Position numbers and translations under genes: made by a program. From the NCBI GenBank assembly GCA_028872955.1, contig JAGWNX010000008.1:1-64000 (forward strand): a stretch of 64,000 nucleotides of DNA, written 5' to 3'. Origin of the DNA: Acidobacteriota bacterium. GTDB lineage: Bacteria > Acidobacteriota > Terriglobia > Terriglobales > Acidobacteriaceae. Below, piece after piece: positions 1 to 64,000 of the stretch (its first letter is position 1; every line of letters starts with the position of its first letter). The notes beneath the pieces were generated by a model. The model was given only the letters and a program-made list of their open reading frames with translations. It had not been told where the DNA came from and made no database searches.

Positions 1-100
1 TGCACAGAATCGCGAATGCGCTCACAGACACAAGATGGATAACTATAAGTCGGCTTCCCGGAAGCATCACCTCACACGGGCCATGCTGCCTCTCCCGTTT

Positions 101-130
101 TTGACGACCACACCTCTGATTCACTATAAA
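101..130 (+). promoter_or_regulatory. Putative sigma70-type promoter of the manD operon
   Basis: TTGACG at 101-106 and TATAAA at 125-130 are separated by 18 bp, each one mismatch from consensus. The predicted transcription start near 137 leaves about 48 bp of leader before the manD ATG. The rest of 1-184 shows no other recognisable feature. Confidence 0.5.
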
Positions 131-184
131 GTTCGGGACGCATAGAAAATCTCTGGACGCGAAGCGCCGGACAAGGCACACCCT

Positions 185-1393
185 ATGAAGATCACCAGCG
201 CACGCCTCATCGTCTGCTCTCCTGACCGCAACTTCGTCACCCTCCGCATCGACACCGACGAGGGCATCTACGGCCTGGGCGATGGCACCCTGAACGGGCG
301 CGAGCTGGCCGTTGCCGCCTACCTGCAGGATCATGTGCTCGACTGCCTGATCGGCCGCGACCCGCGCAACACGGAGGACATCTGGCAGTATCTCTATCGC
401 GGAGCCTACTGGCGGCGCGGGCCCGTCACCATGAGCGCCATCGCCGCCGTGGACGTGGCCCTGTGGGACATCAAGGCCAAGGCGCTGAACACGCCGCTGT
501 ACAACCTGCTGGGCGGCAAGAGCCGCGAGGGCGTACTGGTCTACACCCACGCCAACGGCGCCACTGTGGAGCAGGCGGTCGAGTCCGTCCACCAGCACAT
601 GGAGGAGGGCTACCTGGCCGTGCGCGCGCAGTGCAGTGTGCCCGGCCTGGCGGGCGGCTACGGCGTGCCCAAGGGCTCCAAACCCTACGAGCCCGCAGAG
701 CGCGGCCTGCCCTCCGAGGGGCTGTGGTCCAGCGAACGCTACCTGAACACCGTGCCCGAGCTCTTCGAGAAGATCCGCCTGAGCGCCGGAGCCGACGTGC
801 ACCTGCTGCACGATGTGCACCACCGCCTGACGCCCATTGAGGCCGCGCGCCTGGGCAAGTCGCTGGAGCCGTACCATCTGTTCTGGATGGAGGACCCCTG
901 CCCCGCCGAGTTGCAGGAGGGCTTCGAACTCATCCGCCGCCACACCGTAACGCCCATCGCCACCGGGGAGGTCTTCAACTCCGTGTGGGACGCGCACGAC
1001 CTGATCCGCAACCAGTGGATCGACTACATCCGAACTACGGTCGTGCATGGCGGCGGCATCACCGCGCTGCGCAAGCTGGCGGACTTCTCTGCGCTGTACC
1101 ATGTGCGCACAGGTTTCCATGGCGCTACGGACCTGTCGCCGGTCACCATGGCGGCGGCGCTGCACCTGGGCCTCGCCATCCACAACCTCGGCATCCAGGA
1201 GCACATGCCCCACTCTGCGCTGACGGACGAGGTGTTTCCGCACCACTACACGTTCCAGGCCGGCTACATGCATCCGGGTGAGGCGCCGGGCCTGGGGGTG
1301 GAGATCGACGAAGCACTCGCCGCTCAATATCCCTACCAGCGCGCCTACCTGCCCATCGCGCGCAAGCTCGACGGGACGCTGACGGACTGGTAA
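185..1393 (+). CDS. manD: D-mannonate dehydratase (enolase superfamily, ManD/RspA type)
   Basis: Dehydrates D-mannonate to 2-keto-3-deoxy-D-gluconate in the hexuronate pathway, in the cytoplasm. The 402-residue length is typical of the ManD subgroup. All characterised ManD key residues can be placed: Mg ligands D210 (in HDVHH), E236 (in WMEDP) and E262 (in ATGEV), plus catalytic R147, Y159 and H212. This exact correspondence makes a true ManD more likely than a low-activity RspA paralogue. It is the first gene of a plus-strand set with an SDR dehydrogenase 33 bp downstream, which fits glucuronate catabolism and links to the nearby xylan-type hydrolases. The ATG is preceded by a weak purine-rich stretch. 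Confidence 0.9.
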
Positions 1394-1426
1394 CCCAAAC
1401 CCACTCGCACCAGCATAAGGATTCGC

Positions 1427-2194
1427 ATGAGCTACTTCTCTCTTGAGGGCCAAACCGCAGTCGTCATCGGCGGAACCTCCGGCATTGGCCGCGCCATTGC
1501 CCTGGGCCTGGCCCAGGCCGGTGCCGATGTCGTCGCCAGCTCACGCTCCCAGCTGCCGGTGGAAGAGACCGCCGCAGCCATTGAGGCACTGGGAGGGCGG
1601 ACCTTGCGCGTGCCGTCGGACGTGCTGGATCGAAGCTCGCTGGAGTCGCTCTGCCAGCAGGTGCTGGCGGCCTTTGGCAAGGTCGATATCCTCGTCAACT
1701 CGGCAGGCATCACGCGCAAGTCGCCGACCCTGACCGTCACCGAAGAGGAGTGGAACAGCATCCTGCAGGTGAATCTGACCGGCACGCTGCGCGGTTGCCA
1801 GATCTTTGGCGCGCCCATGCTGCAGCGCGGTTACGGACGCATCGTCAACATCGCTTCCCTCTCCACCTATGTGGCCTTTCATCAGGTGGCGGCGTACGGA
1901 GCCAGCAAGGCCGCCGTGGCCGCGCTCACTCGCTCTCTGGCCGTGGAGTGGGCACCGCAGGGTGTGACCGTCAACGCCATCGCGCCGGGCATCATTCCGA
2001 CGGAGCTGAACAAGGCTCTGCTGGCCACGCCACGCGGGCAGGAGCTGCTGCAGCGCACGCCAATGCACCGCTTCGGCAAGGCCGACGAACTGGTCGGCGC
2101 AGCGATCTACCTCGCTGCGCCAGACTCTGCCTTCACCACCGGCGAGGTCATCACCGTCGACGGCGGGTTCCTGGCCAGCGGAGTGAATCAGTAG
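1427..2194 (+). CDS. SDR-family oxidoreductase (gluconate 5-dehydrogenase / KduD / fructuronate reductase-like)
   Basis: Classical short-chain dehydrogenase of 255 residues. The N-terminal nucleotide-binding motif GGTSGIGRA is at about residues 15-23, the NSAG motif is near residue 90, and the catalytic YGASK has Y157 and K161. The C-terminus (ITVDGGFLASG) matches sugar-acid SDRs such as 2-deoxy-D-gluconate 3-dehydrogenase and gluconate 5-dehydrogenase. Lying between manD and an exported glycosidase, it probably interconverts a uronate-derived keto acid (for example fructuronate/mannonate or a keto-gluconate) with NAD(P)H. The substrate cannot be fixed from sequence. An AAGGATT stretch precedes the ATG. 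Confidence 0.8.
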   Translation: MSYFSLEGQTAVVIGGTSGIGRAIALGLAQAGADVVASSRSQLPVEETAAAIEALGGRTLRVPSDVLDRSSLESLCQQVLAAFGKVDILVNSAGITRKSPTLTVTEEEWNSILQVNLTGTLRGCQIFGAPMLQRGYGRIVNIASLSTYVAFHQVAAYGASKAAVAALTRSLAVEWAPQGVTVNAIAPGIIPTELNKALLATPRGQELLQRTPMHRFGKADELVGAAIYLAAPDSAFTTGEVITVDGGFLASGVNQ

Positions 2195-2217
2195 CCCGCA
2201 CCTAAGCAGGAGCACCA

Positions 2218-4440
2218 ATGATCAACCGCCGCAGCTTTCTCAAGAGCACCGCCGCATCGCTCCCCTTCGCCACACTGCCTGCAATGGCTGCGCCGCTGTC
2301 GGCAGAACCCGCCGCCACCAGCGCCTCACTGCCACTGCTGGCCGAGCTGCCCCAGCGTCAGCCTACCTCACAAACCGCAGGCCAGCCCTGGCAGGCGCGC
2401 GTGCGCCGCGTCGGCCAGACCAACATGACGGAGCACGACCCTGCCGTAATGGACGTGGAGGCGTGGGCTGACTTCTGGCATCAGGCGGGTGCCGACGTGG
2501 TCTTCATCAGCGTCACCGGCATCCTTGCGTACTACCCCTCCAAAGTGCCGTTCCATCGGCATGGCCGTTTCCTCAACGGGCAGGACTTCTTTGGCAAGTG
2601 CGCTGAGGCCGCACGCAAACGTGGCATGCGCATCGTCGCCCGCATGAGCCCCGACCTCAACTGGCCCGACGCGCTCACCGCGCATCCGGAGTGGGCCATG
2701 CGCAACCGCGACGGCAGCGTGGAGCACAACGGCGAAGACCCGCGCCTCTTCCGCACCTGCATGTTCTCCACCTACATGGACGATTACGTGCCCGCGATTA
2801 TGCGCGAGGTCAACGATCTCTACCAGCCGGACTGCTTCTACACCAACGGCTGGCCTCCGCTGGGCAGCATGCCGGAGTGCTACTGCAGCGTGTGCAGCAA
2901 GCTGCCGCCAAGCGGCACGCCTGCCTACTGGCACGCCTTCAACGAGCGCTTCTTCGACCTCTGGTCGCGCTACGACGCCATCGCCCGCGAGCGCAAGCCT
3001 GACGGCTTCTACTTTGCCAACCTCGGCGGCAACGTACACGCCGGGCCCAACCTCGCGCGGCTGGGCAAGGTCGCCGCATGGTTCCAGGGCGACAACCAGG
3101 GCCGCACCAACGACGACCCCGCCGCGTGGGGTGCAACGCTGCAGGGACGCGTCTGCAACGCCATCCGCAACGGCAGTTTCGCCACCAACATCAACGCGGC
3201 ATACTCCACCGGCCTGGTGCGCTGGCGCAACGCATCCAAGAACCCCGCCGAGTCGTTGCTCTGGATGAGCGAGACCCTTGCCGCCGGGCTTGTACCGTAC
3301 GACCACTTCATCGGAGCGGAGAGCGGCCTTGGCGAGGACCATCGCTGGATGAGCGTCGGCGAGGAGTTCTTTCGCTGGACGCAGCGGCACGATGCCCACC
3401 TGCACAACCGGCGCACGCTGGCCAACGTCGGCGTCGTCATCGGCCAGAGCACGCAGGTGCTCTACAAAGGCCCGGCGACCGCCACCGGCAACAGCTATAT
3501 GCGCGAGACCGTCCACGGCCTCTACGAGCTGCTGCTCACCGGCCGCTTCGCCTTTGACTTCGTGCACGAAGACCGCCTCGACCTCGACCAGTTGCGCAGC
3601 TACCGTGTGCTCATCCTCGCCAACATCGCACTGCTTACCAGCCAGCAGTGCCAGCAGCTGCGCGACTACGTGGCCGCAGGCGGGTCGCTGCTTGCCAGCT
3701 TTGAGACTGGCCTCTACGACGGCGATCTTCAGCGCCGCGCTGACTCACCGCTCGCTGATCTCTTCGGCACCGCAGTCGCGGGCGATGCCATTGGCACCAA
3801 CGGCAACGCCTGCTACGCGCGCATTGAGCGTCAGCACCCCGTCCTTCAGGGCTTCCGCGATACCCACTGGCTACCCGGCGCGCAAAACCGCATACCGTTG
3901 CGTCCCATTGCAGAGCCCGTGCTCACCATCGTGCCGGGCTTCGTGCAGTACCCGCCCGAGCTTGCCTACCCCGACCCAGCCACCGCGCATACCAACCAGC
4001 CAGCCCTCGCTCTGCAGGACCATGGCCGCGCGCGCTGCGCCTACTTCGCCGGCGACATCGAACGCACCTACTGGCTCACCGGCCACGGGGACCTGCAACG
4101 CCTGTACCACAACACCCTGCGCTGGCTCACGGAGGACGAAGCATTCGTCAGCGTGCAGGGCGACGGTCTGCTCGAGTTCTTTGCCTGGGAGACCGAACTC
4201 GGCTACAGCCTGCACATGCTGAACTACACCAACCCCAACGCCTTCCATGGCTGGATGCAGGCGACTTATCCGCTCGGCGCACAGCAGATTGCCATGCGCC
4301 TGCCTGCGGGCGTACGCGCCACCGCCGTCAAACTGCTTCGTGCGGAGACGGAGGTCACGTTCCATCAGCAGGATCAGTTGCTGCAGTTCACCGTGCCCGG
4401 CCTGCAGCAGTACGAGGTCGCGTCCATCGTCATCGCCTAA
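2218..4440 (+). CDS. Tat-exported GHL6-like hypothetical glycosyl hydrolase
   Basis: 740-residue protein with a clear twin-arginine signal at its start (NRRSFLK, then a hydrophobic stretch ending in AMAAP), so it is probably exported folded. Residues of about 55-420 read as a TIM-barrel glycosidase of the hypothetical glycosyl hydrolase 6 (GHL6) type, with GRFLNGQDFF, ARMSPDLNWP and a YTNGWPP segment. Residues of about 460-660 resemble the beta-galactosidase trimerisation/glutamine-amidotransferase-like fold. The enzymology of this group is largely unknown, so no substrate is assigned. It follows the SDR gene by 23 bp with AGGAG before the ATG, so it belongs to the manD operon. It converges on the ROK gene with only 9 bp between stop codons. 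Confidence 0.7.
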   Translation: MINRRSFLKSTAASLPFATLPAMAAPLSAEPAATSASLPLLAELPQRQPTSQTAGQPWQARVRRVGQTNMTEHDPAVMDVEAWADFWHQAGADVVFISVTGILAYYPSKVPFHRHGRFLNGQDFFGKCAEAARKRGMRIVARMSPDLNWPDALTAHPEWAMRNRDGSVEHNGEDPRLFRTCMFSTYMDDYVPAIMREVNDLYQPDCFYTNGWPPLGSMPECYCSVCSKLPPSGTPAYWHAFNERFFDLWSRYDAIARERKPDGFYFANLGGNVHAGPNLARLGKVAAWFQGDNQGRTNDDPAAWGATLQGRVCNAIRNGSFATNINAAYSTGLVRWRNASKNPAESLLWMSETLAAGLVPYDHFIGAESGLGEDHRWMSVGEEFFRWTQRHDAHLHNRRTLANVGVVIGQSTQVLYKGPATATGNSYMRETVHGLYELLLTGRFAFDFVHEDRLDLDQLRSYRVLILANIALLTSQQCQQLRDYVAAGGSLLASFETGLYDGDLQRRADSPLADLFGTAVAGDAIGTNGNACYARIERQHPVLQGFRDTHWLPGAQNRIPLRPIAEPVLTIVPGFVQYPPELAYPDPATAHTNQPALALQDHGRARCAYFAGDIERTYWLTGHGDLQRLYHNTLRWLTEDEAFVSVQGDGLLEFFAWETELGYSLHMLNYTNPNAFHGWMQATYPLGAQQIAMRLPAGVRATAVKLLRAETEVTFHQQDQLLQFTVPGLQQYEVASIVIA

Positions 4441-4449
4441 GGCGCGGCC

Positions 4450-5700
4450 CTAGCGTGTGCGCGCCGCTGCCTCGCCCTGCGCGCCAGTGTGGCGCTGCAG
4501 CACCAGCGCCGCGGCACCCTTCAGCCGCGCCATCTCCAGGTCGCTGGTGGGGCGCAGCACAGGCGGCTCCCCAGCCAGCGTGTGCTTGGCTAATTCCTCC
4601 GCGATGTAGGGGACAAGGGTGTCCCACATCGCGGTAAGCCCACCCGTCAGCAAAATCACCTCCGGCGCCAGCGTCGCCGTGATGTTGTGCAGCCCCATGC
4701 CCAGGTAGCGCGCCTGTCGCACCAGCGCGGCCCGGGCGTGGGAGTCCCCGTTGCGCACCAGCTCCAGCAGCTCCGCAATGGCAGTCGGCACCGGCCGCCC
4801 GGAGAGCCGTGCGTACTCCTGCAGCGCGGCCCGCGATGAGGCAAAGACCTCCCAACAGCCGCGTCGGCCGCACCCGCACGGCGGGCCATTCCTGTCGATG
4901 GCGATGTGGCCGAACTCACCGGCCATTCCGTGCGCGCCGCTGACCAGTTGCCCACCCACCAGAATGGCCGCCCCCACCCCCTCGGCAATGGTGATCAGCA
5001 CGGCGTGGCGCACGCCATCCATGCGGCCAAACCACAGCTCCGAGAGCAGACAGGCGTTGGCTGCATTCTCCATCTCGACCTTCAACTTCAGCCGCTGCTG
5101 CAGCAGGCTGCGCACATCTGCGCCACACCAGGGCAGGTTCGGCGCAAACACCAGTCGCTGCGTTGCAGGATCAACCCGCCCGGGCATGCTGAGGCCTGCG
5201 CCCTCAAAGACGCGATCCGGGTGCTGCTGCATCAGCCGCAGCATGGCTGTGCCCAGCGCCTCCACGCCACGATGCGGATCGCGCACCAGCGCTACCGTCT
5301 CGCGGCTCAGTGCGTGGCCGTTCACGTCGACCACCGCCAGCGTCGCCTGCCTTGGCTGCACATCCACCGCAAGCATCACAATCGCCTGGTTCAGCGAGAG
5401 CAGCGTAGGACGTCGACCGCGTGGTCGCTGCGCGACTGGCCCCTCTGAAATCCAGCGTTCGCGCAACAACTGCTCCACAATCGACGAGATAGTGCTGGGC
5501 TGCAGGCCCGAGTAACGCGACAGGTCGGCACGCGAGACCGGCTGGCGCGTGCGAATCAGTTGCAACACCAGATCGCGATTGATGTCGCGTGCTACCTCGC
5601 TGGAGCCAAGCTGCGCATAGGCCAGGTCCACGCGCTGGATGCCCTGCGCACGGCTCCGCTGCCTACCCTTTGAAACCATCAGATCCGTTACGTCGCTCAC
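4450..5700 (-). CDS. ROK-family transcriptional repressor (NagC/XylR type)
   Basis: 416-residue ROK protein. The N-terminal winged helix-turn-helix lies at about residues 35-95 (PVSRADLSRYSGL..TISSIV), followed by a sugar-kinase-fold effector domain. The ROK zinc motif is intact (CGCGRRGCWE, about residue 275). ROK repressors bind a sugar or sugar phosphate and release an operator. It lies 55 bp downstream of the GH8 gene on the same strand, so it probably regulates the xylan/uronate genes around it. The GTG at 5700 is chosen because GGGGAG lies about 10 bp upstream; the in-frame ATG at 5679 has no ribosome-binding site. Confidence 0.85.
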   Translation of the reverse strand: MSDVTDLMVSKGRQRSRAQGIQRVDLAYAQLGSSEVARDINRDLVLQLIRTRQPVSRADLSRYSGLQPSTISSIVEQLLRERWISEGPVAQRPRGRRPTLLSLNQAIVMLAVDVQPRQATLAVVDVNGHALSRETVALVRDPHRGVEALGTAMLRLMQQHPDRVFEGAGLSMPGRVDPATQRLVFAPNLPWCGADVRSLLQQRLKLKVEMENAANACLLSELWFGRMDGVRHAVLITIAEGVGAAILVGGQLVSGAHGMAGEFGHIAIDRNGPPCGCGRRGCWEVFASSRAALQEYARLSGRPVPTAIAELLELVRNGDSHARAALVRQARYLGMGLHNITATLAPEVILLTGGLTAMWDTLVPYIAEELAKHTLAGEPPVLRPTSDLEMARLKGAAALVLQRHTGAQGEAAARTR

Positions 5701-5755
5701 GTCCGGCGAACTCCCCTGCTCTCCCTCTCAACCCCCCAAAGCAGCGCGTCGCACC

Positions 5756-7216
5756 TCAGGGCTGCGGCATCCAGATGCGAAACTGACCGCTGCAATGCAG
5801 CATGCTCATCAGATAGAGCATGCCGTCAAAGTAGCGCTGATCGCCAACCGGCACGGGCGTGCGCCACAGCTCCTCGACAAAGGCCTGCTCCGCTGCACCG
5901 CGATGTGCGGCCAACCCGGCGACCGTGGTAGCCGCCACCATGCCGGTCGAGTGACGCGTTGATTGTGGCTTACCATCCAGCGTGTACCGGTCTGCGAAGG
6001 TGCTGATGCCCTGCCGCACCAGGAAGCTCTGGATGCGATCACTCAGCACACGCTCCCGCGCATCCTTGTGCCACCAGCTGTAATCGACAGACCAGTTGCT
6101 GGCCGTGCGCCAGGAGTCGTAGGAGAACTGCACAATCTGCCCGTCCCAGCCGGTCACCGGAGTCAGGTCAAAGTTGCTGCGATCCGGCGAGAGACCGGTC
6201 TGTGGCCCCGTGACTCTCACGAACAGGTCGCGGCTTACATCCGCAGCCCGCTGCCAGTACGCACGGTCCTCCGCTGGGCCCCAGCGCGCAAACAACTCGT
6301 AGAACGCGGGCAGGTGGTAGGAGGCATCGGTGCTGCCCGGGCCAACGTCGGGCACAAACCGAATCATCGCATGGGCTTCGTCCACCATCGGACCGGCAGT
6401 CTGCTCCTTAGGTGGCCCGCCCCACGGACGCGGACGTGGCGTGGGATCGGCCTGCCCCGCGCCCCGGCGCTCGATGGCAAGATTGGTCTGCGCCTGCAGG
6501 CGCTCGGTTGTGTTCGGGCTGGTAAAGCTCTTGCCAACCGGGGTGAAGGGCTCGTCCTCAGGATGAATGCGGAAGGGCGGCATGCCGGTCATCACCGGGT
6601 GATGCCGCATCCCGCGCAGGATGCGCTCGGCCTCTGCCTGGTAGTTGTAGATGCCCTGGCCGTTACCCCAGCGGTGCGCCGCAAACAGCAGCGCCATCGC
6701 GTAGTACTCCTCGCCATCGGGGGCTGGCCCGGTTGAGCGTGGCGTGCCATCGGTGTTCATAGACCAGGCGAAGTATCCCACGTTCGGATTCTTCGGATCC
6801 GTGATCAGCATGTAGGTGTTCGACCAGTTCCAAAGCGCGTCAAACTCGCGCTTGTGGCCTAGCTGCACAGCAATCATCATGCCGTAGCTCATGCCCTCGG
6901 TACGCGCGTCATTGTTGGCCCAGTCGGTGATGTAGGCCAGCGGGCCATTGGCGTTCGCTCCGGCTTCAAAGTACACGCGCTCGGCCAGCGCATCGCCGTG
7001 GAAGAGCTGCTGATAGGCGCGAGCGATCTTGGCATTGGTCGCGGCGGGTGCGTGGCCCTGCTCCGCGAACAGGTCGCGGTAGACCCCGGTCTTGAACGCG
7101 CCTTCGCCGTCTCCGGCAAAGCGCTGCACCGGCGCGGGTGCTGCCTGGCACTGCGCGATTGCCAGGCAAAGCGCACCGGTTGTTACCACACGGCCAAACC
7201 AACTTGCAGGATGCAT
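5756..7216 (-). CDS. Secreted glycoside hydrolase family 8 (Rex-type oligoxylanase or endoglucanase)
   Basis: GH8 (alpha/alpha)6-barrel enzyme, 486 residues from the chosen start. The ATG at 7216 opens a short signal peptide (hydrophobic TTGALCLAIA, cut near CQAAPA); a longer reading upstream adds an implausible Arg-rich extension. The GH8 signature TEGMSYGMM places the general acid at about E107, and the APDGEEYYAMAL segment supplies a conserved Asp near 167. Further hallmarks are GYFAWSMNTDG and a late SWRTASNWSVDY segment. Presence of the GH3 enzyme and ManD favours xylooligosaccharide hydrolysis over cellulose, but subfamily is not proven. It is divergent from the GH3 gene. Confidence 0.85.
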   Translation of the reverse strand: MHPASWFGRVVTTGALCLAIAQCQAAPAPVQRFAGDGEGAFKTGVYRDLFAEQGHAPAATNAKIARAYQQLFHGDALAERVYFEAGANANGPLAYITDWANNDARTEGMSYGMMIAVQLGHKREFDALWNWSNTYMLITDPKNPNVGYFAWSMNTDGTPRSTGPAPDGEEYYAMALLFAAHRWGNGQGIYNYQAEAERILRGMRHHPVMTGMPPFRIHPEDEPFTPVGKSFTSPNTTERLQAQTNLAIERRGAGQADPTPRPRPWGGPPKEQTAGPMVDEAHAMIRFVPDVGPGSTDASYHLPAFYELFARWGPAEDRAYWQRAADVSRDLFVRVTGPQTGLSPDRSNFDLTPVTGWDGQIVQFSYDSWRTASNWSVDYSWWHKDARERVLSDRIQSFLVRQGISTFADRYTLDGKPQSTRHSTGMVAATTVAGLAAHRGAAEQAFVEELWRTPVPVGDQRYFDGMLYLMSMLHCSGQFRIWMPQP

Positions 7217-7717
7217 CGATACGCTCCAGCACCGCGCAGTCGCTCTCTCTCGGTGCCACACAGAAGTACCGCATCCGGGCCATCTCTGGCAATCCTTCGC
7301 GTCCCGAAATATTCGCCTCCCGTCTGCCCTGGCCAGGTTGCAGGCTGCCCATGGTGCGCCCAACGCACTCCGCAAGCAGCACTACAGCAGCAACTACGCC
7401 GACCCACTGCAGGCGCGTAACCGCCTGATGCAGCAGAGGAGGCACCGGCACAGTCAGCACCTCGGGAGGAAGTGCCGCGAGAAGCACAAGGGGCGACGCC
7501 TCGCCCACGGACTTGAGCGCAGCCAACAGGGCAAACGCCGCCAATGACTTCAGCAGGCCGCTCAGCACTTCACACAGACCACGCGCGCAAACGGCAAACG
7601 CTGCGCGGGGACCCTATTAAAACGCTTTACTATCGATGGTCCGATCAAGTAGCATCCGCTCGATTTGCCAGAGCCAGCCCAGCCGTACGGCTAGCCAAAC
7701 CATGCCTTGAGGGACCG
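7217..7717. other. Divergent intergenic region between GH8 and GH3 genes
   Basis: 501 bp containing the control regions of the two outward-reading glycosidase genes. It holds the LacI-like half-palindrome at 7618-7629. A minus-strand reading frame starting at 7568 encodes about 85 residues with one or two hydrophobic stretches before running out of frame into the GH8 gene; no family is recognisable and it may be spurious. No RNA gene was seen. Confidence 0.4.
7618..7629. promoter_or_regulatory. LacI/ROK-like operator candidate upstream of GH3
   Basis: TAAAACGCTTTA is palindromic at 10 of 12 positions around a central CG, the layout of LacI-family operators. It lies 88 bp before the GH3 start. 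No LacI gene is in the window, so a regulator elsewhere or the ROK protein at 4450 is equally possible. Confidence 0.3.
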
Positions 7718-10399
7718 ATGAAGAGAGTCACGTTACAACGAACGCTGAGGATCGTACTTGCCGCAACTGCACTGCACCTGGGCCTGTCCGCACCGGCTGC
7801 GAACGCGCAGGATGCGGCCAAGCCGGGCTACCTGAACACGAATCTGACGCCGGAACAACGGGCCGCAGACCTGGTAGGCCGCATGACCCTTGCCGAGAAG
7901 GCATCTGAGATGCAGAACAACTCCGCTGCCGTGCCGCGGCTGAACGTGCCTGCATACCAGTGGTGGAGCGAGGCGCTGCATGGTGTGATCAACGAAGGCG
8001 TTACCGAGTACCCGGAGCCCATCGGTCTGGCGGCGACCTTCGATGCCCCCGGCATTCACACGATGGCGGCACAGATCGGCATCGAGGGCCGCATCAAGCA
8101 CGTGCAGAACCTGCGCGAGGGACATACCGGCATTATGGGTGGCCTCGACTTCTGGTCGCCCAACCTGAACATCTTCCGCGATCCGCGCTGGGGCCGCGGC
8201 CAGGAGACCTACGGCGAAGACCCTTTCCTGACCGGGCGCATGGGCGTCGCCTATGTGACGGGCCTGCAGGGCGATAATCCCAAGTACTACCTGGGCATCG
8301 CCACGCCCAAACACTTCGCCGTGCATAGCGGCCCTGAGCCCACCCGCCACTTTGCCGATGTGGACGTGAGCAAGCACGATGAGGTGGACACCTACGAGCC
8401 TGCCTTTCGCGCCGCGATCGTGGAGGGTAAAGCAGGCTCCGTGATGTGCGCCTACAACGCCATCAACGGCGAGCCCGCATGCGCCAATCAGTACCTGCTG
8501 CAGGATCAGTTGCGCGGCAAGTGGGGCTTCCAGGGGTACGTCGTCTCAGACTGCGACGCCGTTCGCGATGTCGCAGCCAATCATCGCTACCGCGCTTCGC
8601 AGGCTCAGGGTGCAGCCATCTCTGTGCTGCGCGGCATGGATAACGAGTGCGTCACCTTTACGCAGAGGTTTGGTGAACCCGTCGAGAAGGCGTACATCGA
8701 TGCAGTGCAACAGGGATATCTGCCTGAGAGCGCGCTGAACACTGCACTCATTCGCCTGTTCACGGCACGCATCCGGCTTGGCATGTTTGACCCGCCGGAG
8801 ATGGTGCCCTACACACGCATCGACGAGAAGGAGCTGGATAGCGCCGAGCACCGCGCGCATGCGCGTCAGCTTGCTGAGGAGTCGATGGTGCTGCTCAAGA
8901 ACGATGGACTGCTGCCGCTCAAACCGGGCATCAAGAAGCTCGTCGTCGTAGGACCGCTGGCTGACCAGACCCGTCCGCTGATTGGCAACTACGCGGGGCA
9001 ACCCACGCATATCGTCTCAGTCCTCGAGGGTTTGCACGCCGAATTTCCCGGCGCGACCATCACGTTCGTCCCTGGCACGCAGTTCCTGCGTACCGATGGA
9101 GACCCGGTGCCCGACGCCCTGCTTACGACGCCGGATGGAAAGCCCGGGCTAAAGGCGGAGTACAACGAAGGCATGAATCGCGGCAGGCCGAATCCTGGCA
9201 ACAGCGCCACGCCGCTTGCCACGCGCATTGAGAGCAACGTGAAGCTCGCGGACAACACGCTGCCCGCCGAGGTAGCCCAGCGCAAGACCTTCGGCGTGCA
9301 GTGGTCAGGCTTCCTTACACCGTCAGAGTCTGGAGACTTCCTGCTCGGCATCCGTTGCCAGGGCTTTGCCCGCCTGACCGTCGACGGGAAGCAGATCGCC
9401 ACGGCCTTTGGTGGAGGCAGCGCTGCGTCGGCAGGCGTGGGGCGCATCCACCTGGAAAAGGGCAGCAAGGTTGCACTGAACATTAGCTACGGCAGCAACA
9501 ACAACAAGCGCCAGGCAGAGTTGATCTGGGCCAAGGTGGTTAACGGGCCTTCGCCGGCCGCAGTTGCCGCGGCGAAGACTGCTGATGCCGTCATCGCGGT
9601 GGTAGGAATCACCAGTCAACTGGAGGGCGAAGAGATGCCGGTCAGCGAGCCTGGCTTCCTGGGCGGAGATCGCACCAGCCTTGATCTTCCCCAGCCGGAG
9701 GAGGAGTTGGTAGAAGCGGTGGCAGCAACCGGCAAACCGCTGGCCGTGGTGCTGATGAACGGCAGTGCCCTCTCCGTCAACTGGATCAACAAGCATGCGA
9801 ACGCCGTCGTCGAAGCCTGGTATCCGGGCGAAGAAGGTGGCGCGGCGGTTGCCGAGACACTGAGCGGCAAGAACAATCCTGCAGGGCGGCTGCCCGTCAC
9901 GTTCTACACGGGCGTCGACCAGCTGCCTCACTTTGAAGACTACGGAATGGCGAACAGGACCTACCGCTACTCCGACGCCAAGCCGCTGTATCCGTTCGGC
10001 TATGGCATGAGCTACACGAGCTTCAATTACGGCGGCCTCACCGTGCCATCCCAGCCTGTGCCAGCGGGTCAACCTGTCACGGTGGAGGCTTCCGTGACCA
10101 ACACAGGCAAGGTTGCCGGCGACGAAGTGGTGCAACTGTACCTTCAGTTCCCTGCCGTCAAGGGTGCGCCACGCATCGCGCTGCGCGGCTTCCGCAGGGT
10201 GCATCTGGCACCCGGTGAGAGCCAGCAGGTCCACTTCGACTTGAAGGACCGCGACCTGGGCATGGTGACCGAGGCGGGAGATCCAATCATCGCCCCCGGA
10301 GAGTACACCATCAGCATTGGTGGAGGGCAGCCGAACACTGTCGCCCCAGTCGTCACAGGCAGGTTCCGGATCGAGGGGCAACTCGCGCTGCCGGAGTAA
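7718..10399 (+). CDS. Secreted glycoside hydrolase family 3 with PA14 insert (beta-xylosidase/beta-glucosidase)
   Basis: 893-residue exported enzyme. The ATG at 7718 is chosen because it opens a good signal peptide (VLAATALHLG..., cut near ANAQ). The N-terminal TIM barrel carries the KH motif (PKHFAVHSG) and the catalytic nucleophile D278 in VVSDCDAV. The C-terminal sandwich domain is interrupted by a PA14 domain at roughly residues 475-620 (GLKAEYNEG... to KRQAELIW), and a fibronectin III-like domain ends the protein (from about 790). The domain order resembles xylan 1,4-beta-xylosidases; PA14 inserts narrow the active site towards short oligosaccharides. It probably finishes the GH8 products. 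No start-proximal Shine-Dalgarno stands out beyond GAGGGA. Confidence 0.9.
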   Translation: MKRVTLQRTLRIVLAATALHLGLSAPAANAQDAAKPGYLNTNLTPEQRAADLVGRMTLAEKASEMQNNSAAVPRLNVPAYQWWSEALHGVINEGVTEYPEPIGLAATFDAPGIHTMAAQIGIEGRIKHVQNLREGHTGIMGGLDFWSPNLNIFRDPRWGRGQETYGEDPFLTGRMGVAYVTGLQGDNPKYYLGIATPKHFAVHSGPEPTRHFADVDVSKHDEVDTYEPAFRAAIVEGKAGSVMCAYNAINGEPACANQYLLQDQLRGKWGFQGYVVSDCDAVRDVAANHRYRASQAQGAAISVLRGMDNECVTFTQRFGEPVEKAYIDAVQQGYLPESALNTALIRLFTARIRLGMFDPPEMVPYTRIDEKELDSAEHRAHARQLAEESMVLLKNDGLLPLKPGIKKLVVVGPLADQTRPLIGNYAGQPTHIVSVLEGLHAEFPGATITFVPGTQFLRTDGDPVPDALLTTPDGKPGLKAEYNEGMNRGRPNPGNSATPLATRIESNVKLADNTLPAEVAQRKTFGVQWSGFLTPSESGDFLLGIRCQGFARLTVDGKQIATAFGGGSAASAGVGRIHLEKGSKVALNISYGSNNNKRQAELIWAKVVNGPSPAAVAAAKTADAVIAVVGITSQLEGEEMPVSEPGFLGGDRTSLDLPQPEEELVEAVAATGKPLAVVLMNGSALSVNWINKHANAVVEAWYPGEEGGAAVAETLSGKNNPAGRLPVTFYTGVDQLPHFEDYGMANRTYRYSDAKPLYPFGYGMSYTSFNYGGLTVPSQPVPAGQPVTVEASVTNTGKVAGDEVVQLYLQFPAVKGAPRIALRGFRRVHLAPGESQQVHFDLKDRDLGMVTEAGDPIIAPGEYTISIGGGQPNTVAPVVTGRFRIEGQLALPE

Positions 10400-10427
10400 C
10401 GCCGCTCCCATGAGCTGGTCGCTGGCC

Positions 10428-10465
10428 TTGGGAGGTGGGAAGCTTGCATGCTTCTCACCTCCCAA
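10428..10465. terminator. Strong hairpin terminator after the GH3 gene
   Basis: TTGGGAGGTG (10428-10437) pairs with CACCTCCCAA (10456-10465); the stem continues inward through GAAGC/GCTTC with a 6-nt loop, giving about 16 pairs. There is no long U tract. Its position 28 bp after the GH3 stop and near the end of the converging minus-strand operon suggests a bidirectional terminator. Confidence 0.65.
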
Positions 10466-10722
10466 CCTCGATCGGGCGTGTTCCCGAAAGGGCGAGCTCT
10501 CTGCTTCCTTCTTGTTGCGCTGTCCTTTGCAATGGGAGTGAACTCAGAGCCAGTTGCTCTATCTGGGTATGGTCCCGGTCGTACCGCCCCAGTCCAATCG
10601 CTTCAAACCCTGAGAGTACCCCCTCGCGCGCTCCCCGATTAGCCGCGCCCAGAGCCAACGGTGTCGAAGGCGCGATGGCAGGCATAGGCACGAGAGTGCG
10701 CTCCTCCGCACAGAACGCACGG
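10466..10722. other. Intergenic stretch with no recognised feature
   Basis: 257 bp between the terminator and the end of the SIS gene, both flanking genes converging on it. Overlapping short open frames were inspected and resemble no family. No tRNA or repeat was seen. Confidence 0.4.
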
Positions 10723-11787
10723 CTATTGGGAAAGTGGCGTTGTGAAGCTGGCCTCGTCCGTTGCGACGGGTGGCGCAAAGCGAAAGCTACCCGGCACGAT
10801 GCCGCGCATCTCAGCCAGTCGAAGAGCCGCCACCTGCACAGGAAGAATCTCGAGCATGGGCGCATACAGCGCCGGCACGCGCGGCGTCTCAAGGTGAGCA
10901 AGCCCGGCAGGCATGTGGATGCGCGGACCGATCACACGAACCTCGCCACCGAATCGCACCAGATCCTGCGCAAGCGCCAGGTTGAGTGGCTGCGTCGGCG
11001 TATCTGGTGCGAAGAGGATCGCGCGGAAGTGGTCGTTGACCACCTCCACTGGTCCGTGGCGGAAGGACGCCGTCGGCATCGCCACAGCGGGCGCCTTAGC
11101 CACCTCATGGAACAACAGTGCGCCCTCCAGCGCAGAGGCAAACGAGCCGCCGCGTGCCAACAGATAGAGCGCGTGGCCCGGGCTTAGAAACGGATCCCAG
11201 GTGGAGATCGATGCAAGGCTCGCGTCGACCAGTCGCTGCACCTCCGGCAGCAGAGACTCGGCCTCACGCAGTGCCAACGCGCCTTCCTGCTCGACAGCCC
11301 GGCCCAGCAACGCCAGTGCCAGCAGGGTTCCCGTGTAGGTCTGCAGCGCGACGATGTCGTCGTCGAGGCTGTGAATGTCGATCGCAATATCGGCCGATTG
11401 CGCTAAGCGGCTCTCCGGCCGGTTCGTGATACCGATCACCGGCTGCCGCCCACGCAGCGCAGCCAGCAGCTTCACAATCTCGATGGACTCACCCGAGCGA
11501 GAGACAACGACCACTACCGCATCCGGGTACGCATGGGGCCTGAAGTGGAGGTATTCGCCTGCCTCAACCGCAATGACATTCATGCCTAGACCGCACAGAT
11601 GCGATTCAAGCGGCAGCGCTGCGTAGTAAGACGCACCCATGCCCGTAATCACGATCTGTCGGCTTCGCCGCATCAGGGCAGCAGCCTGTTGCATCGCCTC
11701 GTTACCTGCGGAGACGTGATGCGACAACACCCGCTGCAGTGAGGTGGCCTGCGCCGCAATCCTTCGCTTCATTTGTTCTGCACTCAT
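10723..11787 (-). CDS. SIS-domain glucosamine-6-phosphate deaminase-like protein (NagB-II / AgaS type)
   Basis: 354-residue cytoplasmic protein with two SIS domains (about 30-165 and 195-330) and no glutaminase domain, the architecture of NagB-II/GlmS-isomerase-like deaminases. SIS sugar-phosphate motifs are visible: GASYYAALPLE, SRSGESIEIV and the terminal ALLFHEVAK...FRHGPVEVV segment. It most likely converts GlcN-6-P, or a related amino-sugar phosphate, to Fru-6-P plus ammonia. It is the last gene of the minus-strand amino-sugar operon, 46 bp after the ROK kinase, and duplicates the chemistry of the class I NagB four genes upstream. GAGGAGAG precedes the ATG. AgaS-like specificity for galactosamine-6-P is an alternative. 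Confidence 0.8.
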   Translation of the reverse strand: MSAEQMKRRIAAQATSLQRVLSHHVSAGNEAMQQAAALMRRSRQIVITGMGASYYAALPLESHLCGLGMNVIAVEAGEYLHFRPHAYPDAVVVVVSRSGESIEIVKLLAALRGRQPVIGITNRPESRLAQSADIAIDIHSLDDDIVALQTYTGTLLALALLGRAVEQEGALALREAESLLPEVQRLVDASLASISTWDPFLSPGHALYLLARGGSFASALEGALLFHEVAKAPAVAMPTASFRHGPVEVVNDHFRAILFAPDTPTQPLNLALAQDLVRFGGEVRVIGPRIHMPAGLAHLETPRVPALYAPMLEILPVQVAALRLAEMRGIVPGSFRFAPPVATDEASFTTPLSQ

Positions 11788-11833
11788 CTCTTCTCTCCTC
11801 TTTCAAACCGTCGCGCCATGCTCACCCTCGGCC

Positions 11834-12778
11834 TCAACCGAATCGCTGCAACCAGCACTGGGCCGCACCGAGCAAGCCCACGTCTGACCCGGCCAGTGCA
11901 TGGACAATCCTTGTTCTGGCAGCGGGCACCTGGGTGCAGATTGCGGTGATCACTCGACGCGCTTCTTCCAGGAAGAGCTCGCCGCTCCACATGACGCCAC
12001 CGCCCAGCGCGATCAACTCCGGAGCAAAGAGCGTGATCAGATTCGCAAGCCCGACACCGACGTAGTACCCCTGACGCTGCATGGCAGATAACGCCACGGG
12101 ATCGCCCTGCGCTGCTCGATCGCAGATCTGCTGGGCAGAGAGCGCACCAAGCGCAGGATATTGCTGCTGCAACCATGCAGCCATGGCCGTGCCACTCACC
12201 AGGCTCTCCCAGCAACCATGCGCGCCGCAGTAACAGAGGGGCCCGCGCGGATCGATCACATGATGTCCAAACTCGGGATGAGCTCCGTGTGCTCCTCGAT
12301 AGAGGCGGCCATCGAAGACGGCTCCGCCACCGATGCCGGTGCTGATGGTGACGTAGAGAAAGCGGGAGCAACCTGCGCCGCTTCCCCATACATACTCGCC
12401 CAGCGTGGCGGCATCCGCATCGTTCTCCACCACGACATCCACGCCAAAGTGCGCCTGCAGCGGAGCGATCAGATTGGCGCCACTCCACCCGGGCAGCGTG
12501 CCCACCTCCAGCACCGTGCCAGAGACCGGGTCGAGTGGTCCAGGGCAACCCACACCGATACCGTCCACTTCACCTATATCCGCGCCCAGCTCCTCCAGCA
12601 TCTGGATAATCCGTTGCATCGTATCGTCGAAGCCGCGCTCCGGCAGCGTGGCACATGTTCGCCGGCCCAGCAGTTGGCCGTCTTCTCGTACCAGGCCGAC
12701 GGCGATCTTCGATCCACCGATATCGACCGCGCCGATGAGCCTGCCTCGCGTTGACTGTCTACTCGCCGGCTCGCGCAT
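11834..12778 (-). CDS. nagK: ROK-family sugar kinase, probably N-acetylglucosamine kinase
   Basis: 314-residue kinase with the ATP-binding loop near the N-terminus (GAVDIGGSKIAVGLV), a VGCPGPLDP segment and the ROK zinc motif CYCGAHGCWE. It has no helix-turn-helix, so it is an enzyme and not a repressor. With NagA, NagB and a sugar importer in the same operon, phosphorylation of GlcNAc (or GlcN) after import is the most likely role; glucokinase-like activity cannot be excluded. The ATG at 12778 is chosen over an upstream frame rich in Cys and Arg; it overlaps the end of nagA by 20 bp, suggesting translational coupling. Confidence 0.75.
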   Translation of the reverse strand: MREPASRQSTRGRLIGAVDIGGSKIAVGLVREDGQLLGRRTCATLPERGFDDTMQRIIQMLEELGADIGEVDGIGVGCPGPLDPVSGTVLEVGTLPGWSGANLIAPLQAHFGVDVVVENDADAATLGEYVWGSGAGCSRFLYVTISTGIGGGAVFDGRLYRGAHGAHPEFGHHVIDPRGPLCYCGAHGCWESLVSGTAMAAWLQQQYPALGALSAQQICDRAAQGDPVALSAMQRQGYYVGVGLANLITLFAPELIALGGGVMWSGELFLEEARRVITAICTQVPAARTRIVHALAGSDVGLLGAAQCWLQRFG

Positions 12779-13910
12779 ATACCCTCTCACCGCGCAGCCA
12801 TACTGCGTCGATCTCCATGCCCGCCTTCCAACGGAAGCGCAGCAGATCTGCCCTCGCGCCCACGCGCATCGCGCCGCGCCCGTACACAAATCGTCCTGGC
12901 TGCGAGGTCGCCATCGGCAGCACCTCGGCCAGCGACAGGCCAGTCAGTCGCATCATGTCGGCGACACATTGCGACAGGCTTGCCGTGGAACCCGCCAGAA
13001 GCTCCGTGCCCGCCACACACAGACGACCATCGGCGTGTAGAGTAACCAGGCCGCCCACCGGCGTCACGTAGTCGCCCGGCGCCATGCCCGCCAGCGCGAC
13101 GGAGTCGGAGATGAGCACGACATTGCCGACTCCCTTGCTCCGCACCACCACCTGCAGAAACTCGGCGGGCAGATGGTGGCCGTCCGCGATCACAGTCGCG
13201 GTCAGGCGATCGTCCGCAAGCTGCGCCCACAAAGGGTTCCGGTGCCGCGGCAGCTCCGCCGCCAGGCCATTGCCCAGGTGCGTCGAAAGCCGCGCCCCAG
13301 CCTCGACCGCGCGGTGGATCTGCTCCGCGCTCGCATCCGTGTGACCAAGCGCAACGCGCACACCGTGCTGTACCAGGTGTGCAATGTAGGCTGGTGCCTG
13401 CGCGTCATGTGGTGACAGCGTCACCATGCCCACCAAGCAATCAGCCGCAGGGCACCAGCGATCGAACTCGGCGATGGACGGCGGCCGAATGAACGCAGCG
13501 TCATGCGCGCCGCGATACCCATCGCGTGGAGACAGGTGCGGCCCCTCGACATGCACATACGGGATGCACGCCGCAGCGCGCGGAGACAGGCGCCTGGCCT
13601 GCGCAATCACGTCGAGGCCATGACAAATCTTGTCCTCCCGTGCGCTAATCAGCGTGGGCACAAAGCTGGTGACGCCCTGCTGCAACATGCGCTCGGTCAG
13701 TGCCATTACGATCTCGGCACTCACATCCTCTGCGTTGAGATCCAACCCGCCACTGCCATTCACCTGCAGGTCAATTAGCCCTGGTGCAAGCAGAAACTCG
13801 CAGATCTCCGCACGCTCCTCAATCTGCGCGATCCGCTCGCCCACTACGGTAACGCGCAGGCTGCGCCCGCTGCGCGGGTCCATGCCATCGATGATCTGTG
13901 CTGTGCTCAC
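12759..13910 (-). CDS. nagA: N-acetylglucosamine-6-phosphate deacetylase
   Basis: 383-residue amidohydrolase-superfamily enzyme that removes acetate from GlcNAc-6-P. NagA landmarks appear in order: LIDLQVNGSGG, the metal-binding Glu in HVEGPHLS, GHTDAS, the metal His in STHLGNG, and the catalytic Asp in LISDSVALAG. The usual HLFNAM substrate segment is replaced by HLGNGL, which may reflect a different phospho-sugar preference. The GTG start overlaps the nagB stop in a GTGA arrangement, so nagB-nagA are translationally coupled. Confidence 0.88.
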   Translation of the reverse strand: MSTAQIIDGMDPRSGRSLRVTVVGERIAQIEERAEICEFLLAPGLIDLQVNGSGGLDLNAEDVSAEIVMALTERMLQQGVTSFVPTLISAREDKICHGLDVIAQARRLSPRAAACIPYVHVEGPHLSPRDGYRGAHDAAFIRPPSIAEFDRWCPAADCLVGMVTLSPHDAQAPAYIAHLVQHGVRVALGHTDASAEQIHRAVEAGARLSTHLGNGLAAELPRHRNPLWAQLADDRLTATVIADGHHLPAEFLQVVVRSKGVGNVVLISDSVALAGMAPGDYVTPVGGLVTLHADGRLCVAGTELLAGSTASLSQCVADMMRLTGLSLAEVLPMATSQPGRFVYGRGAMRVGARADLLRFRWKAGMEIDAVWLRGERVYARAGE

Positions 13911-14641
13911 TGCCCGCCTCGAGGGCTCGATGCCGCATCGAGATAGACGGTGCAGCGAGGATGCGTTCGCAGGGCCGTGGCGGGACAGGCACCGCTGATA
14001 GGATCCTCCAGCATGGCACGCACGGCCGCGCGCTTGTGCGCTCCGGGGATGCAGCCGAAGATCTCCGCGGCAGAGAGCAGTGCAGGAACCGTCAGCGTGA
14101 TGGCGGCCTTCGGCACCTCGTCCAGAGTTGGAAAGCAGCCGTCAAACACCTGCTGCTCGCGGCACATCTGGTCCAGCTGGACCACCTTCACCAACGCTGG
14201 ATCCGCAAGGTCGGCTGGCGGATCATTGAATGCCAGATGGCCGTTGGTGCCGACGCCCAGCAGCACGAAGTCGATGGGCGCTGCACGCAACAGCGCAGCG
14301 TAGCGCGTACACTCAGCGAGTCCATCGCCATGTGGCTCGATGCGGTGCATGGCGCCGATTGGCACATGGCGAAAGAACGCATCCGCCAACCAGCTCGCGA
14401 AGCGTTGCGGAGCGTCCTTAGGCAGCCCAAGATACTCGTCCATATGGAAGGCCTCTACGCGTGACCACTCCAGGCCGGGCTGCACACGCAGCGCCGCCAG
14501 CATGGTGCTCTGGCTAGGTGCGGCGGCAAAGATCATGCGCACCGTCGGTTGCTGCTGCAGCTTTTGCCGCAACGCGGCTGCGATCGCCTCGGCTGCCGCT
14601 GCCCCCATCGCCTCTGCTGTCGCCAATACATGCACCTGCAT
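13907..14641 (-). CDS. nagB: Glucosamine-6-phosphate deaminase, class I
   Basis: 244-residue NagB-family isomerase/deaminase converting GlcN-6-P to Fru-6-P and ammonia. The active-site segment FHMDEYLGL supplies the base Asp (about D68), and GTNGHLAFNDP supplies the ring-opening His. Relative to E. coli NagB (NDGHIAFNEP), the DGH Asp is Asn and the NEP Glu is Asp; both changes recur in this family in other phyla, so activity is likely retained. ATG at 14641 is preferred to TTG at 14647 because AAGGGAG lies 8 bp before it. It follows the MFS gene by 22 bp and overlaps nagA by 4 bp. Confidence 0.88.
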   Translation of the reverse strand: MQVHVLATAEAMGAAAAEAIAAALRQKLQQQPTVRMIFAAAPSQSTMLAALRVQPGLEWSRVEAFHMDEYLGLPKDAPQRFASWLADAFFRHVPIGAMHRIEPHGDGLAECTRYAALLRAAPIDFVLLGVGTNGHLAFNDPPADLADPALVKVVQLDQMCREQQVFDGCFPTLDEVPKAAITLTVPALLSAAEIFGCIPGAHKRAAVRAMLEDPISGACPATALRTHPRCTVYLDAASSPRGGQ

Positions 14642-14663
14642 CCTCAATCTCCCTTCTGATGCA

Positions 14664-16010
14664 TCAGGCAGGCGTAGCCTTGGCAGAGAGTTCCTGCGGC
14701 CCCGCGTCCTCGTTTACGGCAGACACCTCGGTGCGATCACTGCCCGCTCGCATCAGGTGTCGGTAAACAAAAAACACCACCAGCGCGATGGAGCTGAGGA
14801 TGAACCCAAACCAGAACGCAACGATATAGCTGCCAGTCCACTTGATGAGAAAGCCCGAGATCGCGATCACCGTGCCCGTGCAGAAGTTCCGCACCAACGC
14901 TACCGTCGAGGTGTAGGAGCCCGTATCGGCCTTGTCCATCGTCCTCCATAGAATCGCGTCGCCAGCGACCTTCAACGCCATCACCAACGAGTACAGCACG
15001 GTCAGCAGGATGAGCCCAGAGGCACTTCGCACGCCAACCGAGAACACCGCCAGGCCCAGCATGAGCACCCATCCAAGCAGCAGCGCAATGTAGCTCCCGA
15101 AACAATCGATCAGCCAGCCGGCCGGATAGGAGACGCCAATCTGCAGCAGCAGCCCCCAGGACATCGCCGCGCCGGTCTCGCCGATCGTGAGGCCGAGCTT
15201 TGCCTTGGCATAGAACCATACCCACGTCTTGAAGACCATCGGGAAGGCATTCAGCAGAGCCACTGCAATCATCAACACCAGGATCCGCCGATCCTTCGCC
15301 GCTACACGAATCGGCGCCATGAGGCTGAAGCGCTCTGTGGTCGGATGGAAGATAGGCGGCTCCTTAATGCGCCATGTCGCCAGCAGTGTTGCAACCATAT
15401 TCGCCAGCGCAGCCAGTACGAAGACGCGGCCCGGGTGTGTGTCTGCCATGCGCGCACCCACACGCGAGGATAGAAAGCCCGCCAGGCTCGTGATAATGGC
15501 CACCAGACCTGAGGTGCGCGCCAGAAGGTCCTTTGAGACGCAGTCGATCGCAAGCAGCGGGTACGTCGAGGCCTTCACGTCATTGAAGAAGAGATACACG
15601 GCCATCAGGCTGATGACGATCCACTTCGTGCTGAAGAACGGAAACATCACCAGTGCAATGGTGAGAAACGGCAGCGAGGCAAGGACATATGGCGTGCGCC
15701 GCCCCAACCGGCTCGTACAGTGATCGCTCTTCCACGAGTAGTACATGACCAGAAAGCTGACGACCCAGAGATTCGCAGAGGTCATCAGCCCAACACTCGA
15801 GTCGCTGACGCCGATCGCTTTGAGTCGCAGGTTCATCAGCGGCTCCACGATGGTCATCGAGAGCGCCATGCCGAAGTGGCCAAAGGTGATCCAGGTAACG
15901 TTGCGCCACATCAGCCTGCGGTCGGCAAAGAAGCGTTGCAGCGCAGTGTCCTGCGGCACCTCGCTGCTGGCAGCGTTGTCGGACGCGGCATCCTCCAGGT
16001 GCTCGCTCAT
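14664..16010 (-). CDS. MFS sugar transporter, SLC45/GPH-like
   Basis: 448-residue inner-membrane protein with about 12 hydrophobic segments. The early loop motif with GRRTPYVLASLPF after TM2 is characteristic of SLC45/sucrose-proton-symporter-like and GPH transporters. It is embedded between a Gfo/Idh/MocA oxidoreductase and nagB, so it probably imports the amino-sugar-containing mono- or oligosaccharide released in the periplasm. The ATG at 16010 overlaps the stop of the preceding gene in an ATGA arrangement, which fixes the start and implies coupled translation. Confidence 0.8.
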   Translation of the reverse strand: MSEHLEDAASDNAASSEVPQDTALQRFFADRRLMWRNVTWITFGHFGMALSMTIVEPLMNLRLKAIGVSDSSVGLMTSANLWVVSFLVMYYSWKSDHCTSRLGRRTPYVLASLPFLTIALVMFPFFSTKWIVISLMAVYLFFNDVKASTYPLLAIDCVSKDLLARTSGLVAIITSLAGFLSSRVGARMADTHPGRVFVLAALANMVATLLATWRIKEPPIFHPTTERFSLMAPIRVAAKDRRILVLMIAVALLNAFPMVFKTWVWFYAKAKLGLTIGETGAAMSWGLLLQIGVSYPAGWLIDCFGSYIALLLGWVLMLGLAVFSVGVRSASGLILLTVLYSLVMALKVAGDAILWRTMDKADTGSYTSTVALVRNFCTGTVIAISGFLIKWTGSYIVAFWFGFILSSIALVVFFVYRHLMRAGSDRTEVSAVNEDAGPQELSAKATPA

Positions 16011-17116
16011 GGCGTCACTCCAGCCCCCAGCTCCGCCAGTCGCACAGGGCGACCCTCTTTGCTGGAGAGCTCCGCCGCAAAGCAAAGACGTGTCGTCTCA
16101 AGCGCGTCGCGTGGCGCAGTCATCGGCGGCTCGCCCATGGCGACACGACGCACGATATCGAGCGCCTGGTCATGCGTGTTGTGGAACCATGCAAAGTCTT
16201 CATCCGGGTTCCAGGTATGGTTCTCCACCCACTTGCTGGTCTGCCCCCATGCATCCTCGCCAAACTCCCAGCGCTTCAGCGTGCGCAGAAAGACGTCTGT
16301 CTCCGCTGCACCGCGGTCGCCGTAGAGCATATAGCGCAAGGCATGGCCATCTCCCGCCTGCTGCGAGACGGCGTTCTGCAGCGGGTCACCCTGGAAGGTC
16401 GCCGCCGGCGCCATCATGAAGGTCAGCTGGCTCACGGCTCCGCTTTTGAACCGATAGGTGCAGTGATAGTTGTCGTGCACCTCATAGTAAGAGATCACGT
16501 TGGGCGCAGCCACAGCGTAGACCTCTTCCACCTCATCCTGCACCCACCAGCGCACCAGGTCGACATAGTGGCTCAGCTTCTCACCAAACATGCCTCCGCT
16601 GGTGCCCGCTGCGGCGCGCCATACGTTGTGCCTTCCCCACGCGCTGGTGCAATAGGTGCACTGCGTATTCCTCACGCGACCTACCAGTCCGGCATCCACC
16701 CACTGCTTCACGCGCGTATACAGGTGCGAGTAACGAAGCTCAAAGCCTACCTGCAGGAACCCATTTGTCTTCTCCGCAACGGCGACCATCTCTTCTGCGT
16801 CGGCAAGGTTGGTTGCCATGGGCTTCTCACACATCACGGCTTTGCCGGCCTCAAGCGCACGCACCGCCAACGACTTGTGTGCATCGTTCGAAGCTGTGAT
16901 GAAGACCAGTGGGATCGTCACGTCGTCCAGCAGGCGTTCCAGCTCGTGCTCCGTGCTCACGCCGTGCGAATGCTGCAGTTTGGCAAGCTTCGCGCTGTCC
17001 GGATCGAAGACCGTGATCTCGCGCACAAGCGGACTGTCGCGCAGATGCTCAATCACGTTCACTCCCATGTTCCCGCCGCCTAACACGGCCACCTTCATCG
17101 CACTAGCGCTTCCCAT
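16007..17116 (-). CDS. Gfo/Idh/MocA-family oxidoreductase
   Basis: 369-residue NAD(P)-dependent sugar or sugar-derivative oxidoreductase. The Rossmann motif VAVLGGGNMG is at about residues 9-18, the family CEKPMATN motif is near 100, and the C-terminal alpha/beta domain follows. Family members oxidise or epimerise free or glycosidic sugars, including intracellular oligosaccharides after 3-keto formation. The operon position next to the heparinase-like protein and transporter suggests work on an imported saccharide. The ATG at 17116 is supported by GGAGG 7 bp upstream and overlaps the preceding stop; ATG 17098 is a weaker alternative. Confidence 0.8.
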   Translation of the reverse strand: MGSASAMKVAVLGGGNMGVNVIEHLRDSPLVREITVFDPDSAKLAKLQHSHGVSTEHELERLLDDVTIPLVFITASNDAHKSLAVRALEAGKAVMCEKPMATNLADAEEMVAVAEKTNGFLQVGFELRYSHLYTRVKQWVDAGLVGRVRNTQCTYCTSAWGRHNVWRAAAGTSGGMFGEKLSHYVDLVRWWVQDEVEEVYAVAAPNVISYYEVHDNYHCTYRFKSGAVSQLTFMMAPAATFQGDPLQNAVSQQAGDGHALRYMLYGDRGAAETDVFLRTLKRWEFGEDAWGQTSKWVENHTWNPDEDFAWFHNTHDQALDIVRRVAMGEPPMTAPRDALETTRLCFAAELSSKEGRPVRLAELGAGVTP

Positions 17117-19814
17117 CCTGAACCTCCATCTGCTGTGTTCTGTCTGCGCGGTGTAATGCCGCATGGTACCGGGCATTCGAGTGCGCACTCGTCGTTGCAT
17201 CCCACGCGCCCAGCGCAAGCCCGTGCAATGCGGGTTGCACGAGGGAGGAAGTGAAGACACGTCCCTGCCCCGTCACCGGCGTGTACTCGAGATCAACCGG
17301 CACAGCAAAGGTCGCCGTGCTGCCCGCATGTTCAAAGTGCGTCACGCCCATCGCGCTCGCCTGCCCGGAGACCTCATCCCACAGTAAGCACTCGGCCTCG
17401 CAGACAAGATCCGCGAAACGATGCCTGCCGGGCCCCATGAACACATGCGCCCTGGGCAGCTGCAGCCCGCGCTCCGCAGGTTGCACCATCCCGGGGGATG
17501 GGGCAAGTGCGAAGAGCAACTCCGCCTCCCTGGTCCGATGCCGCATCGCCAGCCGCCAGCGCGTGTACCGCGGATAGCGCGCGTCCGCCAGCGCTTCGTT
17601 GCCCGTATAGTTCAGGCCATAGATGTAGCCCGGAATCCAGGTGGGCTCCGCCAGTTCGACCTGCGACTGCTGCACATCACCCAGGACAGTCGCATACAAC
17701 TCGCCATGTTCGTCGTTGTCCAGCCCTTTGCTGCCGCGTTTGATTCCGGCGATTAACTCCGCCTGGCCTCCGGTCAAACGAACGGTGTGGTCGCCCATGT
17801 CGGTCGCTCGGCCAGAGCAATGCAGGTGCGTGGCAAATTGCAGAGCTTGCTGAGCACGAAAGGAGTCGGCCATCACGATCACACCATGCAGTCGATCAAA
17901 GATGCAGATGCGCTCCGCCGCATCCACTCGCAGTGCAGGATGGAGCGCATGGGTCAGCACCACATGCACATAGACGAAACGCTCCGAGCAGAGGTAGCGG
18001 CGAATCACACTGTTCTGCTCTGGCCGCACTGCTCCGTTCAGGTACTGGCCATCTGTGACGCCACCGCCGTCTTCAAGACACAGGGTGTTTGTGAGCGCGC
18101 TCTGGATGCCGTACGAGCTGATGTTAAGGTTGCAGAGCACCGGTCGTCCGTCCACTGCTACTTCAACCGCCCCGAGCGAGGGAGCAAACTCGCGGTTCTG
18201 CGGCATGAGCGTAAAGCTCGCGCGCTGCCCTGCTTTTGCTCCAGCGGACATGGATACGGAGACGCGCGGCGGATGCTGCGAGCTCATGATCACGTCGCCG
18301 ATCTCACGTGCAAAGAGCGGCTCCTGCGGCAGATCTGCGACCGGCCCCACGAGCGGCGGAGCGTAGAGCAGATCGAAGATACCCAGTGAGACATCCCCGG
18401 CCTGGCTCAGCTCTCGCGCGTAGAAGGTTCGATAGATGGCTTCGATACCCGGCGTAGGACAGAAGCGATGCAGAAACGCGGTGAGAAAACGGTGTTCGCG
18501 TGTGCGCGTGCCCCGTTGCAGCTCCTGGCTGTTCGGGGCCTCAAAACAGGTGAGCAATGCCGCTCCAAGATTCTGCAGAAAAGCGCTGGCAGCAACCTCC
18601 GGCAGTGGTCCGGCAAAGCTGCTTGCGGCGGCCAGATAAAGCACCAGATGAAACGGAAAGTACGTCGCCCAGGCCGCCTTCCCGCTGGCCGGATACAGCT
18701 GCAGGCTGTCGATAAACAGGCCGTGGAAGAACGGCAGCGCGTGTCGCGCGATTGCCAGTTCCTCATAGAAAGCCATGCACGCGATCGCCGTGCCGTTCCA
18801 GCTTCCGAGCGAATGCGGATCAATGGCGGGATAGCCCATGTACGCTCGCTGCAGCACGGTGAAGTCGTACATCTTCTGCAGATATTCCTCTGCCTTATTC
18901 CGCAACGCAATTCGGTGCGAATCCTGCAGCAAGGGTTGCAGGCAGTCCCATGCGAGGGCAACGTGGAAGAGCCGCAGCGAGATGCCGCGATCGTTCTCAC
19001 CTCCCATCAGCAGAGGGTCCGGCCGCCCGCTCCAGGTAAGGGCCTGCGCCAGTTCCATCACCCCCTCCAGCGCGCGAATGCCCACGGTCGCATCGCCGGT
19101 GATTGCGTAGTAGATCATCGCCAGCGAGAGGGTACCCTGACTGTTGTCGGTGAGCATCACCAGCGGCTCATCGTGCAGCAAGGCACTCAGTGCGTCCATC
19201 TCGGCCATGCCGCGCCATCGCTGCTCGCACGCGGCGAACTGCGTCGCCGTGGCAAACAACCGCGGCCCCGCTGGATGGAGCGGCTGCAACGCGACGCGCC
19301 TGCGGTCGTCCTCGCGGATCTCGATGCTCGCGATGCGGTCCCAGCCCATGCGCTCGCGGTCGTGCTCGGTGAGTTCGAGCAGCAGCTCTGTGCTGTCTGC
19401 ATCCGCTTCAAAGCCGAGGTCAGCGATAAGGCGGCCCTCAGCGATCTGCTCGGGGCCGGGCATAGCAAACCACAGTCCGCCGGTACGTCTTCCATTCACA
19501 AAGACACGCGCCATCGGCAGCGCCATCACATTGTGAATGTGATCGAGATCCCACGGCCCAACAGGCACGCGCTTTCCGTCTGGAACGCGTACCATCTCGA
19601 CGCTCGCCGTCGTCATATCAAAGGCTTGAGGGCGCGTGTGCAGGAGCACGCGATAGATACCCTTGGGAAGGTTATGTCGGATCTTCAGTCGAACGCGGTC
19701 TGCTTCAACGTCGGTCACCTGGCCGGTTAGGTCCACCAGCTCAACACGGTCAGATGTTCCCAGCCGGCTCTGGATGGGCTTGAGGTAAGCGACTAGATCT
19801 TGGTTAAGCATCAT
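17103..19814 (-). CDS. Large heparinase II/III-like alpha-toroid protein, no signal peptide
   Basis: 903-residue protein. An N-terminal beta-rich domain (to about 170) is followed by a helical (alpha/alpha) toroid (about 190-500; TDNSQGTLSLAMIYYAITGD is typical of such toroids) and a long C-terminal beta-sandwich (about 510-900). This is the layout of heparinase II/III-like and related polysaccharide lyases. The Asn-His pair of known lyases is not evident; SLGSWNGTAIA occupies a similar position, so catalytic activity is unproven. No signal peptide is visible, so a cytoplasmic oligosaccharide substrate imported by the adjacent MFS protein is likely. Start uncertain: ATG 19814, ATG 19811 or TTG 19835. 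Confidence 0.5.
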   Translation of the reverse strand: MMLNQDLVAYLKPIQSRLGTSDRVELVDLTGQVTDVEADRVRLKIRHNLPKGIYRVLLHTRPQAFDMTTASVEMVRVPDGKRVPVGPWDLDHIHNVMALPMARVFVNGRRTGGLWFAMPGPEQIAEGRLIADLGFEADADSTELLLELTEHDRERMGWDRIASIEIREDDRRRVALQPLHPAGPRLFATATQFAACEQRWRGMAEMDALSALLHDEPLVMLTDNSQGTLSLAMIYYAITGDATVGIRALEGVMELAQALTWSGRPDPLLMGGENDRGISLRLFHVALAWDCLQPLLQDSHRIALRNKAEEYLQKMYDFTVLQRAYMGYPAIDPHSLGSWNGTAIACMAFYEELAIARHALPFFHGLFIDSLQLYPASGKAAWATYFPFHLVLYLAAASSFAGPLPEVAASAFLQNLGAALLTCFEAPNSQELQRGTRTREHRFLTAFLHRFCPTPGIEAIYRTFYARELSQAGDVSLGIFDLLYAPPLVGPVADLPQEPLFAREIGDVIMSSQHPPRVSVSMSAGAKAGQRASFTLMPQNREFAPSLGAVEVAVDGRPVLCNLNISSYGIQSALTNTLCLEDGGGVTDGQYLNGAVRPEQNSVIRRYLCSERFVYVHVVLTHALHPALRVDAAERICIFDRLHGVIVMADSFRAQQALQFATHLHCSGRATDMGDHTVRLTGGQAELIAGIKRGSKGLDNDEHGELYATVLGDVQQSQVELAEPTWIPGYIYGLNYTGNEALADARYPRYTRWRLAMRHRTREAELLFALAPSPGMVQPAERGLQLPRAHVFMGPGRHRFADLVCEAECLLWDEVSGQASAMGVTHFEHAGSTATFAVPVDLEYTPVTGQGRVFTSSLVQPALHGLALGAWDATTSAHSNARYHAALHRADRTQQMEVQDGKR

Positions 19815-19889
19815 CCCTTTATGTCCGCCTGCCAAGCCGTTGGAAGTGTTTCGGGGTGCCGTTTCCCCTCTACCTTATGCCACATTTGC

Positions 19890-19923
19890 GCCGTCTGCCA
19901 CGCCCATCGACGTGGCAGACGGC
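19890..19923. terminator. 13-bp perfect hairpin between the receptor gene and the rest of the operon
   Basis: GCCGTCTGCCACG (19890-19902) is perfectly complementary to CGTGGCAGACGGC (19911-19923) with an 8-nt loop. It lies 67 bp after the receptor stop codon. There is no U tract, so it may act as a partial terminator or mRNA-stabilising hairpin that keeps receptor mRNA above that of the downstream metabolic genes. Confidence 0.6.
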
Positions 19924-19990
19924 AAGCCTTGGTTGGTCAGTAGAACATTTGGAGAGGCGCGGCTGCGAGCACTACGCAGCCGCACATGGG

Positions 19991-22900
19991 TTAGAAGTTG
20001 TACTTGAGCGCGAGTTGGATCTGCCGCGCCCCCTCTGACGTATTGACCTGGCCGATCGTGCTGGTGCTCGGATTGATCGCTCCGGTCGTTGGGTCGGTTA
20101 CAGTCAGGCCACCGTTGTTCGGGGCGTCAAGGATGGTGTGGTTGAAGGCGTTGACGAACTCAGCACGGAACTCCACATTCTGGCTGTCCGTAATGCTGAA
20201 CGTCTTCGCCACGCTGGCGTCGATCTTCTGCTCGCCCGGTCCATAGACGGAGCTCACACTGCAGTTACCAAACGTCCCTGCCGTGGGCTCTGTGTAAGAA
20301 GACGGATCAAACCACCGGTAGCCAAAGAACCCATTGCCGATCGGCTGCTTGTGCAGCACACGCGGCGGAGCCACGCAGTTCGGACGATTCTGGAACGAGT
20401 TGGTTCCAGAGTGGTCATCGTTCGAGCTGAGTGTCAGCGGGAAGCCACCACGGAAGGTCGGAATCGCGCTCACCTTCCAGCCGCCCACCACCGCATCCGC
20501 AACCCGGTTCATGTCCTTACCGAACTGCTTGCCGCGGCCGAAGGGAAGCTCGTAGATCACGTAGCCGGTAAAGTCACCCTTCACGTTGTAGTAGCAAGCT
20601 CCCGTCTCACCGTTCGGGTTATAGGTGTTCTGCCACCAAGCGCCCGGACCCGACGACTGCGAACCCTCGCCGAAGAAGCCCTGGGAGTTCGTCATGCATC
20701 GCGACCACGAGTAGTTCACGTTGTACGAAAGGCCATGGTTCAGGCGGCCCTCCAACTGCGTCTGCAGCGAGTTGTAGCTCTGGTGCGCCTCGGCAAACGT
20801 ACCGAAGATGAAGGCGACCTGGTTCAGCACCGCCTGGTTGTTGGCAAAGAACGGAGAAGGCTTCACAACGCCGGGTGAAACCCAAACACCCTGCGTCAGC
20901 AACTCAGCATCTGTCAGATGCCGCGTCGCCTGGCCCACGTATCCGATCTGGAACGTCGCAGAGCGCGAAAACTCGTGCTGCACAAACAGGCTCCACTGGC
21001 CAGCCTTCGCCGGCTGGACCTTCTTGTCCCACGAGAAGATGATCGCGCCCTTGTAGCAGATCGGCGCCGCGCTCTGCAGGCCAGAGATCGTGCATCCCGC
21101 CGGGATGGCGATCGGCGTAAAGCCCTGGTCGAGCGTCGTCGTCGGGTAGGACAGGGTGCTGTAGTTCGCACTTGCAGAGATCGGCCGCGGCGGGTTCTGC
21201 GCCAGGCGCAGGCCCAGGCCGGTGCCTTCCATGAACGAAGACATTCCAAACGCAGCGCGGATTGTCGTCTTCGGCAGGACCTGGTACGCCACACCAAGGC
21301 GCGGCTGCCAGTTGCCAATGCCGTTGTACGAGTTGTACAGCGCGTTGCTGTTACCGTTCACACCGGGCTGCTCAAAGTTTCCGGTCTGCGGATCCCAGTT
21401 CACTTGCCGATTGTGTGACTCCACAAACGGCGTGTGGTTCTCATAGCGCAGGCCCAGGTTCACGGTCAGCTTCGGGGACAGCTTCCAGTCGTCCTGCACA
21501 AACGCCGCGTAGATGCTGTTGTTCTGCTCCCACTCGCCGCCCGGGTTACCTACGCCGATCTGCGTCGGCAAGCCCAGCAGGAAGTCCGTCTCCGGGCTGC
21601 CCGAATACGTCGACTTGAAGGTGAAGGTTCCGGCCTGGCCGTTGCTGCCGCCAAACAGGCCCGCCGTGCGTACCCGCCAACCTTGCAATCCAAACCGCGT
21701 GTTGTGTTTGCCATGCACCCAGCTCAGCGCATCCGAGTACTGAATCGACGTGTCGTAGTTGTCCGTCACGTTCGCCTTCGTTCCAAAATTGCTCACATAG
21801 CCGCCATTGAAACCCATGGCAGGCAGAAAGCTCGTCGTCAATCCAGGCAGGTTGAACAGCGAGCTCGCATTGCCAGCAAAGTTTGCAGACGTATGCCCCT
21901 GTCCGTCCTGCAGGTAGTTCACACCCAGGCGCGCATCGTTCACCAGGTTGGATGTCAGCGTGCGGGTGTACCCCGTTACGAAGTTCCAGGAGGTCACGAC
22001 ACCTGCCGTGTTGTACAGGTACGGAACCGAGTTCAGAGATGGATTGTTCAGCTTCTGGTAGGAGAACCGGCCCATCAGATGGTCCTTCTCCGACAGGGCG
22101 TAATCCAGCCGGCCATCACCCTGGTCTACGTCCGTCTTCGTCGCCTTGGTGTTGTAGGCGTTCGACTGCAGGTTACCGTTGGCCGGCGTGGGATACAGGC
22201 TGGAGCTGAGGATCGACTGCGCGGCTTTGCTCAGCTCACTTGCCGGAATCTGGTTGTTCGGGAATGGCTGGCCCGTATTCGGATCAATGATGTTCTTGCC
22301 TGCGGCCACCAGCTCAGACACATTTCCAGAGCGCTCCTTCGCCGTGAACACCGAGATCAGCGATGAGGTGCTCGGAAAGTCGAACCGCTCTGCCTCGTAA
22401 TCCGCAAAGAAGAAGAGCTTGTCCTTCAGGATCGGTCCGCCGATCGTTCCACCATACTCGTTCCAGCGCACCTTCGTCCGCGGAACAACGTTTGCAGGGT
22501 TCAGCTTGTTCATCCACTCATTTGCATTCAGCTTGTCGTTGCGGAAGAACTCAAACACCGTACCGTGGTACTTGTTGGTTCCCTCTTTGATCGTCGCGCT
22601 GATGATGCCGCCCATGTAGCTGCCAAAGTCTGCAGGCGCATTCTGCGTGATTACGCGAAACTCTTCGATCGCGTCCGGCTGAGGCGAGTACACCACATAG
22701 TTGCTGCCGGCGTCGTTGTTGTCCATGCCGTCCAGCAGGTAGCTGTTCGCCGTAAAGCGGTTGCCGTTAATCTCCGGCCGCGCCACCTGTCCGGCGTTCT
22801 GGCCGCTCTGGAAGCCCGCAATCTGCGGCGATACGGCACCCGGAGTGGTCAGCGCCAACTGGAGGTAGTTACGGCTTGCCAGCGGCAGGGTCACGTTGGT

Positions 22901-23362
22901 GGCTGCGTCGATCGTCGTGCCCACATCCGTGGTCTCCGTCTGCAGCAGCGGAGCTGCGGAGGTGACCTCAACCACCTGCGTGGCTGAGCCGACGGCCAGA
23001 TGCAGGTTAGACGAGTGCACCTGGTTGGCCTGGAGCTGGATCGAGTTCTCGACCGCAGCCTCAAAGCCCTTCGCCGTGACCCGCACCTCATAGCGACCCA
23101 CCGGCAGATGACCGACGCTGAAGTAGCCCGCCGCGTTCGTCTTCGTAGGCCACACCGTGCCGCGGTCCAGATCCTTCACCGCGACGTCTGCATTGACCAC
23201 CAGTGCGCCTGTTTGGTCAGTAATGATGCCGTTGATCGTCGCCGTCACATCCTGCGCGCTCGCCTGGCTAAGAAGAACACTCGCCATCGCCATCGCCATC
23301 AAGAAACATAGCGTCAGAGTGTAGGCGTGCTTCCGACAGTATCTTGCGAAAAATGACCTCAT
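19991..23362 (-). CDS. TonB-dependent receptor, Oar-like, with carboxypeptidase regulatory-like domain
   Basis: 1123-residue outer-membrane protein. Signal peptide at 1-36 (ending ASAQD), then a Cna_B/carboxypeptidase-regulatory-like domain at about 38-120 (INGIITDQTGALVVNADVAV), a plug region with a TonB-dependent fold, and a very long beta barrel ending in KYNF with the C-terminal aromatic insertion signal. This architecture is expanded in Acidobacteriota. It probably binds and imports the oligosaccharide processed by the genes downstream. The start at 23362 is supported by GGAGAGGG upstream and by the signal peptide. It is divergent from iclR and carries a well-formed promoter with an IclR-type palindrome in its leader. 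Confidence 0.92.
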   Translation of the reverse strand: MRSFFARYCRKHAYTLTLCFLMAMAMASVLLSQASAQDVTATINGIITDQTGALVVNADVAVKDLDRGTVWPTKTNAAGYFSVGHLPVGRYEVRVTAKGFEAAVENSIQLQANQVHSSNLHLAVGSATQVVEVTSAAPLLQTETTDVGTTIDAATNVTLPLASRNYLQLALTTPGAVSPQIAGFQSGQNAGQVARPEINGNRFTANSYLLDGMDNNDAGSNYVVYSPQPDAIEEFRVITQNAPADFGSYMGGIISATIKEGTNKYHGTVFEFFRNDKLNANEWMNKLNPANVVPRTKVRWNEYGGTIGGPILKDKLFFFADYEAERFDFPSTSSLISVFTAKERSGNVSELVAAGKNIIDPNTGQPFPNNQIPASELSKAAQSILSSSLYPTPANGNLQSNAYNTKATKTDVDQGDGRLDYALSEKDHLMGRFSYQKLNNPSLNSVPYLYNTAGVVTSWNFVTGYTRTLTSNLVNDARLGVNYLQDGQGHTSANFAGNASSLFNLPGLTTSFLPAMGFNGGYVSNFGTKANVTDNYDTSIQYSDALSWVHGKHNTRFGLQGWRVRTAGLFGGSNGQAGTFTFKSTYSGSPETDFLLGLPTQIGVGNPGGEWEQNNSIYAAFVQDDWKLSPKLTVNLGLRYENHTPFVESHNRQVNWDPQTGNFEQPGVNGNSNALYNSYNGIGNWQPRLGVAYQVLPKTTIRAAFGMSSFMEGTGLGLRLAQNPPRPISASANYSTLSYPTTTLDQGFTPIAIPAGCTISGLQSAAPICYKGAIIFSWDKKVQPAKAGQWSLFVQHEFSRSATFQIGYVGQATRHLTDAELLTQGVWVSPGVVKPSPFFANNQAVLNQVAFIFGTFAEAHQSYNSLQTQLEGRLNHGLSYNVNYSWSRCMTNSQGFFGEGSQSSGPGAWWQNTYNPNGETGACYYNVKGDFTGYVIYELPFGRGKQFGKDMNRVADAVVGGWKVSAIPTFRGGFPLTLSSNDDHSGTNSFQNRPNCVAPPRVLHKQPIGNGFFGYRWFDPSSYTEPTAGTFGNCSVSSVYGPGEQKIDASVAKTFSITDSQNVEFRAEFVNAFNHTILDAPNNGGLTVTDPTTGAINPSTSTIGQVNTSEGARQIQLALKYNF

Positions 23363-23429
23363 GTTCCCTCTCCTTGTCTTCCTTTTCGATTGCGTTCCAG
23401 TAGGCCCCGAAAGCATTACGAACAATGCA

Positions 23430-23455
23430 GTTCCGAAATGCGAAATAAATGTTTG
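23430..23455. promoter_or_regulatory. IclR-type operator candidate, copy A (receptor promoter)
   Basis: Contains TTCCGaaatgCGAAA at 23431-23445, a one-mismatch inverted repeat with 5-bp spacer. The whole 26-bp element matches copy B (26247-26272, opposite strand) at 22 of 26 positions. It starts 11 bp after the receptor -10 box and ends 67 bp before the receptor ATG, so bound protein would sit on the early transcribed region. Confidence 0.7.
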
Positions 23456-23466
23456 TATTGTGGAGC

Positions 23467-23496
23467 AACGTAACTGAATCGCCATTGCGCTGTCAA
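23467..23496 (-). promoter_or_regulatory. Putative promoter of the TonB-receptor operon
   Basis: On the minus strand, TTGACA (23496-23491) is followed by 18 bp and TACGTT (23472-23467). The -35 box is a perfect match, the -10 poor, as expected for a regulated promoter. The same arrangement recurs at 26205-26234. Confidence 0.6.
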
Positions 23497-23521
23497 GTAG
23501 GCAAGTGAGACATTTGTAAAT

Positions 23522-24316
23522 ATGAAGAAGACAAGCACAGCGATGAGCTCCACTCTTCGCTGTCTTAAGGTTCTGGAAATCCTCGCAGATGAGCCGTTCG
23601 AACTCTCGTTCAGCGAGCTTGTATCACGACTTGATGTTCCGAAGGCCTCCGCCCACCGCCTGTGCACCACGCTGATTGAGGCCAATCTCATCACGCAGGA
23701 GCCCTTTACCCGGCGCTACATGCTGAACAGCCACGCGTTGTGGATCGGTTCCGGCTACCTGCGTCACTCACCGCTGTATCGTGCCGCGTTCTTCCCCATG
23801 CAGGAGCTGGCGCTGCAGATACCCGGCACGGTGCAGCTGGGCGTGCTCGATCAGGACTACGTGCTGTTCATCCACTCCGTCGGCTACGCGGGTGCCCCGG
23901 ATGCGTTTGCCGACGTCGGCCTGCGTCGACCGATGAATGCAACGGCCTCCGGCAAGATCTTTCTTGCGGGCATGCAGCCGGACGAGGTCACACGCATCAT
24001 GGCCAAGAGCACGGAGCGCTACACTAGCAGCACCATCACCTCCGCCGAACGTATGCAGGGGGAGCTGGAGTTGGTGCGCAGGGCCCGCTATGCGCGCAAC
24101 GTGGAAGAGCTGCTGCCGCGCTATTGGGTGCTGGCCGCCGGAGTCTACGCTGGCGTGGAGGAGCTGCCTGCCGCGGCGATCAGCATCACGCTGCCACTTT
24201 CAGAGTTCTCTCCCGAGCGGGAGATGACCATCGCTGCACTGGTGAAAGAGGCTGCGCGCAAGACCTCACTGCAACTGGGACCGAACTCGGTGAGCCGCGC
24301 CGTGCTCCCCCGCTAG
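23522..24316 (+). CDS. IclR-family transcriptional regulator
   Basis: 264-residue cytoplasmic regulator. The N-terminal winged helix-turn-helix is at about residues 8-65 (LKVLEILADEPF...LVSRLDVPKASAHRLCTTL), followed by the IclR effector-binding domain at about 80-250 (RPMNATASGKIFLAGM is the typical ligand-pocket entry). The effector is unknown; IclR proteins sense small acids, sugars or aromatic compounds. It is transcribed divergently from the TonB receptor, with its start codon 26 bp from that promoter's -35 box. The repeated palindrome at 23.43 and 26.25 kb makes it the likely local regulator of both flanking operons. Confidence 0.88.
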   Translation: MKKTSTAMSSTLRCLKVLEILADEPFELSFSELVSRLDVPKASAHRLCTTLIEANLITQEPFTRRYMLNSHALWIGSGYLRHSPLYRAAFFPMQELALQIPGTVQLGVLDQDYVLFIHSVGYAGAPDAFADVGLRRPMNATASGKIFLAGMQPDEVTRIMAKSTERYTSSTITSAERMQGELELVRRARYARNVEELLPRYWVLAAGVYAGVEELPAAAISITLPLSEFSPEREMTIAALVKEAARKTSLQLGPNSVSRAVLPR

Positions 24317-24388
24317 GCGAAGGACGCGCAGCGCACACCATCGCAGCGGATTCGGATTTTGGAGGCAACGGTCGTATGATCATGGACC

Positions 24389-26191
24389 ATGCAGCTCAGC
24401 CTTTGCCACCTCGGCTACCTTCCGCATAGCCCCAAGACGCTCACGCTTCTCCCCGAAGGCGCCGAAACGCTTGCGGATCGCATTCCGTTTTACCTGCGTC
24501 AGAACTGCCTTCGGCTGGAACGTGAGCGGCCCGCGACCCCGGGTTTCTCCGCGCGCTTCCCTTCGCCGTACAACCTGCTTGCCGGGCAATTGACCGCATC
24601 GGCTGCGGCCGCCGCCTTCTACACCGGGGTGCTGCAGCGCCGCGAAACGAGGTGGGGAACACTCTGGCAGGCAGACTTCTCCGACTTCACCACGCCGGGC
24701 AGCTACCAGATCGAGACCGATCTGCAGATCACCCCGCCCTTCGCGATTCGCGAGCGCGTCTACGACCGTCTGCTCGCGGGCTACCTGACCTTCCTGCACG
24801 CACAACGTTGCGGTTGCGAGATCTTTGGCGTGCATGCGGCCTGCCACACCGATGACGGGGTGCTGGATCGCGATGGCTCCGCGTGGCCGGTGACCGGCGG
24901 CTGGCACGATGCCGGCGACTTTCGCAAATGGCTCGCCTTCACCCAGCACCACCTGGACGCGCTGGCCACCATGCTGGAGCAGTGCGCGCCTGCGCTGGAG
25001 CGTGGCGGCGTGCCCACGAGTCAGCTTACCGACGAGATCGCATGGGGCAATCGCTTCTTCCACGGCATGGTCTCCGCCGAGGGACAGGTCTTTGAAGATG
25101 TCGCTGGTGGTCGCGCACCCGCGAACGCCGCGTTGACCTACGAGCAGCACTGGTGGTTTGAGAATCATCCCGGCTGCTTTGGCGACGCCTCCGACAATCG
25201 TTGGACGGACAACGTGGCTGGCTCTGGCGATGAGCGCATGGTGCGCACCACCTACAACCCCTGGGTGCAATGGAGCTTCGTCGCCACCCAGCTGCGCGTA
25301 GCGCGACTGCTGCCAGCCGCGTCGGCAGCTGCGTGCCTAGAGCGCGCGCAACGGGCCGCATCGTATGCGCACGCGCATCCGCATGATGGGCGCTCACTCT
25401 TTCTGGCCGCCGAGCTGCGCGGCCGGCTGGAGCAACTCGTCGCCGGGCAGGCGCCCAACCAGGCACGTCTTTGCGCGGTCGCGCAGGCCTTGCTCGATCG
25501 CCAGGCCACCCAAGGCGAAGGCCTGTATGGCTACTTTCTGGAGGCGGACGCCGCCGACGCGTATCGCTCCATCGCCTTCTCTGCTGAACCCGCGCTGGCG
25601 CTGGTGCGGCTGTGTGAGCTTGAGCCTCTGCTCGAAGACCGTTCGCTCGCAGCCAGGGCCAGGACGGCGATCGAGCTCTACGTGGAGGCGTACCTGCTCG
25701 CTGACGCTGCCAGCAATCCCTTTGCGCTAACGCCGTACGGAGTCTACCTGCAGCCGGCGCACGCGGATCGCCAACACTTTCGCAACGCCGGAGGCGGGCG
25801 CGGTGTGCGCACCTTCATGCATCCGTACAACGAGCAGGGCATCGTCCACGGCACCAGCTCCGTGCTGCTGAGCCACGCGCATCTGCTGGCACGGACGGGT
25901 GTGTTATTCCACCAGCGCAGCTGGCGCAATGCGGCCGAGCGTCTGTTGCAGTGGTGTCTCGGCCACAATACGCTGAACCGCTCACTGTTCTCCGGCATCG
26001 GCTACAGGCAGCCGACGGGCTACTCGTTCCGGATTCCGCAGCTGCCCGAGGCACCGGTCACCGGCTTCATCGGGACGCCGGAGGACACGCCCTATCTGGA
26101 GACCACGACCGCCATCGAGTGGAACACGCTGGAGTACTGGAGCATCCCCTTCCTCCAGGCCGTGCAGGCCGCCTGCTGGCTGCACGGGTAA
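24389..26191 (+). CDS. Glycoside hydrolase family 9 enzyme, cytoplasmic
   Basis: 600-residue GH9 with an N-terminal Ig-like (CelD_N) domain (about 1-110, LGYLPHSPKTLTL...SYQIETDLQI) and an (alpha/alpha)6 catalytic domain. The Asp pair is in GGWHDAGDF (D174, D177) and the candidate acid is E577 in AIEWNTLEYW. No signal peptide is visible, unlike cellulases of this family; cytoplasmic GH9 members include exo-beta-glucosaminidases of chitin-oligosaccharide pathways. Together with NagA/NagB/NagK this favours an amino-sugar oligosaccharide over cellulose, as inference. It follows iclR by 72 bp and precedes the second regulated promoter. Confidence 0.8.
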   Translation: MQLSLCHLGYLPHSPKTLTLLPEGAETLADRIPFYLRQNCLRLERERPATPGFSARFPSPYNLLAGQLTASAAAAAFYTGVLQRRETRWGTLWQADFSDFTTPGSYQIETDLQITPPFAIRERVYDRLLAGYLTFLHAQRCGCEIFGVHAACHTDDGVLDRDGSAWPVTGGWHDAGDFRKWLAFTQHHLDALATMLEQCAPALERGGVPTSQLTDEIAWGNRFFHGMVSAEGQVFEDVAGGRAPANAALTYEQHWWFENHPGCFGDASDNRWTDNVAGSGDERMVRTTYNPWVQWSFVATQLRVARLLPAASAAACLERAQRAASYAHAHPHDGRSLFLAAELRGRLEQLVAGQAPNQARLCAVAQALLDRQATQGEGLYGYFLEADAADAYRSIAFSAEPALALVRLCELEPLLEDRSLAARARTAIELYVEAYLLADAASNPFALTPYGVYLQPAHADRQHFRNAGGGRGVRTFMHPYNEQGIVHGTSSVLLSHAHLLARTGVLFHQRSWRNAAERLLQWCLGHNTLNRSLFSGIGYRQPTGYSFRIPQLPEAPVTGFIGTPEDTPYLETTTAIEWNTLEYWSIPFLQAVQAACWLHG

Positions 26192-26204
26192 GGCAAGATG
26201 CGGC

Positions 26205-26234
26205 TTGACAGAGTGGATTCGGGAACTCTATGCT
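26205..26234 (+). promoter_or_regulatory. Putative promoter of the epimerase-to-permease operon
   Basis: TTGACA (26205-26210), 18 bp, TATGCT (26229-26234). The -35 is perfect and the spacer equals that of the receptor promoter. It lies just after the GH9 stop, so the downstream genes can be transcribed independently. Confidence 0.65.
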
Positions 26235-26246
26235 CTATCCGAATCT

Positions 26247-26272
26247 CAAACATTGTTTTCGCATTCCGAAAC
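26247..26272. promoter_or_regulatory. IclR-type operator candidate, copy B
   Basis: Contains the perfect inverted repeat TTTCGcattcCGAAA at 26257-26271. The 26-bp element matches copy A at 22 of 26 positions in the same orientation relative to the regulated genes, begins 12 bp after the -10 box and ends 68 bp before the ATG at 26341. A less convincing inverted repeat (GATTCGG/CCGAATC, 26216-26245) overlaps the promoter. Confidence 0.72.
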
Positions 26273-26340
26273 TTCACCTCATTCGCTTTACTCAGCCTGC
26301 ACCTGGTACCTCCGGCGCTTTAGCCTTTTGATACAGCACT

Positions 26341-27366
26341 ATGCCAACGATTACGACCGACGAGCAGCTTGAACAAGCCCTGATTACACCCTCCGCCGCA
26401 GACGTAGAGTTCGCGGCACGGCTCCAGGGCGACACCGTCGTGCTGGGCGCCGGCGGCAAGATGGGGCCTACCCTGGCCAAGCGCCTGCGGCTGGCGCTGC
26501 AGAAGGCTGGAGTCAGCAGGCGGGTGCTGGCCGTCTCGCGGTTTGAGTCCTCCACCGCGCGGCAGGAGTTAGACGCGGCGGGCGTCGAGACCATTGCCGC
26601 AGACCTGCTCGACCCGGCTGTCGTTCGCTCTCTGCCGCAGGTCGAGAATGTACTGTACCTCGCTGGCCGCAAGTTCGGCTCTGCGGCAGACCCCGAGCTG
26701 ACCTGGGCGATGAATGCGCTGGTGCCGGCCTGGGTGGCGGACCACTATCGCAGCGCGCGCATCGTTGCCTTCTCCACCGGCAACGTCTACCCCTTCGTCT
26801 CGCCGGCGCAGGGTGGTTCGCTGGAGTCCGATCAGCCCGCACCGCGCGGCGAGTATGCACAGTCCTGCCTGGCGCGCGAGCGCATCTTTCAGTACTACTC
26901 CAAGCGTCACGGCACACCCTGCCTCATCTACCGCCTGAACTACGCCATCGATCTGCGCTATGGCGTGCTGGTGGACATCGCGAGTCAGGTACTCGCAGGC
27001 CAGCCTGTTGACGTCTCGGTGCCGGCCGTCAACGTGCTCTGGCAAGGCGACGCCAACTCCTACGCGATGCGCTCGCTCGAGCTATGCGAGTCGCCGGCGC
27101 GCATCCTCAACGTCACCGGACCGGAGACAGTCTCCGTGCAACGTGCGGCTGCGTTCTTTGCGGAACGCTTCGGCTACGAACTGAAACTCAAAGGCGAACC
27201 TGGCCCGCTTGCGCTGCTCAACGATGCAAGCGCCTGCCATGCCGCGCTCGGTTATCCCTCCATGTCAGCCTCCACGCTGATGGAGGCCGTAGCCGTGTGG
27301 GTGCAGAGCGGCGGCACACTGCTGAATAAAGCAACGAAATTTCAAGTCACGGACGGGAAGTTCTAA
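26341..27366 (+). CDS. Extended SDR (NAD-dependent epimerase/dehydratase-like), atypical active site
   Basis: 341-residue Rossmann-fold protein. The dinucleotide motif VLGAGGKMG is at about residues 36-44 and FSTGNVYPF lies where epimerases carry the catalytic Ser/Thr. The expected YxxxK reads YAQSC, so the catalytic lysine is replaced by Cys. It may therefore be a non-redox binding protein or use different chemistry. It is the first gene of a five-or-more-gene operon and overlaps the DapA-like gene by one base (TAATG). The start has a poor ribosome-binding site but is fixed by the operator-to-start spacing shared with the receptor gene. Confidence 0.75.
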   Translation: MPTITTDEQLEQALITPSAADVEFAARLQGDTVVLGAGGKMGPTLAKRLRLALQKAGVSRRVLAVSRFESSTARQELDAAGVETIAADLLDPAVVRSLPQVENVLYLAGRKFGSAADPELTWAMNALVPAWVADHYRSARIVAFSTGNVYPFVSPAQGGSLESDQPAPRGEYAQSCLARERIFQYYSKRHGTPCLIYRLNYAIDLRYGVLVDIASQVLAGQPVDVSVPAVNVLWQGDANSYAMRSLELCESPARILNVTGPETVSVQRAAAFFAERFGYELKLKGEPGPLALLNDASACHAALGYPSMSASTLMEAVAVWVQSGGTLLNKATKFQVTDGKF

Positions 27367-28418
27367 TGCCTGGCACAATGGTGGGCTTTCGCAATCTACT
27401 GCAGCAAGGGCTCGTCATCCCGGCCCATCCGCTGGCGCTGACTGAAGACCGCAAGATGGATGAGCGTCGTCAACGCGCGCTTACCCGCTACTACTGCGAG
27501 GCCGGCAGTGGTGGTGTGGCCGTCGGCGTTCACACGACGCAGTTCAACATCCGCGATGCAAACGTTGGCCTCTTTGAGCCGGTGCTGGAGCTGGCACTGG
27601 AAGAGGTGCACGCGTTTGAGGCGCGTTCAGGCAAGACGCTGGCCAAGATCGGCGGCGTCTGCGGCGATACGCGCCAGGCCGTTCGCGAAGCGGAGACGTT
27701 GCACAGGCTGGGCTACGATGGCGGGCTACTCAGCCTGGCTGCGCTCAACAACGCCACGAATGACGAGCTGATCGCGCACTGCCGGACGGTCGGCGAATCG
27801 ATCCCGCTCATCGGCTTCTATCTGCAGCCTGCCGTGGGCGGTCGCCCGCTCAACGCGGAGTTCTGGGAGCGCTTTGTCGAGATCGAATCCGTGGTCGCCA
27901 TCAAAGTAGCCTCCTTTGACCGATACCAGACCATGGAGGTTCTGCGCGCGGTGGCGCACAGCGATCGCGGCGCGGAGATCGCCCTCTACACCGGGAACGA
28001 CGACAACATTGTCGCTGACCTGCTTACTGAGTTCCGCTTCGGCGACCGCACTGCGCACTTCGTTGGCGGCCTGCTGGGCCAGTGGGCGGTGTGGACGTCG
28101 CGCGCGGTGGAGCTGTTGCACTCCGTGCAGGACGCCAAACGCAACTGCGCTCGACTGGATACCGTGCTCGCTCGAGGCGCTGAGATCACCGACGCGAATG
28201 CGGCCATCTTTGACGCTCGCCATGAGTTCCACGGCTGCATCTCCGGCATCCATGAGGTGTTGCGACGGCAGGGACTGCTGGCGGGCCGCTGGTGTCTCGA
28301 TCCGCATGAGAGCCTCTCTCCGGGACAGCTGCAGGAGATAGAACGCGTCTACGCCGCTTATCCTGAGTTGAACGACGACGCCTTCGTAGCCGAGAATCTC
28401 GATCGCTGGCTGTCGTAA
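27366..28418 (+). CDS. DapA/NAL-superfamily aldolase-like protein
   Basis: 350-residue class I aldolase-type TIM barrel, longer than DapA (about 290). The Schiff-base lysine is K180 in VVAIKVASFD, with the fold partner Tyr in GFYLQP. The usual GTTGE segment for the keto-acid carboxylate is changed to GVHTTQF, so it should not be called DapA or NanA. It probably cleaves or dehydrates a keto acid from the glycan being degraded. Coupled to the preceding epimerase gene and followed by a nitrilase-type gene. Confidence 0.75.
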   Translation: MPGTMVGFRNLLQQGLVIPAHPLALTEDRKMDERRQRALTRYYCEAGSGGVAVGVHTTQFNIRDANVGLFEPVLELALEEVHAFEARSGKTLAKIGGVCGDTRQAVREAETLHRLGYDGGLLSLAALNNATNDELIAHCRTVGESIPLIGFYLQPAVGGRPLNAEFWERFVEIESVVAIKVASFDRYQTMEVLRAVAHSDRGAEIALYTGNDDNIVADLLTEFRFGDRTAHFVGGLLGQWAVWTSRAVELLHSVQDAKRNCARLDTVLARGAEITDANAAIFDARHEFHGCISGIHEVLRRQGLLAGRWCLDPHESLSPGQLQEIERVYAAYPELNDDAFVAENLDRWLS

Positions 28419-28448
28419 ACGGACCAACCAACAGGAGGACGCCACGCC

Positions 28449-29375
28449 GTGCAGGAGAAGACCATTGCCGCAGTCGCACTCCGCGATGGCACCTATGATT
28501 CCGCTGAGCAGACGCTGGCGGAGGCACAGCGGCTGGTTGAGCAGGCGGGCTCACAGGGAGCGGATCTCGTCGTCCTGCCGGAGACAATCAACCTTCTGCA
28601 TCGCCGCGACCCGGCCACACCACTCGAAGCAGCAGCCTGGGAGAATTGGCAGCAGCCCACGGAGGCTCTGCGAGCGGCGGCGGTCCGCGCAAACGTCGCG
28701 CTGGTGCTGCCGTTACTGGTGCGCGATGCGCAAGGACTAGCCAACCGCTTCTACCTGCTGCATCGCGATGGCTCCCTCGCGGGTAGCTATCAGAAGCGCA
28801 TCCCATCCACGGGCGAGGTTGCATGCGGCGTAGTGCCGGGCGCACCAGCCCCGTTGCAGTGGGAGGGTCTGAAGCTGGGCGGCGGCATCTGCGTCGATCT
28901 CTACTATCCGCAGGCTGTCTTTGATCCGCAGGCGGCCGTGGGTGTCGATGCGTTTCTTTTGCCGAGCATGACGCCCGGCGGCTCCCTGCTGCAGGCGTAT
29001 GCCGTCGCCTACGGCGTGCCGTTCGTGCTCGCCTACTCCCCCTGGAGCCGCATCCTTGACCGCGATGGGCGCGAGTTGGCCGCCGGCGGCTATCGCAGTG
29101 AGACGCTACGGGCGGGCTACGGCTCGCCAATCGTGCAGGCGACGATCAACTTCGATGCCATCACGCTCTTCGCTGACTTCAATCAGGAGAAGCTCGCCGC
29201 CGTGCAACGTCACTATGGCCGCGATGTGCGCATTCGCTTCGACCAGCCCAACTGCATCTTCTACCTTGAGTCCCGCTCCGAGCAGATCACCGTCGCTGAG
29301 ATCATGCGCGAGTTTGGGCTCGTTTCGCGGCGCGATTACTTTGCCCAGCTTGGCCCCTTGCCACTGCGGCCCTGA
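28449..29375 (+). CDS. Carbon-nitrogen hydrolase (nitrilase superfamily)
   Basis: 308-residue cytoplasmic amidohydrolase with the complete nitrilase-superfamily triad: E45 in LPETIN, K116 in YQKRIP and C148 in GGICVDLYYP. It would hydrolyse a C-N bond in an amide, nitrile or N-carbamoyl compound; the substrate cannot be told. Its place between an aldolase-like and an oxidoreductase gene suggests deamidation of a pathway intermediate. The GTG start is supported by GGAGG about 10 bp upstream. Confidence 0.82.
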   Translation: MQEKTIAAVALRDGTYDSAEQTLAEAQRLVEQAGSQGADLVVLPETINLLHRRDPATPLEAAAWENWQQPTEALRAAAVRANVALVLPLLVRDAQGLANRFYLLHRDGSLAGSYQKRIPSTGEVACGVVPGAPAPLQWEGLKLGGGICVDLYYPQAVFDPQAAVGVDAFLLPSMTPGGSLLQAYAVAYGVPFVLAYSPWSRILDRDGRELAAGGYRSETLRAGYGSPIVQATINFDAITLFADFNQEKLAAVQRHYGRDVRIRFDQPNCIFYLESRSEQITVAEIMREFGLVSRRDYFAQLGPLPLRP

Positions 29376-29389
29376 CGACAGGAGACTCT

Positions 29390-30580
29390 ATGCCTCTGCC
29401 CACGCACAGCACGCCGCTTCGCTTTGCCGTCATCGGCTGCGGGGCCGTGGCTCGCGCACAGCACATTCCTAACATCGCCGCCTCCTCGCGCATGGAGCTG
29501 CACACCTGCGTTGATCTGGACGACGCAGTGCTGGCCGAGTGTCGTGATCGCTACGCGGCGCTGCACGTCACACACGATTGGCACGCTGCCGTCGCTGATC
29601 CGGAGGTAGACGCGATCTGCCTGGCGACGACCGAGCGACTACGATTGCCGGTTATCCAGGCTGCAGCCGAAGCAGGCAAGGCTGTCTACGTGGAGAAGCC
29701 GCTCGCCACAACGCTCACAGAGATGTACAGCATCCGCGAGGTGGTACGCACCTCTGGGATCGCCTTCTGCGTCGGGCACAACCGTCGCGCCAGCCCGGCG
29801 ATGCTGGCCGCGCATGCCATCTTTCGCGAGCACATGGAGCGTCCGCAACATGCAGCGTGGCGATGGCAGCGTGAGGCAACCCTGCCACCACTGCCAGACG
29901 ACGGCGTGCCCTCCATCGCCGTGCGCATCAACGACGATTGGCACAGCTGGAAGGGATGGGTCTTCGATAAGACGCAGGCACCGCACGGCCCCATGCTGTT
30001 TGAGATGACGCACTTCACCGACGTCTGCAACTGGTTTCTGGAGGACGAGCCAGAGGAGGTGACGGCCGTTGCGAGCGGTATGTTGAATGAGGCTGTCATC
30101 GTTCGTTATCGCTCTGGCGCGCTTGCAACCATTCTGCTGGCCAACAACGGCACCTTCGCGTATTGCAAGGAGCTGTACGAGATGATGGGCAACGGTGGCT
30201 ACCTCGCAATCGATCACATGCTGGAGGTGCGTACCGCCGGCATCGGAGGTGCACCGGACCGCATCGTCTTCCCCATGATCGACGACAAGCATCCGCAGAT
30301 CGGCGCGGAGGGCGGCGTGACCGGCTGGCTGGCAAAGAAGCGCGCTGCCTGCGCCGAGGCCGCGCTGGCGCAGGATCCACTGCTGCAGTTCACCGCAGAG
30401 CCGGACAAAGGTCACGCACACGCGTTGGAGCGCTTCGTCGATCAGATCCTCGGTGGACCAGAGGTCTGCGGAGTGGACGCCGCGGTGCTCGCCACGGAGG
30501 TTGCCTTTGCCGCCATCCACTCCGCGGAACAGCGGCGGCCCGTCACGCTGGCTGAGATACGCGCGGGAGGCCAGCGTTGA
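29390..30580 (+). CDS. Gfo/Idh/MocA-family oxidoreductase
   Basis: 396-residue NAD(P)-binding oxidoreductase. GCGAVARAQH follows a beta strand at about residues 18-27, the EKP motif (VEKPLATT) is near 102, and the C-terminal substrate domain contains HGPMLFEMTHFTDVCNWF. Second member of the family in the locus; it shares only family-level motifs with that at 16.0 kb. Likely acts on a sugar or sugar amide of the pathway. AGGAGA precedes the ATG, and the stop overlaps the GH92 start (TGATG). Confidence 0.82.
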   Translation: MPLPTHSTPLRFAVIGCGAVARAQHIPNIAASSRMELHTCVDLDDAVLAECRDRYAALHVTHDWHAAVADPEVDAICLATTERLRLPVIQAAAEAGKAVYVEKPLATTLTEMYSIREVVRTSGIAFCVGHNRRASPAMLAAHAIFREHMERPQHAAWRWQREATLPPLPDDGVPSIAVRINDDWHSWKGWVFDKTQAPHGPMLFEMTHFTDVCNWFLEDEPEEVTAVASGMLNEAVIVRYRSGALATILLANNGTFAYCKELYEMMGNGGYLAIDHMLEVRTAGIGGAPDRIVFPMIDDKHPQIGAEGGVTGWLAKKRAACAEAALAQDPLLQFTAEPDKGHAHALERFVDQILGGPEVCGVDAAVLATEVAFAAIHSAEQRRPVTLAEIRAGGQR

Positions 30581-32874
30581 TGCGCCGTGCCATCGTCGCT
30601 CTGCTGCTTGTGCTGCCACTTCAGGCGCAGTCCGCACATCCGGCAGGGCCCTTCGCGCACACGCTTGCTGGCCCTGTCGCCAGTGTTGATCCGATGATCG
30701 GTGTGGGCGGCGATCCCGACGACGGCATCAACCTCTTCCCTGGCGCGGCCGCGCCCTTCGGCATGGTGCAGCTCAGCCCGGAGACGGAGGACAAGGGCCT
30801 GGGCTACCACTCCATTCAGAAGTGGCTGAAGGGCTTCAGCATGACCCACATGAGTGGCCCCGGCTGCGCGAACGAAGGCGAGGTCTTCTTCACCGCGACG
30901 ACCGGGCCCGTCGTGACGCAGGCAAACGACTACCAGACTCCCTACGCGCACACCCAGGAGACAGCCGAAGCGGGCTACTACGCGGTACAGCTGCTGCAGT
31001 GGAAGATACTTGCCGAGCTAACTGCAACACCACACACGGGCGTTGCGCGCTTTCGCTTTCCGGCTGGCACACCGGGCAATATCCTCGTCCCCATCAGCCA
31101 CACGCTCAACCAGACCGAGAGCGCCCAGATTCGCATCGTAGGCAGCGACCGCATCGAAGGCTTCGTCGAAGACCACGCATTCTGCAATAAGCCGGGCACG
31201 TACAAGGTCTACTTCGTCATGACCTTCGACCAGCCATTCACGACCCATGGTACGTGGACAGGCGACGAGTACGGCGGCCACGGCACACTCGCGCCCGGGG
31301 CCCGCACTGCCGCGCAGAGCACACATGATCACACCACAGGCGCATGGGTGATGTGGCCGGCGCAGAACGAAGCACACTCAGTCACCGCGCGCATCGGCAT
31401 CTCCTATGTGGACATCGCCGGCGCAGAGAATAACCTGCGTGCGGAGGCCGCAGGACATGACTTCGACTCGGTTCGCCGAGAGACGCAGCAACAATGGAAC
31501 AAGGAACTCGGCAAGATCGAGATCACCGGCGGCACTTCGAGACAGCGTCGCATCTTCTACACGGCGCTGTACCATAGCCAGCTGGCGCCTAGCCTCTTCA
31601 GTGATGCCGATGGGCGCTACCTGGGCTTTGACCAGCGCGTGCACACCATCGCCGATGGCCACCAAGTGTACACAAACATCTCCGGCTGGGACGTCTATCG
31701 CACGCAGTTTCCGCTGCTGGCGATGATCCAGCCGGCGCGCGCGCAGGACATCGCGCAGTCGATTGTGCTGATGTATGAGCAAGGCGGCTGGATCGACCGA
31801 TGGCCGCAGATCAACCTCTACACCAACGATATGATCGGCAGTCCGCTGACCATCATGCTCTCCACCGCGTGGCTCGATGGCCTGCATGGCTTTGACATGG
31901 ACACGGCATGGGAGGGCATGCTGAAAGACGCCACGCAGGCACCCCCCGCCGGCAAGCCCTACCTCGGTGAAGAAGGCATCGAGTGGATCAATCAACTCCA
32001 CTACCTGCCCTCGGACAAGGTGACGTACGGCTCGGTCGCAAAGACGCTGGAGTACTGCCTGGCCTATGCCGCACTGTCGCGTCTTGCCACGGACCTGCAT
32101 AAGGGTCCGGAGGCCGGCACCCTGGCGGCGCGCTCCCTGTCCTATCGCAACGTGTTTGATCCGGAGACCGGCTTCTTCCGTCCACGCCGGTCCGATGGCA
32201 GCTGGGAACCAGCGTTCAATCCTGCACAGGATGGTCACGGCTTCGTCGAAGGCACGGGCTGGCACTACATGTCGTTTGCACCCGCAGACATGTCCTGGCT
32301 GGTCGCGTCCATGGGACAGGCCCGCTTCAACCAGCGCATGGATGCGTTCTTCGACTACCCTGTGCCCGGCTGGTATGCGCAGTTCTACAATCCGCTCAAC
32401 GAGACAGACTTTCAGGCACCGTATGCCTTTCACTTCGCCGGGCGTCCATGGCGATCACAGCAGGTGGTGCGGCGTATACTGCGCGAGAACTATCTCGACA
32501 CACCGGACGGCATTCCCGGCAATGATGATCTCGGAGCGACCTCTGCGTGGGCCGTGCTCAGCATGATGGGCTTGTATAGCGTCGATCCGACGAGCCTCGC
32601 GTATGAACTGGTCGCGCCCTCGTTCCCGCGCATAGTGGTGCATCTTGATGCGCCTTACCCTGCAAAGACCTTCACCCTCACGACGACAGGCAGCACAGCC
32701 TCAACGCCTTACATCCACAGCGTCCGCATCAACGGCCGCATCCACACGCAGAACTGGCTCGGGTTTGACGACATCCGCCGGGGCAGCACCGTTGCCTTCA
32801 CACTACGCGATACGCCGGACGAAAGCTGGGGCACACACCCTGAAGATGCGCCTCCGTCCATCAGCCGACACTAA
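30580..32874 (+). CDS. Secreted GH92-family glycosidase (alpha-mannosidase-like)
   Basis: 764-residue protein with a Sec signal peptide (VALLLVLPLQAQSA). The GH92 N-terminal beta domain begins with VDPMIGVGGDPDDGINLFPGA, followed by the catalytic (alpha/alpha)6 domain with SGWDVYRTQFPLL and the conserved GNDDLG (D649, D650), where the calcium-dependent general base lies. GH92 enzymes are exo-acting alpha-mannosidases that often attack N-glycans or mannose-1-phosphate linkages. The ATG at 30580 overlaps the previous stop; a TTG one codon upstream is the only alternative. Confidence 0.88.
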   Translation: MRRAIVALLLVLPLQAQSAHPAGPFAHTLAGPVASVDPMIGVGGDPDDGINLFPGAAAPFGMVQLSPETEDKGLGYHSIQKWLKGFSMTHMSGPGCANEGEVFFTATTGPVVTQANDYQTPYAHTQETAEAGYYAVQLLQWKILAELTATPHTGVARFRFPAGTPGNILVPISHTLNQTESAQIRIVGSDRIEGFVEDHAFCNKPGTYKVYFVMTFDQPFTTHGTWTGDEYGGHGTLAPGARTAAQSTHDHTTGAWVMWPAQNEAHSVTARIGISYVDIAGAENNLRAEAAGHDFDSVRRETQQQWNKELGKIEITGGTSRQRRIFYTALYHSQLAPSLFSDADGRYLGFDQRVHTIADGHQVYTNISGWDVYRTQFPLLAMIQPARAQDIAQSIVLMYEQGGWIDRWPQINLYTNDMIGSPLTIMLSTAWLDGLHGFDMDTAWEGMLKDATQAPPAGKPYLGEEGIEWINQLHYLPSDKVTYGSVAKTLEYCLAYAALSRLATDLHKGPEAGTLAARSLSYRNVFDPETGFFRPRRSDGSWEPAFNPAQDGHGFVEGTGWHYMSFAPADMSWLVASMGQARFNQRMDAFFDYPVPGWYAQFYNPLNETDFQAPYAFHFAGRPWRSQQVVRRILRENYLDTPDGIPGNDDLGATSAWAVLSMMGLYSVDPTSLAYELVAPSFPRIVVHLDAPYPAKTFTLTTTGSTASTPYIHSVRINGRIHTQNWLGFDDIRRGSTVAFTLRDTPDESWGTHPEDAPPSISRH

Positions 32875-32904
32875 CCCCGCGCGCGGGAGAAAGGCCACAC
32901 ACCC

Positions 32905-35664
32905 TTGCTACGTCGCACCTTCATGAAGCTTGCCAGCCTGAGCACCACGCATCGCGCCATGCAGCGTGTGCTGCCACTCGCAGAGGCGGCGACGACCGCC
33001 ACCGGCAGCACAACCACCTTCGGCTCCGGCGTCTTCGGCCGCTGGCAGACCGATGCCTTCGGCCTCAACGCGTATGCGTACACCTGCGACCAGACTCGCG
33101 ACCCACGCGCCGTGCAGGCAGTCAACCAGGCATGGCGCTCCAACACCGACCACATCCATCAGTTCGGGAACGATCGCGTCGTCGCCGTGGCGTCGAACTA
33201 TGGCTACGTGCAGCTGCGACAGGATGAAGGCAGTCCGAAGTTTCTCAACGACTACTTCCCCGCCGCCAATCAGTTCGGAGGTGGGCTCGGATATCTGGTG
33301 CACGAAGGAAGCGTCACCGGCACGCACTTTCCCGCGGCCGGTGCCGCCTCCTTCGAGCGCACCTTCGGCACGGGCTACTTTCGCAAGCAACTGCGCTCGG
33401 GCAGCTTTGAGGTCGATCAATCCATCCTGGCGCCCTTCGGAGACGATCCCGTTCTCCTCTCGCAGGTCACGATCACCAACCACAGCGCACAGCGGCAACA
33501 TGCGCGCTGGATTGAGGTCTGGGGTGCGCAGCCGTACCAGTTCTCCTATCGCTCGCTGATGGAGGGCTCCGTCACCAGCAACGCGGATGCAACACCGCAG
33601 CTGCGTCGCGACCTCAGCCGGCGGTTCGAGCCGCTCAGTCAACAGCTGCCCGGTCAGGCGGGCCTGCGTCTACGCTACAAATTTCTGGGCCGCTCGCCAG
33701 AGGAAGAGGCGCTCTGGCAGAAGCTGCAGGAGTCGCTGGCGCGCGATCCGCACGGCTACTTCGGGGGCCCAGTGCCTCCGCTCGCTGCGGGTGCGAGCAT
33801 GGACGATCTCGCCCCCCCGGAGACATTCCTCGCCTCGTTGGATGGTCCCATTTCCGGCTTTTCGACAGACGCAGCCAGCTTCTTCGGGGGCAATCCGCAG
33901 GTCCCCGCGGGCGCGCGGGTGCCACTGGAAGATACGCTTGATTCCAAGGGCACTCCGGCCCTGCTGCTTGAACGTGCCCTTGAGCTTGCACCGCATGAGA
34001 GCCGCACACTCACGTTCCTCTACGGCTATCTTCCCGAGGGCTTCACACTGGAGTCACTCGTCGCGAAGTACAAGCAGAGACAGGCATCCGCGCTCGCAGA
34101 CTCCAGCGCGAAGTGGCGCGCCAATACGATTCGCTTTCGCGTAGACAGCGCACCCTGGGTGGAGCGCGAGATCGCGTGGAATGCCGGATACGTTCGCAGC
34201 GGCTTCACCTATGACAGCTTCTTCCGCGAGCACATCCTGTCGCAGGGTGCGGGCTACCAGTACCTCGCAGGCCTGCAAGGTGCAGCGCGCGATCCGCTGC
34301 AGCATGCACTGCCACTCATCTTCACGGACCCGGCACTCGTGCGCGGCATCCTGCGCTACACCTTGCGAGAGATTCAGCTCGATGGCTCTCTTCCCTATGG
34401 CATCGTCGGTGCAGGGGTGCCCATGCCGTGCCGATACCGCCCAAGCGATCTCCAGCTCTGGGTGCTGTGGCTCGCAACCGAGTACACCCTTGCGACGCGA
34501 GACATCGCCTTCCTCGACGAGCACCTGGCCACGTATCCACCCAACGCGCAGCCAGCCGACACACACACGATTCGCGAGCTGCTGGCACGGTGCTTCCAGC
34601 ACATCACAGAGACCATTGGCACAGGCCAGCACGGTCTGCAGCGGATGTTGAACGGCGACTGGAACGACAGCATCGTCGTCAACCGGCTGACTCCCGAGCA
34701 GGTCGCGGAGACCGTCGCACATGGGGAAAGCGTCCTCAACGCGGCAATGGCTGCGTGGGTCTTTGACGACTATGCGCGCCTGCTCGACACGCTGGGGGAT
34801 GCCGCACTTGCCGCGAAGGCTCGCAGCAAGGCAGAGGCTCAGCGCACAGCCGTGCGTGCGCAGTGGAACGGTCGCTGGTTCCGCCGCGCGTGGATGGGTG
34901 ACAAACTTGGTTGGTGCGGCGAAGAGCAGCTATGGCTGGAACCACAGCCGTGGGCGCTGCTCGGGGGCTGTGCCACTGGTGAGCAAACGTCGACGCTACT
35001 CCACAGCATCAACACGATGGCGCGCAAGCCATCGCCGATTGGCGCAATGCTGCAGAGCCCACCCGACCCGACGATGAAAGACGCGCCCGGCACCGGCACC
35101 AACGGTGGCATCTTCGCGGCGATTAACGCAACTCTCATCTGGGCACTCGCAGAGCAAGACGACGAGCTTGCGTGGGACGAGTGGAAGAAGAACACCTTTG
35201 CCGTGCACGCGGACCTGTATCCCGAGATGTGGTTCGGCATCTGGAGCGGCCCGGATGCTTACGACTCCATCTTCGCGAAACACCCGGGGGCAACGGCACC
35301 AGACTTCCCTGTGCTCAACATGCACTCGCACGCCTGGCCTGTCTACACCGCAACCAAACTGCTCGGGCTGGACTTCAATCAGCATGGCCTTCGTCTGCGC
35401 CCCGTCCTGCCAGAGCGCAGCTACGAGTTCAGCTCCCCCCTCTTCGGGCTGCGCAAGTCAGCACCGGGCCGCTACTCCGGCTGGTACGCACCCAGCCAGG
35501 CAGGCCGCTGGACCATCACGCTGGAGCTGCCCCCCACGGAGCTTGCCACAGGAAAGCGCCTGCGCGTGAATGGCGCGATGGTATCGCCTGCACTCTCCGG
35601 CCAGGTGCTGAGCTTCTCCGGCGAAAGCCAGCAGAATCAGCCACTGCGCTGGGAGCTCGTTTGA
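32905..35664 (+). CDS. GH94/GH36-like glycosyl hydrolase or phosphorylase with Tat-like N-terminus
   Basis: 919 residues. A beta-sandwich N-terminal domain (about 45-310) precedes an (alpha/alpha)6 domain typical of GH94-like proteins, with GDWNDS (D585-D588; the last Asp aligns with the catalytic acid of cellobiose phosphorylase) and the late PGTGTNGGIFAAIN. The N-terminus has an RRTFMK twin-arginine-like motif but only a weak hydrophobic stretch, so export is uncertain. The TTG at 32905 is favoured by GGAGAAAGG about 10 bp before it; ATG 32923 would remove the RR motif. The substrate is unknown. It follows the GH92 gene by 30 bp. Confidence 0.7.
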   Translation: MLRRTFMKLASLSTTHRAMQRVLPLAEAATTATGSTTTFGSGVFGRWQTDAFGLNAYAYTCDQTRDPRAVQAVNQAWRSNTDHIHQFGNDRVVAVASNYGYVQLRQDEGSPKFLNDYFPAANQFGGGLGYLVHEGSVTGTHFPAAGAASFERTFGTGYFRKQLRSGSFEVDQSILAPFGDDPVLLSQVTITNHSAQRQHARWIEVWGAQPYQFSYRSLMEGSVTSNADATPQLRRDLSRRFEPLSQQLPGQAGLRLRYKFLGRSPEEEALWQKLQESLARDPHGYFGGPVPPLAAGASMDDLAPPETFLASLDGPISGFSTDAASFFGGNPQVPAGARVPLEDTLDSKGTPALLLERALELAPHESRTLTFLYGYLPEGFTLESLVAKYKQRQASALADSSAKWRANTIRFRVDSAPWVEREIAWNAGYVRSGFTYDSFFREHILSQGAGYQYLAGLQGAARDPLQHALPLIFTDPALVRGILRYTLREIQLDGSLPYGIVGAGVPMPCRYRPSDLQLWVLWLATEYTLATRDIAFLDEHLATYPPNAQPADTHTIRELLARCFQHITETIGTGQHGLQRMLNGDWNDSIVVNRLTPEQVAETVAHGESVLNAAMAAWVFDDYARLLDTLGDAALAAKARSKAEAQRTAVRAQWNGRWFRRAWMGDKLGWCGEEQLWLEPQPWALLGGCATGEQTSTLLHSINTMARKPSPIGAMLQSPPDPTMKDAPGTGTNGGIFAAINATLIWALAEQDDELAWDEWKKNTFAVHADLYPEMWFGIWSGPDAYDSIFAKHPGATAPDFPVLNMHSHAWPVYTATKLLGLDFNQHGLRLRPVLPERSYEFSSPLFGLRKSAPGRYSGWYAPSQAGRWTITLELPPTELATGKRLRVNGAMVSPALSGQVLSFSGESQQNQPLRWELV

Positions 35665-35691
35665 TCCATTAGATCCGTAAGGGAGATGTGC

Positions 35692-37017
35692 ATGGACCAT
35701 CCTCACGAGCTACGCCGCAGCCTGCGCCTGCGCGATCTCATTCTGTACGGCATCGTGCTCATTCAACCCACAGCGCCGATGCCCGTGTTCGGCGTGCTTT
35801 ATGAGAAGTCGCACGGCCACGTCACGCTGACAATCCTGCTGGCACTGGTGGCCATGCTCTTCACCGCCATCAGCTATGGACGTATGGCGAGGGCTTATCC
35901 GCAAGGCGGCTCAGCCTTTCTTTATGTCGGCAGGGAGTTGCATCCCAGTCTCGGGTATCTGACCGGCTGGGGCCTATTGATGGACTACGTCATCAATCCG
36001 CTGATCTGCACCATCTGGTGCAGCAGTGCAGCAATGAACTTTTTTCCGCACGTGCCATACATCGCCTGGGTTGCAGGCTTCGTTACGCTGTTCACGCTGC
36101 TCAACTGCAACGGCATTGAGACCTCCGCACGCATCAATGCTGCGGTTGCCGCCGCGCTTGGACTGATCATCGTCTGGATACTGACTGCGGCGATTCACTT
36201 TATCCTGGCGCGCTTTCATCCGGCCAGCATCTTCCTTGCACCTCTGCTTGCCACCGGCGGCCCAGACCGCACCGCGATCATGCGTGGCACTGCCACGGCC
36301 GTGCTCGCGTACATCGGCTTCGATGGCATCTCCACCCTCGCGGACGAGTCACACAATCCGCATCACGACATCCCGCGCGCAATCGTAATGACCTGTCTCG
36401 CTACCGGCATTCTTGGTGCGATCGAGGTCTACTTTGCAGAGCTCGCCTGGCCGCATGGCGCACGCTTTCCCGATGTCAACACAGCGTATGTCTTCGTAGC
36501 CGGTCACGTGGGTGGGCCAACGCTGTTCGCTGTCGTCAATCTCGCGTTGCTGCTCGCCACCGTGGGCTCCGGCATGGCCTCACAGCTGGGCGCGGCGCGG
36601 CTGCTGTATGCGATGGGACGCGACGGCGCTCTGCCACCCGGCTTCTTCGCTCAGGTGGATCGACGTCATCGCATTCCGCGCAACAATGTCATCCTCATCG
36701 GCGTGATCTGCTTCCTTGGGGCGCTTCTGCTCAGCTTCTCGCTCGGTGCCGACCTGCTGAACTTCGGGGCGCTGCTGGCGTTCATCGGCGTCAATCTGTC
36801 CTCCGCTGTGCGCGCATGGCGAGAGCCTGCCGCGAGCACCGCTCGGCGCCTCGCACCACTCTTCACCTCGACCATCGGGTTTCTCACCTGCAGCTTTCTC
36901 TGGTGGAATCTCGACTCCAAGGCAAAGATCGTCGGCTCAGCTTGGGCCCTGCTGGGCCTGCTGCTCTACGCAGTCCGCCGCGTCCGCACATCTGCCCCGC
37001 GCGACTCTGCCTCGTAG
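35692..37017 (+). CDS. APC-superfamily amino acid permease
   Basis: 441-residue inner-membrane transporter with about 12 hydrophobic segments; the APC signature in TM1 is degenerate (LILYGIVLIQPTAPMPVFG) and YGRMARAYPQGGSAFLYVG follows TM2. It imports amino acids or related amines. As the last gene of the operon it could export or import an amine released by the nitrilase-type enzyme. ATG 35692 (AAGGGAG, 6 bp spacing) is chosen over 35686, where the ribosome-binding site would be too close. Confidence 0.82.
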   Translation: MDHPHELRRSLRLRDLILYGIVLIQPTAPMPVFGVLYEKSHGHVTLTILLALVAMLFTAISYGRMARAYPQGGSAFLYVGRELHPSLGYLTGWGLLMDYVINPLICTIWCSSAAMNFFPHVPYIAWVAGFVTLFTLLNCNGIETSARINAAVAAALGLIIVWILTAAIHFILARFHPASIFLAPLLATGGPDRTAIMRGTATAVLAYIGFDGISTLADESHNPHHDIPRAIVMTCLATGILGAIEVYFAELAWPHGARFPDVNTAYVFVAGHVGGPTLFAVVNLALLLATVGSGMASQLGAARLLYAMGRDGALPPGFFAQVDRRHRIPRNNVILIGVICFLGALLLSFSLGADLLNFGALLAFIGVNLSSAVRAWREPAASTARRLAPLFTSTIGFLTCSFLWWNLDSKAKIVGSAWALLGLLLYAVRRVRTSAPRDSAS

Positions 37018-37213
37018 GAGCGACCTTTGTGCAGGACCTGACTGCCGATGCAGTGTCTCGCTTAGCCACGGGTACCTGGCAAGCCGGACAGACCACTCGA
37101 CGAGAGCGATGGAAAGCAGGCCACGCAAGGCGCATTCCTGGATGCGATGGCGCTCGCAAGCCTAGTGATTTAGAGGGAATTTTGTAATGGATTGAAGATG
37201 GTCGCAATCCGTT

Positions 37214-37245
37214 CCATACAAAGCTAAGTTCTTTGCTTTGTATGG
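37214..37245 (-). terminator. Hairpin just past the tRNA-Asp 3' end
   Basis: CCATACAAAG (37214-37223) pairs with CTTTGTATGG (37236-37245) around a 12-nt loop; the right arm overlaps the CCA end of the tRNA fragment by 3 nt. It probably is the original transcription terminator of the chromosomal tRNA-Asp gene, lacking a clear U tract. Confidence 0.45.
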
Positions 37246-37287
37246 CGGGGACGACGGGGCTCGAACCCGCGACCTCTGCCGTGACAG
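37243..37287 (-). other. 3' half of tRNA-Asp(GTC), putative attL of the integrative element
   Basis: On the minus strand this reads from the anticodon loop CTGTCAC (anticodon GTC) through GGCAG of the anticodon stem, the variable AGGTC, the T arm with GGGTTCGAGCCCC, the acceptor strand CGTCCCC and GCCA. The 5' half is missing: the sequence before CTGTCAC does not form the D arm, the CTGCC anticodon-stem strand or GGGGACG. This is the usual remnant left when an element integrates into a tRNA 3' end and replaces it with its own copy. Confidence 0.8.
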
Positions 37288-37340
37288 TTATGCTAAGTGG
37301 TTGTAAACAAATGATTTCATGGGCGTTGATGGCTAACTAC

Positions 37341-37551
37341 AGCACCCTTGAGCATTGAAAAACACTCGGAAAAACGCGAATTTCGATTTTCAGCACCCTC
37401 GCCAGCACCCTCGAAAATACGCCCAATTCGAGCCGTAGGGTGTTTTAGACCTCTGCCGTGCATAGGCAGCATTCTGGACTAAGGCAGAGGTCTAGCTCAA
37501 AGCGATGCCCTGCACATTCGCGAGGGTGCGGAAGGGTGCTCAAGCACCCTC
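37341..37551. repeat. Cluster of iterated AGCACCCT motifs
   Basis: Direct copies begin at 37341, 37392, 37404 and 37543; an inverted copy AGGGTGCT at 37533-37540 faces the last one across 2 bp. Three of the direct copies extend to AGCACCCTC. Short iterated sites inside an element end are typical of integrase arm-binding sites. Confidence 0.6.
37446..37494. repeat. Inverted repeat containing a tRNA-Asp anticodon-stem mimic
   Basis: TAGACCTCTGCC (37446-37457) is the reverse complement of GGCAGAGGTCTA (37483-37494). Its first half repeats 13 nt of the tRNA fragment (GACCTCTGCCGTG at 37271 and 37448). CTGCC-GTGCATA-GGCAG at 37453-37469 forms a 5-bp stem with 7-nt loop, like the tRNA anticodon arm. 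Confidence 0.6.
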
Positions 37552-37670
37552 AAAGGAGAATGGCACTATGTCTTCAGTGAGATACAGACGCCGTTTCTGC
37601 CCTGAGCGAGGTCTACTGAATGTCAGCTCCCTTCAAAGCCGTGGACCCGATGCTCCCAAAAGGGGTAGGA

Positions 37671-37695
37671 TGGAATAGGATTCAGTCCTATTCCA
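37671..37695. promoter_or_regulatory. parDE operator palindrome
   Basis: TGGAATAGGA (37671-37680) and TCCTATTCCA (37686-37695) form a perfect 10-bp inverted repeat with a TTCAG spacer, ending 14 bp before the parD ATG. Such sites mediate autorepression by the antitoxin or the toxin-antitoxin complex. Confidence 0.7.
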
Positions 37696-37709
37696 GACCG
37701 GAGGTTTCC

Positions 37710-37991
37710 ATGCGCTCGACCCAACAACTGAGCATTACGCTGCCCAATGAGATGGCCGATCTTATTCGTGCGAAGGTAGCCACAGGCGAATACGCGACGG
37801 AAAGCGAAGTCATCCGTGACGGTCTGCGGACCCTTCTCGCCCGCGACCGTGCCGTCGAAGACTGGTTACGGGAAAAAGTAGCACCCGCATATGACGCGCT
37901 CAAGGCAGACCCCTCTCGCGCCTTGTCTGCCGCGCACGTCCGCTCTGCTCTTTCCAACGCACATAAGAAGGCGCTTGCCAAGAAGGGGTAA
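37710..37991 (+). CDS. parD: ParD-family antitoxin (ribbon-helix-helix)
   Basis: 93-residue antitoxin. N-terminal ribbon-helix-helix DNA-binding region (STQQLSITLPNEMADLIRAKVATGEYATESEVIRDGLRTL is the full fold, residues 3-43), then an acidic/Ala-rich C-terminal tail that would wrap the toxin. ATG 37710 is chosen because GGAGG lies just upstream and it starts exactly at the RHH domain. The stop overlaps the parE start (TAATG). It likely represses its own promoter through the palindrome at 37671-37695 and stabilises the element. Confidence 0.88.
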   Translation: MRSTQQLSITLPNEMADLIRAKVATGEYATESEVIRDGLRTLLARDRAVEDWLREKVAPAYDALKADPSRALSAAHVRSALSNAHKKALAKKG

Positions 37992-38299
37992 TGTCCTACA
38001 CTGTCGTCTTCACGCCCGAGGCCGAAGCGCAGCTCACTGAGCTGTACGGGTACATTGCTGCGGAAGCATCCCCTGAGATCGCTGCACGTTTTACCGACGG
38101 CATTGTGACGTACTGCGAGAGCCTGAGTACCTTCCCTGCCCGTGGAAACCGGCGCGATGACATTCGCCCTGGCCTCCGCGTGACCAGCTATCGAAAGCGC
38201 GTCGCCATCGCATTCCATGTGGAGGAGGACCGGGTCAATATCATCGGAGTCTTCTATGGCGGCCAGGACTATGAAGCGACCTTGCTCGAAGAGGAATGA
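37991..38299 (+). CDS. parE: ParE/RelE-superfamily toxin
   Basis: 102-residue toxin of the ParE branch: YTVVFTPEAEAQLTELYGYIA at the N-terminus, PARGNRRDDIRPGLRV in the middle, and the C-terminal strand pair with IIGVFYGGQDYE. ParE proteins poison DNA gyrase when the antitoxin is lost. Coupled to parD by a one-base overlap. A good terminator follows 18 bp after the stop. Confidence 0.88.
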   Translation: MSYTVVFTPEAEAQLTELYGYIAAEASPEIAARFTDGIVTYCESLSTFPARGNRRDDIRPGLRVTSYRKRVAIAFHVEEDRVNIIGVFYGGQDYEATLLEEE

Positions 38300-38317
38300 G
38301 ACGACACGATTGACAAC

Positions 38318-38345
38318 AAGAAGCGGTCATCTCTGGCCGCTTCTT
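38318..38345 (+). terminator. Terminator of parDE
   Basis: AAGAAGCGG (38318-38326) pairs with CCGCTTCTT (38337-38345), 10-nt loop, with an A-rich left flank and a short T-containing right flank. It insulates the conjugation operon from parDE transcription. Confidence 0.65.
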
Positions 38346-38447
38346 GGCCTTTGCCCTGGGAATATGCCTTGCGGCAGGGATGCTCCCAGAAGCCTCAAAT
38401 GGAGATTAGCCCGCGGTAAAAGGTACTCACAGCATAACTAGCAAAGA

Positions 38448-38476
38448 AAATTGTGCAACGGCTTGTTGCACAATTT
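38448..38476. repeat. 12-bp perfect inverted repeat
   Basis: AAATTGTGCAAC (38448-38459) and GTTGCACAATTT (38465-38476) with a GGCTT spacer. It is A/T-rich at the outer ends, so it could be a terminator for either strand or a dimeric regulator site; the adjacent sequence does not decide. Confidence 0.5.
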
Positions 38477-38542
38477 CGGTGGGGCGTCGGCACGCCCGAG
38501 ACCTCCACAATTACGAGCTATAAGGCCGCATCAATCCGGCGT

Positions 38543-38565
38543 CGTCATTCCAAAATGGAATGACG
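38543..38565. promoter_or_regulatory. Operator-like palindrome before the conjugation operon
   Basis: CGTCATTCCA (38543-38552) and TGGAATGACG (38556-38565) around AAA, perfect 10-bp arms, 86 bp before the virB2 start. The arm shares TGGAAT/ATTCCA with the parDE operator. Confidence 0.5.
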
Positions 38566-38651
38566 CTCGCTCAAAAAGTCATTGGACGTATCCGCAGAGT
38601 GCCCTTAGCGTTGCGCCTAGCTGACAACACCAGGTCAGCGGAGGTGCAAAG

Positions 38652-39062
38652 ATGCTCAGAATCCGCCGCGCAATCCGGTTGGGAAAGCCTCTCAATCGGT
38701 CGTCCAATCGCTCCGCCAAACGGTGGGCAAAACCCCTCTCCAAACAAACTCTCCGCCAAGCCCTTCACCTGATGGGACCGACTCTGGCTGCGCTCACCTT
38801 TGCGGGTGTCGGCAGCAGCGTTGCTCATGCTCAGGGAACGATGGACTTCTCGGGCGCTCAAACCTTGATGTCAACCTTCAAAACTTTTGCCATGTACGCC
38901 GGGGCTGTTATCTGCCTTGGCGGACTCATTTTTGCGGGAATCCGCATGATGAGCGGACGGTTTCAAGATGCGATCCCAGGGCTTTTCGGCGCTCTTTTTG
39001 GCGCTGGAGTGCTCGGTTGGGGAGCCGGATGGATAGGCAGCCTGACCGGGCAGTCGATGTAG
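38652..39062 (+). CDS. virB2: VirB2/TrbC-family conjugative pilin
   Basis: 136-residue prepilin. A long basic N-terminal region is followed by a hydrophobic leader ending in VAHAQG (cleavage near residue 61), then two hydrophobic helices (FAMYAGAVICLGGLIFAGIRMM and a Gly-rich LFGALFGAGVLGWGAGWIG) separated by a short basic loop, the standard VirB2/TrbC layout. GGAGG precedes the ATG. First gene of the mating-pair formation operon. Confidence 0.8.
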   Translation: MLRIRRAIRLGKPLNRSSNRSAKRWAKPLSKQTLRQALHLMGPTLAALTFAGVGSSVAHAQGTMDFSGAQTLMSTFKTFAMYAGAVICLGGLIFAGIRMMSGRFQDAIPGLFGALFGAGVLGWGAGWIGSLTGQSM

Positions 39063-39075
39063 GAGGTGCATCGAC

Positions 39076-39339
39076 ATGGCCAAGCGGGGAGAGCCGTTAC
39101 CGATCAATCAGGCGCTTAATAGGCCACGAGCAAAGCTCGGATTGGACCTCAGCGCATGGATGGCGATTGTTTTCGTCTGCGTAACGGTTTTCCTCGTTGG
39201 GTTTCGCCTGCTGGCGATGGTTGCCTTTCCCACGCTTGCCGTGAGTGCATGGCTCATCGTTCGCAAACACCCGAAGATGTTTCAACTCTGGGGCCTGAGC
39301 CTCAGCCAGAAGTCCTATTATGACCCGCGCAAATACTGA
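39076..39339 (+). CDS. virB3: VirB3/TrbD-family inner-membrane protein
   Basis: 87 residues: short hydrophilic N-terminus with the typical NQALNRP, two adjacent hydrophobic segments (about 27-60) and a basic tail ending near SYYDPRKY. Partner of VirB4 at the base of the type IV secretion channel. It follows virB2 by 13 bp with GGAGG, and its 3' end overlaps virB4 by 20 bp. Confidence 0.8.
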   Translation: MAKRGEPLPINQALNRPRAKLGLDLSAWMAIVFVCVTVFLVGFRLLAMVAFPTLAVSAWLIVRKHPKMFQLWGLSLSQKSYYDPRKY

Positions 39340-41689
39340 GCAAGCCAAATTCGTTCCGTGGTTCGCCAAGGCCGGAGCCGCGTGCAGCATCGTTCCGATT
39401 GCACGCTTTATCGGCCCCAGTATCTTCGCCTTGAAAGGCGGCGGCTACGGATGCCTGTTTGCGTTGACAGGGATTGATGAAGAGGGATTGACCGACCAGG
39501 AGCTTGAATCACGGATGCGCTCGATTGAAGGCGCATTGCGTGGCCTTCCCGAAGGCGCGTGTCTCTACCAGTACACGCGCATCATGTCGGGCTATGAGCT
39601 GCCACGCCAAAAGACGTACAGCAACCCCGTCACACAGGTTTTTGTTGACGACCGGCTGACATTCCTTGAGAACTCGGCAGGATTCCGTCGTATTGACCTT
39701 CATTGGTGCCTCACGTTGGAGCCGCCCAAGCTGAAAGCATTCGACCGCAAGCCGCAGGAGAACTCCGCCGAGACATCGCGGATGCTGTCAGAGCTTCAGA
39801 AGTCAGCAACGATTCTGGAAGCTCATCTCAGCAGTCTATTGGGGCTGCGCTTACTGAATAAGCAAAGCACCTTCCAGTTCTTTTCGTATTTGTTCAATCT
39901 CGAAGAGTGGGCTTCGCAATCGCAGCTCCGCGACGATGCGGGCGTAGACCGCCAGATCGTCAGCAATCCGGTTGCATGGCACAGCGATCATCTCCGCGTG
40001 GGCAAACGCTACGTGCAGATGTATTCCCTCAAAACCACGCCGGAGGGATCGCGGCCCTGCCTCTTCTCCGGCCTGTTGGCCCTCGATTGCGATAGCATCC
40101 TCTGCTCGACGTGGCGGCCCAAATCCACTACCGCAGCCCGCAGCGAGATCGACGCACAAGAGAAGTTCATCTCCTTTTTCAAAGTGGGTGTTCTGACGCG
40201 AGTGATGAGCGGGCGCGATACTGCCTCATTTGAAACCGGAGCGGGCGCGAAGGCTGCCAACAGCAGCGTCGATGACTTGAGCCTTGTCATCCGCGAGCTG
40301 GACAAGAAGGCCCAGGGCGAATACTCACTCCGCTTGCTGCTCGCCGCTAACAGCGCGGAGCAGCTACGCGACACCACGCCGAGCGTGCATCGGATCTTCG
40401 TCGATGCGCGGGCGCAGGTGGTCGAGGAGACGCTTGGCAATCTCTGTGCGTTCTATGCCATGTTCCCCGGCAATGGGAAGTTCAATGTCTTTCCAATGTG
40501 GTTGTCCGAAGAACACCATGCCCGTTTGTCCTCCGTCTTCGCGCCACACATCGGACATCCGCATTCCGAAGACCTCGACTCCGAGTATCTGAATGTCTTC
40601 GAGACACGCACTCGAACGCCATTCTTTCAGGACGTGTACGTGGATGGGGTGCGCGTCATGCTCATCATCGGCCCCACAGGTTCAGGCAAAAGCGTGATCG
40701 GGAACGCCACCGTTGCGCTGGAGCAAAAGTATGGCGGCTTCACTTACATCTTCGACATCGGCGGCAGCTATGAAAGCGTGGTGGAGCTGTATGGTGGGCG
40801 TGTTGACCGCATCGGCAAAGATGGCCCGCGTGTCGCTCTATTCTCTCTGGAGCCGACGGAGAGCAACATCAAGTTCCTGTATTCGTTCATCAAGCTACTG
40901 CTGACGAACGGTGGCGCAGAGCTGGAGCCGGAAGACGATGATGTGATCCATAAGGCCGTGCAGGACATTTACCTGCTCGACCCGGAAAACCGCCGCCTGT
41001 CCAATCTTTTCCTGCCCAAGAAGCTCGACCGCTATCTGAGCAAATGGGTCGGGAGAGGTGTCTATAGCGCCATCTTCGACAACGTGGAAGACAGTCTCTC
41101 ACTGTCTCGCGTGCAATGCTTTGACTTCCAGGGCGTCAACAACCAGCAATACGCCGACCTCATAGAGCCGCTGATGGTATGGCTGCTCCGGCGTATCAAC
41201 GATGTGCTCTATGACCCCGCCAATCTAGGCGTACCCAAGCACATTTTGATCGAAGAAATCTTCAGTTCGATGAAGAATCGCCAGTTGCTCGAAGGTGCGC
41301 TCGCGTCCATCAAGACTGTCCGCAAAAATCTCGGCGGCGTCACCATGATTGGACAGTCCGCTGAAGACCTGGGTGAAAACGCCGACTCCATCGTGAACTC
41401 TTGCACCTCGTTCCTCTTCCTGAAAGACGCCACATTCAACCGGAAGAGGTATGCGGAGCTGTTCAAGATGACGGAACAGCAGCTCGCACTGTTTGAGAGC
41501 TTGCAGGATCGCGAGGCGCTATACATGCGCCGCGATGGACTCACCAAGGTTGTTCGCCTAAATCTCGACAGCCGCAGCTATGCGACGTTCTCCACCAAAC
41601 CCAAGGACCGGGTGCGCCGGTCGAAGCTGATTGCCAAGTATGGACTCACCGAGGGCATCACACGGTTCGCCCAGGGTGAGTCCGCATAA
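39320..41689 (+). CDS. virB4: VirB4/TrbE-family conjugation ATPase
   Basis: 789-residue cytoplasmic-face ATPase that powers pilus assembly and substrate transfer. The Walker A GPTGSGKS is at residues 451-458; the Walker B strand ILIEEI (E645-E646) has Glu where Asp-Glu is usual. A QSAEDLG segment about 40 residues further on matches the conserved motif of the VirB4/TraG superfamily. Length and the N-terminal CagE/TrbE domain (about 40-400) are normal. The start overlaps virB3 by 20 bp, as often seen for these two genes. Confidence 0.9.
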   Translation: MTRANTEQAKFVPWFAKAGAACSIVPIARFIGPSIFALKGGGYGCLFALTGIDEEGLTDQELESRMRSIEGALRGLPEGACLYQYTRIMSGYELPRQKTYSNPVTQVFVDDRLTFLENSAGFRRIDLHWCLTLEPPKLKAFDRKPQENSAETSRMLSELQKSATILEAHLSSLLGLRLLNKQSTFQFFSYLFNLEEWASQSQLRDDAGVDRQIVSNPVAWHSDHLRVGKRYVQMYSLKTTPEGSRPCLFSGLLALDCDSILCSTWRPKSTTAARSEIDAQEKFISFFKVGVLTRVMSGRDTASFETGAGAKAANSSVDDLSLVIRELDKKAQGEYSLRLLLAANSAEQLRDTTPSVHRIFVDARAQVVEETLGNLCAFYAMFPGNGKFNVFPMWLSEEHHARLSSVFAPHIGHPHSEDLDSEYLNVFETRTRTPFFQDVYVDGVRVMLIIGPTGSGKSVIGNATVALEQKYGGFTYIFDIGGSYESVVELYGGRVDRIGKDGPRVALFSLEPTESNIKFLYSFIKLLLTNGGAELEPEDDDVIHKAVQDIYLLDPENRRLSNLFLPKKLDRYLSKWVGRGVYSAIFDNVEDSLSLSRVQCFDFQGVNNQQYADLIEPLMVWLLRRINDVLYDPANLGVPKHILIEEIFSSMKNRQLLEGALASIKTVRKNLGGVTMIGQSAEDLGENADSIVNSCTSFLFLKDATFNRKRYAELFKMTEQQLALFESLQDREALYMRRDGLTKVVRLNLDSRSYATFSTKPKDRVRRSKLIAKYGLTEGITRFAQGESA

Positions 41690-41706
41690 CCGAAAGGACC
41701 AGAGAC

Positions 41707-42552
41707 ATGAAACCACCCATCCTCATCTTCATCACCTGTGGGCTTGCACTTACTGCCACTACTGCCTTTGCCTCTGGCCCTGGCACTCCAGACGGAAAAC
41801 ATCTCCAGCCAAATGCGCCACGCACCATCACCGTGTCTGAGGCAGACACGCCGCCTGTGGTCCGCGCCGCTTTGCTCCAATCGACGCTCATCCTGCTTCC
41901 AGATCAGGAGAAGGTTGCCAACGTGTTTGCAGGTGACACCGTGGATTGGGTGTTCGACGGCGGCCATGTTGCCAGCCGCTTTATCAGCATCAAGCCCAAA
42001 CTGGCGAATAGCACGACCGACGTGCATATCATCTCTGACCACGGCAACGAGTACACCTTGCAGTTGCGCGAAGTCTCCGGCGACGACGATCCCCACTTCG
42101 ATTCCAAAATCTTCATTGCCCCCGGCGACAAGGCCGCGAAAGATCGGCTGGCCGAGCTGCCCGTCTTCGTGCCCGCCGCCGAGATGGACAAGGTGAAGCA
42201 AGAGGCGGCGGCGGCGCAGGCGGCCCAGGCCGCGACGCTGAAGGCCGAGAAGTCGCAGGAAGAGGCGTATCGCAGCCAGTATCCCGGCTCGCTCCACTTT
42301 GACTACACCTGGGACAAGTCGAAGGGTAAAGAGCTTGGTTTGCAGGCAATCTGGCGCGATGACAAGTTCACGTATTTACGTGGGCAATTTCAGGAAACTC
42401 CAGCCTTGTATGAGGTGAAGGACAAGAAACCGTCCCTCATCAACTTTGATTTCGCGAACGGCCTCTATACCGTCCCGAAGGAGTTGGATAACGGCTACCT
42501 CGCCATTGGTAAACAAAAAGTGGAGTTTCACCGCACCGAGGAAGCGAGGTAG
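41707..42552 (+). CDS. virB9: VirB9/TrbG-family outer-membrane-complex protein
   Basis: 281 residues with a signal peptide (ILIFITCGLALTATTAFASG). N-terminal beta domain (VANVFAGDTVDWVFDG, VHIISDHGNEYTLQLREV), an Ala-rich coiled linker at about 165-190, and a C-terminal domain (LHFDYTW...LGLQAIWRDDKFTYLRG...YLAIGKQKVEF) that in VirB9 contacts VirB7 and VirB10. A lipoprotein VirB7 is not recognisable next to it. AAAGGA precedes the ATG. Confidence 0.8.
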   Translation: MKPPILIFITCGLALTATTAFASGPGTPDGKHLQPNAPRTITVSEADTPPVVRAALLQSTLILLPDQEKVANVFAGDTVDWVFDGGHVASRFISIKPKLANSTTDVHIISDHGNEYTLQLREVSGDDDPHFDSKIFIAPGDKAAKDRLAELPVFVPAAEMDKVKQEAAAAQAAQAATLKAEKSQEEAYRSQYPGSLHFDYTWDKSKGKELGLQAIWRDDKFTYLRGQFQETPALYEVKDKKPSLINFDFANGLYTVPKELDNGYLAIGKQKVEFHRTEEAR

Positions 42553-42554
42553 CC

Positions 42555-43814
42555 ATGCCGGAACCAAACCAGACCGTCCCTGCGACCGTGCCGGAACAGC
42601 CAGAGAGCAAACCTCCGCTACGGAAGAGTATGCCGGTGGTGATTGCCCTGGTTGTCATCCTCGGGCTTATCGGTATCGCCAATCTCTCCAGCCTTTTGAG
42701 CGGCAATAAGAAGAACGCTCCGGCCAGTGCCATGCCCATGCGTCCGGCAGCGCCGAACGCCCAGCAGGTAAACAGCTTCGAGTCGCAGCAGCAGTTGCAG
42801 GCGCAGCGTGACGCCGATGCGCGGCAGCATCAGCAGGAGCTTGCCGCCGCGCTCCAGCAGCTTCAGCAGACCGAAGGTGCGCCCGGTCCGGAGGCCGCAG
42901 GCGCACCGCCGATGACCGCCAAGCAGCGCGACGCGATTTACGGCGACAGTCCCAACGCCCCACAGCGCACCTCCAATATGTCCGAGGCGCAAGCTGAGGC
43001 CAGGCAGAAGGAGCTTGCACGCGAAAAAGAGCGTCAGGATGCTATCGACAGCGACACCGTAGCGATTGATTTCGAGCGTACCAGCGCAGCTCCGGCGACG
43101 ACACAGGCCGCGCAAGGGACGGCTGCTACCGCAGCCGGCGGCGCGGCTTCGCCCAAACCAGTCGCTACGGCGGCAAAGGCTGATGCTCAAAAGAACCCTC
43201 TGGCCGGATACGACTTCGATAGCTACGATGGCCGTCTCTATCGCGTCTTCGAGGGAACGGTACTTGAGGGCGTCGTGACCAACCACATTGACGGCGGTTT
43301 CAGCGGCCCCATCATGGTTTCGCTGACGACCGATCTGTACTCCCACGACCATCAGCAGCTTCTCTTGCCCCAGGGCACGCGGCTGTTAGGCGACGTGCAA
43401 AGCGTCGGCAATGCACAACAGCGCAAGATGTTCGTTACGTTCCATCGCGCCATCTGCCCGGACGGATTTTCGTTGGAGTTTGCGAAGTACATCGGCCTTG
43501 ACCAGATCGGCACCACCGGCCTTGCAACCAAAGTAGACCATGGATATTTGCAGGCGTTCGCCGCCGCAGCCGCTATCGGCGGCCTTGGCGGTCTCGCACA
43601 GATCGGGAATGGCGGCAGTGTTCTTGATCCTTCCGTGCAGATTCGCAACGGGATCTCCGAACAGTCCGCAGTCGAGGGTGAGCAGGTGTTGAATCACTTC
43701 CTCAACCGGCTGCCGATCATCACGCTCAAGGAAGGTTCCCGTGCCCGCGTGTACATCGGCACCGACCTTCTGATTCCGGCCTATGCGGAGCATCGCGTCG
43801 ATCCCACCTTATAG
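42555..43814 (+). CDS. virB10: VirB10/TrbI-family channel protein
   Basis: 419-residue energy-coupling channel component spanning both membranes. A cytoplasmic N-terminus, one transmembrane helix (about 28-50, VVIALVVILGLIGIANL), a long Gln/Ala/Pro-rich periplasmic linker (about 60-200), then the conserved TrbI beta-barrel domain (LAGYDFDSYDGRLYRVFEGTVLEGV to RVYIGTDLLIPAY). The stop of virB9 and this ATG are 2 bp apart, GAGGAAGCGAGG supplying the ribosome-binding site. Confidence 0.88.
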   Translation: MPEPNQTVPATVPEQPESKPPLRKSMPVVIALVVILGLIGIANLSSLLSGNKKNAPASAMPMRPAAPNAQQVNSFESQQQLQAQRDADARQHQQELAAALQQLQQTEGAPGPEAAGAPPMTAKQRDAIYGDSPNAPQRTSNMSEAQAEARQKELAREKERQDAIDSDTVAIDFERTSAAPATTQAAQGTAATAAGGAASPKPVATAAKADAQKNPLAGYDFDSYDGRLYRVFEGTVLEGVVTNHIDGGFSGPIMVSLTTDLYSHDHQQLLLPQGTRLLGDVQSVGNAQQRKMFVTFHRAICPDGFSLEFAKYIGLDQIGTTGLATKVDHGYLQAFAAAAAIGGLGGLAQIGNGGSVLDPSVQIRNGISEQSAVEGEQVLNHFLNRLPIITLKEGSRARVYIGTDLLIPAYAEHRVDPTL

Positions 43815-43827
43815 AGAGGAGCTGGTA

Positions 43828-44061
43828 ATGAATGACCGTTACGAACATTTGCTCCGCAAGTCACGCGATGCCAAGCGCGGCGAGCATGACGCATGGTGTG
43901 TGCAGTCCACCGGCGAGAAGGTTGCCGTGGCACTCGTCCTCAATCGTGCCGATTGGCTGGCCGAGATCGGCTACACGATTCCCGAAGCCATCGAGCGCAG
44001 CGGCACGGAGTGGGTAGCCATCATTCCGCAGGTTGCTCGCCAGCTTGCGGAGGAGGAATGA
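43828..44061 (+). CDS. Small hypothetical protein in the conjugation operon
   Basis: 77-residue soluble protein (NDRYEHLLRKSRDAKRGEHD...), no signal peptide or membrane segment, mixed charge. Family not recognised. The ATG at 43828 has GAGAGGAG upstream; an in-frame ATG at 43783 lies inside virB10 and is less likely. It lies 13 bp after virB10 and is followed at once by another small gene, so it is expressed with the mating apparatus. Confidence 0.6.
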   Translation: MNDRYEHLLRKSRDAKRGEHDAWCVQSTGEKVAVALVLNRADWLAEIGYTIPEAIERSGTEWVAIIPQVARQLAEEE

Positions 44062-44066
44062 CAGCC

Positions 44067-44273
44067 ATGCAGACAATTCCGCTCCATCGCTTCCATCAAA
44101 TTTCAGGAATCATTGCCGCTATTCTCCTGGCTCTCCTGCTCATTGGGACAGCGACCGGCAGAAACACGCTTGCGTGGATTTACCTCCAGTCCACCGAGGC
44201 CATGACAAACGCAACACATATTTACGCATTTTCTCTGGACAGGTTGGACCCAACCTGCCCGCAGTGCATGTAG
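44067..44273 (+). CDS. Small single-pass membrane protein in the conjugation operon
   Basis: 68 residues: basic N-terminus, one hydrophobic helix (about 13-29, SGIIAAILLALLLIGT) and a periplasmic tail ending in CPQCM with two Cys. Not a recognised VirB7 (no lipobox). ATG 44067 has GGAGG 10 bp upstream; ATG 44058, which overlaps the previous stop, is an alternative. Probably an accessory subunit of the secretion channel, or fills the missing VirB7 role. Confidence 0.5.
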   Translation: MQTIPLHRFHQISGIIAAILLALLLIGTATGRNTLAWIYLQSTEAMTNATHIYAFSLDRLDPTCPQCM

Positions 44274-44297
44274 TTCAACCCAATCGCAGGAGGCTTT

Positions 44298-45086
44298 ATG
44301 AAAGTCACACTGACCAACCGCCGCAAGTGGCTCATCGGAGCAGGCGCGGCATTGTTGCTGACGGCAACGCCGAGCTTTGCTCTCTTCGGCATCGGGGATA
44401 TTGTCTTCGACCCCACCAGCTACGCCAGCCTTGTATCGCAGCTCACCACACTTCAGACGCAATACAACATGCTGAAGAACAACATCGCCCATTTCTCGGC
44501 GAAGCAGCAGTGGCAAACTGCCCTTCATGCCCTGGAGAACGTGAATGTACCCAATATGTTCGGGGAGACGGCGGGCATGAGCATCGCCCTTAATACCAAC
44601 TCGCCGTCTGCGTCCTCGACTGCATGGAAGGCTGCCACCGTCACGATGAACGGCAGTGCCCCAACCTATCTGGCCAGCCAGTCTCTCGGCAGCTCGCGCA
44701 CGTCGCAGCTTGCCTTGATTGAAACGTCCGATGCTGTATCGCCCGATTGCCTTACGGCTGTGGGCCAGTATCGGAGCGTTCGGAGCACCAACGCGACGGC
44801 GAACAGCTCGCTTCTGTCTTCGCAGTTTGATGTCTCCGACTCCACCAATAGCGAAGTTCAACAGCTTAATCTCCTGAATGCTGCAGAGGCGCAAAAGATG
44901 GCTGAGATGCAGTCGCAGGGCACGCTACAGGCTTGCCTTGCGTCGCAGATGACGGTCGCCAACATGGAGCACCGCAACGCAGCCGTCGAAGACCTCAACA
45001 CCGCCGTCTTCGTACAGCAGCAGCGTTCGGCCAACGACACCAGTGCCGCCAACGAAGGCAGCACCTGGGACAGCTACCTGCCATAA
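44298..45086 (+). CDS. virB5: VirB5/TrbJ-family pilus-associated protein
   Basis: 262 residues with a signal peptide (RRKWLIGAGAALLLTATPSFA). The mature start LFGIGDIVFDPTSYASLVSQL followed by a heptad-rich stretch is typical of TrbJ/VirB5 minor pilin proteins exposed at the pilus tip. The remaining helical region contains QAQ-type coiled coil (about 190-240). The C-terminus, SAANEGSTWDSYLP, recurs in modified form at the end of the next small gene. AGGAGG precedes the ATG. Confidence 0.75.
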   Translation: MKVTLTNRRKWLIGAGAALLLTATPSFALFGIGDIVFDPTSYASLVSQLTTLQTQYNMLKNNIAHFSAKQQWQTALHALENVNVPNMFGETAGMSIALNTNSPSASSTAWKAATVTMNGSAPTYLASQSLGSSRTSQLALIETSDAVSPDCLTAVGQYRSVRSTNATANSSLLSSQFDVSDSTNSEVQQLNLLNAAEAQKMAEMQSQGTLQACLASQMTVANMEHRNAAVEDLNTAVFVQQQRSANDTSAANEGSTWDSYLP

Positions 45087-45097
45087 CGGAGACTGCG

Positions 45098-45367
45098 ATG
45101 TTGAAAGCGATCAATACCAAAATCCTGCTCGCCATCCTCGCGGCTCTCACCGCGATTGGTGGCGCGCTTACCTACCAGCGGCACGAGGCGGCGAAAGCCG
45201 CCGCTGCCGCCGCCAAAGCTGCGGCCACCCTTCAGCAACAGCAGAAGGACACCGAAGAACGAAAGGCAGAGGATGAGGCTTTCCGACAGCGTGTGGAGGC
45301 GGACAAAAAGAAGCATAACTCCGCCGCCGCCCATGAAGGCAAGACCTGGCAGAAGTACATTCCGTAA
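45098..45367 (+). CDS. Small coiled-coil protein sharing the VirB5 C-terminal motif
   Basis: 89 residues: N-terminal membrane anchor or uncleaved signal (ILLAILAALTAIGGALTY), an Ala/Gln/Lys-rich coiled coil (about 27-72), and the tail AAAHEGKTWQKYIP. The tail matches that of the preceding VirB5 (EGxTWxxY[LI]P). Resembles the small TrbK/EexN-type or lipoprotein-sized genes next to trbJ only in position. GGAG precedes the ATG. Family not recognised. Confidence 0.65.
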   Translation: MLKAINTKILLAILAALTAIGGALTYQRHEAAKAAAAAAKAAATLQQQQKDTEERKAEDEAFRQRVEADKKKHNSAAAHEGKTWQKYIP

Positions 45368-45391
45368 ACGCAACCGGGGGAGAGTAGCGAT

Positions 45392-46315
45392 ATGGTTTCC
45401 GTGGTGTTGTTAGCACAAGCATTGCCGAGCGCAAGTTCAGGCGTCGATTGGTTGTACCAGTTCACGAATAACCTCACCAACTTGACCACGCAGAACGGCG
45501 GCGCACTGACGCAGCTTGGACTCACGGAGCTTGCCTGCATCTCTCTCTTTACGCTCATCAGTCTGGTCATCAACTGGAATACCACCAGCATGACTTTTCG
45601 TTTTCATGCCCAGCCCGTCCACGCGGGCGATTTGGTCAATTTTCTATTGCGGCTCATCATCTGCTGCCTGCTTGAAAACTATTGGGTGAATCCATTCCCC
45701 GGCGCGAGCTTCGGTATCAATCATTTCTTTTCCTACATCGCGCAGGCGATGGTCGCTGCCTTCGATCAGAACTCGCTTGACACCCTGCTCCAGCTTTTCA
45801 AGACCGCTGGCGACAATACCGCGATGCCCTCTCTCATGGCTCCGGTTCAAATCCTTTGCTACTTCGTCGTGCAGGCACTTCTCGGCATCTCATCCGCCAT
45901 CCTTTTTGTGATTAATTGCAGCGCCTTCATCCTCTACGGAGTGACCGCCTTATTCGGGCCGATCTTCGTTCCGCTCTTAATGACAAAGACATTTCGTGCG
46001 AAGTTCTTTCACTTCCTTGATGTACTTATCAGCTTCGCCATGATTCGCGCCGTGGCCGCCGCATTCATCTTCGTTTGGGGTGGCTTTATGAATGCCTTTA
46101 TTCAGCAAACCTTCAACGGAAATTACTCGATGGAGATGTGGCTTGCCAATCTCATTCCGTGCATCATGGTATTCGTCGCATTCATCGTGAACATGCTCTT
46201 TATTCCGAGCATGACACAAGCAATCTTCGGTGGGGCGGCGGGACTGGCAGGAAATATGGGCAACGCGGTGAGCAATGTCGTCTCGACACTCTTCATCGCG
46301 GGAGGAGCTGGATAA
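45392..46315 (+). CDS. virB6: VirB6/TrbL-family polytopic channel protein
   Basis: 307-residue inner-membrane protein with about six hydrophobic segments, including ELACISLFTLISLVINW, LVNFLLRLIICCLL, a long ILCYFVVQALLGISSAILF block, ISFAMIRAVAAAFIFVWGGF and IPCIMVFVAFIVNMLFI. The block around YGVTALFGPIFVPLLM matches the conserved TrbL/VirB6 core. It forms the inner-membrane translocation path. GGGGGAGAG precedes the ATG. Confidence 0.78.
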   Translation: MVSVVLLAQALPSASSGVDWLYQFTNNLTNLTTQNGGALTQLGLTELACISLFTLISLVINWNTTSMTFRFHAQPVHAGDLVNFLLRLIICCLLENYWVNPFPGASFGINHFFSYIAQAMVAAFDQNSLDTLLQLFKTAGDNTAMPSLMAPVQILCYFVVQALLGISSAILFVINCSAFILYGVTALFGPIFVPLLMTKTFRAKFFHFLDVLISFAMIRAVAAAFIFVWGGFMNAFIQQTFNGNYSMEMWLANLIPCIMVFVAFIVNMLFIPSMTQAIFGGAAGLAGNMGNAVSNVVSTLFIAGGAG

Positions 46316-46317
46316 AA

Positions 46318-46503
46318 ATGTTCAAGTATCAGGTTCACGCGCTGGCAATGAGAAAAGCGGGTTTAGGCACGCCGCTTGGCTGCCTGTTTCTGGTAATCCT
46401 TCTCGGCTGCGTCATCGCCGGATTGATCTATGCCGCCGTCGTTATCCACGCCGTCAACGAAAGGAGTCATCCACCCCATGTCCACGCACACAGTAGTCAA
46501 TGA
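46318..46503 (+). CDS. Small single-pass membrane protein in the conjugation operon
   Basis: 61 residues with one hydrophobic helix (about 20-44, LGCLFLVILLGCVIAGLIYAAVVI) and a His-rich tail (HPPHVHAHSS). Its 3' end overlaps virB8 by 26 bp. GGAGG lies about 12 bp before the ATG. Family not recognised; candidate accessory channel subunit. Confidence 0.5.
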   Translation: MFKYQVHALAMRKAGLGTPLGCLFLVILLGCVIAGLIYAAVVIHAVNERSHPPHVHAHSSQ

Positions 46504-47287
46504 CCAGCCGATATTGACGCAGGAACAGGCATTGCTCACGGATCAGATTGGCAACGAGGTCTATGCGTCGCATTACGCCGAGCGCAAAGCCTACGGCTTC
46601 ATCCTCGCTTGTGGCACTGTTTTGCTGTGCGGCTCCATGTGGCTCAATTTCTCTCTTGCCCGCCGTCCGCTCGTAAATCGCTACATTCGTATTGATGAGA
46701 TGGGCCGCGCCCAGGCCATCCAATACAGCGACTTGAACTACAGTCCGCGTGAGGGTGAGATTCGTACCTATCTCACCGATTGGGCAAACTACCGCTACAC
46801 CATCAGCCGCGACACCATCGCCAAGAAATACCCCCTCAACTATTACTTCCTGTCCAGCAATCTCGCCTCGCAGTTGATGGCGGAAGACAACCAGAATCAC
46901 CTTGTCTCGCAGGTCATCGGCGGCCAGATTGAGCAAAGCGACGTGGAGGTGAAGGATGTCACCATCACCGCCATGTCTCAGGAGACGGTACAGGGCGCAG
47001 TCATGGCCCGTGGCACGGCGCTCCTTGCCCTGGACAAGCTCTACTCCCCAAGTCATTCGCGGGAGCCGAGGACTGAGCATTGGATGCTCAGTATTACCTA
47101 CTATCTCAATCCCAAACAGGTCAGCGATCAGGCCAAGATTTACCCGCAATACGAGTTCATCAACCCACTCGGTTTGACTATCACCGAGTTCCATGAAAAC
47201 CGCGTGTCCGTCGATCCCATCGCGCCCGGCGCTCCGGCTCCGACTGCAAACGGAAGTACGGTGCCATCGGCAGGAGGAATACGGTGA
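46478..47287 (+). CDS. virB8: VirB8/TrbF-family bitopic channel protein
   Basis: 269 residues: short cytoplasmic N-terminus, one transmembrane helix (about 36-58, FILACGTVLLCGSMWLNF) and a periplasmic NTF2-like domain (IRTYLTDWANYRYTISRDTIAKKYPLNYY is within it) with a proline-rich tail. VirB8/TrbF nucleates assembly of the secretion channel. ATG 46478 has AAGGAG 11 bp upstream; upstream in-frame ATG 46430 would add an improbable tail. The stop overlaps the virB11 GTG. Confidence 0.8.
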   Translation: MSTHTVVNDQPILTQEQALLTDQIGNEVYASHYAERKAYGFILACGTVLLCGSMWLNFSLARRPLVNRYIRIDEMGRAQAIQYSDLNYSPREGEIRTYLTDWANYRYTISRDTIAKKYPLNYYFLSSNLASQLMAEDNQNHLVSQVIGGQIEQSDVEVKDVTITAMSQETVQGAVMARGTALLALDKLYSPSHSREPRTEHWMLSITYYLNPKQVSDQAKIYPQYEFINPLGLTITEFHENRVSVDPIAPGAPAPTANGSTVPSAGGIR

Positions 47288-48264
47288 GCTTCGAGCTGAT
47301 ATTGCCGTTCTTTCCCGAAGAGTTGCGGGCGCTACTACTTGACCCCTCCATCTCCGATTTGATGATTAATGGCACCAGCGGCGTCTACGCCGACCGTGGC
47401 GGCGTGGTCGAGCATATTGCGCTCTCCACGCCGTACAGCAACGACCGCTTGCAGGCCGCGATTGAACGTGTCGCCCGCCTGCTTGGACAAGACCTTACCA
47501 GCCAGAATCCCATCCTGAATACCCGCCTGCCGGACGGCTCCCGCGTCGCCGTCGTCGGCTCGCCATCCTCAATCAATGGACCGACGTTCACCGTGCGGAA
47601 ATTCAATCGCTGGTTTACGTCCGAGGAGCTGATTGCATCGGGGAGTCTGCCGGAGGAGATTCGGGATGCAGTTGTGAGCTTCATTGCAGAGCGGAAGAAC
47701 GGCATCATCAGCGGCGGAACCGGCAGTGGGAAGACAACTCTGATGAAGGCGTTGCTAGATCATGTGCCGCTGCATGAACGCCTAATCGTCATTGAGCAAC
47801 CCGCCGAGCTAAAGATAACGCATCCGAACGCCGTTCGGTGGGAGGCTGTCGAGGCCATCCCCGGCCAGGTTGCCGTGACTCCAAGCCAGCTTGTCGCCGC
47901 TGCGCTGCGCCATCGTCCAGACCGCATCATCATGGGCGAGATACGCGATGAATGCGGGTACGACCTGTTGCAAGCGATGAATACCGGCCACGGTGGAACG
48001 CTCTCGACCATTCATGCAAAGAGTGCGTGGGACGCCCTCAATCGGCTATCGGATCTCGCCTTGAGTGCCAGGCCCAATCTCAACCACTCTTTCATCCGTT
48101 CGGAGACGGCGGAAGCCATCGACTTTGTTCTGTATTGCGAACGCGATCATGCGGGCCGACGCAGAGTACGCGAGCTTATTGCCGTGAAGGGCTACAGCCA
48201 CGCAGACCAGTCCTTCGAGACAGAGGACATCTATCGCGCTTCCTCTGCCGCAGTGGCAGCATGA
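47284..48264 (+). CDS. virB11: VirB11/TrbB-family ATPase
   Basis: 326-residue hexameric secretion ATPase. N-terminal domain to about 120, then Walker A GGTGSGKT with K150, Asp box with LIVIEQPAEL, Walker B region RIIMGEIRDE, and the His box GHGGTLSTIHA, all in the standard order. GTG start overlaps the virB8 stop (GTGA) and AGGAGG lies just before it. It switches between pilus assembly and DNA transfer. Confidence 0.92.
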   Translation: MSFELILPFFPEELRALLLDPSISDLMINGTSGVYADRGGVVEHIALSTPYSNDRLQAAIERVARLLGQDLTSQNPILNTRLPDGSRVAVVGSPSSINGPTFTVRKFNRWFTSEELIASGSLPEEIRDAVVSFIAERKNGIISGGTGSGKTTLMKALLDHVPLHERLIVIEQPAELKITHPNAVRWEAVEAIPGQVAVTPSQLVAAALRHRPDRIIMGEIRDECGYDLLQAMNTGHGGTLSTIHAKSAWDALNRLSDLALSARPNLNHSFIRSETAEAIDFVLYCERDHAGRRRVRELIAVKGYSHADQSFETEDIYRASSAAVAA

Positions 48265-48347
48265 GACTCGGATGGAACCGGAATCGTTATGGTGCTTCTC
48301 ACCCACAACACGAAACAGAATCTTTCGACCGGAAGGTGCGCGCCTGA
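48261..48347 (+). CDS. Possible 28-codon coupled peptide after virB11
   Basis: ATG 48261 overlaps the virB11 stop (ATGA) and opens a 28-residue basic, His/Asn-rich peptide. No family; could be an accidental frame or the remnant of a longer protein. Reported because translational coupling is used repeatedly in this operon. Confidence 0.2.
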   Translation: MRLGWNRNRYGASHPQHETESFDRKVRA

Positions 48348-48624
48348 GCATGGCGCAGGCCGCCTGAAGACATTCGGTTTCGGAGCGGACTTGCGGCTCT
48401 TTGTGGAGTCCTCGGTGGGGACGAGTGAACCCAGTTCGCCGGTGCATGGCATCGTCAGGAAGCGGATGAAGAGGATTGGTCAGGCGGGTGTCTCCCATAT
48501 GTATCCCGCTTTCTGCACGGTCACGGCTTCGGGGTCAAACCGACGCCCGGCGGCAGGCTCGTTCTTCTGCTTCGGCTTGTGCCGCCTTCGGTTACGGTTT
48601 CCGTCTGTGACGGACCCTCCGTAA
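48289..48624 (+). CDS. Possible hypothetical protein between virB11 and ssb
   Basis: 111 codons, mostly high-GC third positions, in a 454-bp gap otherwise without genes. The product is basic and Ser/Gly/Arg-rich with a Phe/Cys-rich late part (SFFCFGLC) and no recognisable domain. No clear ribosome-binding site. Could be spurious; the gap may instead be a leader or promoter for ssb. Confidence 0.3.
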   Translation: MVLLTHNTKQNLSTGRCAPEHGAGRLKTFGFGADLRLFVESSVGTSEPSSPVHGIVRKRMKRIGQAGVSHMYPAFCTVTASGSNRRPAAGSFFCFGLCRLRLRFPSVTDPP

Positions 48625-48718
48625 ATGCAGAACTTCGGCCTTGGGAGTCGGACCCACTCGCTGGGCTCCGCCAGGTGTGACCCGAGCAGATCGGGAATTC
48701 AAAAACGGAGACACAATC

Positions 48719-49090
48719 ATGTACCTGAACAAAGTAATCCTCATGGGCTTCCTCGGCGGCGATGCAGTCGTTCGCACCGGCAAAAACAACAAGTCATTCA
48801 CCACGCTCTCCCTTGCCACCAAGGAGTCCCGCAAGGACAAAGAGACCGGCAAGTACAACGAGCGCACCGAATGGCACAACCTCATCGTCTTCGGCAAGCT
48901 GGCCGAGTTCGCAGCCAAGCTCAAGAAGGGCGCTCACATCCAGATCGAAGGCAAGATTCAGCACTCCGAATACAAGGGTGTAAAGACCGACACGATCCGG
49001 GTGACTTCCATCCTCAAGCTCGACCGCGCAGAGCGGGTTGCCGCCGAGGATGAGTTCGATGAGACCTTCGACGAGGACGTGGCCGCATAG
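48719..49090 (+). CDS. ssb: Single-stranded DNA-binding protein
   Basis: 123-residue SSB with an OB fold: LNKVILMGFLGGDAVV at the start, TEWHNLIVFGKLAEF in the middle and HIQIEGKIQHSEYKG. The acidic tail (EDEFDETFDED) takes the place of the usual C-terminal DDDIPF. Element-borne SSBs protect DNA during conjugative transfer. GGAG precedes the ATG at 48719; a rho-independent terminator follows. Confidence 0.9.
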   Translation: MYLNKVILMGFLGGDAVVRTGKNNKSFTTLSLATKESRKDKETGKYNERTEWHNLIVFGKLAEFAAKLKKGAHIQIEGKIQHSEYKGVKTDTIRVTSILKLDRAERVAAEDEFDETFDEDVAA

Positions 49091-49104
49091 GCCATTTCCT
49101 TCAA

Positions 49105-49135
49105 GAGAAAGCCCGGTGAAAGCCGGGCTTCTCTT
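49105..49135 (+). terminator. Terminator after ssb
   Basis: AAGCCCGG (49109-49116) pairs with CCGGGCTT (49123-49130), 6-nt loop; the stem extends through GAGA/TCTC with a one-base bulge and is followed by CTCTTCT. Confidence 0.7.
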
Positions 49136-49177
49136 CTGCTAAAAGCCCGCACAATCACACTCGCAAGAGGTGCCACC

Positions 49178-50128
49178 ATGAGTCAAACTGCCGCCAGCTT
49201 TCTCAGACGTTGCTTCGCCCCGGAAGAGACCATTGCGGTACTGCTTCGCAGCCAGGATGCCGCAGCTCCCATGCAACGAGTTGTGCAATTGGAGCAAGTT
49301 CTGGAGACGCCGTATATGGCGTGGCTCTCCTACGAGAACCAGCATGGTCGCAACAATATCTACGTCGCTGCCAATCCGCTTCGTCCTGGTAGCCGGAAAC
49401 GTACCAAAGAGTGCATCGCATCCGTGCGCCATCTCTATATAGACATCGACACCGATGGAGATGCCCGGCTCGCTGCGCTGCGGGCATCGGAGTTGGTGCC
49501 CCCGCCGACCTCAATTCTGTCCACCTCTCCGGGCAAATATCAGGTTCTTTGGCGGGTGGAAGGCTTCGACTTCCCCCGTCAGGAGCAGACGCTCAAGCTG
49601 CTCGCGATTGCCTTCGGCGGCGATTCCGCTTGTACGGATTGCAACCGTGTTCTCCGCGTACCCGGTTTCCTGAATCGCAAGTACGATCCAGCCCACCGTG
49701 TGACGGTCGAATATCCCGATGATTCTGTATGGACTCCCGATGACTTCCTGTTGGACGCAGGCACAGTCGATGCCATGCTTTTCGACGATGCTGTCGCCTC
49801 CCGAAAACCGCCATCGAAGCACAGCAATTCGGAGAGCGATTGGGCATGGGTCTCCCATGAGCTTGCCCACGGTAAAGATGCCGTCAAACTGACGCGGGAG
49901 CTTGCTTCGCGCCGCTCCGACAAGCCCAATCCTCTGTACTACGCGCAGCGCACTGTCGATGTCGCTTCGGCTCGCCTTTGGCTCATCGAAGGCGTCGGCA
50001 CCGACGACGTGATTGCGATGCTCGAATCCCGCCGTCGCTTCGAGATTCCCGCAGCACTTTGCTCTGCTCGTGCGCGAGAGATTGCGGCCACGGCAGAACG
50101 CATGATTGCCCACACAAAGTCGGCCTGA
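49178..50128 (+). CDS. RepB-like DNA primase domain protein
   Basis: 316 residues. Residues of about 60-190 carry the archaeo-eukaryotic primase-like motif set of RepB/RSF1010-type primases: LYIDIDTDGD (D89, D91), STSPGKYQVLWRV and NRVLRVPGFLNRKY. Such plasmid primases prime replication of the transferred strand or of the excised circle. No helicase domain is attached. Located between ssb and the oriT-like region. A GAGGTG lies just before the ATG. Confidence 0.8.
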   Translation: MSQTAASFLRRCFAPEETIAVLLRSQDAAAPMQRVVQLEQVLETPYMAWLSYENQHGRNNIYVAANPLRPGSRKRTKECIASVRHLYIDIDTDGDARLAALRASELVPPPTSILSTSPGKYQVLWRVEGFDFPRQEQTLKLLAIAFGGDSACTDCNRVLRVPGFLNRKYDPAHRVTVEYPDDSVWTPDDFLLDAGTVDAMLFDDAVASRKPPSKHSNSESDWAWVSHELAHGKDAVKLTRELASRRSDKPNPLYYAQRTVDVASARLWLIEGVGTDDVIAMLESRRRFEIPAALCSARAREIAATAERMIAHTKSA

Positions 50129-50151
50129 TTTCAACCCAAAAGGAGAATGCA

Positions 50152-50478
50152 ATGCCACTGCTAGAAGTCACCCAAATCCGCCACGTCAGCGCGTCCATTC
50201 GGCTTACTGATTCAACAGCTTTATTGGTCGATCAATATGCCGCGTTCATCAAGGCCCAAGCGAACAGCGTTGTAGAAGAAGCGCTGAAGCACGTCTTCGC
50301 CAAAGACCGCGACTTTCAGGATTACTTGAAGTCGCCCGAAGCACAGCGGATTACGCCGACGCTTCGCGTGCGTCGTGCCAGTGCCAATGATGGCGCGGAA
50401 GCATCGGCAAAGAAGCCGGTATCCGCTGCATCATCGGCGTCCCAAACCCCGGCAGTTGTGGCGGGTTCGAGAGCATGA
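50152..50478 (+). CDS. Small hypothetical protein upstream of the candidate oriT
   Basis: 108 residues. The N-terminal part (IRHVSASIRLTDSTALLVDQYAAFIKAQANSVVEEALKHVF) reads like a ribbon-helix-helix DNA-binding fold; the C-terminal 35 residues are Ala/Ser/Pro-rich and probably disordered. AAAGGAG precedes the ATG. A DNA-binding regulator or relaxosome component is plausible but not shown. Confidence 0.6.
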   Translation: MPLLEVTQIRHVSASIRLTDSTALLVDQYAAFIKAQANSVVEEALKHVFAKDRDFQDYLKSPEAQRITPTLRVRRASANDGAEASAKKPVSAASSASQTPAVVAGSRA

Positions 50479-50509
50479 TCCTCCATCTACATCCGTGGCA
50501 GTGCCAGAG

Positions 50510-50648
50510 CGGTGCTGCGCACCGGGTGTATTTCGACACTCCACCCCTAGTAGGGAGCTGTTTAGCTCCCTGCGGGAGCTAATGGGTTCCGTAACAAAGT
50601 ACATGACTTACGAAAATCGGGGAGCTAGTTAGCTCCCTGCGATTTTCG
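50510..50648. promoter_or_regulatory. Hairpin-rich candidate oriT
   Basis: CGGTGC-TGC-GCACCG (50510-50524) is a perfect hairpin followed by GGTGTATTTCGACA, resembling the hairpin-plus-GTATTG nic region of R388-type oriT. Then GGGAGCT/AGCTCCC occur alternately at 50553, 50564, 50574, 50620 and 50631. The last pair lies inside a longer stem CGAAAATCG (50611-50619)/CGATTTTCG (50640-50648). It sits directly before a relaxosome-type gene, coupling protein and relaxase. Confidence 0.5.
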
Positions 50649-50667
50649 AGATTGGGCCATCATTTCC

Positions 50668-51045
50668 ATGCCGATTCTTGACTCAGAACAGACTATGAAA
50701 CGCGGCAAGATTCGTGGCCGTGAAAGCCGCAATCAGACGCTCACGACCAAAGTTACCGCGACGGAATATCGCGCCGTGGAGGATGCCGCAGGAGCGGAAG
50801 CAAAGACGACGGGCGAATGGTTGCGCGACCTCGCATTGGACGCCGTTGCAGCACAGACGGCAGGCGGCACGGAAACGGTTGTGCTGCCTGAGATCGTAGG
50901 GGTCCGCCTACTGCTGGTGAACGTGCTGCGTTCCGTTGCGACCGGGCAAAAACTGACGCCGGAAGCATTCGACAAATTACTGGATCAGATCGGCACGGCA
51001 AAGCACGAGCTGGCCGGAAAGATCCTGGCCGAAGGAAGGAGATAA
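50668..51045 (+). CDS. MobC/TrwA-like relaxosome accessory protein
   Basis: 125 residues: a basic N-terminus (KRGKIRGRESRNQ) and a predicted ribbon-helix-helix (TLTTKVTATEYRAVEDAAGAEAKTTGEWLRDL, about residues 26-56) followed by a helical C-terminus. Position between the hairpin region and the coupling protein gene matches trwA in trwABC. It probably binds oriT and activates nicking, and may repress its own operon. ATG 50668 taken; ATG 50695 is a possible start. 5 bp before the next gene. Confidence 0.6.
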   Translation: MPILDSEQTMKRGKIRGRESRNQTLTTKVTATEYRAVEDAAGAEAKTTGEWLRDLALDAVAAQTAGGTETVVLPEIVGVRLLLVNVLRSVATGQKLTPEAFDKLLDQIGTAKHELAGKILAEGRR

Positions 51046-51049
51046 GGCA

Positions 51050-53062
51050 ATGGCAAAGACAACGTGGGGTCGTAAAGAGACGATCATCTTGCCGCAGCGT
51101 CGGCCCATCTATACCTATGGCGCAATCTTCGCCGCCTTATTTCTGACGGCCTTATTTCTGTATGGCCGCCTTCGGTTTATCGGTACGCCCTTGCAGCGAT
51201 TCTACATGCCAGTCTATGTGCGTACTTACATCTTCGGATCATTCAGCCGGACGCACCGAAGCCAGTACCGGATGCTCTTTCTGACCGGGCGCGGCATGAA
51301 GCCGAGTCCCGTCATGAATGACGACGTGGTGCGTGGAAAGACCGTGGAACTGGGTGGCAGGATCATCTCTTTGACGCTTTCTCCGGCTGCTCTCCAGCGT
51401 GGCGAAGACTTGTTGTTTCGAGGCCCGGTACGGAGCTATGTAGACGCCCGGTTGTGCGACTACCTCAAAGTCGCGGTCTATAAAAATGACCTGTCTTCCA
51501 TCCTGAAAATCCCGCTGCTCTGTGGCACGGGAATCTTCCTGGTGCTGCTGCCGTTCGCTGTCACCAAGGACGTGAAGCGGCAGAAGGCGCTCAAGTACGG
51601 ACGGCGGTTGAAAGGCCCGGAACGTCTCACACCGCAGGCGTTCAACCGCGCCGTCAAAGGCGACGGCATCGGCTTCAAGACGGACGACATGAAGGAGATG
51701 ATTCGCATTCCCGCGAAGGCCGAAGCACAGCACATGCAGATCATCGGCGACACCGGATCAGGCAAGTCCGCCCTGCTTTTTCAGGTACTCCGGCAGGTGC
51801 AGGGACGGGGTGATTCGGCCATCGTTTATGACCCTGCCCGCGAGTTCGTGAAGCGATTTTACGACCCTACTCGCGGTGATGTGATTCTGAATCCGCTGGA
51901 CGCACGCTGCCCCTATTGGGGGCCAGCCGAAGACCTGCGTAGTCGCTCCGAAGCAAAAGCGTTGGCCGCGTCTCTCTTCCAGTCGCCGCAGGATCGGAAG
52001 GGCGAGTTTTTCATCGAATCACCCCAGAAAATCTTCGCCTTTCTGATGGCCTACAGTCCGACGCCGGATGAGTTGGTGCAGTGGATGTCGAACCCCGATG
52101 AGATCGACCGCAGGCTGAAAGGAACAGAACACGCGCACCTAATCGACCCGCGCGCGCAGCAACAGCGTGCCGGTGTACTCGGTTCACTTGGCCTGGTCGC
52201 GGACAGCCTGCGCCTGCTCCCGAAGAGAGGGGAAGGCAATGGCACATGGACGGCAACGGAATGGGCCGAAAAAAGGCGGGGATGGATCTTCATTACATCT
52301 CTTCCGGCAGAGCGAGAAGCCCTCCGGCCTTTGCAGAGCTTATGGATTGATTGGCTGGTTTTGCGGCTGTTGAACGAGCCGACCAAAGACCAAAAGCGCG
52401 TCTGGTTTGTGATCGACGAGCTGGCGAGCTTGCAGAAGTTGCCGCAGCTTCATACGGCTATCACCGAAGGGAGAAAGGGACAGAATCCTGTCTTACTTGG
52501 CTTCCAAGGCAAGGCACCACTTGAATATCTGTACGGCCATCTGGCCGAGGTGATGCTATCGCAACCTGCGACCAGCGTTTGGCTCACGACGAAGGAGCCA
52601 AATGCCGGAGAGTGGGTAAGCAAGTTCATCGGCAAAGTAGAGATCGAGCGGTTGCGCGAGACACATTTCGACGGCACACGAGCAGGCCACAATTTCACCG
52701 TCGAGCGGCAGGTTGAGCCACTGGTCTTGGAGTCCGAAATCTCCGGCCTCGCGGACCTCCACGCCTTTATGAAATATCAGAACTTCGTGACGTTCTTTTC
52801 GTTTCCGTACTTCGATATGCCGGAGGTCGCCAAGCCCTTCGAGCTGCGCGAACGTCCGGATGACAAGTTGCCGTATACCCCGAAGACGTTACCCGACACC
52901 GCTGCGTCCCCTGCGGAATTGGCACAAGACCCGGAGCCTTCCGCCGCCCCTGCGGAACCACAGCCGCAACCAAACGAGCCTGCGGCAGCGCAGGAGATAC
53001 AGCCCGAAACAATCGTCTCGGACGATGCCAGCGAACAACAGGCTCTCACGTTCAAAGGATAA
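51050..53062 (+). CDS. trwB: TrwB/TraD-type coupling protein (VirD4 family)
   Basis: 670-residue inner-membrane ATPase that brings the relaxosome to the secretion channel. Two N-terminal transmembrane helices (about 18-40 and 155-172) precede the TraD-N/TrwB fold. Walker A is GDTGSGKS at 233-240; Walker B VWFVIDELASL lies near 450. A Pro/Glu-rich tail of about 60 residues follows. GGAGATAA before the ATG. Order accessory-protein, trwB, relaxase is that of MobF plasmids. Confidence 0.9.
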   Translation: MAKTTWGRKETIILPQRRPIYTYGAIFAALFLTALFLYGRLRFIGTPLQRFYMPVYVRTYIFGSFSRTHRSQYRMLFLTGRGMKPSPVMNDDVVRGKTVELGGRIISLTLSPAALQRGEDLLFRGPVRSYVDARLCDYLKVAVYKNDLSSILKIPLLCGTGIFLVLLPFAVTKDVKRQKALKYGRRLKGPERLTPQAFNRAVKGDGIGFKTDDMKEMIRIPAKAEAQHMQIIGDTGSGKSALLFQVLRQVQGRGDSAIVYDPAREFVKRFYDPTRGDVILNPLDARCPYWGPAEDLRSRSEAKALAASLFQSPQDRKGEFFIESPQKIFAFLMAYSPTPDELVQWMSNPDEIDRRLKGTEHAHLIDPRAQQQRAGVLGSLGLVADSLRLLPKRGEGNGTWTATEWAEKRRGWIFITSLPAEREALRPLQSLWIDWLVLRLLNEPTKDQKRVWFVIDELASLQKLPQLHTAITEGRKGQNPVLLGFQGKAPLEYLYGHLAEVMLSQPATSVWLTTKEPNAGEWVSKFIGKVEIERLRETHFDGTRAGHNFTVERQVEPLVLESEISGLADLHAFMKYQNFVTFFSFPYFDMPEVAKPFELRERPDDKLPYTPKTLPDTAASPAELAQDPEPSAAPAEPQPQPNEPAAAQEIQPETIVSDDASEQQALTFKG

Positions 53063-53071
53063 GGAGTTGCC

Positions 53072-55861
53072 ATGCTGAATATCTCGAAGCCACTCTCCGC
53101 AAGCCAGGCGCAGACCTACCACGAGAAAGAGTTCACCGCCGCCGAGCAGAACTATTGGAAACAAGGCGACACCATTCAGGGCGAGTGGCACGGCAGGCTG
53201 GCCGAGAACTTCGGACTGTCCGATGCCGTAGGAGCGGAGGAGTTCGCCCGGCTCTCCGAAGGCCAGCACCCGGAGACGGGCAAGCAGTTGGTATCCCATC
53301 GCACCGTCCATGAATACCGGAACGCTGATGGAAACATGGTCTCTCCCGTAGAACATCGCGCCGGTTGGGATGCGACCTTTTCCGCCCCGAAGTCCATCTC
53401 TCTGACCGCCCTCGTAGGGGGCGATGACCGGGTGCGCGAGGCGCACCGCGAGGCTGTTAACGTCGCCTTGAACGAGTTGGAGCGATACACCCAAGCCCGC
53501 ATCGGCGGCAACAATCCAGCCGAGACGACCGGGAAATTTGTTGCGGCGAAGTTCGAGCATGACACCGCCCGTCCGGTCGATGGTTACTCTGCGCCGCAGC
53601 TCCATACGCACGTCGTCGTCTTCAACATGACGGAACGCGACAACGGGAAGATGCGGGCCTTGCAACCGCATTCTCTCTTCGAGAGTCAGCAGTTTGCTAC
53701 CGCCGTTTATCAATCTCATCTCACCTACAAGTTGCGGGACCTTGGCTACGAAATTGAACAGGGTAAGAGCGGAGCGCCGGACATTAAAGGCTACACGCAG
53801 GAGTACCTTGACGCTTCCAGCCCGCGCCGCCAGCAGATCGAGGAAGCCCTTTCCCGCAGCGGTTTCTCCGGCCCGGAAGCCGCGCAGATCGCGGCGCACA
53901 ACACCCGCGAAAAGAAAGTAGTTTTATCCCCCGATCAAATCCTGGCCGCGCATAAACAGATTGCCGACGAGTTCGGCAATCAAGCCGACAAGGTTGTGGC
54001 GGAGGCGCGGGAGCACAGAAAAGAACAAGCGCAGGAGCGACCCGAAACGGAGCGCAGCCAGCAGGTGCGGGAGGCCGTCACCTTCGCCCGCGATAAAGGC
54101 TTTGAGCGGGAAGCCATCGTAGACGAACGCGCTCTCTACGTGGATGCCTTGCGTCGTGGCATGGGAGAGATGACCTACCCGGAAGTCCGCGCCAGCTTCG
54201 AGGCGCGTGTCGCCTCCGGCGAGTTCAAAGAGATTGCGGATGACAGTCAGAAAGCCGGACGCCGGTTCACGACAGCCGCGACCATCAAGGCCGAAAATGA
54301 AATTGTCCTGAAGGTACAGAGCGGACAAAGCCGCGCACCGCAGATCATGTCCATTGAGTCCGCTGTTCCGCTCTCGGAATCCCAGCCTCACTTCAACGCC
54401 GCGCAGCGGCGAGTGATTGAAGAGGTGCTAATCTCCCGCGATCAGGTGCAGGGATTGCAGGGGCGGGCAGGCTCAGGCAAAACTTCGGTGCTTGAAACCA
54501 TCCGTGAGGGAGCCGAGCAAAACGGCTATGCTGTGGAAGGTTTTGCGCCGACATCGCGTGCCGCGAAGCAGCTCCGCGACGCTGGAATCAAAGCAGACAC
54601 GTTGCAACGCTTCCTCGCAGGCGGCGGCCTGCAGGCCGCCGGCGATCCCGCGAGGAAGCATCTCTATATGGTCGATGAATCGTCTCTGGCATCGACGCAA
54701 CAGATGCGCGACTTTCTGAATAAGGTTGGGCCGCAGGACAAAGTGTTGTTGATTGGAGACACACGTCAGCATCAGGGCGTCGATGCCGGAAAGCCCTTCG
54801 AGCAGTTGCAGGAAGCTGGCATGAGGACGGCGCAGCTTGACCAGATCGTGCGTCAGAAGCCCACTCCCGAATTACTGGAAGTGGTCGAGCATCTATCGAA
54901 AAACGAAACTGCTGTAGGCATCGAGATGCTTGCACAGCAAGGCCGCATCACCGAAATCAAAGACCCGCAGGAACGCATCGAGGCGATAGCAAAGAGCTAT
55001 ACGGCACATCCTGAAAACACCATTATCGTTTCGCCCGATAATGCGTCGCGCCGCGCTATTAATCAGGCCGTCCGGCAGGAGTTGCAGACGCTTGGCATCG
55101 TGGACACCCAAGACCATTCCATGCGCGTGCTGACGCCGCGCAACGACATGACTGGCGCGGACCGGGAGTGGGCGAATCGCTATCAGGCCGGAGATGTTTT
55201 GCATTACACGCGCGGGAGCAAGGAACACGGCATTGAGCCAAGAAGCTACGCCCAGGTCGTCACCACGAACCCCAAGGAGAATCTTGTCACCGTACAGAAG
55301 CAGGACGGACACCAAGTCACCTATGACCCATCGCGGTTGCGCGGCATCGCCGCGTACCGCGAAATCGAGCGTCAATTTGCTACTGGCGACAAAATACAAT
55401 TTACAGCTCCGAACAGAGACTTGCAGGTTGCCAACCGCGACCTCGGCACCATCCAGCAGATCGACAATGACGGCAAGATCAGCGTTCGCATAGATGGAGG
55501 GAAAGACAGAATCGTGCGCTTCGATGCCGCCGACATGCGGCACTTTGACCACGGCTACGCCGTGACCTCGCACAGCTCGCAAGGTCTCACGTCCGAGCGC
55601 GTTTTGGTCAACATGGATACCGAAGTTCATCCCGAATTGATAAACAACAGATTTGCCTATGTGTCGGTCTCGCGTGCCTCGCACGACGCGCAGATTTACA
55701 CCAATGACGCGGCTACGCTTGCGGAAAGCCTCAGCCGCGATGTGAGCAAGGCGTCCGCGCTTGACTTCAGCAAAGGCAAGAATCCGGTTGCAAGTGTGGG
55801 ATTGGAACATGCCCCAATATCGGAAAAAACACCGGTTAGAGGTCTTGGGTTATCCCTGTGA
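53072..55861 (+). CDS. trwC: TrwC/TraI-family MobF conjugative relaxase-helicase
   Basis: 929 residues, close to R388 TrwC. The N-terminal relaxase domain (about 1-300) has candidate nicking tyrosines Y16 and Y28 and the three-His metal motif H163, H178, H180 (LHTHVVVFN). The C-terminal superfamily I helicase has Walker A GRAGSGKT (464-471), a VDESSLAS Walker B and RecD-like motifs up to HSSQGLTSERV and VSVSRASH. It nicks oriT and unwinds the transferred strand. AAGGAG before the ATG. Confidence 0.92.
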   Translation: MLNISKPLSASQAQTYHEKEFTAAEQNYWKQGDTIQGEWHGRLAENFGLSDAVGAEEFARLSEGQHPETGKQLVSHRTVHEYRNADGNMVSPVEHRAGWDATFSAPKSISLTALVGGDDRVREAHREAVNVALNELERYTQARIGGNNPAETTGKFVAAKFEHDTARPVDGYSAPQLHTHVVVFNMTERDNGKMRALQPHSLFESQQFATAVYQSHLTYKLRDLGYEIEQGKSGAPDIKGYTQEYLDASSPRRQQIEEALSRSGFSGPEAAQIAAHNTREKKVVLSPDQILAAHKQIADEFGNQADKVVAEAREHRKEQAQERPETERSQQVREAVTFARDKGFEREAIVDERALYVDALRRGMGEMTYPEVRASFEARVASGEFKEIADDSQKAGRRFTTAATIKAENEIVLKVQSGQSRAPQIMSIESAVPLSESQPHFNAAQRRVIEEVLISRDQVQGLQGRAGSGKTSVLETIREGAEQNGYAVEGFAPTSRAAKQLRDAGIKADTLQRFLAGGGLQAAGDPARKHLYMVDESSLASTQQMRDFLNKVGPQDKVLLIGDTRQHQGVDAGKPFEQLQEAGMRTAQLDQIVRQKPTPELLEVVEHLSKNETAVGIEMLAQQGRITEIKDPQERIEAIAKSYTAHPENTIIVSPDNASRRAINQAVRQELQTLGIVDTQDHSMRVLTPRNDMTGADREWANRYQAGDVLHYTRGSKEHGIEPRSYAQVVTTNPKENLVTVQKQDGHQVTYDPSRLRGIAAYREIERQFATGDKIQFTAPNRDLQVANRDLGTIQQIDNDGKISVRIDGGKDRIVRFDAADMRHFDHGYAVTSHSSQGLTSERVLVNMDTEVHPELINNRFAYVSVSRASHDAQIYTNDAATLAESLSRDVSKASALDFSKGKNPVASVGLEHAPISEKTPVRGLGLSL

Positions 55862-55926
55862 ACTTGCACGTTCCCGAGAGCGGGCCTTGCTCTTCTGCTA
55901 TATAAGGACGTAGCCTAATCTTGGTA

Positions 55927-56298
55927 ATGCGCGTTTTTCGTCAATTCGGGGTGTTGGTCCTGCTGCTGGTGTCATGCCTGGCTCCGGCAATGGCCTGCAT
56001 GGTTCCTGATGCGCAGATGAACGCTCAGGAACGCGCCTGCTGCCGTATGATGAAGAACCAATGCGGGCAGATGGAGATGTCGGCATCGCAAAACTGCTGC
56101 CAGAAAACTCCAGCGAGCATTCACAACAATGCACTGGACACGAAGGCGGTGAACTTTCACCCCGTTGTGGCCGCCGTTGTCTGGTTGGCTGCGTTCGAGC
56201 TGGTGAATCCAACCGCCGTTGTCAGTGGATGGGTTAAACCGCCCGACTACTCTCCTCCAAAGTCTCCTCCCGCGACCATTTCCATCCTAAGAATCTAG
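55927..56298 (+). CDS. Cys/Met-rich exported protein linked to metal efflux
   Basis: 123 residues. Hydrophobic leader (VLVLLLVSCLAPAMA), then a short Met/Cys-rich segment with ACCRMMKNQCGQMEM and NCCQK, a middle hydrophobic stretch (VVAAVVWLAAFELV) and a Pro-rich tail. Cys/Met clusters suit Cu(I) or Ag(I) binding. No family assigned; position just before the RND efflux genes suggests a metallochaperone or sensor. ATG 55927 is used; TTG 55921 is possible. Confidence 0.65.
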   Translation: MRVFRQFGVLVLLLVSCLAPAMACMVPDAQMNAQERACCRMMKNQCGQMEMSASQNCCQKTPASIHNNALDTKAVNFHPVVAAVVWLAAFELVNPTAVVSGWVKPPDYSPPKSPPATISILRI

Positions 56299-56394
56299 TC
56301 AGCTCCTCTCGCGCACTCTACTTTTGTCGAGCGCATACGCCTGTCTGCGTGTCTCGGTAAATGCCTTGAACTGCATTGAGATTGGAGCTTTCGT

Positions 56395-57654
56395 ATGAGC
56401 AGGGTCCTTTTGACCGTCGCGCTCGTGCTCGTCACCGCATTTTCTGCATTTGGGCAGACGCCGGTGGCAAGCACTCCCACACCTTTATCCCAGCTTTTAG
56501 CTGAAGCTGAAGCAAACAACCCGCAAATCTCCGCAGCCGACTACGGTGCAAGAGCCGCGAGGCAAGTGGCCCCACAAGTGACTGCGCTACCGGACCCGAA
56601 ATTTACGTTCCAGCAGTTCAGTGTCGGCAGCCCGAAACCATTCGCGGGATATACCAACAGCGATTTTGCCTACATCGGTATCGGAGCATCGCAGGAGTTG
56701 CCCTATCCAGGCAAACTGCGCGCCCGAGGCATTGTGGCCGAGCGCGATGCCGACACGAAACAAGCCGAGGTTGAAGTCACGACGACCGGCATTGCGGATG
56801 CGATAAAGAGTGACTATCTCCAACTTGCCTATCTGCAACAGACGCTTGGCATCCTGCGGCAAAACGAGACTGTTCTTGACGAACTTATTCAGGATGCGAC
56901 CGCCCACTATCAGGTCGGTCAGGGGATGCAGCAGGACGTCCTACAGGCGCAGGTGAACCGGACCAAGATCGTGAAAGAGATCACGATGCACCATCAGCAG
57001 ATGGGACAGGTCCAAGCACAGCTCAAAGGTCTGCTAAGTCGGGACCAGGGATCACCGAACATTGTTACGGAAGACCTCATAGAAACTCCGCTGAAGCGCA
57101 CCTCCGAGGAGTTGCTTGCGGCGGTCCGGCAGAACAATCCTCAGATACAGGTCGATGCGAGTTCCATTCGCAAACAGGACGCGCAATTAGCGTCCGCGAA
57201 GCGTGAAGGAAAGCCGGACTTCGAGGTCGGCTATATGTACCAGAACACCGACCGCAAGTATCGGGACTACTACATGTTTACTTTCGGTGTGAGCTTTCCT
57301 CGCAAAAGCCGCGTCAACGCTGAGATCGCTGAAGCAACGGAAAAGCGTTCCGAATCGCAGCAGACCCTCAATGCCCACCTGCAACAACAACTCGCTGAAG
57401 TGCAGGAAGAGTATGTGAGAGCGACCAGCGATGAAGAGCTATTGAAGGAATATCGGGACGGTCTGATTCCACAATCGGATGCGGCGTACCGGGCTACGCT
57501 GAACGCCTATGCGTCGAACCGCGAGCAGTTTACCCATGTGCTTTCGTACTTTGCCGACCTTCTCAATTTGAAGCTCGAATACGCGCAGACCCTCGTAGAT
57601 CACGAAACTGCTTTGGCACATCTCGAAACTCTGACAGGAGCGACACTCCGATGA
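56395..57654 (+). CDS. CusC/TolC-like outer-membrane efflux protein
   Basis: 419 residues with a signal peptide (TVALVLVTAFSAFGQ) but no lipobox Cys, unlike E. coli CusC. The long helical hairpin repeat pattern of outer-membrane factors is clear: IAEATEKRSESQQTLNAHLQQQL and ADLLNLKLEYAQTLVDHETAL. It forms the exit duct for the adjacent periplasmic adaptor and RND pump. Overlaps the next gene by ATGA. GGAGC precedes the ATG. Confidence 0.85.
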   Translation: MSRVLLTVALVLVTAFSAFGQTPVASTPTPLSQLLAEAEANNPQISAADYGARAARQVAPQVTALPDPKFTFQQFSVGSPKPFAGYTNSDFAYIGIGASQELPYPGKLRARGIVAERDADTKQAEVEVTTTGIADAIKSDYLQLAYLQQTLGILRQNETVLDELIQDATAHYQVGQGMQQDVLQAQVNRTKIVKEITMHHQQMGQVQAQLKGLLSRDQGSPNIVTEDLIETPLKRTSEELLAAVRQNNPQIQVDASSIRKQDAQLASAKREGKPDFEVGYMYQNTDRKYRDYYMFTFGVSFPRKSRVNAEIAEATEKRSESQQTLNAHLQQQLAEVQEEYVRATSDEELLKEYRDGLIPQSDAAYRATLNAYASNREQFTHVLSYFADLLNLKLEYAQTLVDHETALAHLETLTGATLR

Positions 57655-59225
57655 ACAAGTACATCCTGCGTACCTCGCTCTTCTGGCTATTGATTTTCGC
57701 GGCGGTCATCGGCATCATCGCTTATCGCTCCCACGGACGGCAGCAGCCAGCTTCACATTCCGACAGCGTTCAGCCCATCGCCTCCGGCCCGGCAGCACAA
57801 CCATCGACTCCGCAAATGGGGAGCGATGCGGCGACAGCTTCGCCAAAAATGGAAGCTCCGCTCGTGCCTGTACAACTCACCTCCGAACAGATGCAGAGCA
57901 TTGGAGTGAGGACTGGAACCGTCGAGTACAAACAACTGAGTGACGACATCCGGGCTACAGGCACCGTAGACATTGACGAACGGCTTGTCTCCTATGTGCA
58001 GGTCCGATTTCCTGGATACATCCGTAGGGTCTTCGCCAACGCAAGCTATCAGTATGTGAAGAAGGGAGAGCCGCTCTTCACCATCTACAGCCCCGATCTT
58101 GTCGCCACGCAGCAGGAGTATCTTCTGGCCCGCCAGAACGAGAAGGCCATGAGCGCCAGCACCGTCGATGGAGTTGCGGCTGGGGCTGCCTCGCTCTCGA
58201 CTGCGGCGGAACGACGGCTACAGCAGTGGGACATTCCCGAAAGCGAAATCGCAAAGCTGAAAGAGACCGGCAAGGCCATCTCAGACCTTGCGATCAACTC
58301 GCCGGTGTCGGGCTACATCACGGAGCGCAATGCACTCCCCAATATGTATGCCGAACCCGCTACACGCCTGTACACTTTGGCCGATCTATCGCATGTGTGG
58401 GTGAACGCGCAGGTATTTCAAAACGATGTCGGTAGGCTGAAGCCCGGCGATAGCGCCGAGATCACGGTGGATGCTTATCCCAACCGAACCTTTTCGGGAC
58501 GCATCGAGAACATTCTGCCCCAGGTAGACATGACGACGCGCACGGTTGGAGTGAGGATTGCCGTCAGCAACCCCGGCGTCAAGCTCAAGCCAGGCATGTT
58601 TGTGAATGTGGACTTGAAATCGGCGTTGGGACGCCAGCTTGTTGTACCGGCATCCGCCGTCTTTCAAACAGGCACTCGTCAACTTGTCTTCGTCGATCAC
58701 GGCAATGGGAATCTGGAACCGAAAGATGTGGTCCTCGGTCCGCGTGTCGGAGACGACTATGTAGTGCTCAAAGGAGTCGAGGCCCACCAGCACATCGTCA
58801 CATCAGCCAACTTCCTGCTTGATTCAGAGAGTCAGCTACAGGCGGCTGCCGGTTCTTATGCGCCACCACCACCAGGCGCGGGCAACGCGACGCAACAGGC
58901 CCCAACGGTAGATGTCGATTTCACCACCAATCCCAATCCGCCACGAAAAGGAGTAAACACTTTCCGCGTAAAACTCACTGGTGCAAATGGCAGCCCCATC
59001 ACCGGAGCAGATGTCACCGTGACCTTCTTCATGCCTTCGATGCCTGCAATGAGCATGGCAGCGATGAACGCGACCGCAAAGCTCACAGAGAAAGGTGATG
59101 GCTTGTATGAAGGCCAGGGCAATCTCGGCTCCGGTGGAACATGGCAGGTGACCATCACCGCACAACAAAGCGGGAAGATTATCGCCACCAAACAACTGCA
59201 CGTCAACGCCGAAGGGGGAATGTGA
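57651..59225 (+). CDS. cusB: CusB-type periplasmic adaptor with C-terminal YtkA/FixH-like domain
   Basis: 524 residues, longer than E. coli CusB (about 407). One N-terminal membrane helix (about 8-27), a barrel-sandwich/lipoyl adaptor core (PGYIRRVFANASYQYVKKGEPLF, SPVSGYITERNALPNMY, WVNAQVFQNDVGRLKPGD), then at about 420-515 an extra beta domain resembling YtkA/FixH (GVNTFRVKLTGANGSP, VTVTFFMPSMPAMSM) that is Met-rich and may hold metal. Links outer and inner components of the pump. One-base spacing to the RND gene. Confidence 0.85.
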   Translation: MNKYILRTSLFWLLIFAAVIGIIAYRSHGRQQPASHSDSVQPIASGPAAQPSTPQMGSDAATASPKMEAPLVPVQLTSEQMQSIGVRTGTVEYKQLSDDIRATGTVDIDERLVSYVQVRFPGYIRRVFANASYQYVKKGEPLFTIYSPDLVATQQEYLLARQNEKAMSASTVDGVAAGAASLSTAAERRLQQWDIPESEIAKLKETGKAISDLAINSPVSGYITERNALPNMYAEPATRLYTLADLSHVWVNAQVFQNDVGRLKPGDSAEITVDAYPNRTFSGRIENILPQVDMTTRTVGVRIAVSNPGVKLKPGMFVNVDLKSALGRQLVVPASAVFQTGTRQLVFVDHGNGNLEPKDVVLGPRVGDDYVVLKGVEAHQHIVTSANFLLDSESQLQAAAGSYAPPPPGAGNATQQAPTVDVDFTTNPNPPRKGVNTFRVKLTGANGSPITGADVTVTFFMPSMPAMSMAAMNATAKLTEKGDGLYEGQGNLGSGGTWQVTITAQQSGKIIATKQLHVNAEGGM

Positions 59226-59226
59226 C

Positions 59227-62200
59227 ATGCTCTCCAGAATCATCGACCTCTGCGTGCGCAATCGCTTCCTCGTCTTTACCTGTGTTCTCCTGCTTACTCT
59301 TACAGGCATCTGGTCTCTGAAGCACGTTCCGCTCGATGCGCTGCCCGACATCTCTGATGTGCAAGTCATTGTGCATACAAGTTGGGCGGGACAACCGCCA
59401 GACATCATCGAGGACCAAGTAACTTATCCCATCGTGACAAGCCTGTTGGCTGCGCCACACGTCAAGGCCGTGCGTGCGCAGACCATGTTCGGCGATTCTT
59501 ACGTCTATGTCGTCTTTGAGGATGGCACCGACCTCTATTGGGCACGTTCGCGTGTCGTCGAATATCTCCAGCAAATCAGTGGCCGTCTGCCTGCCAACGT
59601 TCATCCGGTTATCGGCCCGGATGCAACAGGCGCAGGATGGATCTTCGAGTATGCCATCGTGGATAAAAGTGGAACTCAAAGTCTGGCTGACTTGAGGAGC
59701 CTGCAGGACTGGCACCTGCGCTATGCCTTGGAGACGGTGCCCGGTGTCGCCGAAGTAGCGAGCATCGGCGGCTATGTGCGCCAGTATCAGGTGCGTCTCG
59801 ACCCAAATAAGCTCCTGGCCTACAACATCCCGCTCTCCACGGTGATCGACAGGGTGAAGACCAGCACCAATGAGGTCGGCGGCAGCGTTCTGGATTTAAG
59901 CGGGACGCAATACATGATCCGTGGTCTCGGCTATCTGCGCTCCCTGGACGATCTCGCATCTGTGGCCGTGGGCAGCAAAAACGGCACGCCCATATTTCTG
60001 CGCGATCTTGGCAGCGTCGGCTTCGGCCCGGATATTCGGGAGGGAGTCGCCGAGTGGAATGGAGAAGGCGAGACCGTTGGCGGCATTGTGGTCATGCGTC
60101 AGGGCATGAATGCGCTGAACGTAATCGAAGGAGTAAAGCAAAAGCTCCGCGAACTTGCTCCTTCATTGCCGCCTGGAGTTCAGATTGTCGCGGGATACGA
60201 CCGCTCCGGCCTTATTCAGGATTCGATTGCAACACTTCAGCGCGACTTGCTGGAAGAAGCCATCATCGTGAGCCTGGTCATCATCATTTTCCTCTTTCAT
60301 TTCCGTTCGGCTTTGATTGCGATTGTCACTTTACCTATCGCGCTCCTGGTCTCCTTCATCCCGATCTACCTTTTGGGTATCAGCGCCAACATCATGTCTC
60401 TCGGAGGGTTGGCACTCGCCATCGGAGTTCTGGTCGATGCGGCAATTGTCATGGTCGAGAACGGCTATCGGCACTTGTCCGAGCGGCAGAGGTCAAGCGA
60501 CACACCTGTCTCTGAACCAGAACGCCGCGAAATCCTTATCAACGCCGCGAAGCAAGTTGGCCCTGCACTTTTCTTCTCTCTGCTCATCATCGTCGTCTCG
60601 TTCCTTCCCGTCTTTCTGCTCGAAGCGCAGGAGGGCCGCATGTTCCGGCCTCTCGCCTGGACAAAGACGTTGGTAGTTGCGTCGTCTTCCATCCTTGCCA
60701 TTACACTCGTGCCGGTGTTGATGGTGCTGTTGATTCGCGGGCGGCTAAGGCCGGAGAGCGCCAATCCAATCTCCCGTTTCACCCAGGCGATCTATCTGCC
60801 CGTACTTCGCTTTTGCCTGAAATACCGAAAGCTGACCATCGGACTCAATCTCATCTTTTTGATTGCTACGTTGCCCGTGGCGTTCAAGCTGGGCAGCCAG
60901 TTCATGCCGCCACTCTTTGAAGGTTCTGCGCTTTATATGCCCACCGCGCTACCCGGTATCGCCATCGAACAGGCGAAAATACTACTGCAAAAACAGGACG
61001 CGATTCTACGCACCTTCCCCGAAGTCGCCAGCGTCTTCGGCACGGTTGGACGCTCGGACAGCGCGACCGACAACGCGCCGCTCGATATGTACGACACGAC
61101 CATCATGCTCAAGCCGCGTGAGCAATGGCCGTCCGGCATAACCTACGAAAAACTGATTCAGGAAATGGATGCGAAGGTGCAGTTTCCCGGCCTCTCAAAC
61201 ACATGGACCAGCCCGGTGGAGAACCGCCTGGACATGGAGTTGACGGGCATCAAGACCCCGCTCGGTCTCAAGGTTCAGGGACCGAACGTGGATGGCATCG
61301 AACAACTTGCTGCACAGATACAAGGCGTTCTGTCCACGATGCCACAGGTGCGGTCGATTTTCGCTGAGCGTATCTCGCAAGGCTTTTACATCAATGTAGA
61401 ACCGAACCGTGAGGAGGCCGCCCGCTATGGCCTCAGTGTTGCCGATATTCAAACTGCCGTCTCGTCCGGCATTGGAGGGCAAAACATCGCGGAGAACATC
61501 GAAGGGCGAGAGCGTTATCCAATCAATGTGCGCTATTCGCAGGATTTCCGTGACAGCGTGGATCGGATGCGGAGCGTGTTGATTGCTACTCCGTCCGGGG
61601 CACAGATTCCACTCGGACAGGTTGCGCGCATCTCGTTCTCACACGGCCCGGCCATGATCCGTGATGAGGACGGCCAGCTCACCGGGTACGTCTACATTGA
61701 CCTCAAAGACACCAACTACGGTGGTTTCGTAGATGCAGCGACCCGCAAGCTGCACAATCAAATCTCGCTACCGGCAAACTATGGCTTCAAGTGGTCCGGG
61801 GAATACGAGTTTGAGCTGCGCGCCAGGCAACGGCTCAAGCTCATCCTGCCCATAGTCTTCTTCCTCATCTTCCTGCTGTTGTACATGGTCTTTCATTCGG
61901 CCACAGAAGCCGTAGTATTGATTGTCCCGACGATCTACGCCATGACCGGCGGGCTGTTGCTGCAATGGCTACTCCACTACAACTTCAGCGTGGCGGTTTG
62001 GGTTGGCTACATCGCACTGTTCGGCATCGCGGTTGAGACTGGCGTTGTCATGGTGGTGTATCTGCACGAAGCTCTGGAACACCGTTTGCAACAAGGCGTT
62101 CCGCTGACCAATGCCGACATAGAAGCTGCAGCCATTGAAGGAGCTGTCCACCGGCTGCGTCCCAAGCTGATGACCGTCACGGCGGTCTTGGCCAGTCTCG

Positions 62201-62412
62201 CGCCTATCCTTTGGGAATCAGGCATCGGTTCCGATGTGATGAAGCCTATTGCCGCCCCCATTGTGGGAGGCATGATTACCTCCACCATCCATGTCCTGAT
62301 CTTGGTTCCCGTCTTCTTCGTGATGATGAAAGAACGCGCATTGCGTAAAGGACAGCTTCATGCGCAGAATCCAACCCAATCCATTCAACCCTCAACTCAA
62401 GGAGAACTCTAA
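59227..62412 (+). CDS. cusA: CusA/CzcA-family heavy-metal RND efflux pump
   Basis: 1061 residues, normal for the HME-RND family. About 12 transmembrane segments with two large periplasmic loops. The family TM4 motif GLALAIGVLVDAAIVMVEN with proton-relay Asp and the HME signature FGIAVETGVVMVVYL near residue 945 are present. Drives extrusion of Cu(I)/Ag(I) or divalent metals using the proton gradient. Coupled tightly (TAATG) to the DUF5818 gene. The metal is not resolved from sequence; the neighbouring Met-rich proteins favour copper/silver. Confidence 0.92.
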   Translation: MLSRIIDLCVRNRFLVFTCVLLLTLTGIWSLKHVPLDALPDISDVQVIVHTSWAGQPPDIIEDQVTYPIVTSLLAAPHVKAVRAQTMFGDSYVYVVFEDGTDLYWARSRVVEYLQQISGRLPANVHPVIGPDATGAGWIFEYAIVDKSGTQSLADLRSLQDWHLRYALETVPGVAEVASIGGYVRQYQVRLDPNKLLAYNIPLSTVIDRVKTSTNEVGGSVLDLSGTQYMIRGLGYLRSLDDLASVAVGSKNGTPIFLRDLGSVGFGPDIREGVAEWNGEGETVGGIVVMRQGMNALNVIEGVKQKLRELAPSLPPGVQIVAGYDRSGLIQDSIATLQRDLLEEAIIVSLVIIIFLFHFRSALIAIVTLPIALLVSFIPIYLLGISANIMSLGGLALAIGVLVDAAIVMVENGYRHLSERQRSSDTPVSEPERREILINAAKQVGPALFFSLLIIVVSFLPVFLLEAQEGRMFRPLAWTKTLVVASSSILAITLVPVLMVLLIRGRLRPESANPISRFTQAIYLPVLRFCLKYRKLTIGLNLIFLIATLPVAFKLGSQFMPPLFEGSALYMPTALPGIAIEQAKILLQKQDAILRTFPEVASVFGTVGRSDSATDNAPLDMYDTTIMLKPREQWPSGITYEKLIQEMDAKVQFPGLSNTWTSPVENRLDMELTGIKTPLGLKVQGPNVDGIEQLAAQIQGVLSTMPQVRSIFAERISQGFYINVEPNREEAARYGLSVADIQTAVSSGIGGQNIAENIEGRERYPINVRYSQDFRDSVDRMRSVLIATPSGAQIPLGQVARISFSHGPAMIRDEDGQLTGYVYIDLKDTNYGGFVDAATRKLHNQISLPANYGFKWSGEYEFELRARQRLKLILPIVFFLIFLLLYMVFHSATEAVVLIVPTIYAMTGGLLLQWLLHYNFSVAVWVGYIALFGIAVETGVVMVVYLHEALEHRLQQGVPLTNADIEAAAIEGAVHRLRPKLMTVTAVLASLAPILWESGIGSDVMKPIAAPIVGGMITSTIHVLILVPVFFVMMKERALRKGQLHAQNPTQSIQPSTQGEL

Positions 62413-62738
62413 TGCGTCTACGAATCTCGACTGTATTTCTTTCCCTCGCTCTCTCTGTAGGACCGGCATTCGCCCAATCCAGCCAGATCATAACGGGCAC
62501 CGTGACCGACGCCATGTGCGGGGCTCATCACATGATGCAGGGCAAGACCCCAGCACAATGTACCCGCGAATGTGTCAAGGAAGGATCTGACTTTGCCCTT
62601 GCTAGCGGAGACAAGGTGTTCATCCTGAAAGGCGACAAGAGCCAGTTTGATAAGTTTGCCGGACAAAGTGTGACCATCAAAGGAAAGGTGCACGGAAAGA
62701 CAATCACAGCGGACTCGATTGCGGCTGCCAAGTCTTAG
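62412..62738 (+). CDS. DUF5818-like periplasmic protein
   Basis: 108 residues with a signal peptide (TVFLSLALSVGPAFAQ). DUF5818 traits: GTVTDAMCGAHHMMQG, QCTRECVKEGSDFAL and an OB-like strand pattern (GQSVTIKGKVHGKTITADSI). The Cys/His/Met cluster suits metal binding. Last gene of the efflux operon, one-base overlap with the RND gene, so probably part of metal handling in the periplasm. Function of the family is unknown. Confidence 0.75.
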   Translation: MRLRISTVFLSLALSVGPAFAQSSQIITGTVTDAMCGAHHMMQGKTPAQCTRECVKEGSDFALASGDKVFILKGDKSQFDKFAGQSVTIKGKVHGKTITADSIAAAKS

Positions 62739-62765
62739 AGTCTGTCCATCCTTATTACCGTGGAT

Positions 62766-63470
62766 TTAGCAACAGCCGCAGCTCTCGCCTCGCAAAGCCC
62801 GCCGCCCCTCAACTATGAGTATGGGCAATGCGAGGAGTGCTGCGGCTGAATCCACCCAATGAATATGCCAGATGGCATTGATAGCCAGTCCAGCCAAAGT
62901 TATCGCGGCAAGATAAGCACAGGTGGCCGATTGCATGGCATCTGCGGCCAAAGCTAGATTGTTCGCCTGCCGCGCAGTTCTACGTTTCGCCCATGCCAAA
63001 ATTGGCATCACGACAATGGCTGCAAGCGTGATAGCGATGCCGCTGCAACTCGTCTCCGGCTTGACACCGTATAGAAGCGAAAGAACGGCCACGAGTGCGA
63101 CGATTCCTGCAAGGATGAACAGCAGGATTCCAGCCAGTCGTGCGGCAAGATCTTTTGTGAGCGAGAACGACGGGACAATCGCCATCAGGACGACGGTCGC
63201 AGACAGTAATTCCACAAAACTGTCGGCTCCAAATGTCAACAGCGCGGGGCTTTGCGCTGAGGCGGCTCCATAGAGAGATACCGCGCATTCCACGAGCATC
63301 CATATCAGGGTAATGCTCTGTAGCCAGATCACAGTACGAGTACCTTGCGGAGGTGGGGCGCAAGCCCCAGGCTCACGAGTCGATCTCGATTCGGCGTGAA
63401 TGAATTGAGCCATAAGACAGTTTAACGAGTGGGGGATTGTCAGCATTCGAGACATCCACCGCAGGATCAC
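62766..63470 (-). CDS. CDF-like cation transporter with Cys-rich C-terminus
   Basis: 234 residues and about five to six membrane helices in the cation diffusion facilitator pattern, ending in SCGCC. The usual HxxxD metal pair in TM2 and TM5 is changed ([11 protein letters not shown] and [10 protein letters not shown]), so the transported ion is unclear. Overlaps the arsenite permease gene by 4 bp with a GTGA arrangement if GTG 63470 is used; ATG 63413 is an alternative start without ribosome-binding site. Confidence 0.65.
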
Positions 63471-64000
63471 GGGGCATCTTCAGATGGATGGACAGTGAAG
63501 CCTTGTACAATAGAGACAAAATAGCGCTTCCGTATCCAGAAGGCGACGTTGACAAGGCCGATGAGGGCTGGAACCTCTATCAACGGCCCGACCACACCCA
63601 CGAACGCCTCGCCAGAGTTCAAGCCGAATACTGCGACTGCCACCGCAATCGCCAGCTCGAAGTTGTTCCCCGCAGCCGTGAAAGAGAGCGTGGCCGATTG
63701 TGCATAGTCCGCTCCGAGCCGCTTGCCCATCCAAAAGCTGACCAGAAACATGATGAGGAAGTAGACAACGAGCGGGACGGCGATTTTTACCACATCAAAC
63801 GGCAGCCTAACGATAAGGTCGCCCTTCAGCGAGAACATGACCAGAATCGTGAACAGAAGCGCGACCAGAGTGAGAGGGCTTATCCGGGGAATGAAGCGCG
63901 TCCGATACCATGCCTCTCCTTTGAGACGAATCAGGAGGAAGCGTGTCAGCATTCCTGCGACGAATGGAACTCCGAGGTAGAGACCGACGCTCTTTGCGAT
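63467..64000 (-). CDS. acr3: ACR3-type arsenite permease (3' part; cut by window edge)
   Basis: C-terminal 177 residues of an ACR3/bile-acid-transporter-superfamily efflux permease; the reading frame is open to the right edge, so the start lies beyond it. ACR3 landmarks: [31 protein letters not shown] and [20 protein letters not shown]. It exports As(III), usually after ArsC reduction. It precedes the CDF-like gene and probably shares its transcript. The metal-binding Cys of ACR3 lies outside the window. Confidence 0.88.

Follow-up and report, generated by a model that had tools for sequence, protein, structure and literature searches.

Enzymes of the NAL/DHDPS superfamily bind the carboxylate of pyruvate through two hydroxyl residues. 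In the uronate dehydrogenase/keto-deoxyglucarate dehydratase cluster of A. tumefaciens, a DapA-family enzyme is combined with an SDR, often together with an enolase-like partner. Further described systems with related gene contents are the GlcNAc catabolic operon (MFS transporter, ROK kinase, NagA and NagB) and polysaccharide utilisation loci, in which a TonB-dependent-type barrel, a regulator and several GH families are found together with sugar catabolism.

We analysed a 64,000-nucleotide stretch of DNA from a member of the Acidobacteriaceae (positions 1 to 64,000 of contig JAGWNX010000008.1; hereafter the window), which contains a cluster (10723-37017) related to each of these systems. The combination of an SDR (Epi) with a DapA-family enzyme (DapA-like) is common to this cluster and that of A. 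tumefaciens; however, both catalytic motifs differ and the KdgD score is far below its cut-off. The four functions of the GlcNAc operon are encoded in one arm of the cluster, which differs from that operon in being tied to the Epi-DapA-like arm by an operator-like motif, and in encoding additional Gfo, SIS and 903-aa proteins. The typical components of polysaccharide utilisation loci are also present, but the scanned genes include no SusD partner and the regulator is of the IclR type.

The seven-gene operon

Seven open reading frames, separated by 30 bp or less, occupy positions 26341-37017 of the plus strand, downstream of a GH9 gene:

24389..26191, plus strand, GH9-family protein (profile match; no signal peptide by eye)
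26341..27366, plus strand, Epi, an extended SDR of the epimerase family (Pfam, alignment, fold)
27366..28418, plus strand, DapA-like lyase of the NAL/DHDPS superfamily (Pfam, alignment, fold)
28449..29375, plus strand, carbon-nitrogen hydrolase of the nitrilase superfamily, Glu45-Lys116-Cys148 intact
29390..30580, plus strand, Gfo/Idh/MocA dehydrogenase (Pfam)
30577..32874, plus strand, GH92 (alpha-mannosidase family), Sec-type signal peptide by eye
32905..35664, plus strand, GH94-superfamily protein with a GDWND motif (Pfam)
35686..37017, plus strand, APC-family permease (Pfam)

Epi and DapA-like overlap by 1 bp and the Gfo and GH92 genes by 4 bp, while the remaining junctions measure 30 bp (DapA-like to nitrilase), 14 bp (nitrilase to Gfo), 30 bp (GH92 to GH94) and 21 bp (GH94 to permease). 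The sequence-only reading had described seven closely packed genes forming a coherent catabolic operon, and this picture holds: all of the reading frames were found, two junctions overlapping and the others spanning 14-30 bp, and Pfam and NCBIfam profiles returned the same families. The Pfam scores were 47.6 bits for Epimerase (PF01370; curated cut-off 20.9), 34.9 for DHDPS (PF00701; curated cut-off 22.1), 66.3 for CN_hydrolase, 62.0 for GFO_IDH_MocA, 491 for GH92, 100 for the GH94 catalytic domain (PF17167) and 124 for AA_permease. Signal peptides were called by eye; the GH94 protein is likely periplasmic, since its N-terminus appears to be of the Tat type.

The Gfo/Idh/MocA enzyme has a 66% identical copy adjoining Epi-DapA in the planctomycete locus L064, and the permease is found in one other relative only (L131). 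The closest solved relatives of the GH9 protein are endoglucanases with weak scores, so that its substrate cannot be read off; a tie to exo-glucosaminidases or xanthanases was considered but gains no support from these matches, and the open-access literature on GH9 glucosaminidases gave no substrate for this protein. A block of GH9, nitrilase, GH92 and GH94 genes was found in Acidobacteriaceae-like loci only, and these four are local additions to the pair. An Rfam scan of the window gave no match.

The divergent arm

On the other side of a regulatory gene lies a series of minus-strand genes:

10723..11787, minus strand, two-SIS-domain protein
11834..12889, minus strand, ROK-family kinase
12759..13910, minus strand, NagA-type amidohydrolase (best NCBIfam match NagA)
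13907..14647, minus strand, NagB-type glucosamine-6-phosphate isomerase/deaminase family (PF01182, 79.8 bits versus 27)
14664..16085, minus strand, MFS transporter
16007..17260, minus strand, second Gfo/Idh/MocA dehydrogenase
17103..19814, minus strand, 903-aa unclassified protein
19991..23485, minus strand, TonB-dependent-type outer-membrane beta-barrel protein (start probably 23299)

This co-organised arm (10723-23485) and the operator-like motif in front of it had escaped the earlier reading. NagA and NagB family genes occur together here, with the NagA equivalog score (184 bits) below the cut-off of 226. The window's NagA was absent from the matches listed in a PF01979 profile search of its own genome, and that search was therefore not exhaustive. 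The 903-aa protein matched nothing in Pfam (also at relaxed thresholds), NCBIfam, PDB sequences or PDB profiles; by eye only, it looks lyase-like. It is conserved in Acidobacteriaceae and also adjoins Epi-DapA in L064, where the genes for this protein, the MFS transporter, both Gfo enzymes, Epi and DapA-like lie on one strand. The two-arm layout is kept in two further genomes (L238+L130 and L239+L131), only one of which gave a ROK-like match. The cultured species Edaphobacter lichenicola also carries the cluster (L035, L036). The seven-gene operon appears to be one arm of a larger two-armed unit (10723-37017).

Regulatory elements

The elements that may control the two arms are as follows:

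23430..23445, plus strand, operator-like motif GTTCCGAAATGCGAAA in the gap between the divergent OMP and IclR genes (only further copy in the genome)
23522..24316, plus strand, IclR-family regulator (profile match)
26205..26234, plus strand, promoter-like TTGACA-18-TATGCT before Epi, conserved in Acidobacteriaceae relatives
26257..26272, minus strand, operator-like motif GTTTCGGAATGCGAAA before Epi, conserved in relatives

A promoter scan by itself performed no better than chance (1 found, 2.7 expected). When the upstream regions of Acidobacteriaceae relatives were aligned, a TTGACAG...TATnnT-like promoter was seen before Epi, followed by the operator-like motif, and the same alignment revealed the motif GTTYCGRAATGCGAAA as common to both intergenic regions. 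A search of the complete 3.48-Mb genome for the 16-bp motif, with two mismatches allowed, gave positions 23430 and 26257 only. Since the motif was derived from these very sites, its significance rests on its conservation and on the lack of further copies. The single regulated promoter postulated from the sequence is supported by these data, the promoter being kept in relatives and followed by a conserved motif found only twice in the genome. By position, the 23430 motif would control the outer-membrane barrel gene and then the minus-strand genes down to the SIS protein. The position of the local IclR gene makes its product the candidate for the protein binding the motif, and we infer that both arms may be co-regulated.

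Active sites of Epi and DapA-like

AlphaFold models of the pair are confident (pLDDT 94.8 and 95.4 for the two), with TerB/GalE-type SDRs as the closest folds for Epi and NanA for DapA-like. Epi shares with the extended SDRs GalE and TerB the fold, the NAD(P)-binding motif, the Ser and the Tyr; its GxGGKxG, Ser145 and Tyr172 are invariant features of the 98 non-redundant loci compared (Tyr in 98/98). It differs from them in never carrying the Lys of YxxxK, and in having its own invariant Lys40, KFG, RYG and WQ motifs. Lys is absent from the common residues at this position across the 98 loci, which mostly have Cys (65, including the window copy), Ala (18), Val (7) or Thr (4). The proposed loss of YxxxK from the epimerase is thus true, family-wide, of the lysine and incorrect for the tyrosine. 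A near-invariant Arg67 following the second strand suggests that the cofactor of Epi may be NADP.

DapA-like shares with the NanA/DHDPS superfamily the TIM-barrel fold, the Schiff-base Lys (Lys180, 98/98 loci) and the catalytic Tyr (Tyr152, 96/98), but is only ~20% identical to its members and has a conserved C-terminal extension. The G[ST]TGE motif, already noted as lost in the window copy (GTTGE), is replaced throughout the family by VH[TS]TQF (VHTTQF in the window), with His56 in 98/98 loci. Changes in both proteins are family-wide, and therefore represent neither sequencing errors nor decay. L177, a deep sister pair from the phylum Bacteroidota (~38% identity, reversed gene order), carries the loop AHTGE; this supports the alignment register, in which His56 would stand where NAL/DHDPS enzymes have the first of their two carboxylate-binding hydroxyl residues.

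Neither protein passes an NCBIfam equivalog cut-off that would name a substrate. DapA-like has no nanA or dapA equivalog score, its values being 20.9 bits for nanA (cut-off 382) and 19.6 for KdgD (cut-off 374), and canonical DapA paralogues score only about 20-30 bits. Plain naming as a sialate or KDG enzyme, against which the sequence-only reading had cautioned, was rejected on these scores.

A divergent sialate-type route could nevertheless be envisaged, in which DapA-like, as a nonulosonate lyase, would split its substrate into pyruvate and an N-acetylhexosamine, Epi would serve as the hexosamine epimerase and Gfo would deal with an anhydro form, with the ROK kinase, NagA and NagB completing the pathway. 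The solved sequences and folds closest to DapA-like are those of N-acetylneuraminate lyases, and ROK, NagA, NagB and MFS genes do sit in the co-organised arm. We consider this route quite unlikely, given the invariant His in place of the pyruvate-carboxylate Ser/Thr and the nanA score, as well as the lack of a NanE-type epimerase among the genes scanned in 10723-37017 and of ROK/NagA in most loci with the pair.

A second possibility is a uronate or exopolysaccharide route in which the pair performs no nitrogen chemistry: the 903-aa protein would act as a lyase, Epi would reduce the unsaturated uronate and DapA-like would be a KDG-type aldolase, with GH9, GH92 and GH94 trimming what is left of a glucan-mannan exopolysaccharide. 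The window contains GH9, GH92, GH94, GH3 and GH8 genes, and galactonate-dehydratase-like and FAH-family genes are located near the pair in L139. Such a route is unlikely: it conflicts with the KdgD score, the 903-aa protein fits no lyase model, and the carbon-nitrogen enzymes that recur beside the pair would be left without explanation.

Conservation of the pair and its carbon-nitrogen neighbours

In 94 of the 98 loci Epi lies directly upstream of DapA-like on the same strand; the median gap is 12 bp. The distance matrices of the two proteins are correlated (r = 0.58 over 98 pairs; permutation maximum 0.19). After merging loci whose DapA-like proteins are more than 88% identical, 124 groups were obtained, 102 of which contain Epi. 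Among 250 genomes of the window's family, DapA-like and Epi are present in 27 each and co-occur in 25 of the 29 genomes with either gene; the four mismatches include three fragments at contig edges. The two enzymes form an obligate module, whose partner amidases and glycosidases vary by lineage. DapA-like and the nitrilase had been regarded as the unit to follow; this was not upheld, as about 11 of the 124 groups have a nitrilase with the pair, and the conserved unit is Epi with DapA-like.

The nitrilases found beside the pair are predicted from their residues to be catalytically intact (Glu-Lys-Cys triad in 18/18 sequences). Depending on the lineage, the pair is adjoined by non-homologous carbon-nitrogen enzymes: nitrilases, M20 deacylases, NagA, NagB (NagA/NagB in few lineages), GNAT or ceramidase-like proteins. 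A tree built from 121 DapA-like proteins requires at least 4 changes for nitrilase (10 rows), 11 for M20 (13), 6 for NagB (7) and 9 for GNAT (18), which indicates that these genes were gained repeatedly beside the pair. Any of four amidase families was detected within 9.5 kb in 31/124 groups versus 1/59 control regions, taken from elsewhere in a subset of the pair-bearing genomes (p about 2e-5), and in 7/47 versus 1/59 when matched genomes alone were counted (p 0.013); the p-value is optimistic, because the loci had been inspected before the probes were selected. For this reason an unselected tally was added. Among 140 operon neighbours it comprised Gfo (11), GNAT (7), TIM-barrel (5), M20 (4) and CN_hydrolase (4) proteins, all absent from the top 25 families listed for 140 random control-region genes, a list that may omit families of one or two members.

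The pair might instead serve a general sugar-acid route, its carbon-nitrogen neighbours being incidental and derived from gene-rich catabolic islands. Its neighbourhoods are indeed very diverse and mostly devoid of amidases (no probe match within 9.5 kb in 93/124 groups), and many are generic, with ABC, TctABC or NitT-type transporters, enolase-like proteins and D-2-hydroxyacid dehydrogenases. The repeated gain of nitrilase, M20, NagB and GNAT genes and the near absence of carbon-nitrogen enzymes from random regions of the same genomes make this explanation unlikely. That the putative sugar-acid intermediate suggested by the sequence-only reading is a sugar bearing nitrogen is plausible, in view of the NagA and NagB genes of the divergent arm and the recurrence of amidases, deaminases and acetyltransferases beside the pair across phyla.

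A putative catabolic route

On the basis of gene pairing, catalytic residues, operator motifs and the association with carbon-nitrogen enzymes, all read from sequence, we propose that the two-armed cluster, putatively controlled by IclR, may direct the uptake and breakdown of an amino-sugar-containing glycan, with the pair modifying and then cleaving a nitrogen-bearing sugar derivative; we see the chances of this as about even. In its host, a soil bacterium, the cluster probably breaks down such a glycan. The divergent arm would lead N-acetylhexosamine to central metabolism by MFS uptake, phosphorylation by the ROK kinase, deacetylation (NagA) and deamination (NagB), and the 26341-37017 arm would handle another sugar residue, probably nitrogen-bearing. 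In the order of steps, substrate and cleavage reaction that we infer, Gfo/Idh/MocA enzymes would generate a ketone by oxidising a hydroxyl, the nitrilase would remove an amide, Epi would oxidise, reduce or epimerise the product with NAD(P), and DapA-like would form a Schiff base between Lys180 and the keto group before splitting a C-C bond; a hexosamine half would pass to NagA and NagB.

Occurrence of the module

DapA-like represents a discrete family, with relatives at about 48-87% identity in at least 12 phyla: Acidobacteriota, Planctomycetota, Verrucomicrobiota, Bacteroidota, Chloroflexota, Bacillota, Pseudomonadota, Hydrogenedentota, Armatimonadota, Gemmatimonadota, Spirochaetota and Kiritimatiellota. 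Plasmid-borne relatives occur in Actinomycetota, Alphaproteobacteria and Paenibacillus. The module is patchy, being found in roughly 10% of the sampled planctomycete genomes (30/294) and of those of the acidobacterial family (27/250), and in 5/296, 2/249 and 12/398 genomes of Bacteroidota, Bacillota and Pseudomonadota (the phyla of L048, L072 and L088), respectively.

Tentatively, and with less confidence than we place in the cluster's proposed role, we suggest that an SDR lacking the Lys of YxxxK forms, together with a class I lyase that has His for the pyruvate-binding Ser/Thr, an undescribed route for amino or amidated sugars, in the form of a two-gene module with interchangeable amidases. 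We found no description of the pair or its reaction in the open-access literature, where one may have been missed. The two members of the module are annotated only as "dihydrodipicolinate synthase family" and "epimerase", which misnames one step in the catabolism of sugars in the environment. Owing to the invariant changes in the two active sites, the reaction is open to direct test, and similar operons can be sought with the obligate pair as a clean marker.

Genes in the relatives were called with a simple codon-bias caller, and some contigs are short MAG fragments. One locus (L037) comes from a MAG labelled Rhodanobacteraceae, yet its genes resemble those of the window about as closely as acidobacterial ones do.

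Genes associated with the epimerase-lyase pair

In the window and in other genomes (loci with L-numbers), the adjacent genes for the extended SDR (Epi) and the NAL/DHDPS-superfamily lyase (DapA-like) have further neighbours or relatives:

L171:5858-7267, L006:2608-4023, L111:8646-9962: third recurrent partner of Epi-DapA
L054:11089-12321 and cluster mates: NRAMP-like transporter, adjoining Epi-DapA
L177:8635-10727: deep sister of the Epi-DapA pair
window 17103-19814 (-): 903-aa protein, cytosolic-looking

The third partner (~440-470 aa) adjoins the pair in Acidobacteriota, Planctomycetota and Proteobacteria; no Pfam match was found for its L171 member, and that of L119 is annotated 'mandelate racemase'. 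Seven groups have the NRAMP-like transporter next to Epi-DapA; its substrate may be organic and not a metal. In the L177 sister pair the gene order is reversed relative to Epi-DapA, the AHTGEF motif is present and the catalytic Tyr is replaced by Glu.

Comparison of the 903-aa protein with Pfam, NCBIfam and PDB gave no matches, and a planctomycete homologue (49% identical) adjoins Epi-DapA. The protein may represent a glycan-active family not yet described.

Flanking regions

Right of the operon, starting ~230 bp past the permease gene, lies an apparent integrated conjugative element:

37247-62412: region with VirB4-, VirB6-, VirB11- and VirD4-like genes and, on the reverse strand, a 3'-tRNA-like sequence
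37620-38299: ParD/ParE pair
53072-55861: TrwC relaxase
56395-62412: CusCBA-type RND efflux set

Further sugar genes occupy the left end of the window:

185-10399: enolase-superfamily, SDR, GHL6/GH42-like, ROK repressor, GH8 and GH3 genes
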